Shown one piece after another: positions 1 to 64,000 of a stretch of 64,000 nucleotides of DNA. The notes below the pieces were generated by a model that had not been told where the DNA came from, did not search any database, and was given only the letters and a program-made list of their open reading frames with translations. Source of the DNA: Salvia splendens (lineage: Eukaryota > Streptophyta > Magnoliopsida > Lamiales > Lamiaceae); NCBI RefSeq assembly GCF_004379255.2, contig NC_056050.1, positions 1,488,001-1,552,000 of the forward strand. Reading direction: 5' to 3'. A program made the position numbers and the translations under genes. Within the stretch, counting starts at the first letter, position 1, and each line of letters starts with the position of its first letter.

Positions 1-1427
1 ATTCATTCACTGGCCCCATCCCCGACTTCGGTAACCTAAGACAGCTGCAATTCCTTTATCTAAGTGACAATAATTTGACTGGGATTGAATCGCCAAATCA
101 AGAATTGGAGTTTCTCTCTGGTTTAGTAAACTGCCGAGAATTAGTTAGGTTGGATATTAGTAACAATCCGATGATGAATGGTATCCTTCCGGCTTCCGTT
201 GGGAACTTGTCTACTTCTCTTTCCAGCTTTACAGCATCTAACTGCAGCATCAGAGGCATAATTCCTCCTGAATTTGGAAATTTGAGGATGTTGGAAGTTT
301 TGGATTTATCCAAGAATCAACTCAAAGGATTCATCCCAACTACATTTTCAAAGGGTTGTAGGCTTCTGTCACTCGGCTTGAATGGTAATAAGTTGGAAGG
401 AGCGTTACCCCGATCCCTCTCCAATTGTCGAAGTCTGCAGGTTCTTCATATTGGAAACAACAGAATACAAGACACCTTTCCGGTTTGGACTGGAAATCTC
501 ACTGATCTTGGCGTCCTCATATTGAGATCCAACAACTTTAGTGGTACCATTCCTTCTCTCACTTCCAATACTTCTCTTCCATTCCCCAAGTTGCAAGTTT
601 TCGATATATCTCATAATGCATTCATTGGCTATCTGCCCCAAGAATATCTGAGGAATTTCAAAGGGATGATAGATGTACAAGAGAATCATCGAGGAGAATA
701 CGGGTTTCCGTTTCCGTTTCCGATTCCGTTTCGGATTCCGTTTCCGTTTCCGTTTCCGTTTCCCATTCCCATCGCTTATGAATATTCGTTTACATTAACA
801 GTGAAAGGTTCAGATCAAGAATATAAGAGAATTTTGATAGCCTTGACAGCAATTGACATGTCATCCAACAGATTCTCAGGCACTATACCAAATTCCATAG
901 GAAAATTGAATTCATTGATATACTTGAATCTATCTCACAATTGCCTCACAGGAGGTATACCTGCATCTCTTGGAAACATTACGAAACTCGAGTCGCTGGA
1001 CTTGTCTTCAAACCGGTTGGAAGGTGAAATTCCAACAGAGCTTACAAAGCTCACATTTCTTTCTAAGGTGAACTTTTCTTTGAATAATCTTTCAGGAAAG
1101 ATACCTCAATCCAGTGGCCAGTTTCCCACATTTGACAATACATCATATGTTGGGAATTCTGGACTATGTGGATTTCCATTAACACGAAAATGCGAAGAGC
1201 CTTCGCCTCCAGTGATGATGGGAGAAGGTGATCAAGATTATGGTATTCTAGAGGGATTCTGTTGGCAGGCTGTTGTTTCTGGTTATGGATGTGGATTTGT
1301 AATTGGTGGTATTGTGGGTTGTCTGATTTTTGGGTATGGAAGGCCTAAATGGTTGTTGGAATGGATCTACAGATTTTACAGGATAAAGATGAGAAGAAAT
1401 GTGGCACCACAAAGAAGAAGAAGATAA
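1..1427 (+). CDS. LRR receptor-like protein (RLP), 5'-truncated by window edge
   Basis: The reading frame is open from position 3 to the stop at 1425-1427, so the gene begins upstream of the window; the ATG at 75 is only an internal Met. The product is a cell-surface LRR protein without a kinase. It shows about a dozen plant extracellular LRRs (LxxLxLxxNxLxGxIP), then a non-LRR island with an FP-rich stretch (about 704-771), four more LRRs, the NSGLCG cap (about 1156-1173), an acidic juxtamembrane segment, a transmembrane helix with GxxxG spacing (about 1265-1340) and a short basic tail ending in RRRR. This is the usual Cf-like RLP end, and such proteins normally signal with SOBIR1/BAK1-type partners (family knowledge). 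The first LRRs instead match the RLK at 40942-47313, so the gene looks chimeric. A near-identical copy lies at 36012-37494. Ligand unknown. Confidence 0.85.
   Translation, partial: SFTGPIPDFGNLRQLQFLYLSDNNLTGIESPNQELEFLSGLVNCRELVRLDISNNPMMNGILPASVGNLSTSLSSFTASNCSIRGIIPPEFGNLRMLEVLDLSKNQLKGFIPTTFSKGCRLLSLGLNGNKLEGALPRSLSNCRSLQVLHIGNNRIQDTFPVWTGNLTDLGVLILRSNNFSGTIPSLTSNTSLPFPKLQVFDISHNAFIGYLPQEYLRNFKGMIDVQENHRGEYGFPFPFPIPFRIPFPFPFPFPIPIAYEYSFTLTVKGSDQEYKRILIALTAIDMSSNRFSGTIPNSIGKLNSLIYLNLSHNCLTGGIPASLGNITKLESLDLSSNRLEGEIPTELTKLTFLSKVNFSLNNLSGKIPQSSGQFPTFDNTSYVGNSGLCGFPLTRKCEEPSPPVMMGEGDQDYGILEGFCWQAVVSGYGCGFVIGGIVGCLIFGYGRPKWLLEWIYRFYRIKMRRNVAPQRRRR
704..771 (+). repeat. In-frame TTTCCG hexanucleotide expansion in the RLP
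   Basis: The sequence cycles through TTTCCG and TTCCGA-type hexamers and encodes alternating Phe-Pro/Ile-Pro residues within the island region. The copy at about 36800-36850 has non-repetitive codons here, so the expansion is specific to this copy. The frame is kept. Confidence 0.85.
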
Positions 1428-1780
1428 GAAGGTTGAACATTTGATGTTGAATGTTGAATAATGAGCATTGTTGTTTTCTCACGTTTGTTTGCATCTTATG
1501 TTGAACTTTCTACTCTCCTTTGCAATTACACTTGTTTAGCATTCATGTGTTTTGGGCTTTTCGAATTAGATGGTTTGGGTCTCAAACGACAATTATTACT
1601 TGGGCTTATTTAACTGCTAAGACTTATTAGGTGTGATTAATAGCTCCTAATTTTCAGTGCAACGAAAGATAATATTATCAGATCAAAACTTCACTCGATT
1701 GAAAATGAGGATTAAGAAAAAATGATTTTTATGGACAATGAGGAAAAAGAAAGGTGGAATAAAAAGAATGGTAGACATAA

Positions 1781-2700
1781 TCAAACAAGACCAATATTAT
1801 AATAATGTTTTCATTTTTGCCTAAGAATATGTTCTTAAACAGTTTTATGAGATTTGAAAATAAATTTTAATACCCCTCCGTCTCATGTTACTCGCACTTT
1901 TTATTTTAAGCCGTAAATTTGAGATTGATTTTTTAGTGTAATTAAATTAAAATTTCAAGTGTAATTAGATATCACTTAATAAAGGAGCTATTAACTTAAT
2001 CTATCATATTAATTAAATATATTAATTCTAACTTAAACTATAAATAATGTAAGTAGTTTGTGACGAGGCGAAATGGAAGAGTGCAAATAACATGGGACGG
2101 AGGAAGTATCTAAAAAAGTACTTCTCAACACATATCGTTTTGAATTGCATCTCTATTCAATTTTTTTCATTAACTAAAATTCTCTAATATCTAGCATATT
2201 ATAGCACGATCATCCAAATATTTTCACATCGTATAAGCTTTTAAGACACTGCATCTTAACAGCTATAGAAACACTGTATGAGCTTTTAAAACATATCAAT
2301 TCTTGAATAAGCTAATTAGTTAAGCTGCCCTGATTCCATTTTTCACTATAGTATCTTTGCTTAAGCAATTAAATACGAACCAATATAGTACTCTGACACT
2401 CTTCCCGTTCTAGTTAAGATACCAAACTTGCTGACTGACAAAATTTTAGAAATTGTTGTGTAATGTATCTGAATAGAGCTACGAAATACTATTGTTGAAA
2501 TATAACATGTAGAGAAAAAAAGGTAATTGGGATATTAATGAAGATAGAATGAAATTGACAGGTAGTTGAATATATGTTGATACTGTTCTACGAATATACT
2601 TTTTCAAAAATTGTAAATGTATAATTTTTATTGAATTGACTAAAAACAAACAGATGGAATATTAATCTTAGCAAATATCCAATACTCCTCCGTCCCATTG
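1781..2700. repeat. RLP 3' flank, copy 1 of 3 (noncoding)
   Basis: No gene is seen from 1428 to 2700. The sequence downstream of the RLP recurs almost unchanged at 4411-5610, and with internal losses at 37850-38530. It starts near the CAAACAAGACCAATA motif. It carries one degenerate Stowaway MITE and keeps an empty TA (2622-2623) where the 4411 copy has a second MITE. Confidence 0.8.
1871..2108. mobile_element. Stowaway-like MITE
   Basis: It opens TACCCCTCCGTCTCATG and closes CATGGGACGGAGGAAGTA, that is, TA target duplications around inverted CTCCGTC-type ends. It has no ORF. The same element sits at 4495-4729, so it was in the flank before that flank was duplicated. Confidence 0.8.
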
Positions 2701-2726
2701 AAAATGTCCACATTATTAAATGACAC

Positions 2727-3066
2727 AAGAATGAGTTTGTCTCTATAAAATAGAAACAACCAAGAATGAGTTTGTCTCACATCGAAAGTGGAACATGAAA
2801 CATTCAAGGATGTCTCTATAAAATAGAAACAACCAAGAATGAGTTTGTCCCACATCGAAAGTGGAACATGAAACATTCAAGGATGTCTCTATAAAATAGA
2901 AACAACCAAGAATGAGTTTGTGCCACATCGAAAGTGGAACATGAAACATTCAAGGATGTCTCTATAAAATAGAAACAACCAAGAATGAGTTTGTCCCACA
3001 TCGAAAGTGGAACATAAAACATTCACGGATGTCACTATAAAAGAGAAATAACAAAGAATGAGTTTC
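2727..3066. repeat. 73-bp tandem repeat, about 4.5 copies
   Basis: Units begin AAGAATGAGTTTGT at 2762, 2835, 2908 and 2981, with partial units at 2727 and 3054, so the spacing is exactly 73 bp. Each holds the inverted pair CCACATCGAAAGTGG. The array sits where the paralogous flanks at 5574 and 38410 have ordinary MITE interior, so it expanded inside a Stowaway-like element that starts near 2690. The overlapping minus-strand ORFs here are repeat artefacts. Confidence 0.9.
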
Positions 3067-3102
3067 ATAAAAAAAACATTAAATAAAAAAAAATAAAAAA
3101 TT

Positions 3103-3296
3103 CGCGCTAGGCGATTCGGACGCTGCAAAAAACCGCCTAGCGCTCGGCGGTTCCGTGGCGCTAGGCGGTGCGCTGGGCGATCCGGACACTGCAATAGCGC
3201 CGAGCGGATCGCCCAGCGCACCGCCTAGCGCCACGGAACCGCCGAGCGCTAGGCGGTTTTTTATTCCGGAAATCGCTGGGCGGTTGCAATAGAACC
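3103..3296. repeat. GC-rich inverted repeat with 58-bp perfect arms
   Basis: The left arm 3127-3184 is the exact reverse complement of 3205-3262, with a 20-bp loop. Weaker complementarity continues outward to about 3103 and 3296. The arms are built from reiterated CGCCTAGCG/GCTGGGCG words and are far more GC-rich than their surroundings. No ORF is credible. It is probably a foldback MITE. Confidence 0.85.
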
Positions 3297-3299
3297 AGC

Positions 3300-4074
3300 C
3301 CATTAATCAATCTCATTCTTGTATAGAGGAGGACGAAGAAATTGTCATCTGGATGATGAAGGAATACCAAGACGAGAAAGCAATCTTAGACCGTAGTGTA
3401 CAAGTTGAGTACTTCTGATTTTCAGTTTGATTTTGATTGGGATTATGTGTGTTGGTCCAATTGAACTTTTCAAAGATGGGACATTTTGATGTTACTGAAT
3501 AAACATCGGCTCATCTACTACTCCAACAAGACAAGAACTATTCTCACTCAACAATTTCGGATTCTCTACTTTCGTTGCTTCAATGCATGTGCTCTTCGTC
3601 TTGTCTCTGTGAATAGCCGTGGATTTAACGTCAATACAATTTGTGGAATTAATGCAATCTATTTAGCTTCATAAATAGGAATTATTTAATGGACACTTAA
3701 AAATAAACAAGGAAATAAATCTTCAAACATAATCTACATTCTAATGAAAAATAATTTAAAGGAAAAAAGCTACTAAAAGAAAAGACTGATTAAGTACAAA
3801 CGTCAATATCAATCTATAAACTCACTATTTTCCGATCTGCGTTTTTAAATTTAATTTTTGAGGTTTTGAGTTTTAATTTAGCTTTTATTTTATGTTTTTA
3901 CAATTTTATAAAGGACAATTTAGCCTCGAGCCAATTGTACACCCCTCGTAATATTATCGGGCCAGGATGTGGAAGTCTTCGGTCAGGGTTTCAACCTTTT
4001 TTGCGTGAATAAATTCATAATTAGATTTATTAAAGCCCTAATTCTTATTCACCTGCTCTGCCTCTTCTCCACTA
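3300..4074. other. Noncoding interval before the F-box fragment
   Basis: The only coding-like piece is a short acidic open stretch on the plus strand at about 3320-3418 (IEEDEEIVIWMMKEYQDEKA), ending in TGA. I do not recognise it. The rest is AT-rich; 4000-4074 would be the promoter and 5' leader of the F-box gene. Confidence 0.4.
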
Positions 4075-4494
4075 ATGGGGCGTGATTTCTTCCGAATTCT
4101 GCCATCAGAATTAACGACCAACATCCTCTCACGCCTCCCATTCCGAAGCGTTGCAATCAGCAAATGCGTTTGCAAATCATGGCTCAATCTGCTCAATTCC
4201 GACTACGGCAAAATAAAACCCCCTCCCGCCCTAGTTTGCTTCAAGAGGAACCCATCTCATTGCACGATTTTCGAAATCAAAGACAAAGACGAAGCCGATT
4301 ATGAGAGCCACGATCTTCACTACATTCCGCTCACAGATTTCGATATCCCTTTCAGAATCAGTGCAACGGAATGCACCACTGCTAATGGGTTGCTTCTTCT
4401 ATACTCAAACAAGACCAATATTATAATAATGTTTTCATTTTTGCCTAAGAATATGTTCTTAAACAGTTTTATGAGATTTGAAAATAAATTTTAA
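4075..4494 (+). pseudogene. F-box protein gene, 3' part replaced
   Basis: The ATG at 4075 opens a clear N-terminal F-box (residues about 9-45, LPSELTTNILSRLPFRSVAI, then CKSWLNLL). F-box proteins recruit substrates to SCF ubiquitin ligases through SKP1. The plant F-box reading continues to about residue 113 (TANGLLLLYS), the usual start of the beta-propeller or FBA region. At about 4408-4425 the sequence turns into the RLP 3'-flank repeat (CAAACAAGACCAATATTATA, compare 1783-1802), and the frame ends on noncoding codons at 4494. The substrate-binding domain is gone; full-length relatives are typically about 350-420 aa. If transcribed it would give a 139-aa protein, F-box plus a nonsense tail. 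Confidence 0.85.
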
Positions 4495-4729
4495 TACCCC
4501 TCCGTCTCATGTTACTCGCACTTTTTATTTTAAGCCGTAAATTTGAGATTGATTTTTTAGTGTAATTAAATTAAAATTTCAAGTGTAATTAGATATCACT
4601 TAATAAAGGAGCTATTAACTTAATCTATCATATTAATTATATATATTAATTCTAACTTAAACTATAAATATTGTAAGCAGTTTGTGACGAGACGAAATAG
4701 AAGAGTGCAAGCATGGGACGGAGGAAGTA
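4495..4729. mobile_element. Stowaway-like MITE (duplicate of 1871-2108)
   Basis: Same ends (TACCCCTCCGTCTCATG and GGGACGGAGGAAGTA) and same interior as 1871-2108. It was carried along by the flank duplication, so it is not an independent insertion. Confidence 0.8.
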
Positions 4730-5220
4730 TCTAAAAGTATGTTCTCAACACATTTTTTTGAATTGCATCTCTATTCAATTTTTTTCATTAACTAAAATTC
4801 TCTAATATCTAGCATATTATAGCACGATCATCCAAATATTTTCACATCGTATAAGCTTTTAAGACACTGCATCTTAACAGCTATAGAAACACTGTATGAG
4901 CTTTTAAAACATATCAATTCTTGAATAAGCTAATTAGTTAAGCTGCCCTGATTCCATTTTTCACTATAGTATCTTTGCTTAAGCAATTAAATACGAACCA
5001 ATATAGTACTCTGACACTCTTCCCGTTCTAGTTAGGATGCCAAACTTGCTGACTGACAAAATTTTAGAAATTGTTGAAATTTTAGAAATTTTAGAAATTT
5101 TAGAAATTGTTGAGAAAAAAGGTAATTGGGATATTAATGAAGATATAGTGAAATTGACGGGTAGTTGAATATACGTTGATACTGTTTTGCGAATATACTT
5201 TTTCAAAAATTGTAAATGTA

Positions 5221-5476
5221 TACTCCCTCCGTCCCACATAATTTGGGACACTTTGACCGGGCACGGGTTTTAAGAAATGTAATGAAAAGTGAGTTGAAAA
5301 AGTTAGTGGAATGTGGGTCTTACTTTTAAATATTAGTTTTATAATTAAATGTGAGTATGAATGAGTTAGTTGAATATGTGGTCCACTACCAAAAATAGTA
5401 AAAGTGAAATTGGTCAAATTATGTGGGACGACCCAAAATGGAAAACTGGGTCAAATTATGTGGGACGGAGGGAGTA
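5221..5476. mobile_element. Stowaway MITE with in-window empty sites
   Basis: It begins TACTCCCTCCGTCCCACAT and ends ATGTGGGACGGAGGGAGTA, with TA on each side. The two sister flanks read straight through at 2622-2623 and near 38314, which proves insertion at a TA. It has no ORF, so it would be mobilised by a mariner-type transposase in trans (family knowledge). Confidence 0.95.
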
Positions 5477-5879
5477 ATTTTTATTGAATTGACTAAAAAC
5501 AAACAGATGGAATATTAATCTTAGCAAATAGCCAATACTCATCCATCCCATTTAAAAAGTCCATAATATTAAATGACACAAGATATTAGGTGAGCAGATG
5601 TGTATGATAAAATAAAATGAAAAAAAGTAATTGGATATTTTAATAAAAAGAGGAGAGAGAAATTTGTTTCTAAATATGAATAGTGGAGATTTTAAGTTGG
5701 ATAAAGAAAAAATGAAAGATGGAGTGGAACAGAGGAGAACTATTATTTGTCAAAAGTATCATAAATTTCCAACTACGTCGAGTGGTTCCCACACGCATAA
5801 CAAAGTTGACGATGAACATTTGCATTTAATGAAAGCTAGACTACATTATCGTGTCCACATGCATTTCTCTTTCTAGTAT

Positions 5880-7094
5880 TAACTCCCTACATAAGTTTAT
5901 TCTAATTTCAACCAAATAAAACGACATAAATTTACAGCTCTTAGTCATTCTTCTTCTTTTTTTAAGCATATTTAAAATGGTACGATAGGAGAGAAAATGA
6001 TTCCACAGTTTGTACTGCTAAAAATCGTAAATATATATCCAAGGTGTAACTATATATAACTATATTAGAACAAGATAGAATCTAAATTATTATATTTTCA
6101 TGTGGACCTAAGTTCAAGTTCATATATTATTTTAACTATATTAGAACAAGATAGAACGTAATGATTACCACCAAAGTGTTGTTTTCAATTGAAAAATTAG
6201 ATGAATCCATACAAGTGGACCTAAGTTCAAGTTCATATAAGTCAAGAAACAATAGACAGTTTCTCTATACGTGGAACTGTTCTTAGCATTTTTCTGGCCA
6301 TGCATTTAATATGTGGACCTAAGTCCATTTATGATTTTGTATATTACATTGAGTCTACATTTAAGTTTTTTTATAGATATTTATGAACACTCAATTATTT
6401 GATTATATACACGATGCATCTATTCGAGTTAAATTGTGATGATTAATAGATTTTTTGAGAAATAATAAACACTAAAATTGGAAATCTTGTTAAATGATTG
6501 CAACTTGAAAATGAATATTTTATTGTTGAGAAGACAAAAATCGTAATGATATATAAGAACCAATAGTATCAAAATATCCTCGAATATATCCAAGGTGTAA
6601 CTATATCCTCGTTTCGACCCACTCTAAGTGGAGCATTTCTAATTCAGTAGAGAATTCGGAAATGTGTTTCTATATTTGAAAAAAAGTCTTAAAGAGAAAA
6701 TAAAAATGAGTAGTGTATTATTAGGGTTCGTTGGAAAAATTAGATGCTTCCATATAAGTGGGGACCTAAATCCACGTTATGTTTTTGTATTTAATATGAA
6801 GACCTATATAAGTCAAGAAGCAATAGACAGTTTCTCAATATGTGGAAATGTACTTAGCACTTTTTCTGGCCATGCATTTAATATGTGGACCTAAGTCCAT
6901 GCTATGTTTTTGTATTATACGTAGACCTAAGTCAACCTTTTGTTTTTGTAGGTCAATTAAATCTATATTCACGTTATGTTTTTGTATATTATGTTGACCT
7001 AATTAGGTCCATGCATGGTGGACCTAATTGAACACTCGATTATTTTATTACATTCACGATGCATCTATTCGAGTTAAATTGTGGCTATGATTAA
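5880..7094. repeat. Upstream region with a diverged tandem duplication
   Basis: No gene is seen. About 6190-6545 and about 6735-7610 are diverged copies of one segment. Both carry GTGGACCTAAGTCCA motifs, a GCCATGCATTTAATATGTGG stretch, CACGATGCATCTATTCGAG and AAATCTTGTTA. The second copy abuts the LRR-RLK promoter and is split by a solo LTR. Confidence 0.65.
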
Positions 7095-7475
7095 TGTTGG
7101 TTTTAATGAAGATCAAAACGATCAACGAAGCAAGAATAGAAAGTAGGGTTTGTATCCGGGAAGAAGATGAATCTTTGAGGGTGAAAAAAAAGGAATATTA
7201 TTGATCTATTCAATCGTGTACACACTCAGAAAACTGAAGCTCAAAAAAACTTCTTCAACAAACTAACTATCCTTCTATTTATACAACAAGCAAGAAACGA
7301 GCTAAAAAGAAAGTGAACAAGACTTCACTTTAAAAATCAGTTATAACTACCAACTACCTAACAGCTAGTTGCTCAAACTTTTCTTGAGCTTCTTGCTTCA
7401 ATGCGTTGAACCACACCTTAAGTGCCATGCACTTCCATGCAGCTGCATTGATTGTGCTAAGCCACAACTTCTACA
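7095..7475 (-). mobile_element. Solo LTR, probably Copia
   Basis: A 381-bp unit runs TGTTGG to CTACA, flanked by ATTAA (7090-7094) and AATAA (7476-7480), a 5-bp target duplication with one mismatch. The tandem paralogue at about 6440-6460 lacks it, giving an empty site. A TATAAATAG box on the minus strand (7275-7283) suggests minus-strand orientation. There is no internal region, so it arose by LTR-LTR recombination. Confidence 0.7.
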
Positions 7476-7611
7476 AATAATATATTATTTGAGAAATAGT
7501 AAACCCTAAATAGGAAATCTTGTTATATGATTGCAACTTGAAAATGAACACTTTTCTTAGCTAACTTCATTCTTGAGAAGACAAAATATCTCCATTTCAT
7601 TTATTTTTTAT

Positions 7612-7828
7612 TACTCCCTCCATCCCCTAATGATTGTCCACTTTAGTTTTGGTACGGATTCTAAGAAATATTAACGAAAGTGGATTTAAAAGGTCAGTGG
7701 AATATGAGTTTCACTTTTATATATTAGTTTTATAATAAAATATGAGTTAAATGAGTTAGTGTTATGTGAGGTATACTTATCACTTGTGGTAATAAGTGAA
7801 AGTGGACAATCAATGGGAGGCGGGAGTA
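7612..7828. mobile_element. Stowaway MITE in the RLK core promoter
   Basis: TACTCCCTCCATCCCC to GGGAGGCGGGAGTA with TA ends. It lies 60 bp upstream of the ATG at 7888. The minus-strand paralogue has the same AATATCTCCATTTCATTTA word followed directly by its TATA box; here the MITE separates that word from the TATTTAATA box (about 7831-7839). Confidence 0.85.
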
Positions 7829-7887
7829 CTATTTAATACCCTCTTTCTTTAACAACTTCATCATCATTCCAATTTACTACCACTTTC

Positions 7888-8524
7888 ATGGATACCTCTT
7901 TCTTACTTCCTTTTTCACTCATGCTTTTGATTACATTAAACATCTTCTTCACCCTCACCTCATCCTCAACACTAACCGATTTCTCCACCGATCAAGACGC
8001 TCTACTTGCGTTCAAAAATGCCATCATTGTCGACACAAATGGCGTCTTGAGCAACAGCTGGCTCACCAACACTTCCATATGTGACTGGAACGGCGTCTCA
8101 TGTGGTATCAAACACCACAGGGTGACAGCTCTCAACCTCTCGAACTTCGCCCTCCATGGAAAGCTCACTCCACATCTGGGAAACCTAACGTTTCTCCAGT
8201 CCTTGGACATCAGCTCCAACAATTTCATAGGTGCCTTACCCGCGGAGCTGTCTAAACTACGCCGTTTGAAGCAAGTAAACGCAACATCTAACAACTTTAC
8301 CGGAGAAATACCGAGAGGTATCCTTACAAATATGTCTTTATTGGAAGACATTGATCTGGGGTTTAACCAGCTATCAGGCGAGCTCCCAAGTGATATATGC
8401 AATAATGCTCCGAAACTGAAGAGATTATTTCTCAGTGTCAATCAAATATATGGAAATATTCCAAGGAATATATATAAGTGCAGCAAGATGGAGGAGTTAT
8501 ATCTTAGCAGGAACAACTTAACAG
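7888..8524 (+). CDS. Exon 1 of the plus-strand LRR-RLK locus
   Basis: The ATG at 7888 follows a leader shared with the minus RLK. There is a hydrophobic signal peptide (residues 1-26), LRRNT with DWNGVSC, then about five LRRs ending RNNLTG. The donor is ACAG|GTGCGA at 8525. In the minus paralogue the next LRR is fused into exon 1, so the intron 8525-9542 is present on one copy only. Confidence 0.85.
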
Positions 8525-9542
8525 GTGCGAAAACTCTATTAGCCCGGAATTTGTGCTTCATATATTATTTTAAGACAAGTATCTTAATTTTGAATTTTGT
8601 GATAATAATTAGGACAATTGATTACTAATATTATGAATTTTGATTTTTTTTCACTGGCTTAAAACTTGTTGTAAAATTCATGAACTTTATTGTAATTTGT
8701 TGTAATAAACAATCCCGGCCAAATGTTATTCCCATGTGGCTGTCGGATAATCTAGTGCAAATCAAAGCGCTTATCTACACAAAAGAGGTTGTTTTGGTAT
8801 ATATTAAAAGTAATTTTAGATTTTACATTTCATATTTTCTCTCTTCTAATAATTTTGTTCCGCTGCTCTGTTTCTCTCCCAACTCTCTCTGCAAATCATT
8901 TGCCATCGCCGTCACTCTTCTAACTCTCCTTCTGTCTTCCTTCTAACTCACTCTCTCTCTCCAAATCCACCTACACCGTCACTCTCTGAAAATCTGCCAT
9001 CGCCGTGTCTCTGCTAATCCGCCCTAATTATCATCAATTGGACAACCCAGATTACCTAGGTGGGAAAATTAATGATGCCTAAATATTTTGAAGATATTGA
9101 GCTGATTGTTTGCATCACGAAAGAAGCATTTTTTCTTCTTTTTTCATGGATTATTATTGAGTAAAGGTTAATTTTGGTCATAAACATATTACCAAAATAT
9201 GAATTTGGTCAAAAATATTCATTTTTTCTCAAAAATAGGTCCATAACTAATTAAATCCTTGTCGGAGCGGTATTTTTAGACGGTCCTGTCAAAATTAACG
9301 GTAATACCACTGTGCAATTAGCGTCGACTGTTAGTTTTTTATGGAACCATCGAGCAGAAGGACTACTTCGTCGACATTTTCATTTGTTAAGGACCTGTTT
9401 TAAAGTGAATGTTTTAGACCAGATTCGTATTTTTGTCATATGTTTAGGACCAAAATTGACATTTACTTATTATTATTTCATGATTTTAGGATTCTTTCAC
9501 ATACTTTCTTATAAAATTTTGTAAGTAACTTTGTCATTTTAG
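8525..9542 (+). other. Intron 1, absent from the minus-strand paralogue
   Basis: GT at 8525 and AG at 9541-9542. It holds a MITE with long inverted ends (9161-9469), a CT-rich patch at about 8840-9000, and no coding sequence that I trust. Confidence 0.6.
9161..9469. mobile_element. MITE with about 45-bp inverted ends
   Basis: The left end GTTAATTTTGGTCATAAACA mirrors the right end around GTCCTAAACATATGACAAAA read on the other strand. The flanks contain TTATTATT-like direct repeats that could be an 8-9 bp target duplication, so Mutator-like is possible. No ORF. Confidence 0.6.
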
Positions 9543-9614
9543 GTGACATACCAAGACAAATTGGGCACCTCTCATCAATATTAGAGTTGGATCTATATTC
9601 TAATAAGTTGGCAG
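9543..9614 (+). CDS. 72-bp LRR exon (GDIPRQIGHLSS)
   Basis: Acceptor TTTTAG at 9541-9542 and donor GTATGT at 9615. It encodes one 24-aa LRR in the shared phase. Its counterpart in the minus gene is the last LRR of exon 1. Confidence 0.8.
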
Positions 9615-9779
9615 GTATGTTTATAAACTCGTAGATTGTTAGTCTATTACATTATACTTCATATTTCTAATAAACATTGCTACATTTATTGTGTTTTTAA
9701 CCCCTTTATTTAACTAATTCAAGGAGCCTTCACATTGATTTAATAATTTGAATTAACCTTATTTGACATATTTTGATAG

Positions 9780-9923
9780 GAAATATTCCCTATTCTCTCT
9801 TCAACCTTTCCTCATTGGAATTCATGGACCTCTCTGGAAATAACCTAACTGGAAGCATACACACAAATTTGGACCATTTACAAAACCTCCAAACACTGAA
9901 TCTTGCCATGAATAACTTAACAG
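9780..9923 (+). CDS. 144-bp double-LRR exon, module copy 1
   Basis: Acceptor GATAG|G and donor CAG|GTGAGT. It encodes NIPYSLFNLSS and SIHTNLDHLQN LRRs. It is paralogous to 22477-22620 and to minus exon 46413-46556. Confidence 0.85.
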
Positions 9924-10316
9924 GTGAGTGGAACAACTTATCTAGTACTCATTTGCCCCCACTTCATAATTGGTTATTTACATTTCCTTAACAGAAGCTG
10001 CTTCTGTTTATACTACTACTGTCTACTATTTAGTTTTCCCCCTGTCCCAATAAATATAAAACATTTGGTTTTCGGCATGAGATTTTATAAAGTTTTGTTA
10101 CGTGAGTTAATGAAAAGAGAGTAAAGTGAGATAAATGATAAAGTAGAGATGGTCTTACTACTACCATTTTAAGAAGCGTTTCACTTTTAATAGGACAACC
10201 CAAAAAAAGAAAATGCTTTCATTTTTAATGAGACAGAGAGAGATTACTCTTTCGGGCCCGAATACTTTTAATTTATTGCTAAGATAATAAGACCCAAAGG
10301 AATAACTAATAGTAAT

Positions 10317-10935
10317 TGATGGAGTACGTACTAAACAAGCCAGCACAAAGCCCGAGAAAGAGTATTAGTTCGGCATGACCAAAGAGTTCGGCTAAGAGTT
10401 CAGTTCGGCACAACCAAAGAGTTCGGCCTCAGCCTACAGCTCGGTAAAAGCCAACCAATCAAGCTCTGCCCTCAGGTCGGCATCAAGCTCTACTCTCAGC
10501 ATCGGCAAAAGCTGCTCGGCAATACCGAACTGGGAGACACGATCTATCTAGTGGTGGACCCATGCAGGCTCTCATGACCTCCACGACATCCACGACATAA
10601 TTACTGATGATGTAAGCCACCGCCTAATTAGTGGCCATGCAGGATCTCATGACCTCCGTGACCTCCACGACTTAGGGTGGTGATGCAAGCCACGATCTCA
10701 GTTCTATATATAAACGGAACTTAGATCCGATAGAGGATTCACCAACTCTAGAGAGAAAATATCATATAGCAAGCTTGTATTTGTAAGCTGTAGAAAACAG
10801 ATCAAGCAATACAACTCTGCTCTCTTTTCTTCCCGTGGACGTAGATTTACCTCAGTAAATCGAACCACGTAAATCTCTGTGTTGTGATCTCTACTTTCCT
10901 GCATTTACTACCACCAAAAATTCGCGGATTCATCA
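10317..10935 (+). repeat. 5' LTR of the Tat-type element
   Basis: TG...CA-bounded, 619 bp. A TATA box lies in TCTATATATAAAC (10703-10715). It is rich in TTCGGC-type words. Paired with 17208-17826. Confidence 0.95.
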
Positions 10936-10953
10936 CTGGCGCCGTCTGTGGGA
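10936..10953 (+). promoter_or_regulatory. Primer-binding site (TGGCGCC class)
   Basis: CTGGCGCCGTCTGTGGGAA directly follows the LTR end. The TGGCGCC core is the usual PBS start in Tat/Athila-type plant Gypsy elements; which tRNA is used cannot be settled by eye. Confidence 0.75.
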
Positions 10954-10986
10954 AACGAAGAACCAAATCTGTGATAAAGCGAATTT

Positions 10987-13098
10987 TTGACCCTTTTTCC
11001 ACTACAAAAAAAAAAAATGCATGCCAGATCGCACAACTCCCGTGCCTCCGTCCGTGATGACCATGAGGAAGCTAACCCAGCAGCCCATAGGCCTGGAAAG
11101 CAGCCTCGTGAGAAGTCTGTATCCAGTTCTCACGGTGAAGGAACAAGCCGCTCAAAAGGTCCACACACCGAGTCTTCCCAGCAGCCTGATTTGAATGAGG
11201 CTGTCAAGCTGTTCTTGGCTGAGAAGCAGGAGGAGTTCTTAACCTTCCTGCAAAAGAGCCAACAGCCGAAGACGAAAACGGTAGATTCTCCTTCCTCATC
11301 CAGACATGAAAGTCACCACCGCAGTAGTGCCGTGTCTTCCAGGAAGAAGAATCCTCAACCCCGACATGTTCCTGTTTCTCCTCGGCACCGGAATCACAGG
11401 AGAACTCCTTCTCCTCCGTACCGAAGAGATGTCGGGTTCGCCATGTACGGAGCATTAAAGACTCCGTTCTCGGACGATATCATCCGAACTCCTTTGCCGC
11501 GGAACTACCGGATACCGTCAACGACTTATGACGGGCTAGTGGATCCTCATGACTTCTTGGGATGCTATCAATATAATATGGCGAACCAGGGTCTCAATGA
11601 GGTCCACATGTGCAAGCTGTTCCCCGAGTTGCTCATCGGGAACGCCAGAAGGTGGTTCGACAGCCTTCCTCAGGACAGCATTCGATCCTACCGAGATCTA
11701 ATGGATGCTTTTCATAGGAGGTTCTTTCAGAAAGCGGAAGTCCGAATTACCTCGGCTCAGCTGCTTTCTATACGTCAAGGTCGCGACGAAAAGATCAGCG
11801 ACTTCCTGACGAGATTCCATAAGGAATGCCTACAAGTAGATAATCTCAATGATCTACTTGTCATTTCGGCATTCCAAAATGGAATCCTGCCCGGAGCTCT
11901 CTACAGAAAGCTCGTGGAGTGCGGCCCGCAAACAGCTCAAGAAATGTGGGACATTGCGGACCAGTTTTCTCGTGCGGATGAGGCAGACCGTCGAAAACGG
12001 TCTTTAGACAGCTCATCCCAAGAAGAGAAAAAGAAGCCCGATCAAAGCGGCCAGGTGCTTCCTCGCCGAACTCCTTTTGAAAGAATTCAAAGGGCACCGG
12101 TACAAGGCAGATTGGGGCCACGGCTCAATCCTGAGAAGCCGCCCGCTCAGTTCATACCATTAAACAAGTCAAGAACGGAAATTTTCGAACTACATTCCGA
12201 TATGTTCGAAAAACCAAAGCGGATGACGAAATCAGCCGCGCGGCGACCTCAGGATCAATATTGCTCCTTCCATCAAGCCCACGGTCATGATACCGAGGAG
12301 TGCCGAAATTTGGCTGCAGGTATTGATGTTCTTGTGAAAACAGGAACGTTAAAAAAATACCAAAGCAAGCAGCCGAAAAAGAACAAAAAGCAGAGAGGTG
12401 CGAACTGCAATCCTCAGGATCCGAAAAGGCATGAAGATCCCGAAGACGACGACGAGCCGCAATATGATGGAGTAATCCAGACTATTGATGCTCTCCCTGC
12501 CGGGAAAATTAAGTCGTCCCTAAAAGCAGAACGCAGAGGTTCCAATCAAGAGGAGCCGACACATAAAAGGCTGAAGAAAGACGAAGTGATTACATTTTCA
12601 GATGCCGATCCCGTCCCGGCCATCTCTCCTCACCAAGACGCTATTGTCATTCAAGCCGGAGTGGCAAACAAACTGATCCACAGAGTATTTGTGGATACAG
12701 GAGCGTCAGTCAGCGTTCTTTTTAAAGAATGTTTTGATAAAATGGAAGTGGATCCAGCTCGGCTCAGTCCGGCTCCACTTCCTCTGAAAAGTTTCGCCCA
12801 GGAAGACACCCGCCCTGAAGGTATTATCAGCCTTCCGATCACGGTGGGAAAAGCGCCTACAAGCTCCAATACGATGATCGAGTTCTTTGTGGTAAAAGCT
12901 CGGTCCCCGTACAACATCATCCTGGGGAGAGACTGGCTCAACACAGTTCGGGCCGTTTGCTCTACTTATCACCTCACCATCAAGATCCCCACTAAAGGTG
13001 GGATAGCGGTCATCCGAGGTGATCAAAAGAGAGCAAAAGAATGTTTGCAGATTGCGCTTAAAAGTGCCGAGCAATCAGTTCGGCACCATCAAGCATAG
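10987..13098 (+). CDS. gag: Gag-protease polyprotein of the Tat-type element
   Basis: 703 aa by frame, with upstream in-frame sense codons; the first good ATG may be 11017. A basic, Ser/Pro/His-rich N-terminus is followed by a retrotransposon gag domain (about residues 195-300, with WFDSLPQDSIRSYRDLMDAF) and a Tat-type Cys/His knuckle (YCSFHQAHGHDTEEC, about 424-438). Then come Lys-rich linkers and an aspartic protease with VDTGASVS (about residues 569-576) and ILGRDWL near the end. Gag forms the particle and protease matures it. The ORF ends in TAG at 13096-13098. Pol continues in the same frame, so protease lies upstream of the stop, unlike a simple gag/pol split. Confidence 0.9.
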   Translation: MTLFPLQKKKMHARSHNSRASVRDDHEEANPAAHRPGKQPREKSVSSSHGEGTSRSKGPHTESSQQPDLNEAVKLFLAEKQEEFLTFLQKSQQPKTKTVDSPSSSRHESHHRSSAVSSRKKNPQPRHVPVSPRHRNHRRTPSPPYRRDVGFAMYGALKTPFSDDIIRTPLPRNYRIPSTTYDGLVDPHDFLGCYQYNMANQGLNEVHMCKLFPELLIGNARRWFDSLPQDSIRSYRDLMDAFHRRFFQKAEVRITSAQLLSIRQGRDEKISDFLTRFHKECLQVDNLNDLLVISAFQNGILPGALYRKLVECGPQTAQEMWDIADQFSRADEADRRKRSLDSSSQEEKKKPDQSGQVLPRRTPFERIQRAPVQGRLGPRLNPEKPPAQFIPLNKSRTEIFELHSDMFEKPKRMTKSAARRPQDQYCSFHQAHGHDTEECRNLAAGIDVLVKTGTLKKYQSKQPKKNKKQRGANCNPQDPKRHEDPEDDDEPQYDGVIQTIDALPAGKIKSSLKAERRGSNQEEPTHKRLKKDEVITFSDADPVPAISPHQDAIVIQAGVANKLIHRVFVDTGASVSVLFKECFDKMEVDPARLSPAPLPLKSFAQEDTRPEGIISLPITVGKAPTSSNTMIEFFVVKARSPYNIILGRDWLNTVRAVCSTYHLTIKIPTKGGIAVIRGDQKRAKECLQIALKSAEQSVRHHQA

Positions 13099-13104
13099 CA
13101 ATCA
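13096..13104 (+). promoter_or_regulatory. Possible stop-codon readthrough site (UAG-CAA-UCA)
   Basis: The gag stop TAG is followed by CAATCA, which fits the UAG-CARYYA context known for leaky termination in tobamovirus-type readthrough. Downstream codons stay open in the same frame through 13131 into pol. An alternative is reinitiation at the ATG at 13132, which has G at -3 and G at +4. Confidence 0.5.
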
Positions 13105-13131
13105 CAGCAACCGGAGTCAGAGGCAAGCGAG

Positions 13132-16100
13132 ATGGCCGAAGTCACTTCAGAGCCGAACTCAATGACCGTTCGGTTATACGATGACGATCCATCCAGAACG
13201 GTCAAGATCGGCTTCGCAGGAACGCCTCTACTCCGAGAAAAGACCATTCAGCTCCTCAAGGAGTACAAAGATGTCTTTGCATGGTCTTCGTTGGACATGA
13301 CCGGAGTGCCCCCCGAGGTAATCACTCATCGGTTAAATATTGATCCTTCAATCCGGCCAGTAAAACAGAAGCAAAGACTCTTTGCGGCAGAAAGAAGCCA
13401 AGTCATCCATGACGAAGTCCGCCAATTACTAAAAGCGGATGTACTATTCGAGGTGAAATATCCTTCGTGGGTGGCCAATCCTGTCATGATCAAGAAAAAG
13501 GAAGGAGGATGGCGGATGTGCATAGATTTTACCGATCTAAACAAGCACTGTCCTAAAGATTGCTATCCCCTTCCGAATATAGATAAAAAAGTAGAAGCTT
13601 TGATCGGCTTCGAAATTTTCTGTTTTCTTGATCTATACAAAGGATATCACCAGGTGTTGATGGATGAGAGTGACGCTCCGAAAACAGCTTTCATTACCGA
13701 TTTCGGCATTTTCGCTTATAAAAAGATGCCATTCGGTTTAAAGAATGCCGGAGCCACTTATCAAAGGATGGTAGACAAGCTTTTTCGGCACCTAATCGGA
13801 AAGCAGGTTGAAGTGTATGTCGACGACATAGTTGTCAAAAGCAAAAGCACTTCGGAGTACGAAGACAACCTCAAGTCCACTCTCAACGTGCTCAAGAAAG
13901 CCAACCTCAAACTTAATCCCCAAAAGTGTACCTTTTTGGCAGATTCGGGAAAGTTTCTGGGTTGTTGGGTTTCAAAGGACGGACTCAAGGCAAACCCCTC
14001 AAAAGTTCAAGTCGTTCAGGACATGGCAATGCCGAAGTCCATACATGACGTGCAAAGGCTAACCGGATGTCTAGCCGCACTGAATCGATTCCTTTCCCAA
14101 GCAGCCGAAAAGCAACTGCCGTTCTTCAAGGTGTTGAAAAAGGCACCAAAGTTCGAGTGGGGAGCCGAGCAGAAAAAGGCCTTTGACGAGCTCAAAAGTT
14201 ATCTAGCCGAGCTTCCTATTCTCTCTGCTCCAACCGAAGCCGAAGTAATATTCTTATACTTAGCGGCATCGGATCAAACCATCAGCGCGGTGCTTGTACG
14301 AGAAGAAGGCCTAAAGCAGTTTCCCATCTACTTTACAAGCCGAGCATTAAGAGGTCCAGAAACAAGGTATCAACCTCTGGAAAAAATTGCTCTGGCGTTA
14401 GTAAATGCAGCAAGGAGACTGCGGCCATACTTCTACGCTCACAAGGTATGCGTCTTAACCGATCTGCCTCTTCGGCAAGTTTTGACCAAACCAGAAGCAT
14501 CAGGCAGAATCGCCAAATGGGCCATAGAGCTGGGAGAACACTCAATCGAGTATCTACCTCGGAAAGCTATCAAGGGACAAGCCTTGGCAGATTTTCTTGC
14601 AGAAGCAAAGTTCGATCAAGCAATTCCTGTTATTGCCGAACAGAAGAATTCTGCCAATGCCGAACTAGTACAGCCCTTGGAATCCGAAGTAGAGCCGCCG
14701 GACTGCTGGAGCGGATTCGTAGATGGAGCTTCAAACAAGATGGGAAGTGGAGCTGGTATTTTACTTGTCGCTCCCGACGGACACGAGGTAACCTACTCAC
14801 TTCGGTTCCTATTCCCCACTACTAATAATGAAGCCGAGTACGAAGCCCTCCTGGCCGGACTCCAGTTAGCGCAAAGTCTGCTCGTCAAATCTCTCAAAGT
14901 CCATTGTGATTCACAAGTCATAGTAAATCACATGTTGGGTACAAGTGAAGCTCGTGACGAGAGAATGAAGGAGTATTTGGACAAAGCGCAAAGCATCAGC
15001 CGAAGTTTCTCCTATTTTCGGATAATCCGCATTCCCAGAGCGGAAAATAGCCGAGCAGATACCTTAAGTAAGTTGGCCTCAGATCCGAGCTCAAAGGCGG
15101 AAGAATTAATGCATCGAAGCATTGATGAAGCCGAGGTACATTCAGTATCCAGCTCGCCGAACTGGATGACGCCGATCTTGCAGTATCTGGATCAAGGACA
15201 ATTGCCCGAGGATAGGAGAGAAGCTCGGAAGATCACGTGCCGAGCACTTCGGTACGAACTTCATGAAGGAGTCCTCTTTAGAAAGTCTTACCTCCAGCCA
15301 TTATTGCGGTGCGTAGGACCAGAAGAGACGGACTACATCCTCAGAGAAGTTCATGAAGGATCGTGCGGTAGCCACATCGGAGCCAGAGCTTTAGCTAAAA
15401 AAGTTCTGAGATGGGGATATTATTGGCCAACCTTGGTACAAGAAGCAGTGCAGCTCGTCAAGACCTGCCCGAAGTGCCAAATCCATGCAAATATCCCAAA
15501 GATGCCGCAGACCGATCTATCCACTATGCAGAGCCCTTGGCCTTTCATGCAATGGGGCATAGACATAGTGGGACCACTTCCTCAAGCTCCTCGGCAAATG
15601 AAATTCCTAATCGTTGCCGTGGACTACTTTACGAAGTGGGTGGAAGCTGAACCATTAGCTACGATAACGAGCTCGAAGGCATTGGATTTCGTCTGGAAGA
15701 ACATAGTGTGCCGATTCGGCATACCCCACATCCTCATCTCGGATAACGGGACTCAGTTCACCGACAAGACGTTCAAGAATTGGTGCCAAGAGCTGAATAT
15801 TCAACAGCGGTTCACTTCGGTCTCTCATCCACAAGCAAACGGACAAACGGAGGTAACAAATCGTATCCTGGTGAAAGGGTTAAAAGCTCGGTTAGAACAA
15901 GCCAAAGGACAATGGGTAGAAAATCTCCCTCAAGTCCTATGGTCCTACCGAACTACACCCACAATCTCCAACGGTGAAACTCCGTACAGTCTGGTGTACG
16001 GCACTGAAGCCGTAATTCCGGTGGAGATCGGCGTACCCAGTCCCCGAACTCTAAATTTCTCCTCAGAAATGAATGACGACGGACTGAGAGCCGAGCTAGA

Positions 16101-16395
16101 TCTTGCCGAAGAAAGAAGAGAATTGGCATGCATAAAAGCAGCCAAGTACAAGGAGCAAGTAGCCCGGTATTACAACCAAAGGGTGAAGAAGCTGCAATTT
16201 CAAGTGGGAGATCTCGTCTTGAGAAACAACGAAGTAAGCCGAGCAGAAAAGCTGGGCAAGCTCGAACCCACATGGGAAGGTCCGTATCGGGTGTCAGAAG
16301 TCCTCGGCAAAGGGTCTTACAAATTGGCTCACATGTCAGGAGAACAGGTACCCCGAACATGGCACATTTCCAACCTCAAAAAGTTCCATTTGTAA
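13132..16395 (+). CDS. pol: Pol polyprotein: RT, RNase H, aRNase H, integrase
   Basis: 1087 aa from the first Met; the frame is also open upstream to the gag TAG. Reverse transcriptase has FLDLYKGYHQV (about 169-179) and the YVDD active site (229-232). RNase H follows at about 355-480. A second, archaeal-type RNase H begins at about 526 (WSGFVDGASNKMGSG), with DSQ and ADTLSKLA motifs. Integrase has a zinc-binding H...H...CPKC (about 741-783) and the catalytic triad D811, D871, E907, spaced DD35E. No stop or frameshift is seen. It copies element RNA into DNA in the particle and inserts it in the nucleus. Confidence 0.95.
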   Translation: MAEVTSEPNSMTVRLYDDDPSRTVKIGFAGTPLLREKTIQLLKEYKDVFAWSSLDMTGVPPEVITHRLNIDPSIRPVKQKQRLFAAERSQVIHDEVRQLLKADVLFEVKYPSWVANPVMIKKKEGGWRMCIDFTDLNKHCPKDCYPLPNIDKKVEALIGFEIFCFLDLYKGYHQVLMDESDAPKTAFITDFGIFAYKKMPFGLKNAGATYQRMVDKLFRHLIGKQVEVYVDDIVVKSKSTSEYEDNLKSTLNVLKKANLKLNPQKCTFLADSGKFLGCWVSKDGLKANPSKVQVVQDMAMPKSIHDVQRLTGCLAALNRFLSQAAEKQLPFFKVLKKAPKFEWGAEQKKAFDELKSYLAELPILSAPTEAEVIFLYLAASDQTISAVLVREEGLKQFPIYFTSRALRGPETRYQPLEKIALALVNAARRLRPYFYAHKVCVLTDLPLRQVLTKPEASGRIAKWAIELGEHSIEYLPRKAIKGQALADFLAEAKFDQAIPVIAEQKNSANAELVQPLESEVEPPDCWSGFVDGASNKMGSGAGILLVAPDGHEVTYSLRFLFPTTNNEAEYEALLAGLQLAQSLLVKSLKVHCDSQVIVNHMLGTSEARDERMKEYLDKAQSISRSFSYFRIIRIPRAENSRADTLSKLASDPSSKAEELMHRSIDEAEVHSVSSSPNWMTPILQYLDQGQLPEDRREARKITCRALRYELHEGVLFRKSYLQPLLRCVGPEETDYILREVHEGSCGSHIGARALAKKVLRWGYYWPTLVQEAVQLVKTCPKCQIHANIPKMPQTDLSTMQSPWPFMQWGIDIVGPLPQAPRQMKFLIVAVDYFTKWVEAEPLATITSSKALDFVWKNIVCRFGIPHILISDNGTQFTDKTFKNWCQELNIQQRFTSVSHPQANGQTEVTNRILVKGLKARLEQAKGQWVENLPQVLWSYRTTPTISNGETPYSLVYGTEAVIPVEIGVPSPRTLNFSSEMNDDGLRAELDLAEERRELACIKAAKYKEQVARYYNQRVKKLQFQVGDLVLRNNEVSRAEKLGKLEPTWEGPYRVSEVLGKGSYKLAHMSGEQVPRTWHISNLKKFHL

Positions 16396-16582
16396 GAGAC
16401 AGTCCGGTCAGTCAGTCTTGAGTCCTGTTCGGTCAATGTGCTTTCTTTGGTTTGCTTGGTCTTTATTTGTCTCTGTGCGTTTTGTCTGTGTGTTTTGTCT
16501 GTCTCTGTGCGTGTCGTCTCTTACAAATGTTACTGAGGTATCTTGTTCTTCGAAGGCTGATCCCCTTCTTAGAACATGTACA

Positions 16583-17100
16583 AGCCAACGATTGAGAGTC
16601 AAAGCTTCTACAGAAGATACAAGACCACAATTCAGCTTAAACAAGCAGTTCGTCTGAAACGAGCTGCAATAAGCCAACGATTGTGAAGTCCAAGCTTCTA
16701 AAGAGGATACAAGACCACAATTCGGCTTAAAAATCAAGCACTTCGTCTGAAACGAACTGCAACAAAAGTCCGATTCTCGCGATAAAACTTGCCTGAATTA
16801 GGACAAGGGAAAGTCCGATCCACGCGATAAAACTCGCCGAATTAGGACAAGGGAAAGTCCGATCCCCAAATTAGGACAACGGAAAGTCCGATCCGAGCGA
16901 TAAAACTCGCCAAATTAGGACACAAGCTTAGTCCGGTCAAAGATGTTTATTTCATCAGACCAAAGACAAGCTTAGTCCGGTCAAAGATGTTTATTTCATC
17001 AGACCAAAGACAAGCTTAGTCCGGTCAAAGATGTTTATTTCATCAGACCAAAGACGAGTCCGGTCAAAGATGTTTATTTCATCAAAACCAAGGACCAAGT
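16583..17100 (+). repeat. Three tandem-repeat families in the element's 3' region
   Basis: An about 88-bp unit (AGCCAACGATTG ... CTGCAAYA) occurs twice at about 16583-16765. A 35-45 bp unit (AAGTCCGATCC ... AATTAGGACA) occurs about four times at 16768-16925. A 44-bp unit (ACAAGCTTAGTCCGGTCAAA) starts at 16922, 16966 and 17010, followed by decayed copies. Tandem arrays here are typical of Tat/Retand-type elements. Confidence 0.85.
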
Positions 17101-17194
17101 CTGGTCAAAGAAGAGTTCACTTCATAAGACCGAGGACAAACATCAACTTACCCCGTACCATTATCCAGGATGCCGAAGTGATTCACTTCGCTCT

Positions 17195-17207
17195 TCGGGG
17201 GGGGTAG
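17195..17207 (+). promoter_or_regulatory. Polypurine tract
   Basis: CGGGGGGGGTAG abuts the 3' LTR start at 17208, the expected plus-strand priming position. Confidence 0.8.
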
Positions 17208-17826
17208 TGATGGAGTACGTACTAAACAAGCCAGCACAAAGCCCGAGAAAGAGTATTAGTTCGGCATGACCAAAGAGTTCGGCTAAGAGTTCAGTTCGGC
17301 ACAACCAAAGAGTTCGGCCTCAGCCTACAGCTCGGTAAAAGCCAACCAATCAAGCTCTGCCCTCAGGTCGGCATCAAGCTCTACTCTCAGCATCGGCAAA
17401 AGCTGCTCGGCAATACCGAACTGGGAGACACGATCTCTCTAGTGGTGGACCCATGCAGGCTCTCATGACCTCCACGACATCCACGACATAATTACTGATG
17501 ATGTAAGCCACCGCCTAATTAGTGGCCATGCAGGATCTCATGACCTCCGTGACCTCCACGACTTAGGGTGGTGATGCAAGCCACGATCTCAGTTCTATAT
17601 ATAAACGGAACTTAGATCCGATAGAGGATTCACCAACTCTAGAGAGAAAATATCATATAGCAAGCTTGTATTTGTAAGCTGTAGAAAACAGATCAAGCAA
17701 TACAACTCTGCTCTCTTTTCTTCCCGTGGACGTAGATTTACCTCAGTAAATCGAACCACGTAAATCTCTGTGTTGTGATCTCTACTTTCCTGCATTTACT
17801 ACCACCAAAAATTCGCGGATTCATCA
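17208..17826 (+). repeat. 3' LTR of the Tat-type element
   Basis: 619 bp, the same ends as the 5' LTR, one visible substitution. Confidence 0.95.
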
Positions 17827-17849
17827 GTAATAACCTTATAAATCTTCAA

Positions 17850-18004
17850 TCGGATCAAGTTGTTTCTATTATTATTCCTTTCGGAAAATGTCTTATTTTC
17901 ATACAAATCGATAGGTGGAGTTCATTGGATCAAGTTGTTTCTACTATTATTATTCCTTTCAGAAAATGTCTTATTTTCAGACAAATTGATAGGTGGAGTT
18001 CCGA
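17850..18004 (+). repeat. Tandem duplication of a splice acceptor, 78-bp period
   Basis: The end of the intron plus the first 11 bases of the next exon (GATAG|GTGGAGTT) occurs twice, with AG at 17913-17914 and 17991-17992. The 78-bp step is a multiple of three and open in the LRR frame. Confidence 0.85.
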
Positions 18005-18265
18005 AGGAGATTGAAAATCTTACATCCTTGACTTCTTTGTACTCCCTCCGTCCCATAATAGATGTCACACTTTCTTTTTTAGTTTGTCCTATAAAAGACG
18101 CCATATTTTCATTTTTAGAAAAAGTTCTCTCTCACATAAATATAAAAATAATATTTTCTCTATCTATTTAACACGCAAAACAAACCTCCTAAAATTCCGT
18201 GCCGTCTATAAGTGTGGCATCTTTTGTGGGACGGATAGAGTATCTTTTTAGTAATCGCTTGACAG
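17993..18265 (+). pseudogene. 72-bp LRR exon split by a Stowaway MITE
   Basis: The left part is 17993-18041 (GVPKEIENLTSLTSL) and the right part 18243-18265 (SNRLTG). Removing the MITE and one TA gives exactly 72 bp in frame. Donor CAG|GTATAA. The undisrupted but decayed paralogue is 23135-23206. Confidence 0.9.
18040..18242. mobile_element. Stowaway MITE inserted inside an exon
   Basis: TACTCCCTCCGTCCCATAAT to TGTGGGACGGATAGAGTA with TA on both sides. The empty site is at 23182-23183. Its interior adds stops to the LRR frame. Confidence 0.95.
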
Positions 18266-18429
18266 GTATAATTTAATTACTACTTCAATTTAAGAATTAC
18301 TACATTTAGTACTCTTTAACATTCCTGTATAAATATTTTGTATTCCTTTTTGGGACGTTATGGCTAAACTTAATTATTTTCTTTTTAGAATAAATTAACA
18401 TTCCCTAAAAAGTATGAACTAATTCTTTT

Positions 18430-18872
18430 TTGTCCGTTCCTAACAAGTATATACTTTCTAATTTTTGAAACGTCTTTCTCTCTAATGAAGTGGTACTCAT
18501 TCTCTACTAATCATACTTTAATAAAAAAAATTCTACATCTCTCTTACTTTATCATTTACGCATTAAAACCTGTGCCGAACCAAATGTTCGTACCTTTCAG
18601 AGACGAATGGAGTAATTAATTATTGCATCCATCCCACAATAGTAGTCACATTTGATGTGGGCACGTATTTTAAGAAATGTAAACGATAGTGGGTTGAAAA
18701 AGTTGGTGGAATATGAGGTCCATTTTTTTATATTGATTTTATAATAGAATGTGAGTGAAGTGAGTGAAATGTAAAACCTACATACTATTTTTGGTAAAAG
18801 TGAAATATGACTCTTATTATGGGATGAACTGAAATGACAAAATATGACTTTTATGGTGGGACGATGGGAGTA
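18430..18872. mobile_element. Two adjacent degenerate Stowaway-like MITEs
   Basis: The first ends near 18614 (GACGAATGGAGTA). The second runs from about 18622 (ATCCATCCCACAATAGTAGTC) to 18872 (GGGACGATGGGAGTA). Intron sequence, no coding. Confidence 0.6.
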
Positions 18873-18959
18873 TCTCTCTATTTATCGACTTTATTTTTTT
18901 TTCATTTAATTCTCAAAACATCATTTTTAAATCTCATGAACGAAAGGAACTCTCACTTA

Positions 18960-20097
18960 GAGCACCCGCAACGCAGGCCGCGGGAATTCCGCGTGTCGTT
19001 CCTCCGGAACGAAAGCGTAGCGGAACGCGTTGCGGCGCTGCGTTTCGTCGTGGTGCCGTTCCCATGCAGTCCCGGGTACCGTCGGCACGACTCGCGGCAC
19101 GGTCTGTGCCGCCACGCGCTTCGGCGACGTGGCTCTCCCCGCGTCGTGCGTGATGCCCACTCGCCGGCCCGCGAGTGGGCGACGTCACGTGCTGACGCAA
19201 TAATTATTTTTTTTTTAAATCAAGTTTATATAAAAAAAAATTTAACGGTAATATTACCGTTTTTTATTTTTTAAAATTTTTATTTTATTTTCTTATTCTA
19301 TAAATACTCCTAATTCATCCTCATTTCACACACAACTACACATCTATTCTTCCTAAATCAACTTCATTTCCTCTCCAATTTTCATATTCAATCTCTTCAC
19401 AAAATGTCCGGCGACGGCAACTACGGCGGTGGCGGCTCCGGTGGGTGGGATCTCAACGCGTTCGGCGATTGGGAGACCATGTACAACACACTTGGTGGTT
19501 CCGGTTCGTCGACGCCGGGCACCCAGGGGTCGGCGACGCCGGGTGGTACCAACCACCCACTTTCGATGTGGATGCATACGCTCGACCCTCCCTCGCGGCC
19601 TTCTCAGGGATTGTCCCAGATTCGGGAGGATATTCCCGTTGAACCCACCCAGGGAGGAGGCCGAGGCGGGCGAGGAGGAAGCCGAGGCGGTGGAAGCTCC
19701 AATGCTGCGTCGGAGGCGGCCGAGGAGGAGGCGGAGGAGGAACAGGAGGATCTGGGCCGGCATCCGTACAGTAACGAAGAAACAAAGGCGGTGTACAACG
19801 CCTGGCTCACGTGCTGACGCTATTATTATTTTTTTTAAGTTTAAGTTGTACTTTTTTTAATGTTATGTGTTTTTTAGTAAAGTGTGTTTGTTTTAATTGA
19901 ATTGGGTTGGAAATAAAAATAAGAAATGAAATTGAATGAATAGTAATTTAAGGAACGGTTAAGGAACGGATAAGAAACGGAGGGTTGCAGGTTCCGTTCC
20001 TTAGTTACGGAATGGAGTAAAAAAGTACAGTGGGGCCCTCAAATAGTAGTTTAAGGAAAGGTTTATGAACGGTATAGGAACAGCGTTCTGGATGGTC
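18960..20097 (+). mobile_element. PIF/Harbinger derivative A, ORF1 remnant only
   Basis: The ends GAGCACCCGCAACGC and GATGGTC are flanked by TTA (18957-18959 and 20098-20100). The paralogous intron keeps the empty TTA at 25054-25056 with matching flanks. It shares the leader (ACGGTAATATTACCG, TCTATAAATACTC, CACACACAACTACACATCTA) and 3' end (GGGTTGCAGGTTCCGT) with elements at 49773 and 57891. It carries a truncated ORF1 and no transposase. Confidence 0.85.
19404..19817 (+). pseudogene. Harbinger ORF1 (Myb/SANT-like) N-terminal remnant
   Basis: 137 aa starting MSGDGNYGGG. It has a Gly-rich N-terminus, a Gly/Arg then acidic stretch, and the beginning of the trihelix/Myb-like segment (HPYSNEETKAVYNAWL), where it stops. 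In the sister at 58325-59443 the DNA-binding domain continues. The truncation point is followed by a copy of the element's own 5' sequence (CACGTGCTGACGC, compare 19186-19199). ORF1 proteins normally act with the transposase in binding and nuclear import. Confidence 0.75.
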
Positions 20098-20326
20098 TTA
20101 TGGCGGAATAGGGGGCGAGCACCTTTTTTGTCTCCAACGGCCAGCTATATGAATCATTTTTTTGTTAGCTTTTGCTTCAAACATGGCTTTCATTCATCAA
20201 AGTCCAATAGCTCTAACCATAAAATCTCCAATTTTAAGGCCACATCCTTGCTATATTTAATTGTCTAGCTTGTTTTTAAACATATAGGTGTAATTAATTG
20301 CACACGTATCTATGTTAAATTGATAG

Positions 20327-20398
20327 GTGCCATACCGAAGGAGATTGGACATCTTACATCGTTAACATTTCTGGCCCTATATTCTAATGGCTTGACAG
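20327..20398 (+). CDS. 72-bp LRR exon, module copy 1 (AIPKEIGHLTSL)
   Basis: Acceptor GATAG and donor CAG|GTTTGA. Intact single LRR. Paralogue at 25718-25789; even the 5' intron words are shared (CACATCCTTGCTATATTTAA). Confidence 0.8.
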
Positions 20399-22476
20399 GT
20401 TTGACTTTATTTCTATTTTTAAAAGTTTCAACTTAATTAATTCATTTTAGTTTTGATAAAAAATAATTTTCTCTTTTACTTTATTGTCTCTTCGTCTCTT
20501 TTTAATTTATTATCTCTTACCTTTTTCACTATCCATTTAACACACTATTCTTAAACTACGTGCCGAAAAGAAATGCCTTTATTAATAAGGAACGGAGGGA
20601 GTACGCATTAGTCACTTACCACAAATCCAAGTCAAATCGTCTAATTTAATTCTAAAATGTCTAACACAATTAGTCTAACTTCCATATATTTTAAATCAAT
20701 CTTAAACATAAGTGTAGTCGAAACTCTATACTCCATTATAATTTCTAGTATTGTGTAAATTTTTCGAGTAAATAGTTAAAAATATTAGGTATTTTAATTA
20801 ATAGTGCTTAGCTTGTTAATGAGGTAAACTACAATTGCTTTTAATGCTTCCGGCAAAAAAAAGACCAATTTGAAACCAATTCATATTGTCGGAGACAAAA
20901 ACACCATATATTTTGTGTAGGACAACTTTAGTTGAGGTAATGTATATGATCTATATTACGCTTTCATAAATTAAGTTTTACTTCTTCCGTTTTTTAAAAC
21001 TATGAACAATTTCCTTATTAGTTTGTCTGTCCATAAAAAATTATGAACTTTTTAATTTTGCAATAGTTAAACAACACATTACTCCCACACATAATTTTAT
21101 TTACATCTTATGTCACTACACACCAATGTTTTAAAAACCAGACTGGACCGGCCGGTTCGACCGGTTCAACCGCGAACCGGTAGGCAGTTCGGTCCGGTTC
21201 ACCCCTAAAAACCACTAACACATTGAACCGCCGTGAACCGGTGGAACCGGCCGGTCGGACCGGTCCAACCGTGAACCGGAAACCGGTTTTTCAATTTTTC
21301 AAAATATTTTTTTAAAAAATTTGGTGTTGCTAGGACTTGAACACATGACCTCATCTCTAAATATCAACTTCTTTACCACTCCACCACATGATCATTTTAA
21401 ACTATTATGAACATTAATTATCCTTATACATTAAATCTAAAATTCTTTTTCCACCAGAACTAATAATTCATATTAGTTTTGTATTCTTTTAAGATAATTC
21501 ATTTTAATTTTATATTCTTTTAAGATAATTCATTTTAATTCTATATTCTTTTAAGATAATTCATTTTAATTCTATATTCTTTTAAGAAATTGTTAATTAT
21601 AATATATTTCTTATATTCTAATTATATTTTTACAATCACTATATTTTACAATATAGGAGTTTATAATTATACATAGACTTTAATACTAGTTTTTAATATT
21701 GTGTATTATAGTTTATTATTGTATTCAAACTTAACGTCATTAAATATTCTAATATACTAGTATAAGACTTGTTTTCTATAACAATACAATTAAATGTATA
21801 ATACTATAATATTTATTGATAAAACATTTAATTAAATTTTATTATTTATAACTAAATAAATAAATATATATGTATAAACAGTATTACGGTTCAACCAATG
21901 GTTCGACCAGTGAACCGGTTGAACCAGTGAACCAGTAACGACGTTGGTTCGCTTGCCGGTCCGGTTTTTAAAACATTGCTACACACCAATAAAAATGTTG
22001 TACAACCCACTCTCCACGAACACTACTTACACTACCCTTTATCCTTCTCTTTCTATCTTTTACTTTGATTTAAGAATGATGAAACTTAATACGCTAAATA
22101 AATCACTTTTTTACAATCCAATTAGAATTTATGTCCAACTATAAATTTTAAATCAATTTAATACACAAATTTGCAATCAAACTCTGGATCTAATCTTTTT
22201 AGTTATTTTTAAATCTCGAGTTGACTAATTTCATACAGTTTCAACATTTTTATACTCTCCTGTCCTAAGGAAGAAGACTCATTCCTTGGACGTCACGAAA
22301 TTTTATGCACTTTTATTTTGTATGCTAGGTGGAGAGAATAAAGTAGAGATAAAGTGATTTCTATTTTTAGTAATGGATCATCTTGAATGGGACAAACTAA
22401 AAAAGGAAGTGGGTCATCTTCCGGCATCATATTAACTTAACAAGTTAATTTAATCTTATTTGTCATATTTTGATAG
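20399..22476 (+). other. Intron with MITE debris and a hAT MITE
   Basis: Apart from the hAT MITE at 21124-21978, there is a Stowaway right end at about 20600 (AAGGAACGGAGGGAGTA) and partial MITE ends near 20985 and 22254. No gene seen. Confidence 0.6.
21124..21978. mobile_element. hAT-type MITE, 855 bp
   Basis: Perfect 16-bp inverted ends CAATGTTTTAAAAACC, flanked by the 8-bp duplication CTACACAC (21116-21123 and 21979-21986), as expected for hAT. Subterminal arrays of ACCGGTTCGACCGGTT-type words occur at both ends, and a 31-bp tandem repeat (units at 21482, 21513, 21544, 21575) lies inside. No transposase. Confidence 0.85.
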
Positions 22477-22620
22477 GAAATATTCCGTCTTCTCTCTTCA
22501 ACGTTTCCTCATTGGAACGCATATGCCTCAGTGACAATTCTATATCTGGAAGTATACCCACGAATTTGGACAATTTACCAAACCTCCTAATACTGGATCT
22601 TGCCATGAATAACTTAACAG
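22477..22620 (+). CDS. 144-bp double-LRR exon, module copy 2
   Basis: Acceptor GATAG|G, donor CAG|GTGAGT. Two LRRs (NIPSSLFNVSSL, SIPTNLDNLPNL). The following intron opens with the same bases as the intron after 9923. Confidence 0.85.
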
Positions 22621-23134
22621 GTGAGTGGAACAACTTTTCTACTACTCATTTGCCCCCAGTTCATAATTGGTTATCTTTATTTGCTTAAAAAAACTTTTGG
22701 TCCCACACATTAAGATTGATAGCTTCTGATAAAAAATTTTATACTACTACCATAAATATGAAACATTTTATTTTTTACACGAGATTTTATGTAGTTTTAT
22801 TATTTGAGTTAATGAAAAGAGAGTACAGTTAGATAAAGGAAAAAGTAGAGATGGTTTTACTACTATCATTTTAAGAAACATTTCATTTATAATGGGACAA
22901 CCTAAAAAAAGAAAATGCTTCATTTTTAATGAGACACCCCAAAACAAGAAAATACCTTATTTTTAAAGGGACAGAGAGAGTATACTCTTTCGGGCCGAAT
23001 ACTTTTAATTTATTGCTAAGATGATAAGATCAAAGGAATACTTAAAGTAATAACCTTATAAATCTTCAGTCGGATCAAGTTGTTTCTACTATTATTCCTT
23101 TCGGACAATGTTATACTTTCGGACAAACTGATAG

Positions 23135-23206
23135 GTGGAGTTCCGAAGGAGATTTGAAATCTTTCATCCGTCACTTATTTGTATCTTTTTTTAAATCACT
23201 TGACAA
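23135..23206 (+). pseudogene. 72-bp LRR exon with stop, module copy 2
   Basis: Same length and phase as its sister at 17993, but TGA at 23155-23157 and ACAA before the GT donor. It lacks the MITE. Confidence 0.8.
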
Positions 23207-23523
23207 GTATGCTTTTATCACTACTTTGATTTAAGAATGATGAAACTTAATACGCTGAATTAATCCCTTTTTTACAATCCAATTCGAATTTGTCAAACTC
23301 AATCCTCAAAAATGTATGTTGCAATTCCCATAAATTTTAAATCAATATAATAAATGAATTTGCAATCAAACTCTATATCTAATCTTTTTAGTTCATTTTA
23401 AATCTCAAGTTGACTAATTTCATACAGTTTCAGCATTTAATAATTTTTATCAAGTAACTTTGGCCTTTCTTTAGTCTCGGGCCGGTTCTTTCTTTTCAAT
23501 AAGGTTTTGGGTAGGTTTATAAC

Positions 23524-23756
23524 TACTCCCCCGTTTCAGCTAAAATGACACATTTCGATTTTAGGTAATTTTTTATCTCCGGTTAATATATTCAACCGCT
23601 TTTTTCTCGCTTCAATTAAATATTCAACTCCCTTTCTCACTCCATTGAATACTTACACCCCACTATTTCTCTCTCAAATTAAATATATTAACTAACAACA
23701 CCTAAAATTTCATGCTGACTAAGAAATGTGTTATTTTAGTCGCGGCGAAGGGAGTA
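23524..23756. mobile_element. Stowaway-like MITE
   Basis: TACTCCCCCGTTTCAGC to GCGGCGAAGGGAGTA, TA-flanked, with complementary interior AAAATGACACATTTC/GAAATGTGTTATTTT. Confidence 0.75.
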
Positions 23757-23899
23757 TATATCCAATTATAGAAAGTGAACATCTTGACTTGAGTAGGACA
23801 TCATAACATAACTAATTTATGATATTTTAAATATTAAGTCTAAAATTGATTCTATACATAAATCCAAATTAACATTTTGGTCGCTCACATAATATTTAA

Positions 23900-24132
23900 T
23901 ACTCCCTCCGTCCCGGCTAAGATGACACATTTGTTAGTCGGCATGAAATTTTAGGAGTTATTGGTTAAAGTGTTTCATTGAAGAGAGAAAAGGTGGGTGT
24001 AAGTATTAAAATAGAGAGAGAAACATAGATAAATATTTTAATTGGAATGAGAAAACTGGTTGGATGTATTAATTGGAGAGAGAAAGTTTGCGCAAAAGGA
24101 AATGTGTCATCTTAAGTGGGACGGAGGGAGTA
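23900..24132. mobile_element. Stowaway MITE
   Basis: TACTCCCTCCGTCCCGGCTA to TAAGTGGGACGGAGGGAGTA with TA ends. Intronic. Confidence 0.9.
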
Positions 24133-24319
24133 GTTCTAATCCCAAGCGGAGTACATGAATTTGACCCAAACTTGCGGTGCTGTTGCAATTTGAGCAGTTT
24201 AGTCAGTTAGACCCAAGTAGAGTATCAATTAATTAGTTTTATCCATTTAATTCAACGAAGTCCGTTTTACGTCTCAAATATTTGCTTAAAAGTTAACTTT
24301 TTCGTTTTGTACATTATGA

Positions 24320-24614
24320 CACTACCAAAAATAACTAATTTATCGACGGACAATTCCATTATATTGGAAATGGCGGATACAGTCAAGTACAAAGGGGTAC
24401 GAGTATACCCCAAAATAGAAGGAAGTGGCCTAGTGGTAAAATACAATTATTTATGTAGGTAAATTACACGTCGGTAATTGATTTTTAGCTATGTCCTTCT
24501 AAAATGTCATCGGTAATACCATCGGTTATTTATCAAATCTGTAGGTAACACCTTTTTCTATCATAATTGTCGACGGATTAGATACCGTCGGTAAATGAAC
24601 TTTTTTTTGTAGTG
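24320..24614. mobile_element. CACTA-type MITE, 295 bp
   Basis: Ends CACTACCAAAAATAAC and TTTTTTTTGTAGTG, with repeated GTCGGTAA-like subterminal motifs, typical of En/Spm derivatives. The 3-bp flanks TGA and TGT do not match exactly. Confidence 0.75.
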
Positions 24615-25314
24615 TGTTTTGTACTCCATGCATTCTTACATTAGCGACTCGTATTCCATTTTCGAATGTTACACCTAAACTTAGTCATTTTCTTTTTGGA
24701 AAAAAGAATTCCCTCCGGTCCTCATAAAATGTCTCATATTTGACTGGTGGACTTTACGAAATTGTTTGATTTTATAAGGAAAGTGAATGAAAAAAGTTAG
24801 TGTCACTGTCCTATTTTTATATATTAATTTTATAATAATTGTGAGTAGAATGATGTAGTGAAATGTGGCATGTCTTAGAGACTACCAAATAAGGAAATAT
24901 GAGACCAACAGAGATTAGAAGTTACACATTGACTCTCTCATACTCTATTATCCTTCTATTTATCTATTTTATTTTCTCTCCTACTTAATTTTTTCTCCAT
25001 TTAATTCTCCAACCATCATTTTTATAAATTTTGTATTGAAAGGAACGTCTCACTTATGGAGGGACAAAGGGAGTACCTTTTAGTCCCAACGGTCAAATAT
25101 ATGAATCATTTTTTTGTTAGCTTTAGCTCACACATGACTCATTTATCGATGTCCACTAGATCTATCTATATAATGCTTTACTTCAGTGCCACGATAAGAG
25201 TCACATTTTGTCATTTCAGTATTTCCTACAATGAGAGTCACTTTTACCATAAATGGTAAGTTGACTCACATTCTACCAATTTATTCCACTCATATTTTAT
25301 TATAAATGGTAAGT

Positions 25315-25526
25315 TGGCGCCACGTCCGTCCCATTAAAGATGACTCATTTTCCTTTTTGAATTGTTCCAACCAAGATGACTTATTACTAAAATTGGAAAC
25401 ATCTTTTATTTCTACTTCATTCACTCTATCTTATTTTACTCTCTTCATTTAACGCATAATATAAAACTGTATAAAATCTTGTGCCGCTCAAGGAACTGGT
25501 CCTCTTCCTTGGGACGGTAGGAGTAT
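25315..25526. mobile_element. Stowaway-like MITE
   Basis: Left end about CGTCCGTCCCATTAAAGATG, right end TTGGGACGGTAGGAGTA. Intronic, no ORF. Confidence 0.65.
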
Positions 25527-25717
25527 ATAAGTGGGTCGTATAGTCCACTAACTAATTATTTAACTCACTTTTCTTTGTTTTTTTTTAAATTTGTTCCCAC
25601 CCTAAATATGACTTCGATTATGAGATGGAGGTAGTACAATTTAAGGGCACATCCTTGCTATATTTAATTATCAGTGTAATTAATTGCACATGTTTCTATG
25701 CTATGACAAATTGGTAG

Positions 25718-25789
25718 GCGAGATACCGAAGGGGATTGGACATCTTAGCTCTTTGACTGATCTCTATCTTCGTAGCAATAGCTTGACAG
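25718..25789 (+). CDS. 72-bp LRR exon, module copy 2 (EIPKGIGHLSSL)
   Basis: Acceptor GGTAG|G, donor CAG|GTATGA. Intact LRR ending RSNSLTG. Confidence 0.8.
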
Positions 25790-25949
25790 GTATGATTTAT
25801 TTGCTACTCTGATTGAGTGATTAGTGTCATTTAAACTTAGTTTTCAATTTTTAGAACTATAAATAAATTCAAACCCTATATCTTTTAATCCTTTTCTAGT
25901 TAATTTCTCATATAATTGACTTATTTCTTTCAATTTCATCATTGTTATA

Positions 25950-26159
25950 TACTCCCTATCCCTATGTCCCATTAAAAATGAAACGTTTTCCTTTTTGGAT
26001 TGTCCCATTAAAAATTAAACGTTTCCTAAAATAGAAATAACTCTATCTCTACATTTTCTACACTCTTACTTTACTCTCTCTTGTAACTCACAAAGCAACA
26101 CTGCATAAAATCTTGTACCGAAAAGCAAATGTTTCATATTTATTGGGACGAAGGGAGTA
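25950..26159. mobile_element. Stowaway-like MITE
   Basis: TACTCCCTATCCCTATGTCCC to TTGGGACGAAGGGAGTA with TA ends. Confidence 0.8.
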
Positions 26160-26452
26160 TTTGTCATGTAAATTTGTCAATTTCATAATTTGGATCATCT
26201 GGAACCTCTACTAATTACTATTGCTGGATTTTGGTTTGAATAAGTTGGCTTATATAAATTTGTACGTTCTTCCAAAATGGTACAACTCAGACCAAATACG
26301 AAAAAAAATAAAAATAAAAAGCTTTATATCAGACTGAGGCAAAATTGGATCTTGAAGAGTTGTAATGGAAATTTTGTTGAAGATTCGATGTTCTCTGTTT
26401 TATAAATCCCGCAAGAAGTCATTTAAGTGTATCTAATATATGTTCAACGCAG

Positions 26453-26524
26453 GTTCCATACCCAACCAAGTTGGTAACCTCACTTCACTGAGAGGACTAC
26501 TTTTGGGACACAATAAGTTTGAAG
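26453..26524 (+). CDS. 72-bp LRR exon (SIPNQVGNLTSL)
   Basis: Acceptor ACGCAG, donor GAAG|GTATGT, single LRR in the shared phase. It corresponds in order to minus exon 44594-44665. It is the last plus-strand exon that I can place before the nested TE block. Confidence 0.8.
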
Positions 26525-26710
26525 GTATGTTTATACATGATTTAATTTATAGTTTGAGTCTTAAACTGTAATTTATAACTACTAGAGAAATCGAATTAAC
26601 TCATGCGCCGTCATAATCACTTTCCATAGTCGAATTCGAGTTTGAATTTGTCTAATTTAATTTTGTAACCAAATTCCAAATAAATCGTAAACCTAACTTA
26701 TGTTATCTTA

Positions 26711-26968
26711 GGGATGCGTTATAACACAAATTTTCTTAAATTCCTAACTTATCAATGATATGTATTAAAAATGTCAACACGATCGCATTAAAATGTCAAC
26801 ACAAATTTGTGTTGACAATTTAAATATCAATATCAACATGGTGTATTAAAATATCAACTAAGTTTATGTTGACAATTCCATGTCTATGTGTTGACATTTT
26901 TAATATATTGCATTGATGAATTAGCATAGTTGACAACTTAAGAAAATTAGTTATGGATCAAACATCTC
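26711..26968. mobile_element. MITE-like repeat, also at 41375-41640
   Basis: The inverted ends share TTTTCTTAA.TT, and the interior is full of TGTCAACA/TGTTGACA words. A diverged copy lies in the kinase intron of the minus RLK. Neighbouring intron text at 26203-26330 and 26961-27085 is duplicated too. Confidence 0.55.
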
Positions 26969-27536
26969 TGTTCATTACTATCGTTGGATTTTGGTTTGAA
27001 TAAACTAGCTTATAAATTTATATGTTGTTCGAAAATGGTGTATCTCGCACAAAATACAAAAAACAAGGCTTTAATTTATCGAACTTTAATTATTACTCCC
27101 CCCTTTCCTTCATTGAGGCACTTCTTTTTAGCACAAAGTTTAAGAAATACAACCTCCGTCCAGAGTCACACGTTTCCATTTCGTTCCGTCCCCTATTAAG
27201 AGTCACACTTCATTTTTACCATAAATGGTAAGTAGGTCTCACATTCCACTAACTCACTTCACTCACATTTTATTATAAAACCAATATAAAAAAGTGGGTC
27301 TCACATTCTACTAACTTTTTCAACCAACTTTTCTTTACGTTTCTTAAAATCCGTGCCCGGTCAAAGTGTGACTCTTAATCAGCGCCGGTCTTGAGGTTCC
27401 AAAGACCCGGGGCGAGACTAAAAGTTGAGGCCCTATTTATATATTTTTTCCTTCCATTTTATAATAAGTTTCATCCAGCAAAAAACTAATAGCATATCAA
27501 AAGAAATTCACTTCAAATAATTATTATATATTACCT

Positions 27537-27968
27537 TCAAAAATTTCTTCTAACATTTCTTGATGCGAAGTCGTTGATGATGGTGTTGCTGTCAACCTCG
27601 TCTAATAATTTCTTCTCAATACATAAAGTGGCATGCCCGTTCAGCCGCTGTTGAGACATCGTAGATCTTAAATAATTCTTCAACAGTTTCAACTTTGAAA
27701 AGCTTCTTTCTGCCGATGCCACAGTCACAGGCACAGTAAATAATATGCGATAAGCAATTGAGATATTTGGATAAGAATCCATTTTTCTAACATACTCAAA
27801 AATGTCCATAGAAGACATTTTTCTATAAACAAACAATCGAAGAAATAAACAGTCGACTACGCCCAATCCTGTGAAAATATACCCCAAAGCCAGGCGATCG
27901 ATCAAACAAATCAAAATACAACAAAAAAGAAGAGTTTTGCCGGTGCAAATAACGGGGGAAAGGACCAC
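27537..27968 (-). pseudogene. hAT transposase C-terminal fragment
   Basis: The plausible part is about the last 100 residues, with YPNISIAYRILFTVPVTVAS followed by AERSFSKLKLLKNYLRSTM. This is the hAT dimerisation domain, as in zinc-finger MYM/TTF-type hAT proteins. The catalytic DDE region and zinc finger are missing, so it is inactive. The first about 45 residues of the open frame do not look coding. Confidence 0.85.
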
Positions 27969-28150
27969 AATTCCGTAACGAGCTCAAATAAATCAAAAGA
28001 GAATCGAATGAAGAAAAAATCGAATTTCAATTGCATACCGACATGGCGACATGACTCTTGAGCGAGAGATATTCCAAAGCATAAAATTAGTTGAGGAGCG
28101 AATTGTAGAGAGAGAAAGGTAGAAAAGGATATATGGATATATGAGTTTAC

Positions 28151-28178
28151 ATATATAATATATATATATATATATATA
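28151..28178. repeat. (TA)n tract at the left border of the foldback element
   Basis: An alternating TA run leads directly into GGGATGTATTC. Its counterpart is at 35336-35373. Confidence 0.9.
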
Positions 28179-29949
28179 GGGATGTATTCATTTCCTTTTC
28201 CTATATTTCCTCATTTTTCCTTCTTAATATCAGCTATTAGATTAGAAAAATGGACGGTCAAGATCAAAATTGGGTAATTAATCCCGTGTTGCATTATTTG
28301 TCCTATTTTGTGCATTATGAGGGTACAATAGTAATATAATAATGGCTGGAAACCGCTACGAATAATGCACCACATGGTAACGAGTAATGCATATAATTAC
28401 CTATATAATGCACAATTTGTGAACTGCAATGCATACGAACAAGATGTGCTGTGTTATGATGTTTGACACACGTTTCTTGTTTCTCCTAAGGGTTTAATAA
28501 GCTTAGGGGCTAGGGGATAGTACGTACGCATTAATAACAAATTATATAACGATACGAATAATTCACCAACTTGTCACGAGTAATGTATGTTATTAACTAT
28601 ATAATCCACAATATGTGAACTGCAATGCATACGAATAAGATGTACCATGTTATGATGTTTGACACATGTTTCTTGTTTCCCCTAAGGGTTTAATAAGCTT
28701 AGGGGCTAGGGTATAGTATGTACACACGAATGTAATCTTCACATGATAACGAGTAATGGATATAATTGACTATATAATGCACAATTTGTGAACTGCAATG
28801 CATACGAACAAGATGTGCTGTGTTATGATGTTTGACACATGTTTCTTGTTTCCCCTAAGGGTTTAATAAGCTTAGGGGCTAGGGTGTAGTACGTACGCAT
28901 TAATAACAAATTGTAAACCACTACGAATAATGCATCACATGGTAACGAGTAATGCATATAATTGACTATATAATTGGCTCAACTTATTTTAACACAAGTA
29001 ATACCCGCAAGTGTACGGGGCTAGTGTAGCAATTAGTAAGCAAGAGTATCGTATCCCACAGAGACAATTTTGTATCAGCTTAACTACCACGAACAAAGAT
29101 CAACTACTATCTAGACAATCAAGTGCAGTTTTGTTTGTTCTAACAACTAATAAAAGCATATAATAAGCAAATATCAATTAAGGACTAGAAAAGGCGGTGC
29201 GGCGATGATATGAGAGATACTATGGAGAAAATGTAGAACTCAAGGATCCGATGCACAATTCCAAGCTCTTATCCAATTGATTCGCCTTACCTTTTGGTGT
29301 CTCTAGAGTTACTAAGTCAACCACGATTATAGATTAAACCCCCTCCCGGGGTGAGAAACCTGCAGATTAGATGCTAGAATTGAAGTCCCCTTCTAATCCT
29401 AAAACCTCTAACTCCCAAAAGTTTGATTAGGTTAATGACCTCACTCAAAACCTCAACTCTCCCGAGTTCTATTGTATTAAGGTGTGAATTATTCTTCTTT
29501 CCGGATTAACTATTTCATCTCCCGATTAATCTAATTAATCCTACACAATCAAATGGTGATCAAGCAATTGAAAGGAATAAACCCAAGAATAATCAAATAA
29601 CTACAAGAGCAAGGCAAGAGCAAAATCAATCGGATAAAAACTATGAAATTAGTGCATCATCACCAAGAATTCTACAAGAGATGTTTAGCTACTCATGTTT
29701 ATGAAGAAAATCATGTTCAACACAAAGAAATTCAACAAACACATGAAATATAGATACTAAGTACTCCTGTGAGAGCAATCTATGGAATGAAGCTTCAATC
29801 TTCCGATATAGAGTCTTCAATCTTCAAATCTCTCTCTCAAAGGTGTTCTTGGGGTGTGTGTGAGTGTTGGAGGCGGTAGGTGTAATGTGTGTCCGAACCC
29901 TAGGCTTTTTCCCTTCTATTTCCCTTCAAAAATCGCGTTTTTAGCTTTC

Positions 29950-30090
29950 AGACGCGTCAGACAATCCGACCCGGTCGGGTTGTATTTTTGAACTGGAAAT
30001 TCAACCCGGCCGGGTCACCATTTTAGGACAGTTGCTGGATTCTGACTCAACCCGGCTGGGTTGTATTTTTGCACTGTAAATTAACCCGGC
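29950..30090. repeat. Four CCCGGCCGGG-type palindromes in the LTR
   Basis: AACCCGGCCGGGTT or one-base variants occur four times within about 130 bp, and again in the other LTR at 33900-34030. Candidate protein-binding or methylation-dense sites; role unknown. Confidence 0.8.
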
Positions 30091-30433
30091 CGGGTTACAT
30101 GTGCGCGGCTTTCGTAGATCGGCCATATCTCTCTCATCCAAACTCCGATTAGGCCGTTTGAGATACCCACGCGAAGCTCTTTCGAAGACGAAGAGAATGA
30201 TATGCAGTGGGTGTTGATTGGACTTCAAAATCTCTAGAAGAATTGTCTCAAACCAAGGCTGCTGCATATCCACCTATTTTACACCTTTTTCTACACATTC
30301 TTAACAAAAAGGTCAACATACCAACATAATAGAGAAGTAGATATAAACACGCCTAATAATAGACGAAATATGATCACATTCATACAAGACCACCCTCTAA
30401 AACCATGTAAAATCCAAGTATGTCAACTCCCCC

Positions 30434-31931
30434 AAACTTACATAATTGCTAGTCCTCGAGCAATGAAGAAAAAGAATTAAAAGAAGACTTGGATTTAAAG
30501 GGGTTTTAGACATCATCATCGTCTCAAAGAATATGGAATAAAGGAGCATATCACAATACAAATTCCATCAAGTTAAGCTGTCGAATGCACTTTTGCTACT
30601 AACTCGTATATCACCTTGGATTCGTACTTCACTCGGGATGTATATATGTGTGTATATTCACCTCACTAAAAAGTGTTTAACGTATCAAGTAGTCACTCAA
30701 ATCAAGCAAAAATGCATGGTTTACCATAAGCTTGCTCAATGTCTAACCTCTCCTCTACCTCGTATGACAATACATCAAGAGTCCGAAAGGTCTTTTGTTT
30801 AGGTTATAATGTAGGCTCTTTGGTAAGGTGAGGAAATATTTGGCTAAAGTGACTGAAATTCCCAAAACGTAAAATCCCAAGAGATCACAACAATCAACTT
30901 TTAACTTCAACCATTCTCAAAACACTTCTAGATAATAACTAGACTTTGTCTAATTTCTTCCCAACTTCCAAAGACCTCAAATTATTCTCTATATACAATT
31001 TTTTTTCTTTCTTCTTTTTTTTTCTTTTTCTCTTCTTTTTTTTTTCTTTTTCATTCACTCTTTTTTTTTTCTAAGTACAAACTCAACCAACCTTTTTCAA
31101 TTATACTTTCCCAACTCTTCTTTTTCAAATCTCAACAAATTTAGAGTCTAGGATTCCCAATCCACTTGATTAGCTTGACAAAAGAAAAGGCTTAAGGCTC
31201 AAACTTGGCTATCAAGGATGTTATGTATTAAGGTTAGTGTGTAGGTAAAAATGAGGCTAACAACGATGGCCTAACATCTTCCCCTATCTTTAAGGTCACT
31301 ATGTAGACTCAAGAAGACCAGGAGCAAGTTCTAGAAACACATGCACAATTGATGATAAAACACACATGAAAGAATTGAAGGCTCAAAAATCTCACTTGGG
31401 TAAATAGCATGAATCAAGGCAAACAAGCAATTCGTTACTTATGCACCCAATTACTCAAACTCTCAAGTCAATGGTCAAGTGATAGCTCAAAATGGATGGT
31501 TCTTTTATCATAGACGACTAGTCTTCACCCCAATTACTACCAAATTTTTTTCAATTCAAGCTCAAAATTTTCAATCAATCACAACCAAACAACACAAAAC
31601 TTCATGAATTTCTTATACAAAGCAATTCTATCCTAAAACAAAATAAAAACAACAAAACACAACTAATCAAACTAAAGCAAAAATAAAGGAAAAAGACAAG
31701 TACCTCGTTAGTGTCCCTATCCACCATATCATCCCCCCAAACTTATTCAAAGCTATGCAAAGAATAAGTTTGAAAAGTTGGTGGAGAAGGGAGACTAACA
31801 TGGTATACAAGCAACATAAAACACACAAAAAACAAACAGAAACAAAAGAATTAAAAGATACCTACTAGGGGTTACCTCCCCTACAGTGCCTTTGGTTTTC
31901 GTCGTTGGCTCGACGTCGTCCATGAGCTGCA
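30434..31931 (-). other. 3' internal region of the Athila-like element
   Basis: No ORF that I trust. A pyrimidine-rich stretch (about 30997-31080, mostly T with C) and AC-rich sequence. It would be the long 3' untranslated part of the element. Confidence 0.6.
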
Positions 31932-32938
31932 TCATGTCACGCCATAAATGGTGGCGTTGGATTTTCTGTCAATCTTGGAAGCATATGATATAGCCAATCT
32001 CTTCTTCCACCAAGTATTTTTCAGAGCCCCATCAGAAATTTCAGTTTCCACTTTGGATAAATTTTCAGCTTTTGTTTTCTTCACCTTCACTTTAGGATTT
32101 GATGTAGTCTCTTCTTTAGAAGTTGATCCACCACATGAACCAAACATCCATTGCGGTAAAGAAAAATCCCCAAATGTGGACTCAATTTCTTGTGCCTTTT
32201 GGACCTCTACAACGTGCACAGCTTTGCACTCTTTCTTCATAACAAGTTCTTCTTCCTCACGACTCTTCATAGCATTGTAGATAGATAGGATGTGACGTTT
32301 GTTACCCATATGAAGAGTGAGCTCTCCCTTTGCCACATCTATCAATGCTTTTCCCGTTGCAAGGAATGGGCGCCCCAGGATAAGCGGTATATTCACGTCT
32401 TCTTCCATATCCAATACTACAAAATCGACGGGAAATATGAAGTCATGTACCCTCACAAGAACGTCCTCAACAATTCCTTTAGGATAGGTGACAGTTCTAT
32501 CTGCCATCTGTAGTGTTATTGTTGTCGGCTTGAGAGTGCCGATCTTCATCTTTCTGAAAAATGATAATGGCATCAAATTTATGCTCGCCCCCAGATCACA
32601 AAGTGCCTTTGTCTGTCTGTCATTTCCAATAACGCATGAGATGTTGAAACTCCCAGGATCTTTAAGCTTGGCCGGTAGCTTTTTCTGAATTATGGCACTA
32701 CAATTTTCAGATATGTTCACCGTCTCATAGTCAGTCCACTTCTTCTTCTTGGAGAGCACATCTTTTAGAAACTTTGCATATGTAGGCATTTGCTGTAACG
32801 CCTCTACCAACGGGATGTTGATGTTCACTTTTCTAAATATGTCAAGAAACCGAGAGAAGTCATCATCTAGTTTCTTCTTCTGCACGCGCTGTGGAAATGG
32901 GATGTTGATGTTCACTTTTCTAAATATGTCAAGAAACC
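31932..32938 (-). pseudogene. Gag-protease remnant of the Athila-like element
   Basis: The recognisable part runs from FPQRVQKKKLDDDFSRF through EALQQMPTYAKFLKDVLSKK to an aspartic protease with CDLGASINLMPLS (D-L-G in place of DTG, normal for this group) and PLILGRPFLATG. A 13-residue segment (FLDIFRKVNINIP) occurs twice at about 32835-32870 and 32905-32938, at the fusion to the LTR. The frame runs on into LTR sequence to 33029, which is not native coding. Gag 5' half and pol are lost. Confidence 0.8.
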
Positions 32939-35334
32939 CGCAAGTGTACGGGGCTAGTGTAGCAATTAGTAAGCAAGAGTATCGTATCCCACAGAGACAA
33001 TTTTGTATCAGCTTAACTACCACGAACAAAGATCAACTACTATCTAGACAATCAAGTGCAGTTTTGTTTGTTCTAACAACTAATAAAAGCATATAATAAG
33101 CAAATATCAATTAAGGACTAGAAAAGGCGGTGCGGCGATGATATGAGAGATACTATGGAGAAAATGTAGAACTCAAGGATCCGATGCACAATTCCAAGCT
33201 CTTATCCAATTGATTCGCCTTACCTTTTGGTGTCTCTAGAGTTACTAAGTCAACCACGATTATAGATTAAACCCCCTCCCGGGGTGAGAAACCTGCAGAT
33301 TAGATGCTAGAATTGAAGTCCCCTTCTAATCCTAAAACCTCTAACTCCCAAAAGTTTGATTAGGTTAATGACCTCACTCAAAACCTCAACTCTCCCGAGT
33401 TCTATTGTATTAAGGTGTGAATTATTCTTCTTTCCGGATTAACTATTTCATCTCCCGATTAATCTAATTAATCCTACACAATCAAATGGTGATCAAGCAA
33501 TTGAAAGGAATAAACCCAAGAATAATCAAATAACTACAAGAGCAAGGCAAGAGCAAAATCAATCGGATAAAAACTATGAAATTAGTGCATCATCACCAAG
33601 AATTCTACAAGAGATGTTTAGCTACTCATGTTTATGAAGAAAATCATGTTCAACACAAAGAAATTCAACAAACACATGAAATATAGATACTAAGTACTCC
33701 TGTGAGAGCAATCTATGGAATGAAGCTTCAATCTTCCGATATAGAGTCTTCAATCTTCAAATCTCTCTCTCAAAGGTGTTCTTGGGGTGTGTGTGAGTGT
33801 TGGAGGCGGTAGGTGTAATGTGTGTCCGAACCCTAGGCTTTTTCCCTTCTATTTCCCTTCAAAAATCGCGTTTTTAGCTTTCAGACGCGTCAGACAATCC
33901 GACCCGGTCGGGTTGTATTTTTGAACTGGAAATTCAACCCGGCCGGGTCACCATTTTAGGACAGTTGCTGGATTCTGACTCAACCCGGCCGGGTTGTATT
34001 TTTGCACTGTAAATTAACCCGGCCGGGTTACATGTGCGCGGCTTTCGTAGATCGGCCATATCTCTCTCATCCAAACTCCGATTAGGCCGTTTGAGATACC
34101 CACGCGAAGCTCTTTCGAAGACGAAGAGAATGATATGCAGTGGGTGTTGATTGGACTTCAAAATCTCTAGAAGAATTGTCTCAAACCAAGGCTGCTGCAT
34201 ATCCACCTATTTTACACCTTTTTCTACACATTCTTAACAAAAAGGTCAACATACCAACATAATAGAGAAGTAGATATAAACACGCCTAATAATAGACGAA
34301 ATATGATCACATTCATACAAGACCACCCTCTAAAACCATGTAAAATCCAAGTATGTCAATAATGCACAATTTTTGAACTGCAATGCATACGAACAAGATG
34401 TGCTGTGTTATTATGTTTGACACACGTTTCTTGTTTCCCCTAAGAGTTTAATAAGCTTAGGGGCTAGGGTATAGTACGTACACATTACTAAATGCACGTA
34501 TGTAATCTTCACTGCGATGATTAACCCATATACACAATACCTCTAATAATGCATAATATACTCAGATAATGACAATTAACAGCTACATAATGCACTACCT
34601 AAACCAAATAATGCACATACGTATATTCCAATAACAACAATTTGTTAGTAATGTCTACGTACTATACCCTAGCCCCTAAGCTTATTAAACCCTTAGGGGA
34701 AACAAGAAACGTGTGTCAAACATCATAACATGGTACATCGTATTCGTATGCATTGCAGTTCACATATTGTGCATTATATAGTTCATAACATCCATTACTC
34801 GTGACAATTTGGTGAATTATTCGTATCGTTTTATAATTTGTTATAAATGCGTACGTACTATACCCTATCCCCTAAGCTTATTAAACCCTTAGGGGAAACA
34901 AGAAACGTGTGTCAAACATCATAACACAACACATCTTGTTTGTATGCATTGCAGTTCACAAATTGTGCAATATATAGTCAATTATATCCATTACTATTGA
35001 CCATGTGAAGATTACATACGTGTCTACGTACTATACCCTAGCCCCTAAGCTTATTAAACCCTTAGGGGAAACAAGAAACGTGTGTCAAACATCATAACAT
35101 GGTACATCTTATTCGTATGCATTACAGTTCACATATTGTGCATTATATAGTCAATTATATGCATTACTCGTGACCATGTGGTGCATTATTCGTAGATACC
35201 AAAATGTGGCAGTTCCTTTTTCGTCAAATGACAATAATAACCCTGAGATCAATCTGGTCCATTGATGCCTTAGATCTAACGCATAATATTAAGAAAGAAA
35301 AAGGATCTAAGATGTGAAAAGGAGAATAAGGCTC

Positions 35335-35335
<1 letters not shown>

Positions 35336-35372
<37 letters not shown>
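35336..35372. repeat. (TA)n tract between two elements
   Basis: An alternating AT run separates the foldback element from the small MITE at 35373-35658. Confidence 0.95.
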
Positions 35373-35375
<3 letters not shown>

Positions 35376-35654
35376 AAAATGATCAATACAAAACTTGATC
35401 TCAATACAAAATCCAGACCAAATCCTGACCATGAGATTTGACAATCCAATGGTCAATAATTAAACAAAAACACGGAGGGTCATTGTAAAGCAGTTTTAGG
35501 TCATATTATAAACTTTGGGTTTGAGGTCATGTTAAGATCATTTCATGTCATCCTTACTATAATGACGTAAAAATAAGCTTACAATGACCTAAAAATGACT
35601 TTTGTATGCTTGGTTCTGCATTTTTGTATTAAGAATGGTTTTGCATGGATCAAA

Positions 35655-35658
<4 letters not shown>
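35373..35658. mobile_element. Small (TA)n-bordered MITE
   Basis: The left end GGAAAATGATCAATACAAAA is mirrored by the right end GCATGGATCAAAACCC, with (TA)n on both sides (35336-35372 and 35659-35711). Interior rich in AATGACCTAAAA words. No ORF. Confidence 0.75.
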
Positions 35659-35715
<57 letters not shown>

Positions 35716-36011
35716 GAGGCTAGGGAGGGGCCATGCAAATTTGGGGGCCCAGGGCGGCCGCTCCACTTGCCCCCCTCATGACCGGCCCTGCTCTTAATCG
35801 GGGACGGAGGGAGTAGATGTGTAGTGTGTTAAGTGAGTAGGTAATAAAGTAGATAAAGTAAGAAAAAAATAGAGAGAATAAAGTAAAAAATGAATAAATT
35901 AATGGATAGAATGAAGTGGGAAAGATAACTCAACAACGAAGGAACTAATACTATTTAGTCATGTCAACTCTACCATGTTCAAACTTTAATTATTACTGTC
36001 CATGCTCTATC

Positions 36012-37494
36012 ATTTTTTTATAACAGACTCACCCTCACAGGAGGAATTCCAACCTCTGTCACCAATGCTTCTCAGCTTACTGATATTGACTTGAGCAGCA
36101 ATTCATTCACTGGCCCCATCCCCGACTTCGGTAACCTAAGACATCTGCACTTCCTTGATCTAAGTGACAATAATTTGACTGGGATTGAATCGCCAAATCA
36201 AGAATTGGAGTTTCTCTCTGGTTTAGTAAACTGCCAAAATTTAGTTAGCTTGGATATTAGTAACAATCCGATGATGAATGGTATCCTTCCAGCTTCCATT
36301 GGGAACTTGTCTACTTCTCTTTCCAGCTTTACAGCATCTGACTGCAGCATCAGAGGTATAATTCCTCCTGAATTTGGAAATTTGAGGCATTTGGAAGTTT
36401 TGGATTTATCCAAGAATCAACTCACAGGATTCATCCCAACTACATTTTCAAAGGGTTGCAGGCTTGAGTCACTCGACTTGAATGGTAATAAGTTGGAAGG
36501 AGCGTTACCCCGATCCCTTTCCAATTGTCGAAGTATGCGGGTTCTTAATATTGGAAACAACAGAATACAAGACACCTTTCCGGTTTGGACTGGAAATCTC
36601 ACTGATCTTCGCGTCCTCATATTGAGATCCAACAACTTTAGTGGTACCATTCCTTCTCTCACTTCCAATACTACTCTTCCATTCCCCAAGTTACAGGTTT
36701 TCGATATGTCCCATAATGCATTCATTGGCAATCTGCCCCAAGAATATCTGAGGAACTTCAAAGGGATGATCGATCTACAAGAGAATCATCGAGGAGAATA
36801 CGGGTTTCCGTATCAGTTTCTGATTCCCATGCTCCTTGCTGATTCATATTCGTTTACAGTAACAATGAAAGGTTCGGATCTAGAATATAAGAGAAGTTTG
36901 ATAGCCTTGGCAACACTTGACATGTCATCCAACAGATTCTCAGGCAGTATACCAAATTCCATAGGAGATTTAAATTACTTGATTAATTTGAATCTGTCTC
37001 ACAATTGCCTCACTGGAGGTATACCTGCATCTCTTGGAAACATTACGAAACTCGAGTCGCTGGACTTGTCTTCAAACCGGTTGGAAGGTGAAATTCCAAC
37101 AGAGCTTACAAAGCTCACATTTCTTTCTACGGTGAACTTTTCCACGAATAATCTATCAGGGAAGATACCTCAATCCAGTGGCCAGTTTTCCACATTCGAA
37201 AATACATCATATGTTGGGAATTCTGAACTATGCGGATTTCCTTTATCACGAAAATGTGAAAAGCCTTTGCCTCCAGTGATGCTGCAAGAAGAAGATAATG
37301 ATGATTATGGTATTCTAGATGGATTCTGTTGGCAGGCCGTTGTTTCAGGGTATGGATGTGGATTCGTAATAGGTGGGATTGTGGGTTGTCTGATTTTTGG
37401 GTATGGAAGGCCTAAATGGTTGTTGGAATGGATCTACAGATTTTACAGGATAAAGATGAGAAGAAATGTGGCACCACAAAGAAGAAGAAGATAA
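36012..37494 (+). CDS. Chimeric LRR receptor-like protein, second copy, 5' incomplete
   Basis: The frame opens upstream of the nominal start (a TTG at 36091). LRR coding is visible from about 36018 (RLTLTGGIPTSVTNASQLTD). It ends in RRRR and a TAA at 37492-37494. First LRRs (PNQELEFLSGLVNC, NNPMMNGILPASIGNLSTSL) match the RLK at 40942-47313. From GFIPTTFSKGCRLESLDLNG onward (about 36427) it becomes Cf-like RLP: island, four LRRs, NSELCG cap, acidic segment (EEDNDDYGIL), transmembrane helix and basic tail. No signal peptide or first exons are seen nearby. The sequence before 36018 resembles an acceptor (TTATAACAG), but its phase does not fit exon 26453-26524. It may be the last exon of the plus-strand locus or a truncated gene. 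Confidence 0.75.
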
Positions 37495-38540
37495 GAAGGT
37501 TGAACCTTTGATGTTGAATGTTGAATAATAGGCATTGTTGTTTTCTCACGTTTATTTGCATCTTATGTTAAACTTTCCAATAATGTTCTACTATCCTTTG
37601 CAATTACACTTGTTTAGCATTCATGTGTTTTGGGCTTTTCGAATTAGATGGTTTGGGTCTCAACCAACAATTATAACTTGGGCTTATTTAACTGCTAAGA
37701 CTTATTAGGTGTGATTAATCACTCCTAATTTTCAGTGCAATGAAAGATAATATTATCAGATCAAAACTTCACTCGATTGAAAATGAGGATTAAGAAAAAA
37801 TGATTTTTATGGACAAGGAGGAAAAAGAAAGGTGGAATAAAAAGAAAGGTGGACATAATCAAACAAGACCAATAGTATAATAATGTTTTCATTTTTGCCT
37901 AAGAATAAGTTCTTAAACAGTTTTATGAGATTTAAAAATTAGTTTTAATACTCCCTCCATCTAATGTTACTTGCACTTTTCATTTTAGGCCGTAAATTTG
38001 GGATTGATTTTTTTAGTGTAATTAAATTAAAATTTCGAGTGTAGTTAAGATGGACATAATCAAACAAGAACAATAGTATAATAATGATTCGGGATTGATT
38101 TTTCTAGTTAAGATACCAAACTTGCTGACTGAAATTTTTTTAGAAATTGTTGTGTAATGTATCTGAATAGAGCTAGGAAATACTATTGTTGAAATATAAC
38201 ATGTAGAGAAACAAAGGTAATTGCGATATTATTGAAGATAGAGTGAAATTGAAAGGTAGTTGAATATATTTTGAGACTGTTCTACGAATATACTTTTTCA
38301 AAAATTGTAAATGTATATTTTTTTATTGAATTGACTAAAAACAAACAGATGGAATATTAATCTTAGCAAATAGCAAATACTCCTTCGCCCCATTTAAAAT
38401 GTCCACATTATTAAATTACAGAAGATATTAAGTGTATGGAGCATATGTGTATGATAAAGCACAAAAAAAGTGATTGGATATTTTAATAAAATAAGAAGAG
38501 AGAGAATTTGTTTCTAAATATGAATAGTGGACATTTTAAG
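37495..38540. repeat. RLP 3' flank, copy 3 of 3
   Basis: It parallels 1428-2700 and 4411-5880. The Stowaway of the other copies is truncated here (about 37950-38045), then an internal jump at about 38045-38105 leads back into the shared sequence. The TA that receives the MITE at 5221 is empty. Confidence 0.75.
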
Positions 38541-38752
38541 TTGGATAGTTGGTAAGGGCTCATTTTGTCATTTAAAATAGTCATTTTTGCCCTCCAAAAT
38601 AGTCTATTTTAGCATTTTTAGTTCTTTCATTAAAATTAGTTCAACGTTAGGACCATAATATATAGAAAATCTCTACTTTTAAGGAATGAAAAAAGTATAA
38701 ATATACTGTTGTATATTACATATTTTCCTTTTTGGAATCTCACTATAAATTG

Positions 38753-38957
38753 TATTCCCCCCGTCCCATAATAGATGACACACTTGAGAAATGACACGAG
38801 AATTCAGGAGATGTTGTTTTGTGTGTTAAGTGGAGAGAGAAAATAATATATTTATATTAATATGAGAGAAAACTTTATCCAAAAAAGGAAGTGTGACATC
38901 TTTTGTGGGGCAAATTAAAAAGGAAAGTGTGGCATCTATTATGGGACGGATGGAGTA
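38753..38957. mobile_element. Stowaway MITE
   Basis: TATTCCCCCCGTCCCATAAT to TATGGGACGGATGGAGTA, TA-flanked. Confidence 0.85.
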
Positions 38958-40941
38958 CTATATATTTTAAAATAAAAACATCACTCTCTTTACGTTTTCT
39001 CTCTCTTACTTTATTCCACATAAATTACAAAACAATATTACATAAAACTAAAAAAAACACTTCACTTAAATTGGGATTGGGTGTATATAAAATCATATCA
39101 TACAAACAATTATAAAATCATATCATACAAACAATAAATTTAGTAATGTACATCTATTGAAAAAAGGACTTATTAGTGGATGATATAAATTTTAATGCAA
39201 AATAGATGAATGTGGAGGTAAGGAAAAAAATATTATAATAAAAAATGAGATTCTCCTCAACTCATTACATAGAAAAACTTATAAAAAAATAAATAGAGAT
39301 TAATTTTGGTGGACAACTTAAAATAAAATAACCAATATTATTTTTATTGGACCGAGATGGTATCAATCAATAAATATAACTAAATCATTCGTAACACGTT
39401 AGATTTCTTAAATAGTAGGAGAATCGATAGTAATATTTTTCTTCAAATCAGATTTAGCTACTCCAAATAAAATCATGTCTAACCAAACAAAAATTAAATA
39501 AAACTCAAATGAAAGAAGAGTAATATTTACTTCTGCTTAAGGTGGCCGTAACGCATGAATGAAAAATGATAAGGTTTTGGCCCAACCAAGTAAGGTATAC
39601 ATTTAAAATTCAAACTAAAATCAATGCGATTTTGTTCCATGAAATGAGTAGTGCATCCGTTGAATTTTCCAATTAAAAGTCAGTAAGATTTTGGCCCAAT
39701 AGAGATAAGTAGGGTTGCATACTTGCAATTAAAGTTATTCCGAGTGAGGCCACAGACCGAATTCTGGTGGTTTTGAATTTTGAAATGCGTCTATAATGTG
39801 CTTCTAAAGCTCTAATATTGTGCTGGTGCGTGCTACATATAATGTGAAACAACAATGCTATAAATCAAAAATATTAGTGGACGTTCTAGATAGATTTCTG
39901 CGGATTGTATTAAAGGCGGTCTATTTTGTATTATAGACAATTTATTTTTACATTATAGACATAGACTGTTTATTTTGTATTATAGATATATACAGACTGC
40001 ATTATAAATAGTTTCTTTTATACATTATAGACAATCAATATCTGTAATGCAAAAATAAGCTGTCTATAATACAAAATAAATTATTTGTAATGCAAAATAG
40101 AGAATATATTTCTATAGTGTACAATTAAATTGAATCTTAATTTTATATCAAAACTAAGACCAAATATAAATCATTAGAAAAACAAATAGGGGATTGAGAT
40201 CTAGGGTTTTTGGCCGGAATTAGTTAAATGTGATTTTGAAAATAAGGGTTAAATTGGTCTCATTGATAAGCCTATGTACATTAAATTAAATAATATACAT
40301 ATCTTATTGACATTATATATACTTCGCTCACGACATTATATACATGGCACTTGTTGCATTACACCACCGCAACATAATGCTCTATGCATTAAAGCCAAAA
40401 CTGCTTGTACCTTTCAAAGGACATTTAACCATTAGTACAATTTTTTCTAGTTAGGATATCAAAGTAATGTCATTAAAAGAATTAAAGTCATAATACAAAT
40501 ACACAACTAATATTTTCGTGCAATTTTTTTGGTCGAAACACATGCAATTGAGACATCATGAAAATATCTCATAAAATAACCTTTAATTTTGATACTATAT
40601 ATAGTATGTAAAAAAATAATTTAAATTGAGGAAGATATACAAAATTTAAGTTGAAAGGATTTATTGAGATTTTTAAGGATTGTCATTGATTTCCAAATTT
40701 ACACTTTTTATATAAAATAAGTCACAAATCTGCAACACAACGAATATAGGCGGTTGATCATCTTAAGCTAATGGCTCTAGTTTATACTTGGTTTGGATAT
40801 AAGAATGAGTTTAAATATTTTGCGTTCATCATCTGATCATCAAATTCAAACCAAGTAGGAAAACATATTATATAGTAAATTCTGAAATTGTAAACGAGAA
40901 TGGTGCTTACATATGATATGTATTATAAGTATTTTACATAT
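38958..40941. other. Intergenic region between convergent receptor genes
   Basis: No gene. It contains about 60-bp diverged repeats (GGTTTTGGCCCA...GTATACATTT) at 39570-39730, similar to 60845-61040, and an inverted-repeat region at about 39910-40100 built of TATTATAGACA/TGTCTATAATA words, likely a foldback MITE. Confidence 0.55.
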
Positions 40942-43900
40942 TCAAGATCTGCTTTGCTTCTTCTTGGCTGCTTCTACTCTAGCCCTGAACTTCTGTAATG
41001 CAGCTGCTACTTGCATCATGTTGATCCTTTGCTCAGGCGAAAAGGCCAAACATTTCATCGCCAAATCAAAAATAGACGACACACATTGCTCGTTCACAGG
41101 AAAATGCCGATCTGATCTTGATAGCAAACCGGGAGCCACAACTTCACTTATCCCATCTTCTTGTAACGCTTTGCCTACCCACTCCTTTATGCCCATTTCT
41201 CCTCTAAACATATCATCTGTTGGTCTCTTACTCGTAAAAATCTCCAACAACAGTATCCCAAAACTATATACATCCCCGTGTGTGGATACTTTTCCTTCTG
41301 ATCCATACTCTATTTGTAACATTGCACATGTTTGTCAATAGCCACAAGAAGAAAAGAAACTTATAGACTGTGGTCCGTTATAATGTTAACTTTTCTTAAA
41401 TTGCTAACTTGCTAACTAATCATCGTAGTGTATTAAAAATGTTAATATGATCACATTAAAATGTCAACACAAATTTGTACATGTGTTAACATTTTAAAAT
41501 ACTGTGTCGACATTTTAAATATCAAGTCAACATAGTGTATTAAATATCAACTAAGTTTATATTGACATTTCAATATCATCACTTTGACATTGTAAATACA
41601 CTGCATTGATGAGTTAGCAGAGTTAGCAATGGATCACACCTCCTTATAGACATTCATATATTAGATATTTTAAAGTAATTTAGATTACCTGGTGCTGCAT
41701 AACCGATAGTTGCCATAGTAATAGTATGAATCACAGCTTCCCGATCCTTAAAAAGTTTCGAAATGCTAAAATCACCAACATGCGCAGTCATATCTTCATC
41801 AAGCAACACATTGTTCGGCTTTATATCACAATGAACAACCGTAAAAGTGTGATTGTGATGAAGATACTCCAAGGCCAACGCGACGTCTATGGCTATGTTC
41901 AACCTTTTCACCAAATCCAAAACATACACGTCGGAATGCAGCCATTTCTCCAGACTCCCATTAGGCATGTACGCAAGAATCAAGGCCTTGAACTGCTTAT
42001 TGCTGCAACAACCAAGTATCTTGATCAAGTTCCTGTGGCGAATACTGCCAAGTATCTGACTCTCTGTGTCGAAGCTCTTGAGCGCTCCTTCCAATTCCAA
42101 GTTGAACACTTTCACTGCTACAGTTGTGTCATCCGCAAGCACTGCTTTGAATACTGAACCAAAGCTCCCTTTTCCGAGTAGGTTCATCTCACTAAACGAA
42201 CTCGTCCCCTGCGTGAGTTCCCTCTCTGAGATGATCTTCCACGAAGCTCCCACTGACGAGAAGTCAGGAGCTGGCACATTTTTCCGTCTGCGTCTCTTTA
42301 TGAGGAAAACTATGATCAATACCAAAATCAAAGCTCCAATGAAGGGAGGCACAACATATTTCAATATCATTGCAGTTGTTTCCAATCTTGACCTTCCACT
42401 CCCACAAGGTGGCACTTGGAATCTTCTGGCGCCGCATAGATTAGGGTTTTGAGTAAAAGAGTCAGCAGAGAAGTTGGCAAAGCAACCCCCTTCTGGAATC
42501 TTCCCTTGCAAATTGTTGCGCGAAACATTGAAATATTGGAGTTTGAGATTTTCTAGAGAGGCGGGTATCGAACCGGAGAGATTATTACTTGATAGACTCA
42601 GATTCGTCAAGCCTCTAACCTTCTCCAAAGAATCGGGGATAGATCCATTCAACATATTATTCGACAAAAACAAGACCTCAAGAGATTGGCAACTAACAAT
42701 TGTGTTTGGAATGTTTCCTGAAAACTTGTTAGAAGACAAGTCAAGATAGGTGAGAGCAGTCAAACTTGTGAATTGATCAGGAATTTGACCATTCAAACTG
42801 TTTGAAGACAAGTTGAGATCTATGAGCTTTGGAAGATTTAAGAAGTTGAAAGGGAGTGTGGAATTCAGCTTGTTTGATGCAAAAGAAACTCTTTGGAGTG
42901 ATTTAATACCTCCCAAACATTCAGGTATTGAACCTGTTAGTATATTACCACTCAACTCTAACTCCACCAAAGCAATGTTTTGGCAAAGCTGATGAGGGAT
43001 ATATCCTTGTAGCTGGTTATCATAAAGATGTAACTTTCCAAGTAGATTTAGTTTTCCCATTGTTGTTGGGATGGTACCAGTGAGTTGATTCTTGGATAAA
43101 TCCAAAACCTTCAAACTCCTCAAATTTCCAATTTCAGGAGGAATAATACCTCTGATGCTGCAGTTAGATGCTGCAAAGTTGACAAGAGAAGTAGACAAGT
43201 TCCCTATGGAAGGTGGAAGGATACCATTCATCATCGGGTTGTCGTTAATTTCAAAGTTTGTCAAGTTTAGGCAGTTTGCTAATGAAGAGAGAAATCCGAG
43301 TTCTTGATTCGGAGAGTCTGCTCCAGTTAGATTATTTTCCCAAAGGCGAAGGGATTTCAGCTGTCTTAGATCACCAAAATTGGGAACGGGACCAGTGAAT
43401 GAGTTTCTGTTCAATTCTATAACAGTAAGTTTAGAAGCATTGGTGATGGAGGTCGGAATTTCACCATTGAGTCTGTTAAAGAATAAATAAACTTCTTCGA
43501 GATTGACAAGTGAGATCCCCATGTCTGAAGGAAGACTACCAGAAAACTGATTTTGTTGAAGAGAAAGTGTCTTCAAATTTGATAAGTTGAATATGGAAGA
43601 GGGGATGGGACCGGACAACAAATCGTTGAACGATGCTGCTAAGAACTCGATGTTTGCTAGATTGCCAAGCTCTTCCGGTAACTGGCCTGCAGTAAAAATA
43701 ATTATGCAAATTTGATAAACTAGTTTTCAAAGAAATCACAATTATATACTCCCTCCGTTTATGAAATAATATCACAATTTGCTATTTTGAGATGTCCATA
43801 TTTTTAGCATCGATTCCCTCCGTCCCACAATAATTGTACTCTTTTCCATTTCGGTCCGTCCCACAATAATTGTCACACTTCATTTTTACCATAAATGGTC

Positions 43901-46900
43901 AGTAAGTCCCGCATTCCACTAACTCACATCACTCACATTTTATTATAAAACCAATATAAAAAAGTAGATTTCACATTCCACTAACTTTTCCAACCCACTT
44001 TTCTTTACATTTCTTAAAACTCGTGCCCACAATAAGAGTGACAACTATTGTGGGACGGAGGGAGTAATTTACCTTTTACGCCCTCCGTCCCACTCAAGAT
44101 GACCATATTCCTGAGTGGCACGAGATTTTAGGAAAAATTGTTAGGTGGAATAAAGTAGAGAAAAAAAAGGTAGTTGAATATTTTAATGGGGAGAGAGGAG
44201 GTTATTTCTAAAACTGGAAAGTAGTCATCTTAAATAGGACAAACTAAAAAAGAAAGGTGGACATCTTGAATGGACCGGAGAGAGTACAATTTTAGGTATG
44301 AGCCTCACACTCCATTAAAAGTGGGATTATATTTGATAACTTTTTCCACAACTTTCCTTCACATTTTTTAAATTCATGTTGAGTCAAAATGGGGCTACAA
44401 ATAATGGTTAGAGGGAGTATTATTATTTACAACACCATTTTTCTCAAACAATTTACCACCTCCCAAAACACCTAAGTAATCATATTCCATTTTCTTACAT
44501 CTACTTATGAACTATTTATAAACAACTTTTTTAATAACTTTGTTATGAATATGTGATGAAATAAACTAACAATGTACAAGTATATAAACGTACCCGCCAG
44601 CTTATTCGAAGCAAAATCAAGATCTACTAGTGAAGATATGTTCCCGATTTGGCTTGGTATTTGACCTAAATAATAAAATTGAAAATGTTACTTATAGAAT
44701 TTTATACAAATGCCAGAACTATATGAAATAAGTAACATTAAATATGGATTTATGTTCAAGATCATCAAGACAAATGTTGAAGGGATAAGTAGTCGAATAT
44801 AAGTTTTAGATTTATCTAAATATTGGTTACACGAACTGATCTAATTGTGATTTTTTATAATATTAATTATCAAAAGAAATAGGTTATCTTTCAAAATACT
44901 AAATACCTTCTTCGCACAAATATTACAAATACTACAGTACTACTTCAATATTTTCCATGGCAAAAAAAAAATTTCACTCTTTTATTTATTATTTTAACTG
45001 ATCCTTCAAGAATTTGCTTGTGAAACATCAAATCCTTCAAGAATTTTTCACTGCCAATTGATCCTTTCAATATAAATGCCTTCTACAAGAATCGATTATA
45101 TTGTTTTTATTTCCTTTTTGTCGTACGAATCGTTTATTTTTTATTGATATATTATTTTTGATATCTCGCCTTATGAATCTAGATATCTTGAGTATTTTTA
45201 GGATTAATCATCAGGTTTTCTTGTCGGTTATTTCCTAATTAGGATTAGGAAGGTCGAACCATCAAGAATTGCCGGCTCTACAAAACTAGAGCTCCATAGA
45301 TCACAAATCATTGAGAAATAAGAAATAAAATGTTGGAATAAAATAATTAAACTTGATTTTTGTAGTAGAATTATCTAGATATTATGTAGAATTCTCTAAA
45401 TATTAGCAGGTACTCCATCCGGTCCCCATTAAATATCTCATATTTCCTTATTTGGACGGTCCCTAATAAATATCATATTTCACTTTTATCATTTTTAGTA
45501 GTAGACCTACATTCCACTAACTCATTATTACTCACATTCTATTATAAAACTAATAGTATATAAAAGTATGACCTATATTCCACTAACTTTTTCCACCAAA
45601 TTTTCTTCACAAAGTCAAACAATTTCTTAAAACCTGCACCGGTCAAATATGGGACATTTAATGGGGACCGGAGACAGTATTAAAATATCTAGATATTTTA
45701 GGAGAACTCTCTAGATTACATATATTATTGAAGAAAATATCTAGATTTTTATAGAGAAAAATATAGATATTTAGAATATAAAATGAATATATATTAGGAT
45801 TCTAGAATAGGAGTGGATGGCTATAAATATGGGAGAGATCACCATTATGCTGATGCAAGTTGAGAACTTGAGAAGTTGAGAAATAAATTGTTCCTGCTTT
45901 CCCACATCACCAACCTCTCCTAAATCATTTCTCATATATTCTACCCATTGTCCTCTCAATTATTTCCTCCAAACTAAAATACTCCTCCAACATATACTCT
46001 GTCAACCGTGTGCTCTTATTTAGACAATAAGGATCAAGAACCTATCAATTTTCTATACGTACAATGTGGTCGACTTAAATATTATGTTGTTTCTTTGATA
46101 GGGTATAAGCTAGTATAAAGTTTAAGTATTAAATGAAAGAAATTATCAAAATTCAAATCATACCTGTTAAGTTGTTTCCAGAAAGGGCCATAGTATTCAA
46201 GGAAGTAAGATGGCCAATCTCCTTCGGTATGCCACCTATCAATTTGTCATAGTATAATAGCGTAAGTAATTAATTACTCTCATATTAATTACAATAAACA
46301 ACATGGGAAGTTTGAAGGGTTATGCCCTTGGACTTGGTCCTGATAAGTGTTTAAACAAAATGTAGAGAGATAGTATAATAGGTAGTTTATTGTTCCAAGT
46401 TGTTGTTCACACCTGTTAGTTTGTTGGTGTTAAGAAACAACTCTATGAGGTTGAGTAAATTGTCCAAATTCGTGGGTATTCTTCCAGACAGATTATTGTC
46501 ATCGAGGTATATGTATTGCAACGACGATGTGTTGAAGATAGAAGACGGAATATTTCCTATTATAATATGGAAAATAATATTTGTTAAAATGGTTAAATTA
46601 ATTATACATAGATTAACCTAATTATTACCTTGGAGATGGTTGTCATATATAGATAATAGAGTAAGCATGCTCAAATTCCCAATTTCAGTAGGTATGTTGC
46701 CATTGAATTGGTTTTCTGACAAGCTCAACTCCTCCATTTCGCTGCACTTATATATACTCGTTGGAATTTTTCCATAGATTTGATTCTCTCTGAGATAAAA
46801 CCTATTCAATTTCGGAGTATTGTTGCATATATCACTTGGGAGCTCGCCTGATAGCTTGTTAAATCTCAGATTAATTTCTTCCAATGCAGACATGTTTGTA

Positions 46901-47313
46901 AGGATACCTCTTGGTATTTCTCCACTGAAGTTGTTAGACGCCACGTTTACATGCTTCAGACGGTGTAGTTTAGACAGCTCAGTTGGTAAGACACCTGCGA
47001 AGTTGTTGGAGCTGATGTCCAAGGACTGGAGAAACGTTAGGTTTCCAAGATATGGGGAGAGATTCCCGTGGAGGGCGGAGTTGGAGAGGTTGAGGGCTGT
47101 GACCCTGTGGTGTTTGAGGCCACACGAGACCCCGGCCCAATCACATATGGAAGTGTTGGTGAGCCAGTTGTTGCTCAAGACACCATTTGTGTCTATGGTC
47201 GCCTTTTTGAATGCAAGAAGAGCATCTTGATCAGTGGTTAGAGTTGCAGATGAGGTGAGGGTGAAGAAGATGATTAATGTAATCAAAATAGGAAACAAGA
47301 AAGAGGTCCCCAT
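40942..47313 (-). CDS. LRR receptor kinase, subfamily XII-like (non-RD)
   Basis: Exons (minus): 47313-46629, 46556-46413, 46235-46164, 44665-44594, 43686-41689, 41309-40942. All are GT-AG and in phase; total 3339 nt, 1112 aa. I prefer the ATG at 47313 to the one at 47334, because only the former is shared with the paralogue at 7888. Signal peptide 1-25; LRRNT with DWAGVSC; about 22 LRRs; NPNLCG cap; transmembrane helix about 768-787 followed by KRRRRK; kinase about 823-1105. Kinase residues: GKGSFGSV (829-836), K850 in VAVK, HCDIKPNN (H943-D945, hence non-RD), and DFS (963-965) instead of DFG. Close to FLS2/EFR/Xa21-type pattern receptors by architecture. No stop or frameshift seen, so probably functional, though DFS may lower activity. 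Confidence 0.9.
41372..41640. mobile_element. MITE-like repeat in the kinase intron
   Basis: Within intron 41310-41688. It shares TGTCAACACAAATTTGT and end sequences with 26711-26968. Confidence 0.5.
43815..44286. mobile_element. Two adjacent Stowaway MITEs in an RLK intron
   Basis: The first, about 43815-44066, has a doubled left end (CGTCCCACAATAATTGT twice) and ends TGTGGGACGGAGGGAGTA. The second, 44077-44286, runs TACGCCCTCCGTCCCACTC to GGACCGGAGAGAGTA. A third, half element ends near 44420. Confidence 0.8.
45331..45992 (+). mobile_element. Solo LTR (Copia-like) with a MITE inside
   Basis: TGTTGGAATAAAA to CTCCTCCAACA, with a TATA box (CTATAAATATGG, about 45821-45832). It lies in an intron of the minus RLK, antisense to the gene. 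No matching 5-bp flanks (TAAAA and TATAC), so it may come from recombination between different copies. Confidence 0.7.
45411..45679. mobile_element. Stowaway MITE nested in the solo LTR
   Basis: TACTCCATCCGGTCCCCATT to AATGGGGACCGGAGACAGTA with TA ends. LTR text continues on both sides. Confidence 0.8.
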
Positions 47314-47380
47314 GAAAGTGGTAGTAAATTGCAATTTAGTTTCGTTAATGATGATGGGGATGGTAAGTGAAACAAGTTTT

Positions 47381-47396
47381 GGAGGGTTTTATATAT
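47381..47396 (-). promoter_or_regulatory. TATA box of the minus-strand LRR-RLK
   Basis: On the minus strand TATATATATAAAACC lies about 70-80 bp upstream of the ATG at 47313, preceded by ATATCTCCATTTCATTTAG, which is shared with the promoter at about 7588-7610. Confidence 0.7.
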
Positions 47397-48222
47397 ATAG
47401 AAACTAAATGAAATGGAGATATTTTAAACAAAGAAAAGTATTCAACTTTCAAGTTGAGGAAAATGTTCACAGTCAACAATAATAAGATTTTTAAAAAAAA
47501 AACAATAATAAGATTTTACTCTCTTATATTCAAAAACACAATCCCGACCTATTGAGCGTTAGAAAGGAAGAAGATTTGATTCGAATCAATTATTGTAATC
47601 AAAGATTGATATAATATCTTGTATAGAATAGGGTGATTGACTTCCCTTAGGGAAAACATACCATGTATATTAAACTCTTGTTTAAAAGGATCACCTTTTT
47701 TTTTTGATATATACTTATTAAAGAAGATCACTGTGCAGTAAAATAATCATCCAATTCAATACATTTTCTATGCTTTCTACTATCTACTCTCCCAAATATG
47801 CCGACTGTACCTTTAACATTTGAGCCCCACGGCTATCCCATCAGGCATGACTTATTTATGGGTCTCAGTCTAAGTCAATACTAGTTACGTAATTTTAACT
47901 TAATAAATCAATTCCATATTCACTAAACCTAATAATACCAGGACAACTACAGTCATTGCGAGTATTTTCTTTCGTAGTTGAGTCATTTCACTATATGATA
48001 ATTAACTCACATTTCCTTTCTTATTACTTTATTCTCTCTATTTTATTCACTTTCTACTTTATTATCTCTATTTTTTCTGCTCCCATACTTTTCTCTTCCT
48101 CCATTTAACATAATAAAACATTTTAAAACTCCATGCTAAAAAAACACATTTTCAATTTTTTTACTCCCTGCATCCTGCGTTCGGAGTCCCAGTTAAAATT
48201 ATTGCAAATTTTGCATCCATCT
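47397..48222. other. RLK upstream region, duplicated at 54484-54740
   Basis: Shared words include CAACTTTCAAGTTG, GAGCCCCACG.CTATCCCATCA and ATTCACTAAACCTAATAA. No ORF of substance. A MITE left end (TTACTCCCTGCATCC) lies at about 48163. Confidence 0.6.
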
Positions 48223-49581
48223 TATTAGAAATGGGTCACTCACCCCTTAAAATGCCTTATAAGGGGGAGGGTTATCCACACTTGTATAGGTGAGCTAGGA
48301 TTATTACCAAGTCGATATGGGACAAGAATTATGAATTTTAACATGCCCCCCACGTGTGGGCCGGAATGACACATCGGACTTCCATCACGTGGGTAGGCAA
48401 GAGAAGAGAAAAAGAGATAAAATCCATCATCGACTTGGACCCGCTCTGATACCATATTAGAAATGGGTCACTCACCCCTTAAAAGTTCTCATATATATAG
48501 TATAAGAAACTAACTAGGCTATGTCACATCACTGATGTGGGACAGAATACTAATATTCTTAACACTCCCCCTCAAGCTGGAACATCTATATTGTCCAGCT
48601 TGGTACAAAGTTCTCAAAAAAAATTTTCCTCGAACATCGGCAGCAATAGTAGTAGCCGAAACTATAGGGCAGTAGTAGTTGCAGTTGTTGCATAAGTTGT
48701 AGCAGCAGCTATAGGGCAGCTATAGGGCAGTTGTAGCAGCAGAAGTAGCAGATGCAGAGCAGTAGTAGCAACCGTAGCAGAGTAGCAGATGCATGGTAGT
48801 TAGTGTCAGCTGTAGCAGAGTAGCAGCAGGACAGTAGTTGCAACTGTAGCAGATGCAGGGTAGTAGTATCAGCTGTAGCAGAATAGCAGCTGTAAGGCAG
48901 TTGTTGCAACTGTAGCAGAAGTTGTAGGGCAGTTGTTGCAACTGTAGCAGAAGTAGTAGATGCAGCGTAGTAGCGACAGTTGTAGCAGAGTAGCAACTGT
49001 AGAGCAGAAGTAGTAGATGCAGGGCAGTAGATAAGCAGCAGGCAAGAGCGCAAACAAATAATTGCGCAGAGCAACGAAGCAGGAGTAGAACAAGTGGCAG
49101 GCAAATAATAGTGCAGAGTGCAGCAACGCCAAAAACCCTAGTTTCGGCAGAGTAGCGGAGTAGAGCATAACAAAACCGTAATTTCGGGAAGAGTGGTATA
49201 CCAGAACCATAATTTCGGGTAGAGTAGTAGAATAGAAATAGAACAACCAGAATTTCGGGTAGAGTAGTAGAACATAAATAGAACAACCAGAGTAGAGTAG
49301 ATCTGAGTAGGGACGGTAGAGCAGAGCAGAAACGGAAGAACAGAACATGAACGGAAGAGCAGAGTAGAAACGGAAGAACAGAACAGGAACGGAAGAGTAG
49401 GGATGGAAGAGCAGACAGCGGCATAAACTCCATCATCGACTTGGGCCCGCTCTGATACCATTTTAGAAATGAGCTACTCACCTCTTAAAAAGCCTTATAA
49501 GGGGAAGGATTATCCACACTTATATCGGTGAGCTAGGATCGTTACCAAGTCGATGTGGGACAAGAATTATGAATTTTAACA
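48223..49581 (-). mobile_element. TRIM-like array: LTR-int-LTR-int-LTR
   Basis: Three short terminal repeats (48223-48345, about 48449-48558, about 49460-49581 on the plus axis) separate two internal regions. In minus orientation each LTR starts TGTTAAAATTC or similar and is followed by the PBS TGGTATCAGAGC (initiator-Met tRNA type) near 48440 and 49450. A classic PPT TTGAGGGGGAGTGTTAA precedes the middle LTR (about 48550-48566). The whole array is bounded by CATCT (48218-48222 and 49582-49586), so it inserted as a unit. No protein coding. Confidence 0.8.
48650..49440. repeat. Degenerate GTAGCAG/AGAGTAG repeats inside the TRIM array
   Basis: Low-complexity GCAGTAGTAGCAACTGTAGC-type repeats (about 48650-49110), then AGAGTAGTAGAACA and GAACGGAAGAGCAGA repeats. 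Long overlapping open frames here reflect composition, not genes. Confidence 0.85.
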
Positions 49582-49772
49582 CATCTATTACGAGTAACAT
49601 GTTAATCACTGGATATCCTAACAAAAAATCTAAAGACTAAACTAGTGGATCGCATGAGTGTGTTTGGGTCAGAAAACATTAGTTGCATGTCTACTAAAGT
49701 GTTAAGTAGTGGATGAGTGTGTTTGGGTTAGAAAACATTAACTGCATGTCTACAGATATGTCCTCGCATTTA

Positions 49773-51780
49773 GAGCATCCACAGCGCGTCCCGTCACCGT
49801 CCTGCGTTCCGTCACGGAGAGACTGAATTTCGGCGGGATGCGTTGCAGCAGTTCGTTCCTTCCCCAGCCCGTCCCCGTGCTGTCCTGAGACCCGTCACGC
49901 CGCGACGCAGGACGCGACGTCTCGCCACGCGCCAAGGCGACGTGGCGAGTTCCCAGGCAATGCGTGACGCCCACTCGCTGGCCCGGGAGTGGGTTTCGTC
50001 ACGCTGACGCAATAATTCATTTTTTTAAAACAAATTCGAATTTAAATATATAAACAAAAATTAAACGGTAATGTTACCGTTTTTTTAGCCGTTTTTCGAT
50101 TTTTTTTAAATTTTTTTTTTAATTTCTTTACTCTATAAATACTCATATTTCATACTCATTTCACACACAAACACACATCTATTCCTCTCAAATCCTCTCT
50201 ATATCCACTCCAATTTCCATCTCAAATCAACTCAAACTATTGGATCCTTTTGAGCAAATGCGTCAAATAATGGAACAATCACTTGAAGAAGATCGACGTC
50301 GGGAGGCGGAGGAAGCCACTCCGCCCCAACGACGCTCCCGGACGTACATCCATCGTAACCGGGAGGAAGCCACCGCAAGGTTAATACGCGACTACTTCTG
50401 CGATAACTCGGTTTGGGGAGATACCTACTTCCGTCGCCGTTTCCGCATGGGGAAACCGCTATTTCTCCACATCGCGAATACTTTGGCTGCCCGGGAAGAG
50501 TTCTTCCGAGAGGGGTTCGACGCGGTCGGCCGTCCCAGCCACACGACGCTGCAAAAATGTACTGCAGCAATCCGTCAGCTTGCGACTGGACAAACGACCG
50601 ACATGTTTGATGAATACCTCCACATCGGAGACACCACTGGGCGTACGTGTTTGCTCAAATTCTGCAAAGGCGTCCGGGCAGCCTTCACCGACGAATTTCT
50701 CCAGAGGCCAAGCACGACCGATTGTCAGTTCCTCTTCGACCTGCACGAACAAGTGCACGGATTCCCCGGGATGCTTGGCAGTGTCAATTGCATACACTGG
50801 CAATGGAAGAATTGCCCGGTGGCGTGGAGGGGGTCCTACACGAGCGGCCACAAAGGCACCCACCCAACCGTTGTACTCGAGGCCGTTGCCGACTACCGGC
50901 TTTGGATCTGGCAAGCGTACTTCGGGGTCCTTGGGTGGAACAACGACGTAAACATGCTCTACCAGTCCGACCTCTTTACCGAAGTTTTGGACGGTAAAGC
51001 GCCGGCCATCAACTTCGTCGCCAACAACCGGCTGTATAAAATGGGGTACTATCTCGCCGACGGCATCTACCCGAAGTGGCCGACCTTCGTGAAGACGTGC
51101 AGCAGGCCTGCGAACCCAAAGCAGGCTCTTTTTGCGCAAGAGCAGGAGGCTGCTCGCAAGGATGTGGAGAGGGCGTTTAGAGTTATCCAAGCGCGCTTTA
51201 ACATCATCAAAGCTCCGGCTCGTTTGTGGTTCATGGAGAGCATGGTCGACAACATGTATACGTGCATATTCTTGCACAGCATGATTGTCCAAGACGAAGT
51301 ACCCGAGGCGGGAAATTGGTTCGACCCCGAATCCCCCAGAAGCTCAACCGCAAGTAGTCCGCCTCGAAGTGGAGCGCATCCGTCTATACAAGACCGGTTA
51401 TCTATTCGTGCAAGGACACACGACTCTAGCGTCCGCACCCAACTCCAAGAGGATCTAATTGAGCACATTTGGGCAAACTTTAGGAAATTATTAAATTATG
51501 TATTTTTATTTTTTAGGAAATTATTAAATTATGTTTTTTTACGAATTTTATGTTGTAAGTTTATTTTATTTAATGAAGTGTGTTTTTATTAATTGAATTT
51601 GGTTGGAAATAAAAAAAATATGAAATTGAATAAATAGTAATTTAAGGGACGGTTAAGAAACGGAGGGTTGCAGGTTCCGTCCCTTAGTTAAGGGAGGGAG
51701 TAAAAACGGACTGTGGGGCCCTCAAATAGTAGTTTAAGGGACGGTTAATGGACGGTATTGTAACACCGTAGTTGATGGCC
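49773..51780 (+). mobile_element. PIF/Harbinger element B, transposase only, 2008 bp
   Basis: Ends GAGCATCCACAGCGCG and GTTGATGGCC, flanked by TTA (49770-49772 and 51781-51783). An empty paralogous site with the same flanks (CCTCGCATTTACTTC) lies at 60725-60727. ORF1 is absent; leader and 3' end are shared with elements A and C. Confidence 0.9.
50258..51592 (+). CDS. PIF/Harbinger transposase, first catalytic Asp lost
   Basis: The frame opens at 50240 with a TTG; the first ATG is 50258. It is a DDE_Tnp_4-type nuclease with HTH-like N-terminal region (TTLQKCTAAIRQLATG). Numbered from 50240, the triad region reads SVNCIHW at about 181-187, where relatives have D before CxHW; here N183. The second Asp (NNDVN, D236) and Glu (KDVERAF, E310) are present. 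The C-terminus runs past the usual end (HIWANF) into AT-rich sequence, so the native stop is probably lost. Its normal role is to cut the element ends and insert at TTA/TAA; this copy is predicted to be inactive. Confidence 0.85.
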   Translation: MRQIMEQSLEEDRRREAEEATPPQRRSRTYIHRNREEATARLIRDYFCDNSVWGDTYFRRRFRMGKPLFLHIANTLAAREEFFREGFDAVGRPSHTTLQKCTAAIRQLATGQTTDMFDEYLHIGDTTGRTCLLKFCKGVRAAFTDEFLQRPSTTDCQFLFDLHEQVHGFPGMLGSVNCIHWQWKNCPVAWRGSYTSGHKGTHPTVVLEAVADYRLWIWQAYFGVLGWNNDVNMLYQSDLFTEVLDGKAPAINFVANNRLYKMGYYLADGIYPKWPTFVKTCSRPANPKQALFAQEQEAARKDVERAFRVIQARFNIIKAPARLWFMESMVDNMYTCIFLHSMIVQDEVPEAGNWFDPESPRSSTASSPPRSGAHPSIQDRLSIRARTHDSSVRTQLQEDLIEHIWANFRKLLNYVFLFFRKLLNYVFLRILCCKFILFNEVCFY

Positions 51781-51824
51781 TTACTTCTGTTCAACTTAAT
51801 TAATGATGAGATAAAATTGGTTCA

Positions 51825-53433
51825 GGGCATCAGCAGTGGGGCGCCCTAAGGCGCGCCCTAAAGCCTGCCCTATGCACCGCCACGTCAGCATTTTATCCTC
51901 CTGCCCTTCCACCTTCATTGGGGCGCCCTAAGGCGCTCCCTAAGGGGCGCCCTATAGGTTTTACTATTGTTTTGTTAATTAATTTAAATGCAAACTAATT
52001 AAAAAACACAACGATTAACTAAAAACGGCAAATACTACATTAATTAAAAAAAAAGTTACACGAGTTAGAAAAAAAGTTGTCTACTCTACAAAAGTCCCAA
52101 CTTTCGGCACAACTCATCGATCTACCCCGGGAGGTATTCGGCTCTGGCCGGGTCCGTACACTTCATGATGGCGTAATGCGTGTCCAACAACGTCCGCGTC
52201 ATCGAGGCCTTTGCCAACTCCGCGTAGGCAAGTGCCGTGTGGGTCGGGGTTCGGGATCAGGATCGGCGATGGGGGATGTCGCCTTCGCCTTCCCCTTGTT
52301 CTTCGCAGCCTTGACGCCTACGGGACGCCGGGAGGACATCGGTGTCCAGGAACTCTCATCCCCGGGTACGTCCGGTTGAGGTCCACCGGATATGCGCCGC
52401 TTTCGCCGCTCGTGTAACCACCGGCGTAGGTGGTCTTCGTCCTCTTTGCCGCACCAGTGTGCAGAATCCTGCCTTGGAACTTCTGCTTGTCTGTCAAGAG
52501 CGCCCAGATGTTGAAATGCTTGAAGTCGCCATACAGGGACTGGGACAACAACTGCGCTCTATCGCCGCCCCCTCTCGCCGCTTCCCTGATCCCTCGAGCA
52601 CTTCTCGTACTCCGCCGCGAACATGTTGACTTGCTTCTTCACCTGATCCCAGTGCTTGCGGAGCTGCTCCCTATGGCGTTTGTACGAGCTCGGCGGCTTC
52701 GCCTCATTGTAGCGCTCGGCGATGCGCTCCAGTACACGAGCTGCTTTTGGTTGTTCGCGAATATCGGGTCCTCCGATATATCCACCCATCGCCTCGCCAA
52801 GGCTAGGGTTTCATCCGGTTGGTAATTCGTACAGCCGGGGGTGTACTCTTCATTCGTTGCCGGAGGTGGCAACTTGTACGCCCGGTGCTTGGTCCGCTTC
52901 TTTCTGGCGGGGGAGGCAGCGGCGGAGGGGGCAGCGGATGCGCGACGGGAAGGGGCGGCACGGCGAGTTGGAAACGGCTCCATGTCAGAGAGACCGTACG
53001 AATTCGTACTGAAATCGGGATCGTACTGCATGTTGGGGTCGAACGACCGATATTCGTCAGGTTGTGTATCCGGCCAACGTGCACCATCTCCAAACGTCGG
53101 GCTATTGGGACATGAGTATTCACCAGAATCCATTTTATAGCGTAATTTGAGAGTGGAAAAGTGAATCGAAATGTTACAAATGAAATGTGGGACTGGGGGT
53201 ATTTATATAAACAAAATTTTTGAATTTAAAAAATTAAAAAAAAAAACAAAAACGCGTTCCATCGTCCGCGCCATCGTTCGCGTCGCCCACAATGGGTGGA
53301 CGATGCCCTGTCGTCCGCGGACTAAGTTTAGGGAGCGGACGACGCATCGTCCGTCGTCCGCGCACCCACAGTGGCGGACGATGGCGCGCCTGAAGCATCG
53401 GGCGACCTATCATCAGCTCCACTGTGGATGCTC
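51825..53433 (-). mobile_element. PIF/Harbinger element D, ORF1 only, 1609 bp
   Basis: Plus-axis ends GGGCATCAGCAGTGGGG and CACTGTGGATGCTC, flanked by TCA (51822-51824 and 53434-53436). Its left subterminal region repeats GGGCGCCCTAAGG. It lies 44 bp from element B. No transposase. Confidence 0.85.
52080..53133 (-). pseudogene. Harbinger ORF1 (Myb/trihelix-like), frameshifted
   Basis: It starts MDSGEYSCPNSPTFGDG at 53133. Low-complexity Ala/Arg region, then ARRWVDISEDPIFANNQKQL, after which the frame shifts at about 52725. RIAERYNEAKPPSSYKRHRE and LRKHWDQVKKQVNMFAAEYE follow in another frame, and DFKHFNIWALLTDKQKFQG in a third. Order and spacing fit plant Harbinger ORF1 (often annotated Myb/SANT-like or glutathione S-transferase T3-like). 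At least two frameshifts, so not functional. Confidence 0.8.
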
Positions 53434-53511
53434 TCAAATCTAAAGTGTCGATTAGTTAATTGACTAAAAATATGATCCACATATTAAAAAGTTCATAGGT
53501 TTGTAAGAATT

Positions 53512-53770
53512 ACTCCTTCCGTCCCTGAAAGTTTGTCCCATTTTCATATTTCCGTCCGTCCCATAAAATTTGTCCCTTTTAACTTGTCACCATTTTTGAT
53601 AGTGGACCTCATATTTCACTAACTCATTTCTACTCACATTTTATTATAAAATTAATATATAAAAATAGGATTCACGTTCCACTCACTTTTTCAACTCATT
53701 TTTCATTACATTTCTTAAAAACTAGTGTCGAGGTAAAGTGTGACAATATTTGAGGGACGGAGGGAGTAGT
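53512..53770. mobile_element. Stowaway MITE
   Basis: TACTCCTTCCGTCCCTGAAA to GAGGGACGGAGGGAGTA, with a doubled inner left end (CCGTCCGTCCCATAAAATTTG). Confidence 0.8.
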
Positions 53771-53772
53771 AA

Positions 53773-54483
53773 GAGTATCCACTATGGCGAGGTCGCGGCT
53801 ATAGCCGCGTGTGGGGGCGGTGGGCGGGCGGGTTATAGTGCGGAAGTTGTCCGCCCTCGGGGCGGACGCGGATTGGGGGGTCAGGGACGGCGGACAACGG
53901 ATAGACGGGCTTGGGCCAGGACGCGCCGGGGAGGAATTAGCCGCGCCTATAGGCGCGGCGACCATAGTGGGCAGACATCCGGCGCAGCGCTGGCGGATTT
54001 TCGTTTTTTTTTTCCTCTATAAATACCACTCCCCACCACCTATTTTTCACCATTTTCACAAAATTCATTCACTCACTATCTACACAACCACTGTCTAAAA
54101 ATGCATCGAGGAGACGACGAATCACCCGACTCTCATGAATATTTGGCCCTAATTAGTGGGAGGACATCCGACGCGACGCTGGCGGAGTTTTTAGTTGTAT
54201 TTTATTTTAATTATTCGTTGTATAATTTTACCCGTTTGCAATACAACGAATATTCGGCCCTAATTAACTCGTTTTTTATTTATCTACACTGTGATTATTT
54301 TAATTATACCTGATTGAAACTAAAAATATTTTAAAATAAAAATTGATTATAAACTTTGGGGGCTATTGAAAGTGTCCACCATAGTAGTGGAAATAAAATT
54401 TTGGGACTGTGGACAACAAGACTAAGGTTATGAACAAAAACTGGGGCGGGGCTATTGGGGGTGTCCGCTTACCGTGGACACCC
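53773..54483 (+). mobile_element. Harbinger-like derivative E, 711 bp
   Basis: Ends GAGTATCCACTATGG and ACCGTGGACACCC, flanked by TAA (53770-53772 and 54484-54486). It has a TCTATAAATACCAC leader and a short ORF start at 54101 (MHRGDDESPDSHEYLALISG) with no domain. It inserted right at the edge of the preceding MITE. Third family of this type in the window. Confidence 0.75.
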
Positions 54484-55343
54484 TAAACAAAGAAAGTTTT
54501 CAACTTTCAAGTTGCAATCATCTATCATGTTGCGGGAAGTATTCAGAGTTTAGAATAATAAGATTTGATTGTTCAGCTTTTAACTCACTCTTAAATTCAG
54601 AAACACAATCCCTATCGTATTGAGCCCCACGTCTATCCCATCACGCGTGACTTGTTTTTTTGGGGTCTCAGTTTAAGTCAATATAAATCTAATACCTTGG
54701 ATTCACTAAACCTAATAAAACTAGTACAACTACATTCGTGTCTTTTTAATAAGAAATTGATAAAGAAAGAAAGCGAATAATAAAAGTGGGCAAAATAAAA
54801 AAGATATGAAGAAAAAATGAATAAAGTATGAGAGAGAAGAAAAAATGAAAAAAAATATGAGAGAGAAATTTTCAATTTTTAAAAATGGGAATATTTTTTG
54901 TGGACAACCCAAAATAAAAAAAATTAAAATATTTTTCGTGGACAGGTGGGTATATCTGCAAATGTCTATTAATTCATCAAATATGTACTCCATCCTACCC
55001 GTTATAAGCAAGACATTTATTTTAGTCACGTAATTTTAAAAAAATGATGTTTAGATATTGAAGTGGAGAGAGAATAAAGAGAGAAGTGAAGAGAGAATGA
55101 AATAAAATTGAGTAAATGTGTTGTTTTTTGTTGGAAAATGAAATAACTCGGTTTAGATAGGACATCCCAAAAATAAATACGATGAAGGGACCTAGTGAAT
55201 ATTAATATATTAAAAAATTATATAGTATTCATTAGATAAATATTATTGTACCAATGAGATTATATTATTCGTCTATTTATATTAAAACTTTACTATTTAT
55301 AAAATCAAAATATTGATTCATAAGATATACACTGAGTCACGGT
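54484..55343. other. Paralogue of RLK upstream sequence plus AT-rich DNA
   Basis: 54487-54740 resembles 47430-47960. A degenerate MITE lies at about 54985-55200. No gene. Confidence 0.55.
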
Positions 55344-55755
55344 CTATCAATATCATTTTAAGTCAGAAGTCATTGAATATCATTTACTCTTTCATTCTTC
55401 ACCCCACAATGACGACTTCATAAATATACTATCAATATCATTTTAGGTCAGAAGTCATTGAATATCATTTACTCTTTTATTCGTCACCCCACAATTTGAT
55501 ACAGACTATGGGAATGACGACTTCATAAATATACTCTATCAATATCATTTTAGGTCAGAAGTGTCATTGAATATCATTTACTCTTTCATTCGTCACCCCA
55601 CAATTTGATACAGACTATGGGAATGACGACTTCATAAATATACTCTATCAATATCATTTTAGGTCAGAAGTGTCATTGAATATCATTTACTCTTTCATTC
55701 GTCACCCCACAATTTGATACAGACTATCGGGAATGACGACTTCATAAATATACTC
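55344..55755. repeat. About 108-bp tandem repeat, four units
   Basis: Units begin CTATCAATATCATTTTA at 55344, 55429, 55536 and 55645. Unit 1 is 85 bp because it lacks a 21-bp piece (TTTGATACAGACTATGGG region). Units 3 and 4 also share an extra GT. Confidence 0.9.
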
Positions 55756-56044
55756 CACCGTTCTTCGATAGATGTTTCATATTTGATCTTTGCAGATTTT
55801 AAGAAATTTATTTGATTTAATAAAGAAAAATAGGTAGAAAATTAATAGAATGTAGATCATATTTTTATATACTTAATCGGTTTCATAAAAATGGCCATTT
55901 GGTAGGCATGAGTTTCAATATGTACCGTAGCTAATAAGGTAAAAGAGAACAAGGAAAAATAGTCGAAATAGTATTGTGAATGGTGGACATGAAGTATAAG
56001 ATGGACGAAAAAGGAATTCACCATATTTCAATGGAACGGTAGTA
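55751..56044. mobile_element. Degenerate Stowaway-like MITE
   Basis: TACTCCACCGTTCTTCGAT to ATGGAACGGTAGTA, starting at the last tandem unit. Confidence 0.55.
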
Positions 56045-56442
56045 TTAAATTTATAATAATTATGAATAGAATGAATTAGTGACTAGTAAAAATGAAATGA
56101 GCTAGGGATCATCCAATTAAGAAAAATATGAGACATTAAATAGGGACTAGACATAGTATTTTATTAGGCCATAAACACTTCATAAATGTAACGAAAAGAA
56201 AAGTTACACTATTTATATAAACAATTCTCCTACGTTCATGGCAGTAATTATATAATGGAGAAAAAAACAAAACTTGATTGTATTCTTTGCATGGTTCTTT
56301 AATTTTGTTAGCAAATAAATGTGGGAACTTTTTTAGGCAGTAGACTATTCGCCGGATATCAAAATTATTTTATTTTTTATATTTTTATTACATTTTTTTA
56401 TACCGTCACGGTTTTGCTAATATATATTTCACTTTGACCTAA
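56045..56442. other. AT-rich noncoding sequence
   Basis: No ORF, and no repeat edge that I can define. Confidence 0.5.
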
Positions 56443-57020
56443 GGGCATGGGCGCCCTAAGCCCGCCCTATGTACCGCCACGTCAGCATTTTATCCTCCTA
56501 TCCTTCCATCTGCAGTGGGGCGCCCTAAAGGTCGCCTTATAGGTTTTACTATTATTTTGTTAATTAGTTTAAATGTTTTCAAATATATAAATGCAAACAA
56601 ATTAAAAAATATCGTACTGAGTATCGGGGTCGAACGACCGATATTCGTCAGGTTGTGTACCCGGCCAACGTGCACCACCTCCAAACATCGGACTATTGGG
56701 ACTTGAGTTATCACCGGAATCCATTTTCTAGTGTAAATTGAGAGTGAAAATGCGAATGAAAATGTTACAAATGAAGGTGGGGTAAGGGGTATTTATATAA
56801 ATGAATTTTTCGAATTAAAAAAAAACAAAAACGCGTTGCATCGTCCGCTCCATCGTCCGCGTCGCCCACAGTGGGCGGACGATGGCGCGGACGATGCCCT
56901 ATCGTCCGTGCTTCCTCCGCGGACTATCTGTCGAGCGAGGACGACACATCGTCCATCGTCCGCGCACCCACAGTGGTGGACGCATCTGGCGGCCTATCGT
57001 CCACCCCACTATGGATGCCC
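56443..57020 (-). mobile_element. Harbinger derivative F, short form of element D
   Basis: Ends GGGCATGGGCGCCC and CTATGGATGCCC; flanks TAA and CAA. Left and right arms match 51825-53433, but the middle of ORF1 is deleted, leaving only its start (about 56724 downward). 578 bp, so a MITE derived from the D family. Confidence 0.8.
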
Positions 57021-57890
57021 CAACACGTGTTTCAAAATATAAAGAAAAGTGAGCTGAAAAATGTTAGTGGTACATAAATCCTACTTTTATATATTAATAT
57101 TATAATAAAATATGAGTAAAATAATTAATAAAATATAACATCTATTATTAAAATAAATAAAAATAAAAAATACTAATTAATAAGGAATCAATCAAAATGA
57201 AAAATTAATACACATAATTGTTACAGATGGAGTACATTTTAGGTAGAAAAGTAATCAAATTAGTGGGGTATGCATACTGTCAGAGACTCAGAGCTTTAAG
57301 ACAATTTTAGTAGACCAGTAATCAAATAAGTAGGGTCTGCATTGGATACATTTAGTAGCCAATTAATTATATAAGTAGGGTATGCATTTAATCAGTAGGG
57401 TATGTATTTTCACACAGAGTGAAAATTGCTTCCAATTTTTCTTTTATATTGTTTTTACTTATTTTTATGTGTTATTGGTTCAATTTAATTAATTGTTATA
57501 AAAATGGGGTGGTGATTTCATATTAGCTTGGGCTTTTCATTGTTATCAAGTGATCACAAATAAAAATAGTAGTATGTTTTATTCAATATAAATTGTGGAT
57601 CCTTAAGAAAACAAAATAAACATATTACTTCATTCCTGTTCTATTTAAAGATATATTTTGACTCGCTACATATTTTAAGATTTTTTTAACTTTGTTAGTA
57701 AGTGAAAAAATTAGTGAAATGTTAGCCCAATTTTTAAATGTGGAAATAAAATGCAAATATATTTTTAAATGACTGACAATTCAAAATAGCAACACATGTG
57801 AGATCATGGAAGACAAAGGGAGTATGTTTCAATCTTAGGTTTTTTTGCAGTTAGCCTGCAACCTCACTAAGACTAATCTTGGTTGCATAA
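57021..57890. other. Noncoding interval with GTAGGGTATGCATT repeats
   Basis: The phrase recurs around 57270-57410. A degenerate Stowaway spans about 57628-57827. No gene. Confidence 0.5.
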
Positions 57891-59793
57891 GGCCACCGGC
57901 AACGCGTCCCGCGGGTGGCTCGTATCTCATCCCGCCGAGACGAGACGGCGGCGAGACGCGTTGCAGCGTCCGTCTCCCCGAGACGCCCGTCCCACCGAGA
58001 CGGATCGCGGGCTGTCTCGCCACGCGCTCGCGCGACGTGGCGCGCTCCGGCGCCATGCGTGATGCCCACTCGCCGGCCGGCGAGTGGACTTCGTCACGCT
58101 GAAGCAATAAATCATTTTTTTAAAAAAAAATCGAATTTAATAAAAAAAAATTCAAAAAAACTGAAAACGGTAGTATTACCGTTTTTCAACCGTTTTCCTT
58201 TTTTTTTACTCAATAAATACTCCTATTTCATCATCATTTCACACACAAATACACATCTATGCTTCCCAAATCATCTCCATTTCCTCTTCAATTTTCATCT
58301 AACCGCTCCAATTGTCATAACAAAATGTTCGGCGACGGCAACTATGGTGGTGGCGGCTCCGGCGGGTTTGACATCAACGCGTTTGCATGTACAATGTCTT
58401 GGGTGGTTCCGGCTCCGGTTCGTTGACGCCGGGCACCCAGGGCTCGTCGACGTCGGCGGGGTACCAACCACCCCATTTTGATGTTGATGCATACGCTCGT
58501 CCCTCCGCCCCGAGGAGCTCGCAGGGATTATCCCAAATTCGGGAGGATTATCTGGATGAACCCACTCCGGAAGGAGGACGAGGCGGTGGAAGCTCCAGGG
58601 CGGTGGAGGAAGAGGCGGAGGCGGCCGGGGAGGAGGAGGCCGGCATCCGTACATCCACAAGGACACAATGGCTGTGTACAACTCCTGGATCAACGTCTCG
58701 TACAATCCCATCGTCGGGAATCACCAAACCCGGAAGTGCTTCTGGGAAAAGGTCACCGAGGCCTACAACGAGAGTAAGCCGAAGGGGTCCCGCCGCCGCA
58801 CATTTAAGATGCTCCGCACTCACTTTGACCGAGTCGATAGAGAGGTCAAAAAATTCTGCTGCATCTATAAGAACGAAGCGGCTCATTACCAAAGCGGAGC
58901 CACGGGAGCCGACATTCTGAGATCGGCTTTGCAAGTCTATTTCGAAGACACCGGCAAAGAATTCAGACATGTAGATGTTAGGGAGGCCGTCAAAGATGTG
59001 GAAAGGTGGGCCGGCGGTGTCCGGTCCAGCTCGGGCTCGACCTCGAAGCGCACGAAGCACACGGTGGGTGGCCAATACTCGTCTAGTGGGGGCGGTTCGG
59101 GCAGCGCCGCACAAGAGGTCGCCTTGCAGGAGGTTGGGGGCACGGCTGACGATGCAGGGGGGGTCCTCCCGTAGGCGCCGTCGGCCGCAAGGGACCAAGG
59201 CGGCGAAGGCGGCTAGAGGGAGGAGCGGCCGAGGCGAATCAAGCTAGGCGGGCTCGGGCACGAAAACCCTATTGTCCATGTACTTGACCGCCACAATGGC
59301 GGACACTTCCCGCATGACGCCTCCACAATATCAAGCCCATCTTGCCAGAATTGAGTATATGGCAAGACAATTTGGTATTCCGCCTCCAGGTAGCTTGAGT
59401 GCACCGCCACCGCCTTCGGGGGATGATTCGCCGGCGGAGTAGTTTTTTTTTTTAATTTCTATAAAATTGTATTTTAAATTATGTAATTTTTATTTTTTTA
59501 GGATTTTAATTATGTGTATTTTTTTTGAATTTTAAGTTGTATTTTTATTTTATGCTGTAATTTTATTTTATTTAATGAAATGTGTTTTTATTAATTGAAT
59601 TTTTGGGAAATAAAAATAAAAATGAAATTGAGTGAATAGTAAGTTAAGAGATGGTTAAGAGACGGATAAGAGATGGAGGGTTGCAGGTTCTGTCTCTTAG
59701 TTAAGAGATGGAGTGAAAAGTACTGTGGGACCCATGAATAATTAATGGATGAGACGGTTAAGAGACGGATAAGAGACAGCGTTGCAGATGGCC
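57891..59793 (+). mobile_element. PIF/Harbinger element C, ORF1 only, 1903 bp
   Basis: Ends GGCCACCGGCAACGCG and GTTGCAGATGGCC, flanks TAA and CAA. Leader and 3' end as in A and B. It carries a decayed ORF1. Confidence 0.8.
58325..59443 (+). pseudogene. Harbinger ORF1 (Myb/trihelix-like), multiple frameshifts
   Basis: The ATG at 58325 (MFGDGNYGGG) runs into a 13-nt deletion relative to element A at about 58386. The frame resumes as MYNVLGGSGSGSLTPGTQG, shifts again near 58640, then gives a clean trihelix/Myb-like domain from about 58641 (HPYIHKDTMAVYNSWINVSY, FWEKVTEAYNESKP, LRTHFDRVDREVKKF). A Ser/Gly-rich linker follows. The C-terminal end (MTPPQYQAHLARIEYMARQF ... DDSPAE) is in another frame up to 59443. 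Partner protein of the transposase in this superfamily; dead here. Confidence 0.8.
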
Positions 59794-60342
59794 CAAGACT
59801 AATCTAAAACCTAATAAGTTGACTTTATAGGCATTCATAGTCTTATTGATTTGGGAAGGGTAAGATAAGGGTAAAAATAAACTCCCCCATTCGATAAAAA
59901 TTGAATTTTGGAGATAATGAGCATTTTAATACATAATTAGTAAAATAGTGGAGAAATAGATAAAAAAGTGATTTAATTATTAATGGAAAATGTATCTTAT
60001 CTTACTAAAAACTAGTGAAGTTTTTTATAAAATAGATGTAGAATATTTTTAAGATATTGGCGAATATTAAAATAATGTCAATTCTTATGGAATATTTCAT
60101 GAACTTGGTGTTTTTGGTTACACCCTCTAGTTTGTCGATTGTTCGAATTAATGAATATACAGAATAAAAATCTAAAGCTTGTTTTTGGGTCTAATAATAC
60201 TGATATCATTGGCCAGTGGGAGGGGTCAGAGACTCAGAAACGTTTTTATTCATTATCACAATCACAATGATACATTAAAAAATTACTCCGAATTCAAATT
60301 TAATAATATATTTATATATATTGTTTACGTGTATTGATAAAA
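59794..60342. other. AT-rich noncoding sequence
   Basis: It starts with AAGACTAATCT, also found left of element C at 57868. No gene seen. Confidence 0.5.
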
Positions 60343-60554
60343 TGCAAACTATAAATATTGTACTAACTTCAAACTATAATCTGGACCGTTGAAAAATATC
60401 AACAGATGATAAAATTACATCAATAGAAGATGTCAACACAACATCAATCGTTGACACTGTGTTGACATTTTCTGTTTATGTAATTTTATCATCTGTTAAC
60501 ATTTTTCAACGGTCCAGATCATAATTTAGAATTTGTACAATATTTAGAGTTTAC
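60343..60554. repeat. Foldback MITE with about 100-bp arms
   Basis: CTGGACCGTTGAAAAATATC and TCAACAGATGATAAAATTAC on the left are mirrored on the right around TTTCAACGGTCCAG. The arms meet near 60450. No ORF. Confidence 0.85.
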
Positions 60555-61390
60555 ACTTGATTACATTTCTAGCATTTACTGGATCAAATATTTGTTAATT
60601 TTGCCACCGTCTCTTATGAGTAACATAATACTACTAGATCTAGATTTATCCAACAAAATATGTAACACTAAACTTGTGGATGAGTGTGTTTTGGTCAGAA
60701 AACATTAGTCGCATGTCCTCGCATTTACTTCCGCTCAATTTAGATTAATTTAATGATGAGTTAAAATGTGTTCTCTTCTACAACATCGACTAGTGAATTG
60801 AGGGGAAAAAAAAGAAATTATATAGGTCCACATGTTAAACACATAGGTTTTGGGCCAGCAAACTAAGGCATACATATAGATATTCCCACTAACATCATTA
60901 CATCAATACGGTTTTGGCCCATGAACTCAGTAGGGTATACATTGACTTTTCCATTTAAAACATACTCACGTTTTGGCCCCAAAAATCAATAGTGTATGCA
61001 TTTATTTTTCCAACTAAAACTAGTAAGGTTTTGCCTAGTGAGATCGGCCGGCCGTAAGCTACCGTGTCCGGTTTTGCGGAAGGTGGAACCGGAACAAGCC
61101 TATGAAGGGGAAGGCATGAGGTGGTTCGGGTTGAAACTCATAACCAATGGTTTTTTCAATTTTATCTCATTAAAATATAGACTTTGGGAATGACATATTT
61201 TAATATAAAATTAGTAAAGCATGAGAGATAGAATAAAAATAGTCATTAAAATATTGTTGGTAAAGAATGAGACTCATCTCATAAGAGATAAAAAAATAAC
61301 AAAATAGAAATTGACTAATTTAGTAGAAAATAACAAAATAGAAATTGACTAATTTAGTAGGAAAGACGAAAATAAAAAAACACTATTTTT
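60555..61390. other. Paralogous flank without the Harbinger insertions
   Basis: 60660-60870 parallels 49630-49772 plus 51781-51824 plus 53434-53500, so it is the pre-insertion state. About 60-bp GGTTTTGGCCC repeats follow (60845-61040). No gene. Confidence 0.65.
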
Positions 61391-61641
61391 ATGGAACAGA
61401 TGAAGCATTTCAGCAGCCACAACCACCGTGTGTTGGCTCAGAGTCGTACGGAATTCCGTTGACAAACCAATTCGACTATCACTCATGTATGCAGCCTCCC
61501 AATTAGCCGCTCGACCCCCTAGATTGGAAGAAACCGTACCAGCGTGATCTACGCGGGTACTCAGAGTTTGATCACCTGCCGCCACCATTGTCACAATACA
61601 TGCCGTATGACCAGTCGCAGCCGTTATTTCATCCCATTCCC
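61391..61641 (+). pseudogene. Pro/Gln/Tyr-rich coding remnant
   Basis: One frame reads as protein-like text (EAFQQPQPPCVGSESYGIPL, then LDPLDWKKPYQRDLRGYSEF and DHLPPPLSQYMPYDQSQPLF), with a single TAG near 61504. I do not recognise the family. Composition resembles N-termini of transposon-encoded DNA-binding proteins. It runs straight into the TTA microsatellite. Confidence 0.4.
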
Positions 61642-61837
<196 letters not shown>

Positions 61838-61904
61838 ATTTCAAATTAATTGATTGGATTGGGACCAATCATTATGCATGCCATATTGAGCACATGTTAT
61901 TCTT

Positions 61905-62153
61905 TATTACTACCTCACCTCTCTCTCACATTAATCTTTTATCATTTCACTTAAGAGTCACATTTTTCTTTTACCATAAATGGTAAGTAAATCTCACACT
62001 CCATCAATCAATTCTACTCACATTTTATTATAAAACTAATATATATAAGTGAGACTCGTAGTCAACTAACTTATTCAACTCATTTTTCTTTACATTTCTT
62101 AAAATCCGTATCACACTAAATGTGACACTTAATGTGCATGGGACGGAGGTAGT
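61905..62153. mobile_element. Stowaway-like MITE
   Basis: Right end TGCATGGGACGGAGGTAGTA; left end degenerate (TTACTACCTCACCTCTC). Confidence 0.65.
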
Positions 62154-62235
62154 AATACATTTTCTTTAATGACCAGAGAAGTTACATTCCAATTAATGCG
62201 TTTGCATTCCAAATACATGGCCTAATTCAAATATA

Positions 62236-62691
62236 CTACCCCGTCCATCATTTAAAGAACTCTTTTGATTCGGCACATGTTTTAAGAAATTGTTTGACTT
62301 TATGAATAAAAGTGAATGGAGAAAGTGAGTGGAATGTATGATCCGTATTAGTTTTATAGTACTCCCTCCGTCCCAAAGAAGATGGCACACTTGGGAAATG
62401 ACACGAGATTTTAGGAGATGTTATTTTGTATGTTAAGTGGTGAGAGAAAATATAATTTTTTAATTGATGTGAGAGGAAACTTTTTTCAAAAGAGGAAATG
62501 TGACTTCTTTTGCGGGATAAACTGAAAAGGAAAGTGTGACATCTACTATGGGACGGAGGGAGTATTAAATTGTGAGTATAAAGTTGGTGGAATGTGAGGT
62601 CCGCATAATAAAGGTGGAATAAAGTAAATGGTTCTATAAATCATGGACAACCCAAAATGGTAAAATAGTTCTTTAAATGGTGGACGGAGGA
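62236..62691. mobile_element. Stowaway MITE (outer), interrupted by another MITE
   Basis: TACTACCCCGTCCATCATTT on the left and AAATGGTGGACGGAGGAAATA on the right are inverted ends. The body is split at 62360-62564. Confidence 0.8.
62360..62564. mobile_element. Stowaway MITE (inner)
   Basis: TACTCCCTCCGTCCCAAAGA to ATGGGACGGAGGGAGTA, TA-flanked, inside the outer MITE. Confidence 0.9.
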
Positions 62692-63081
62692 AATATGACC
62701 TAATTATTGATTATAACAACTTACAGTCGTTATGTTATACTATAATTACATTCATTTATATGATGGATCATGTGAAAAAGTTTTCAAAATATTACTCCTT
62801 CATACACAGCTACGGAGATGGTTGATTGACGGTGGAGAGAATATGTAGCCAACACAAATTAAAGTAATTACCATCGTAATTCAATACAAAACTAATATTT
62901 TAAACAGGTTTTATATTTCACCCACTTTCTTCCTTTATTTTTCTTCACAGGGTTAAACAATTTCTTAAAACTTGTGCTAAGTCAAAAAGGCTATTTAAAT
63001 GATGGACGGATGAAGTACTTCAATGTAATTTCAATTTTATTATCGCAAATAATATTGGTGTGTTTTGTTATTGTTATTACA

Positions 63082-63298
63082 TACTCTCTCTGTCCCATTC
63101 AAGATAACCACCTTTCTTTTTTTGTTTGTCTCAATCAAAATGGTCACTTTCCAATTTTGAATATAACCTCGTTTCTCATCTCCCCTCATTAAAATATTCA
63201 TCTACATTTTTCCTCTTTACTTTATTCCACCTAATAATATTTCCTAAAATCTCGTGCCACTCAAGAACGTGGCTATCTTGAGTGGGACGGAGAGAGTA
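63082..63298. mobile_element. Stowaway MITE
   Basis: TACTCTCTCTGTCCCATTCA to TGAGTGGGACGGAGAGAGTA with TA ends. Confidence 0.85.
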
Positions 63299-63786
63299 CA
63301 TATTTATTTATATTATTATTATGATATATAATTGCTTACTTTTCCAATATTTAATTAATACAAATAAACTAATGGTTTATACATTGCATAGAAGTTACAC
63401 TAGTTTGATTGATTACACTTTGCTTTGTCTTCTCTCCCCCAAACATTCATTCATATATAATTCATAACATATTGGTTGCATTATTATGGTCATAGTATCT
63501 ACTAAGATGGTACATACATGCATGCAAGGCCTTCGAGATAATGCCGTAGTGTCGGTTCGACTTGGTAGTTGAGTTCGGTGTAATTTTTTAACAATTGAAT
63601 TAAAACATTAAAAAATTGCAACATTTGAATTAAAAAAAATTGAAAATTAAAAAATTTATGGATTTGGGCCTGCCATGCTGGCTGGCCCACTCTCGTTGAG
63701 TTGGCCAATTTGGCCGGACTGGGCCGAGCTGGGCTGTCGTAGTTGCCGGTTCATGTTCCTTGACTCTTCGTTGAAGTGATATATTA
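63299..63786. other. AT-rich noncoding sequence
   Basis: No gene. A short GC-richer part at 63665-63760 (GGCTGGCCCACT, GGGCCGAGCTGGGCTG) gives only chance ORFs. Confidence 0.5.
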
Positions 63787-64000
63787 CTCGATCCGTCCGT
63801 GAAATGTTGTCTGCCGATTTGGTCCGTCCGTGAAAAGTGTCCACTTTACTTTTTTTTTCTATTTTTGGTAAATGATCCCCACTTTCCACTAAAGAAATCT
63901 GTGTGTTTCATCCTAAAACCAATTGGTGATAGGAGGAAAGGCTCATGAGACTTATATAGTAGATTAAGCAGTGTCCACTTTACTTCTTTTTTTTCTATTT
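63787..64000. mobile_element. Stowaway-like MITE, cut by window end
   Basis: Left end TACTCGATCCGTCCGTGAAA; a second inner copy (GGTCCGTCCGTGAAAAGTGT) follows. The right end is outside the window. Confidence 0.55.

Follow-up and report, generated by a model that had tools for sequence, protein, structure and literature searches.

A Salvia gene family that joins the ligand-side repeats of a subfamily XII receptor kinase to the C-terminal part of a Cf-like receptor-like protein

Genes at the locus

The window, by which we mean the whole 64,000-nucleotide stretch of the Salvia splendens genome analysed here (C19:1488001-1552000 of an 806-Mb assembly), holds two tandem copies of a kinase-less leucine-rich-repeat (LRR) receptor gene and, linked closely to this gene and in the opposite orientation, an LRR receptor-like kinase (RLK) of subfamily XII type. 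The receptor gene ends in an exon whose limits are most likely 36041-37494 and which lies in a stop-to-stop open reading frame, 35959-37494 on the forward strand, with zero internal stops. The left part of this exon (the N-block) is of RLK type, while its right part (the C-block) is a cassette of the kind found in Cf-like receptor-like proteins (RLPs), in which LRRs, an island domain, the last four LRRs, a cap, an acidic juxtamembrane stretch, a transmembrane helix, a basic tail and the stop follow one another. The features are listed below in window coordinates.

7888-8524, forward strand: exon 1, with signal peptide, LRRNT cap and first LRRs, of XII-RLK type; GT donor, phase 1
9543-9614, forward strand: LRR exon of 24 aa; AG/GT borders, phase 1, open
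9780-9923, forward strand: LRR exon of 48 aa; AG/GT borders, phase 1, open
22477-22620, forward strand: candidate LRR exon of 48 aa, its membership in the mRNA unsure; AG/GT borders, phase 1
36041-36438, forward strand: left part of the chimeric exon, RLK-derived LRRs, the 131-aa N-block (scans, site tests, trees)
36433-36447, forward strand: joint, ATC CCA ACT ACA TTT, 'IPTTF' (best split of informative sites, codon match)
36439-37494, forward strand: right part of the chimeric exon, Cf-like RLP cassette (scans, C-block tree, AlphaFold2 model, motifs)
36766-36897, forward strand: island domain, about model residues 247-290 (AlphaFold2 model)
37183-37194, forward strand: QFST, a QxxT motif in the terminal LRR region (motif scan)
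37330-37404, forward strand: transmembrane helix GYGCGFVIGGIVG with three consecutive GxxxG (model helix 435-459, motif scan)
37405-37491, forward strand: short basic cytosolic tail, without kinase (reading frame, model, motif scan)
1-1427, forward strand: copy 1 of the chimeric exon, joint at about 339-347; the left end is the window edge
40942-41309, reverse strand: RLK exon 6, end of the kinase (gene model)
41689-43686, reverse strand: RLK exon 5, with LRRs, transmembrane segment and most of the kinase (reading frame, gene model)
44594-46556, reverse strand: RLK exons 2-4, at 46556-46413, 46235-46164 and 44665-44594 (gene model)
46629-47313, reverse strand: exon 1 of the parental-type XII RLK (gene model)

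The genome match of copy 1 begins at C19:1487928, 73 bases before the window. For the second copy, 7888-8524, 9543-9614, 9780-9923, 22477-22620 and 36041-37494 can be joined through phase-1 GT-AG introns into an open model of 816 aa, the first 213 aa of which are 76.5% identical to those of the window RLK. The exon at 22477-22620 resembles the one at 9780-9923, and so do their flanks (10050-10225 is repeated at 22752-22927 with 85% identity).

Could the exon at 36041 be a lone, 5'-truncated fragment? This reading is disfavoured, because nine genome copies, namely L001, L002, L003, L005, L006, L007, L008, L045 and L047, have an exon 1 of the same XII type (72-100% identity) upstream of the chimeric exon and on its strand, as obtained by combining two match lists by position. 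The gap between the two exons ranges from 0.4 to 27.8 kb across these nine copies and is compact in L006 (0.4 kb) and L045 (0.7 kb), while the start-to-start spacing from exon 1 to the last exon is 28.1 and 28.4 kb in the tandem copies. We consider it likely, judging from these sequences, that the gene has an RLK-type first exon. Three other exon-1 matches in the cluster (C19:1374268, 1355951 and 1253786) could not be assigned to a chimeric exon. What is more, P0242, an annotated full-length paralogue of 927 aa carrying the last exon of paralogue L004, starts with a first exon of a different XII-like type (45% identity to the window's exon 1), so that 5' exons vary within the family. An XII-like first exon of the P0242 type, unlike the window's, was seen at L004, L046 and L048.

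The stretch of about 28 kb between exon 1 and the last exon contains many transposable elements. In particular, a Ty3/gypsy-like retroelement, recognized by its long reading frames, occupies window positions 10317-17507 in the intron, and as its 300-nt direct end repeats are 100% identical, its insertion is probably young. Further downstream, at 28350-35195, inverted repeat pairs I1-I7, with arms of 154-422 nt that are 88-94% complementary and lie 5.7-6.5 kb apart, surround a stretch with identical 300-nt direct repeats at 29003 and 32936.

The window RLK has a whole model of 1112 aa, and its terminal LRR region reads EGGCFANF, without a QxxT motif. Its kinase, of the non-RD kind (HCD), carries DFS in place of DFG, while a relative in S. 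hispanica, P0122, has DFG; from its sequence, the window RLK is possibly a pseudokinase.

Ancestry on the two sides of the joint

Mosaic scans were run against panels of 148 RLKs (the window RLK among them) and 52 canonical RLPs. At a scan width of 40 aa, RLKs were favoured in 100% of scan windows left of the change point and RLPs in 100% of those right of it, with the same result for the exon 36041-37494, the full gene model and copy 1. At 50 aa, a single left scan window of the full model favoured RLPs, by 6 points; it covers residues 301-350, at the border between the exon at 22477 and the last exon. The rest agreed. As for the canonical RLP controls, 11 of the 12 had no RLK-like start in the 40-aa scan, and P0038 had a short, weak one.

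Informative-site tests, in which the exon was compared with the RLK and with each of four RLPs in turn (P0055, P0008, P0009 and P0104), gave 44-48 RLK-like versus 5-9 RLP-like sites on the left side and 13-19 versus 59-67 on the right. Copy 1, compared with one RLP, gave ratios of 39:5 and 15:63, and in none of the five runs did any of 2000 site-order shuffles reach the observed fit. The best split fell between residues 138 and 140 or 139 and 140 (36439-36447) in three of the four runs on the exon, and between residues 133 and 140 (36424-36447) in the fourth. The first-pass annotation of this DNA had described a change from RLK-like to Cf-like RLP sequence after GFIPTT, inside one exon, at about 36427-36450 (338-355 in copy 1); the scans and site tests bear out such a sharp switch, with best splits in or at the edge of these intervals. 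It had also taken the joint to be common to both copies and the fusion to be older than their duplication, and with this our results agree. Its description of the left-hand LRRs as almost identical to those of the RLK, however, holds for the existence of a shared block only, since nucleotide identity over the 131 aa is 0.80 for the copy at 36041-37494 and 0.79 for copy 1.

Separate trees were built for the two sides of the joint. In the N-block tree of 64 rows, whose bootstrap had not converged, all 18 chimera rows fall into one clade among RLKs (bootstrap 97, SH-aLRT 88), and the grouping of chimeras with the window RLK and P0122, the S. hispanica RLK, is weak (83/41). In a 31-row tree the latter clade has values of 96/87, forcing the chimeras outside the RLKs is rejected with a p-AU of 0.033, and so is grouping them with other RLPs (p-AU 0.035), these p-values being modest ones from an alignment of 131 columns. 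In the C-block tree (64 rows), on the other hand, the chimera rows (15/15) form one clade with an SH-aLRT of 100, whose sister group comprises S. splendens C13-type RLPs and one Perilla RLP (95). Both trees place the S. hispanica proteins P0002, P0006 and P0012 within the chimera clade. Synonymous distances to the window RLK over the N-block are 0.32-0.50 for four copies; over the C-block, dS from L001 to two C13-type RLPs is 1.35 and 1.49, and dS to the RLK is saturated. In other words, the two halves do not come together in one RLP clade.

The chimera and RLP loci used here were chosen from at least 136 genome matches, and the RLK loci are the first 16 of at least 73; L025-L031 were omitted, as they occupy the same places as L002-L008 or adjoining stretches. 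On C19/C20, 14 of the 16 family loci scored have the N-block (score 381-544) together with at least part of the C-block, and L046 and L051 have a C-block without an N-block. N-block scores are 99-162 and C-block scores 826-925 in the 12 C13-type RLP loci, of which nine lie on C13 or C14 and the other three on C19, C4 and C6, compared with 258-672 and 209-295 in the 16 RLK loci; a thirteenth C13-type locus, L044 (72 and 272), was too broken and was kept out of the trees. The 131-aa block is thus missing from the nearest RLPs. An RLK-like block ancestral in RLPs, or a single RLP clade holding both halves, had been named at the outset as findings that would speak against a fusion, and neither was seen.

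With scans, site tests and incongruent trees in agreement, we regard the chimera as confirmed at the level of sequence: it is a single mosaic gene, RLK-derived on the left and RLP-derived on the right. An artefact of frame or assembly was considered and rejected, given that the exon is open and that the fusion recurs at other genome loci and in S. hispanica proteins. Because these proteins have the fusion in common with S. splendens, it predates the separation of S. splendens and S. hispanica, and the earlier dating, to before the duplication of the two copies, can be refined to a fusion far older than the tandem pair. What the sequences of the Salvia family do show is one capture from an RLK, younger than the RLP lineage that carries it. 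That said, the picture of an RLK that swapped its kinase, as originally drawn, is right about the fusion and is only one wording of its direction. Namely, the nearest RLPs seemingly are XII-type at the N-terminus already, so an RLP acquiring the ectodomain of a neighbouring RLK describes the event equally well.

Long and short forms of the joint

The joint seen in the window occurs likewise in S. splendens paralogues and in S. hispanica P0006, and in S. hispanica P0012 the sequence near it is altered. P0002 of S. hispanica and L050/P0005 of S. splendens have two copies of the junction repeat, separated by an odd insert, a change that falls exactly at the joint. Two S. splendens paralogues, L008 and L032, keep the RLP-side joint, IPTTFSKGC, preceded by seven extra, mostly RLK-like, repeats. 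The distance from IPTTMGKLN to IPTTFSKGC is 168 aa, or 7 x 24, in L008 and L032 alike, and in L032 one more repeat, further upstream, is duplicated. Behind the first IPTT of L008 comes a stretch of 113 aa with 84% identity to the window RLK, the best RLP reaching 41%; over the last 55 aa of the extra segment RLKs are somewhat closer than RLPs (0.60 versus 0.53), with the final repeat undecided. At the codon level, the short form follows repeat A (RLK-type) through ATC CCA and repeat B (RLP-type) from ACT ACA TTT onwards.

Which of the two forms came first? As seven more repeats stand before the same joint in L008 and L032, the short joint probably goes back to a secondary deletion in frame. 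A single such deletion between two IPTT repeats would probably have turned the long into the short form, and from the sequences compared the long form is likely to be the earlier. GFIPTT stands as the place of the switch, but it is probably not the original joint: the long-form paralogues and the codon switch point to a probable later deletion of seven repeats. The alternative order, in which the fusion began with the short joint and L008 and L032 acquired their long form later, when RLK repeats were inserted by gene conversion with a neighbouring RLK, seems to us rather unlikely. The extra segment of L008 is slightly nearer to the RLK (dS 0.25) than is the preceding block (0.41), as expected under gene conversion, and in the 31-row tree long-form L008 groups weakly with short-form L007 (90/75). 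In the larger, 64-row tree, however, a clade of 15 short-form rows (96/92) excludes the long forms, and an insertion would need to strike the same joint from outside, whereas a deletion from IPTT to IPTT is one event and accounts for both the exact difference of 7 x 24 aa and the codon switch.

With the deletion as the preferred reading, the history of the family may be outlined as follows. As the sequences show, part of the LRR ectodomain of a XII-type RLK was joined, in an ancestor of S. splendens and S. hispanica, to the 3' cassette of a Cf-like RLP. The first product likely retained nearly the whole RLK ectodomain, as L008 and L032 do; recombination between two 'GxIPTT' repeats then likely dropped seven LRRs in frame, giving the short joint, and the cluster would have multiplied afterwards. 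In FLS2, a XII RLK, contact with BAK1 is made through the 3rd to 12th last LRRs, according to excerpts of PMC10834447. Going by position, the short joint would remove the RLK repeats of this FLS2-like BAK1-contact region.

A putative receptor and its relatives

In the AlphaFold2 model the LRR solenoid runs unbroken through the joint, with pLDDT values of 92-98. The island is modelled as a low-confidence loop (257-271) and two strands (275-280 and 283-288), after which four LRR strands begin at 296, 320, 344 and 368, and there is a cytosolic helix at 463-479. Foldseek was uninformative on class, with BRI1 ectodomains ranking first (TMq 0.64) and RXEG1 at rank 30 (TMq 0.45). All 12 S. splendens C-blocks tested have a QxxT motif, an acidic juxtamembrane stretch (net charge -4 to -12) and three GxxxG in a row; they represent 12 of the 16 chimera-family loci (L047, L049, L050 and L051 were left out), and the island pattern Yx8KG is found in nine of these 12, the exceptions being L001 (the window copy), L004 and L048. 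The kinase HMM had no match in the open reading frame or in the model, and the model scored 287.0 with the XII HMM versus 114.8 with the Cf HMM, its N-terminal cap lacking the paired cysteines and CC-W-G-C pattern of the Cf type. Domain assignments draw on HMMs built for this analysis and on the Pfam entries listed with the protein matches. In terms of class, the protein has what defines an LRR-RLP of the 'ID + 4LRR' type, i.e. an LRR ectodomain, one transmembrane segment, no kinase and an island before the last four LRRs; of LRR-RLK subfamily XII it has the ectodomain type, left of the joint only, and not the kinase domain, where the XII label of the panel derives from match names and subfamily XII is the one RLK subfamily in the HMM test.

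Selection was estimated among nine copies (L006, L046, L047, L048, L049, L050 and L051 were left aside and the pair L008/L032 was not counted), giving dN/dS of 0.44 for the N-block and 0.45 for the C-block. At exposed strand positions the values are 1.13 in the N-block (15 codons) and 0.91 in the C-block (20), versus 0.36 and 0.44 elsewhere.

According to excerpts of PMC10834447, SERK and SOBIR1 binding is assigned to the island with four LRRs, QxxT/S, the acidic juxtamembrane stretch and GxxxG. Our main reading, to which we would give a probability of roughly 0.7, is that the gene belongs to a Salvia family of natural LRR-XII-RLK/LRR-RLP chimeras in which RLK specificity feeds an RLP pathway. 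The product would be a working surface receptor, whose RLK-derived repeats may sense a ligand like that of the parent RLK or one diverged from it. The last four LRRs with QxxT would recruit BAK1/SERK, and the acidic juxtamembrane stretch and GxxxG helix would bind SOBIR1, a recruitment that we infer from the motifs. As the C-terminal repeats and the kinase of the RLK are gone, signalling would proceed in the way of RLPs.

Might a chimera that arose as described nevertheless be dead or dying in this copy, split by transposons over 29.6 kb and yielding no useful protein? The retroelement and further repeats found from 10 to 36 kb could suggest so, as could the state of the paralogues, with stops in 5 of the 16 fetched loci (L006, L047, L049, L050 and L051) and L048 split into two matches, and the two possible acceptors at the 5' end of the last exon. 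We consider this unlikely: the exon is open, dN/dS among the nine copies is 0.44-0.45, the spacing between exon 1 and the last exon is kept in both tandem copies, and the splice sites and phases of the model fit. Long introns filled with transposable elements are, moreover, tolerated by plants.

A decoy role had been put forward in the first-pass annotation, where it was marked as inference. A decoy or dominant-negative competitor, which would bind the RLK ligand without signalling or hold BAK1, would be in keeping with ligand-side repeats in common with the RLK, an absent kinase, and tight linkage to the RLK in opposite orientation. We do not favour this role and hold it to be improbable, because the signalling motifs of RLPs are kept: a decoy need not retain QxxT, the acidic juxtamembrane stretch and the triple GxxxG, yet 12/12 C-blocks tested do, and amino-acid changes among copies cluster at the exposed positions of the N-block (15 codons). 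Finally, that there was no fusion at all, the RLK-like block being old in RLPs and the likeness due to slow LRR evolution or convergence, is very improbable indeed, for although LRRs are repetitive and the nearest RLPs, too, seem XII-type at the N-terminus, the block is missing in 12/12 scored C13-type RLP loci, dS to the RLK is 0.32-0.50 versus 1.35-1.49 on the other side, and over the signal peptide and cap the identity to the RLK is 76.5%.

The Salvia chimera is not the only kinase-less protein with a XII-type N-terminus. Among 305 proteins compared, 28 kinase-less ones, including the window model and some cotton and Camellia rows that are near-copies, have the RLK-type single-cysteine cap. 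With HMMs built from 94 RLKs, 56 RLPs and 18 RLP C-termini, XII being the only RLK subfamily included, the XII N-terminal HMM beats the Cf HMM by at least 40 bits in 28/28, and the RLP C-terminal HMM scores 341-512. These XII-N RLPs come from Erythranthe, Paulownia, Gossypium, Hibiscus, Reevesia, Fagus, Camellia, Daucus and Salvia. Since P0055 is among the 28 and an exon-1-like match lies upstream on the same strand in at least 8 of the 12 C13-type RLP loci, the C13-type RLPs, as far as their sequences tell, probably belong to this class too. Counted back from the FPxW landmark, the joint lies at 28-40 aa in 11 cotton proteins, at 46-47 aa in short forms of S. splendens, at 53-115 aa in ten further proteins of Lamiales, at 114 aa in Fagus and at 139-200 aa in Reevesia and Camellia, by estimates that vary with the panel, and the exact Salvia joint was found in no protein outside Salvia among the best 120 of 6410, 7513 and 7653 protein matches. 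XII-N and Cf-N RLPs interleave in the C-block tree, where, with type labels kept only where tested, four type changes fit best and well-supported branches force one. From this pattern, separate origins of XII-N RLPs are plausible. Tentatively, and with less confidence, one may go on to suppose that the RLP C-terminal cassette is a movable signalling module, which repeatedly captured XII-RLK ectodomains at different LRR joints, the repeats at the seam then being lost or duplicated in 24-aa steps. If this were true, pathogen specificities would pass between kinase-bearing and SOBIR1-dependent receptor pathways, and the loss or gain of 24-aa repeats at the seam would tune the receptor.

How does the chimera compare with receptors already described? 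With RLPs of the Cf/9DC/RLP23 type ('ID + 4LRR'), as characterized in excerpts of PMC10834447, it shares the island before the last four LRRs, QxxT and the acidic juxtamembrane stretch, and it is also like Cf/9DC/RLP23-type RLPs in its GxxxG transmembrane helix, short basic tail and absent kinase. Unlike in Cf-type RLPs, its N-terminal cap and LRRs are of XII-RLK type rather than CC-W-G-C, and its 5' end is multi-exon, as in the RLK. LRR-RLKs of subfamily XII (FLS2/EFR/Xa21/At3g47570-like) have the same signal peptide, cap and exon phases, and the same LRRs as far as the joint, but the chimera lacks their kinase and terminal LRRs and has a different transmembrane segment and an RLP island. Xa21D of rice, a relative of XII RLKs without kinase, is a truncation, whereas in the Salvia chimera a full RLP C-terminus takes the place of the lost part. 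The engineered receptors RLP23-EFR and RLP23-BRI1, again in excerpts of PMC10834447, resemble it in that RLK and RLP pieces are joined within the ectodomain or juxtamembrane region; those are laboratory swaps of the terminal parts of RLP23, whereas in Salvia the swap is natural and concerns the ligand-side part. The XII-N RLPs of Erythranthe, Paulownia, Gossypium, Reevesia, Hibiscus, Fagus, Camellia and Daucus are alike in their XII-type N-terminus and RLP C-terminus, as judged by HMM, and differ in their joints, which lie from about 28 to 200 aa before FPxW versus 46-47. The nearest precedent that we found, in excerpts of PMC7318236, is the placement of 15 of 57 Arabidopsis LRR-RLPs within LRR-RLK trees and the occurrence of gene fusions among LRR-RLKs; a report of natural XII-RLK/RLP ectodomain chimeras was not found in the CC-licensed PMC literature, as far as the excerpts retrieved from it extend.

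Among LRR immune receptors, XII RLKs and RLPs make up two large classes, which are commonly counted and studied apart. A conserved natural family in which the sensing part belongs to one class and the signalling part to the other suggests that specificities can be carried from class to class, and it offers receptor engineering a set of joints tested by evolution. What is more, a survey of RLPs by their C-terminal part alone would overlook the RLK origin of the ligand side.

Two minor observations concern individual copies. L007 (G000:C19:1246565-1248553) has an open frame of 670 aa with two tandem RLP modules, each with an island-like region, and the presence of both modules in one frame amounts to another whole-module change. 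In the island of copy 1 (window 700-780), about 11 Phe-Pro-like dipeptides follow one another, GFPFPFPIPFRIPFPFPFPFPIP; this run is missing in copy 2 and is likely a slipped repeat.
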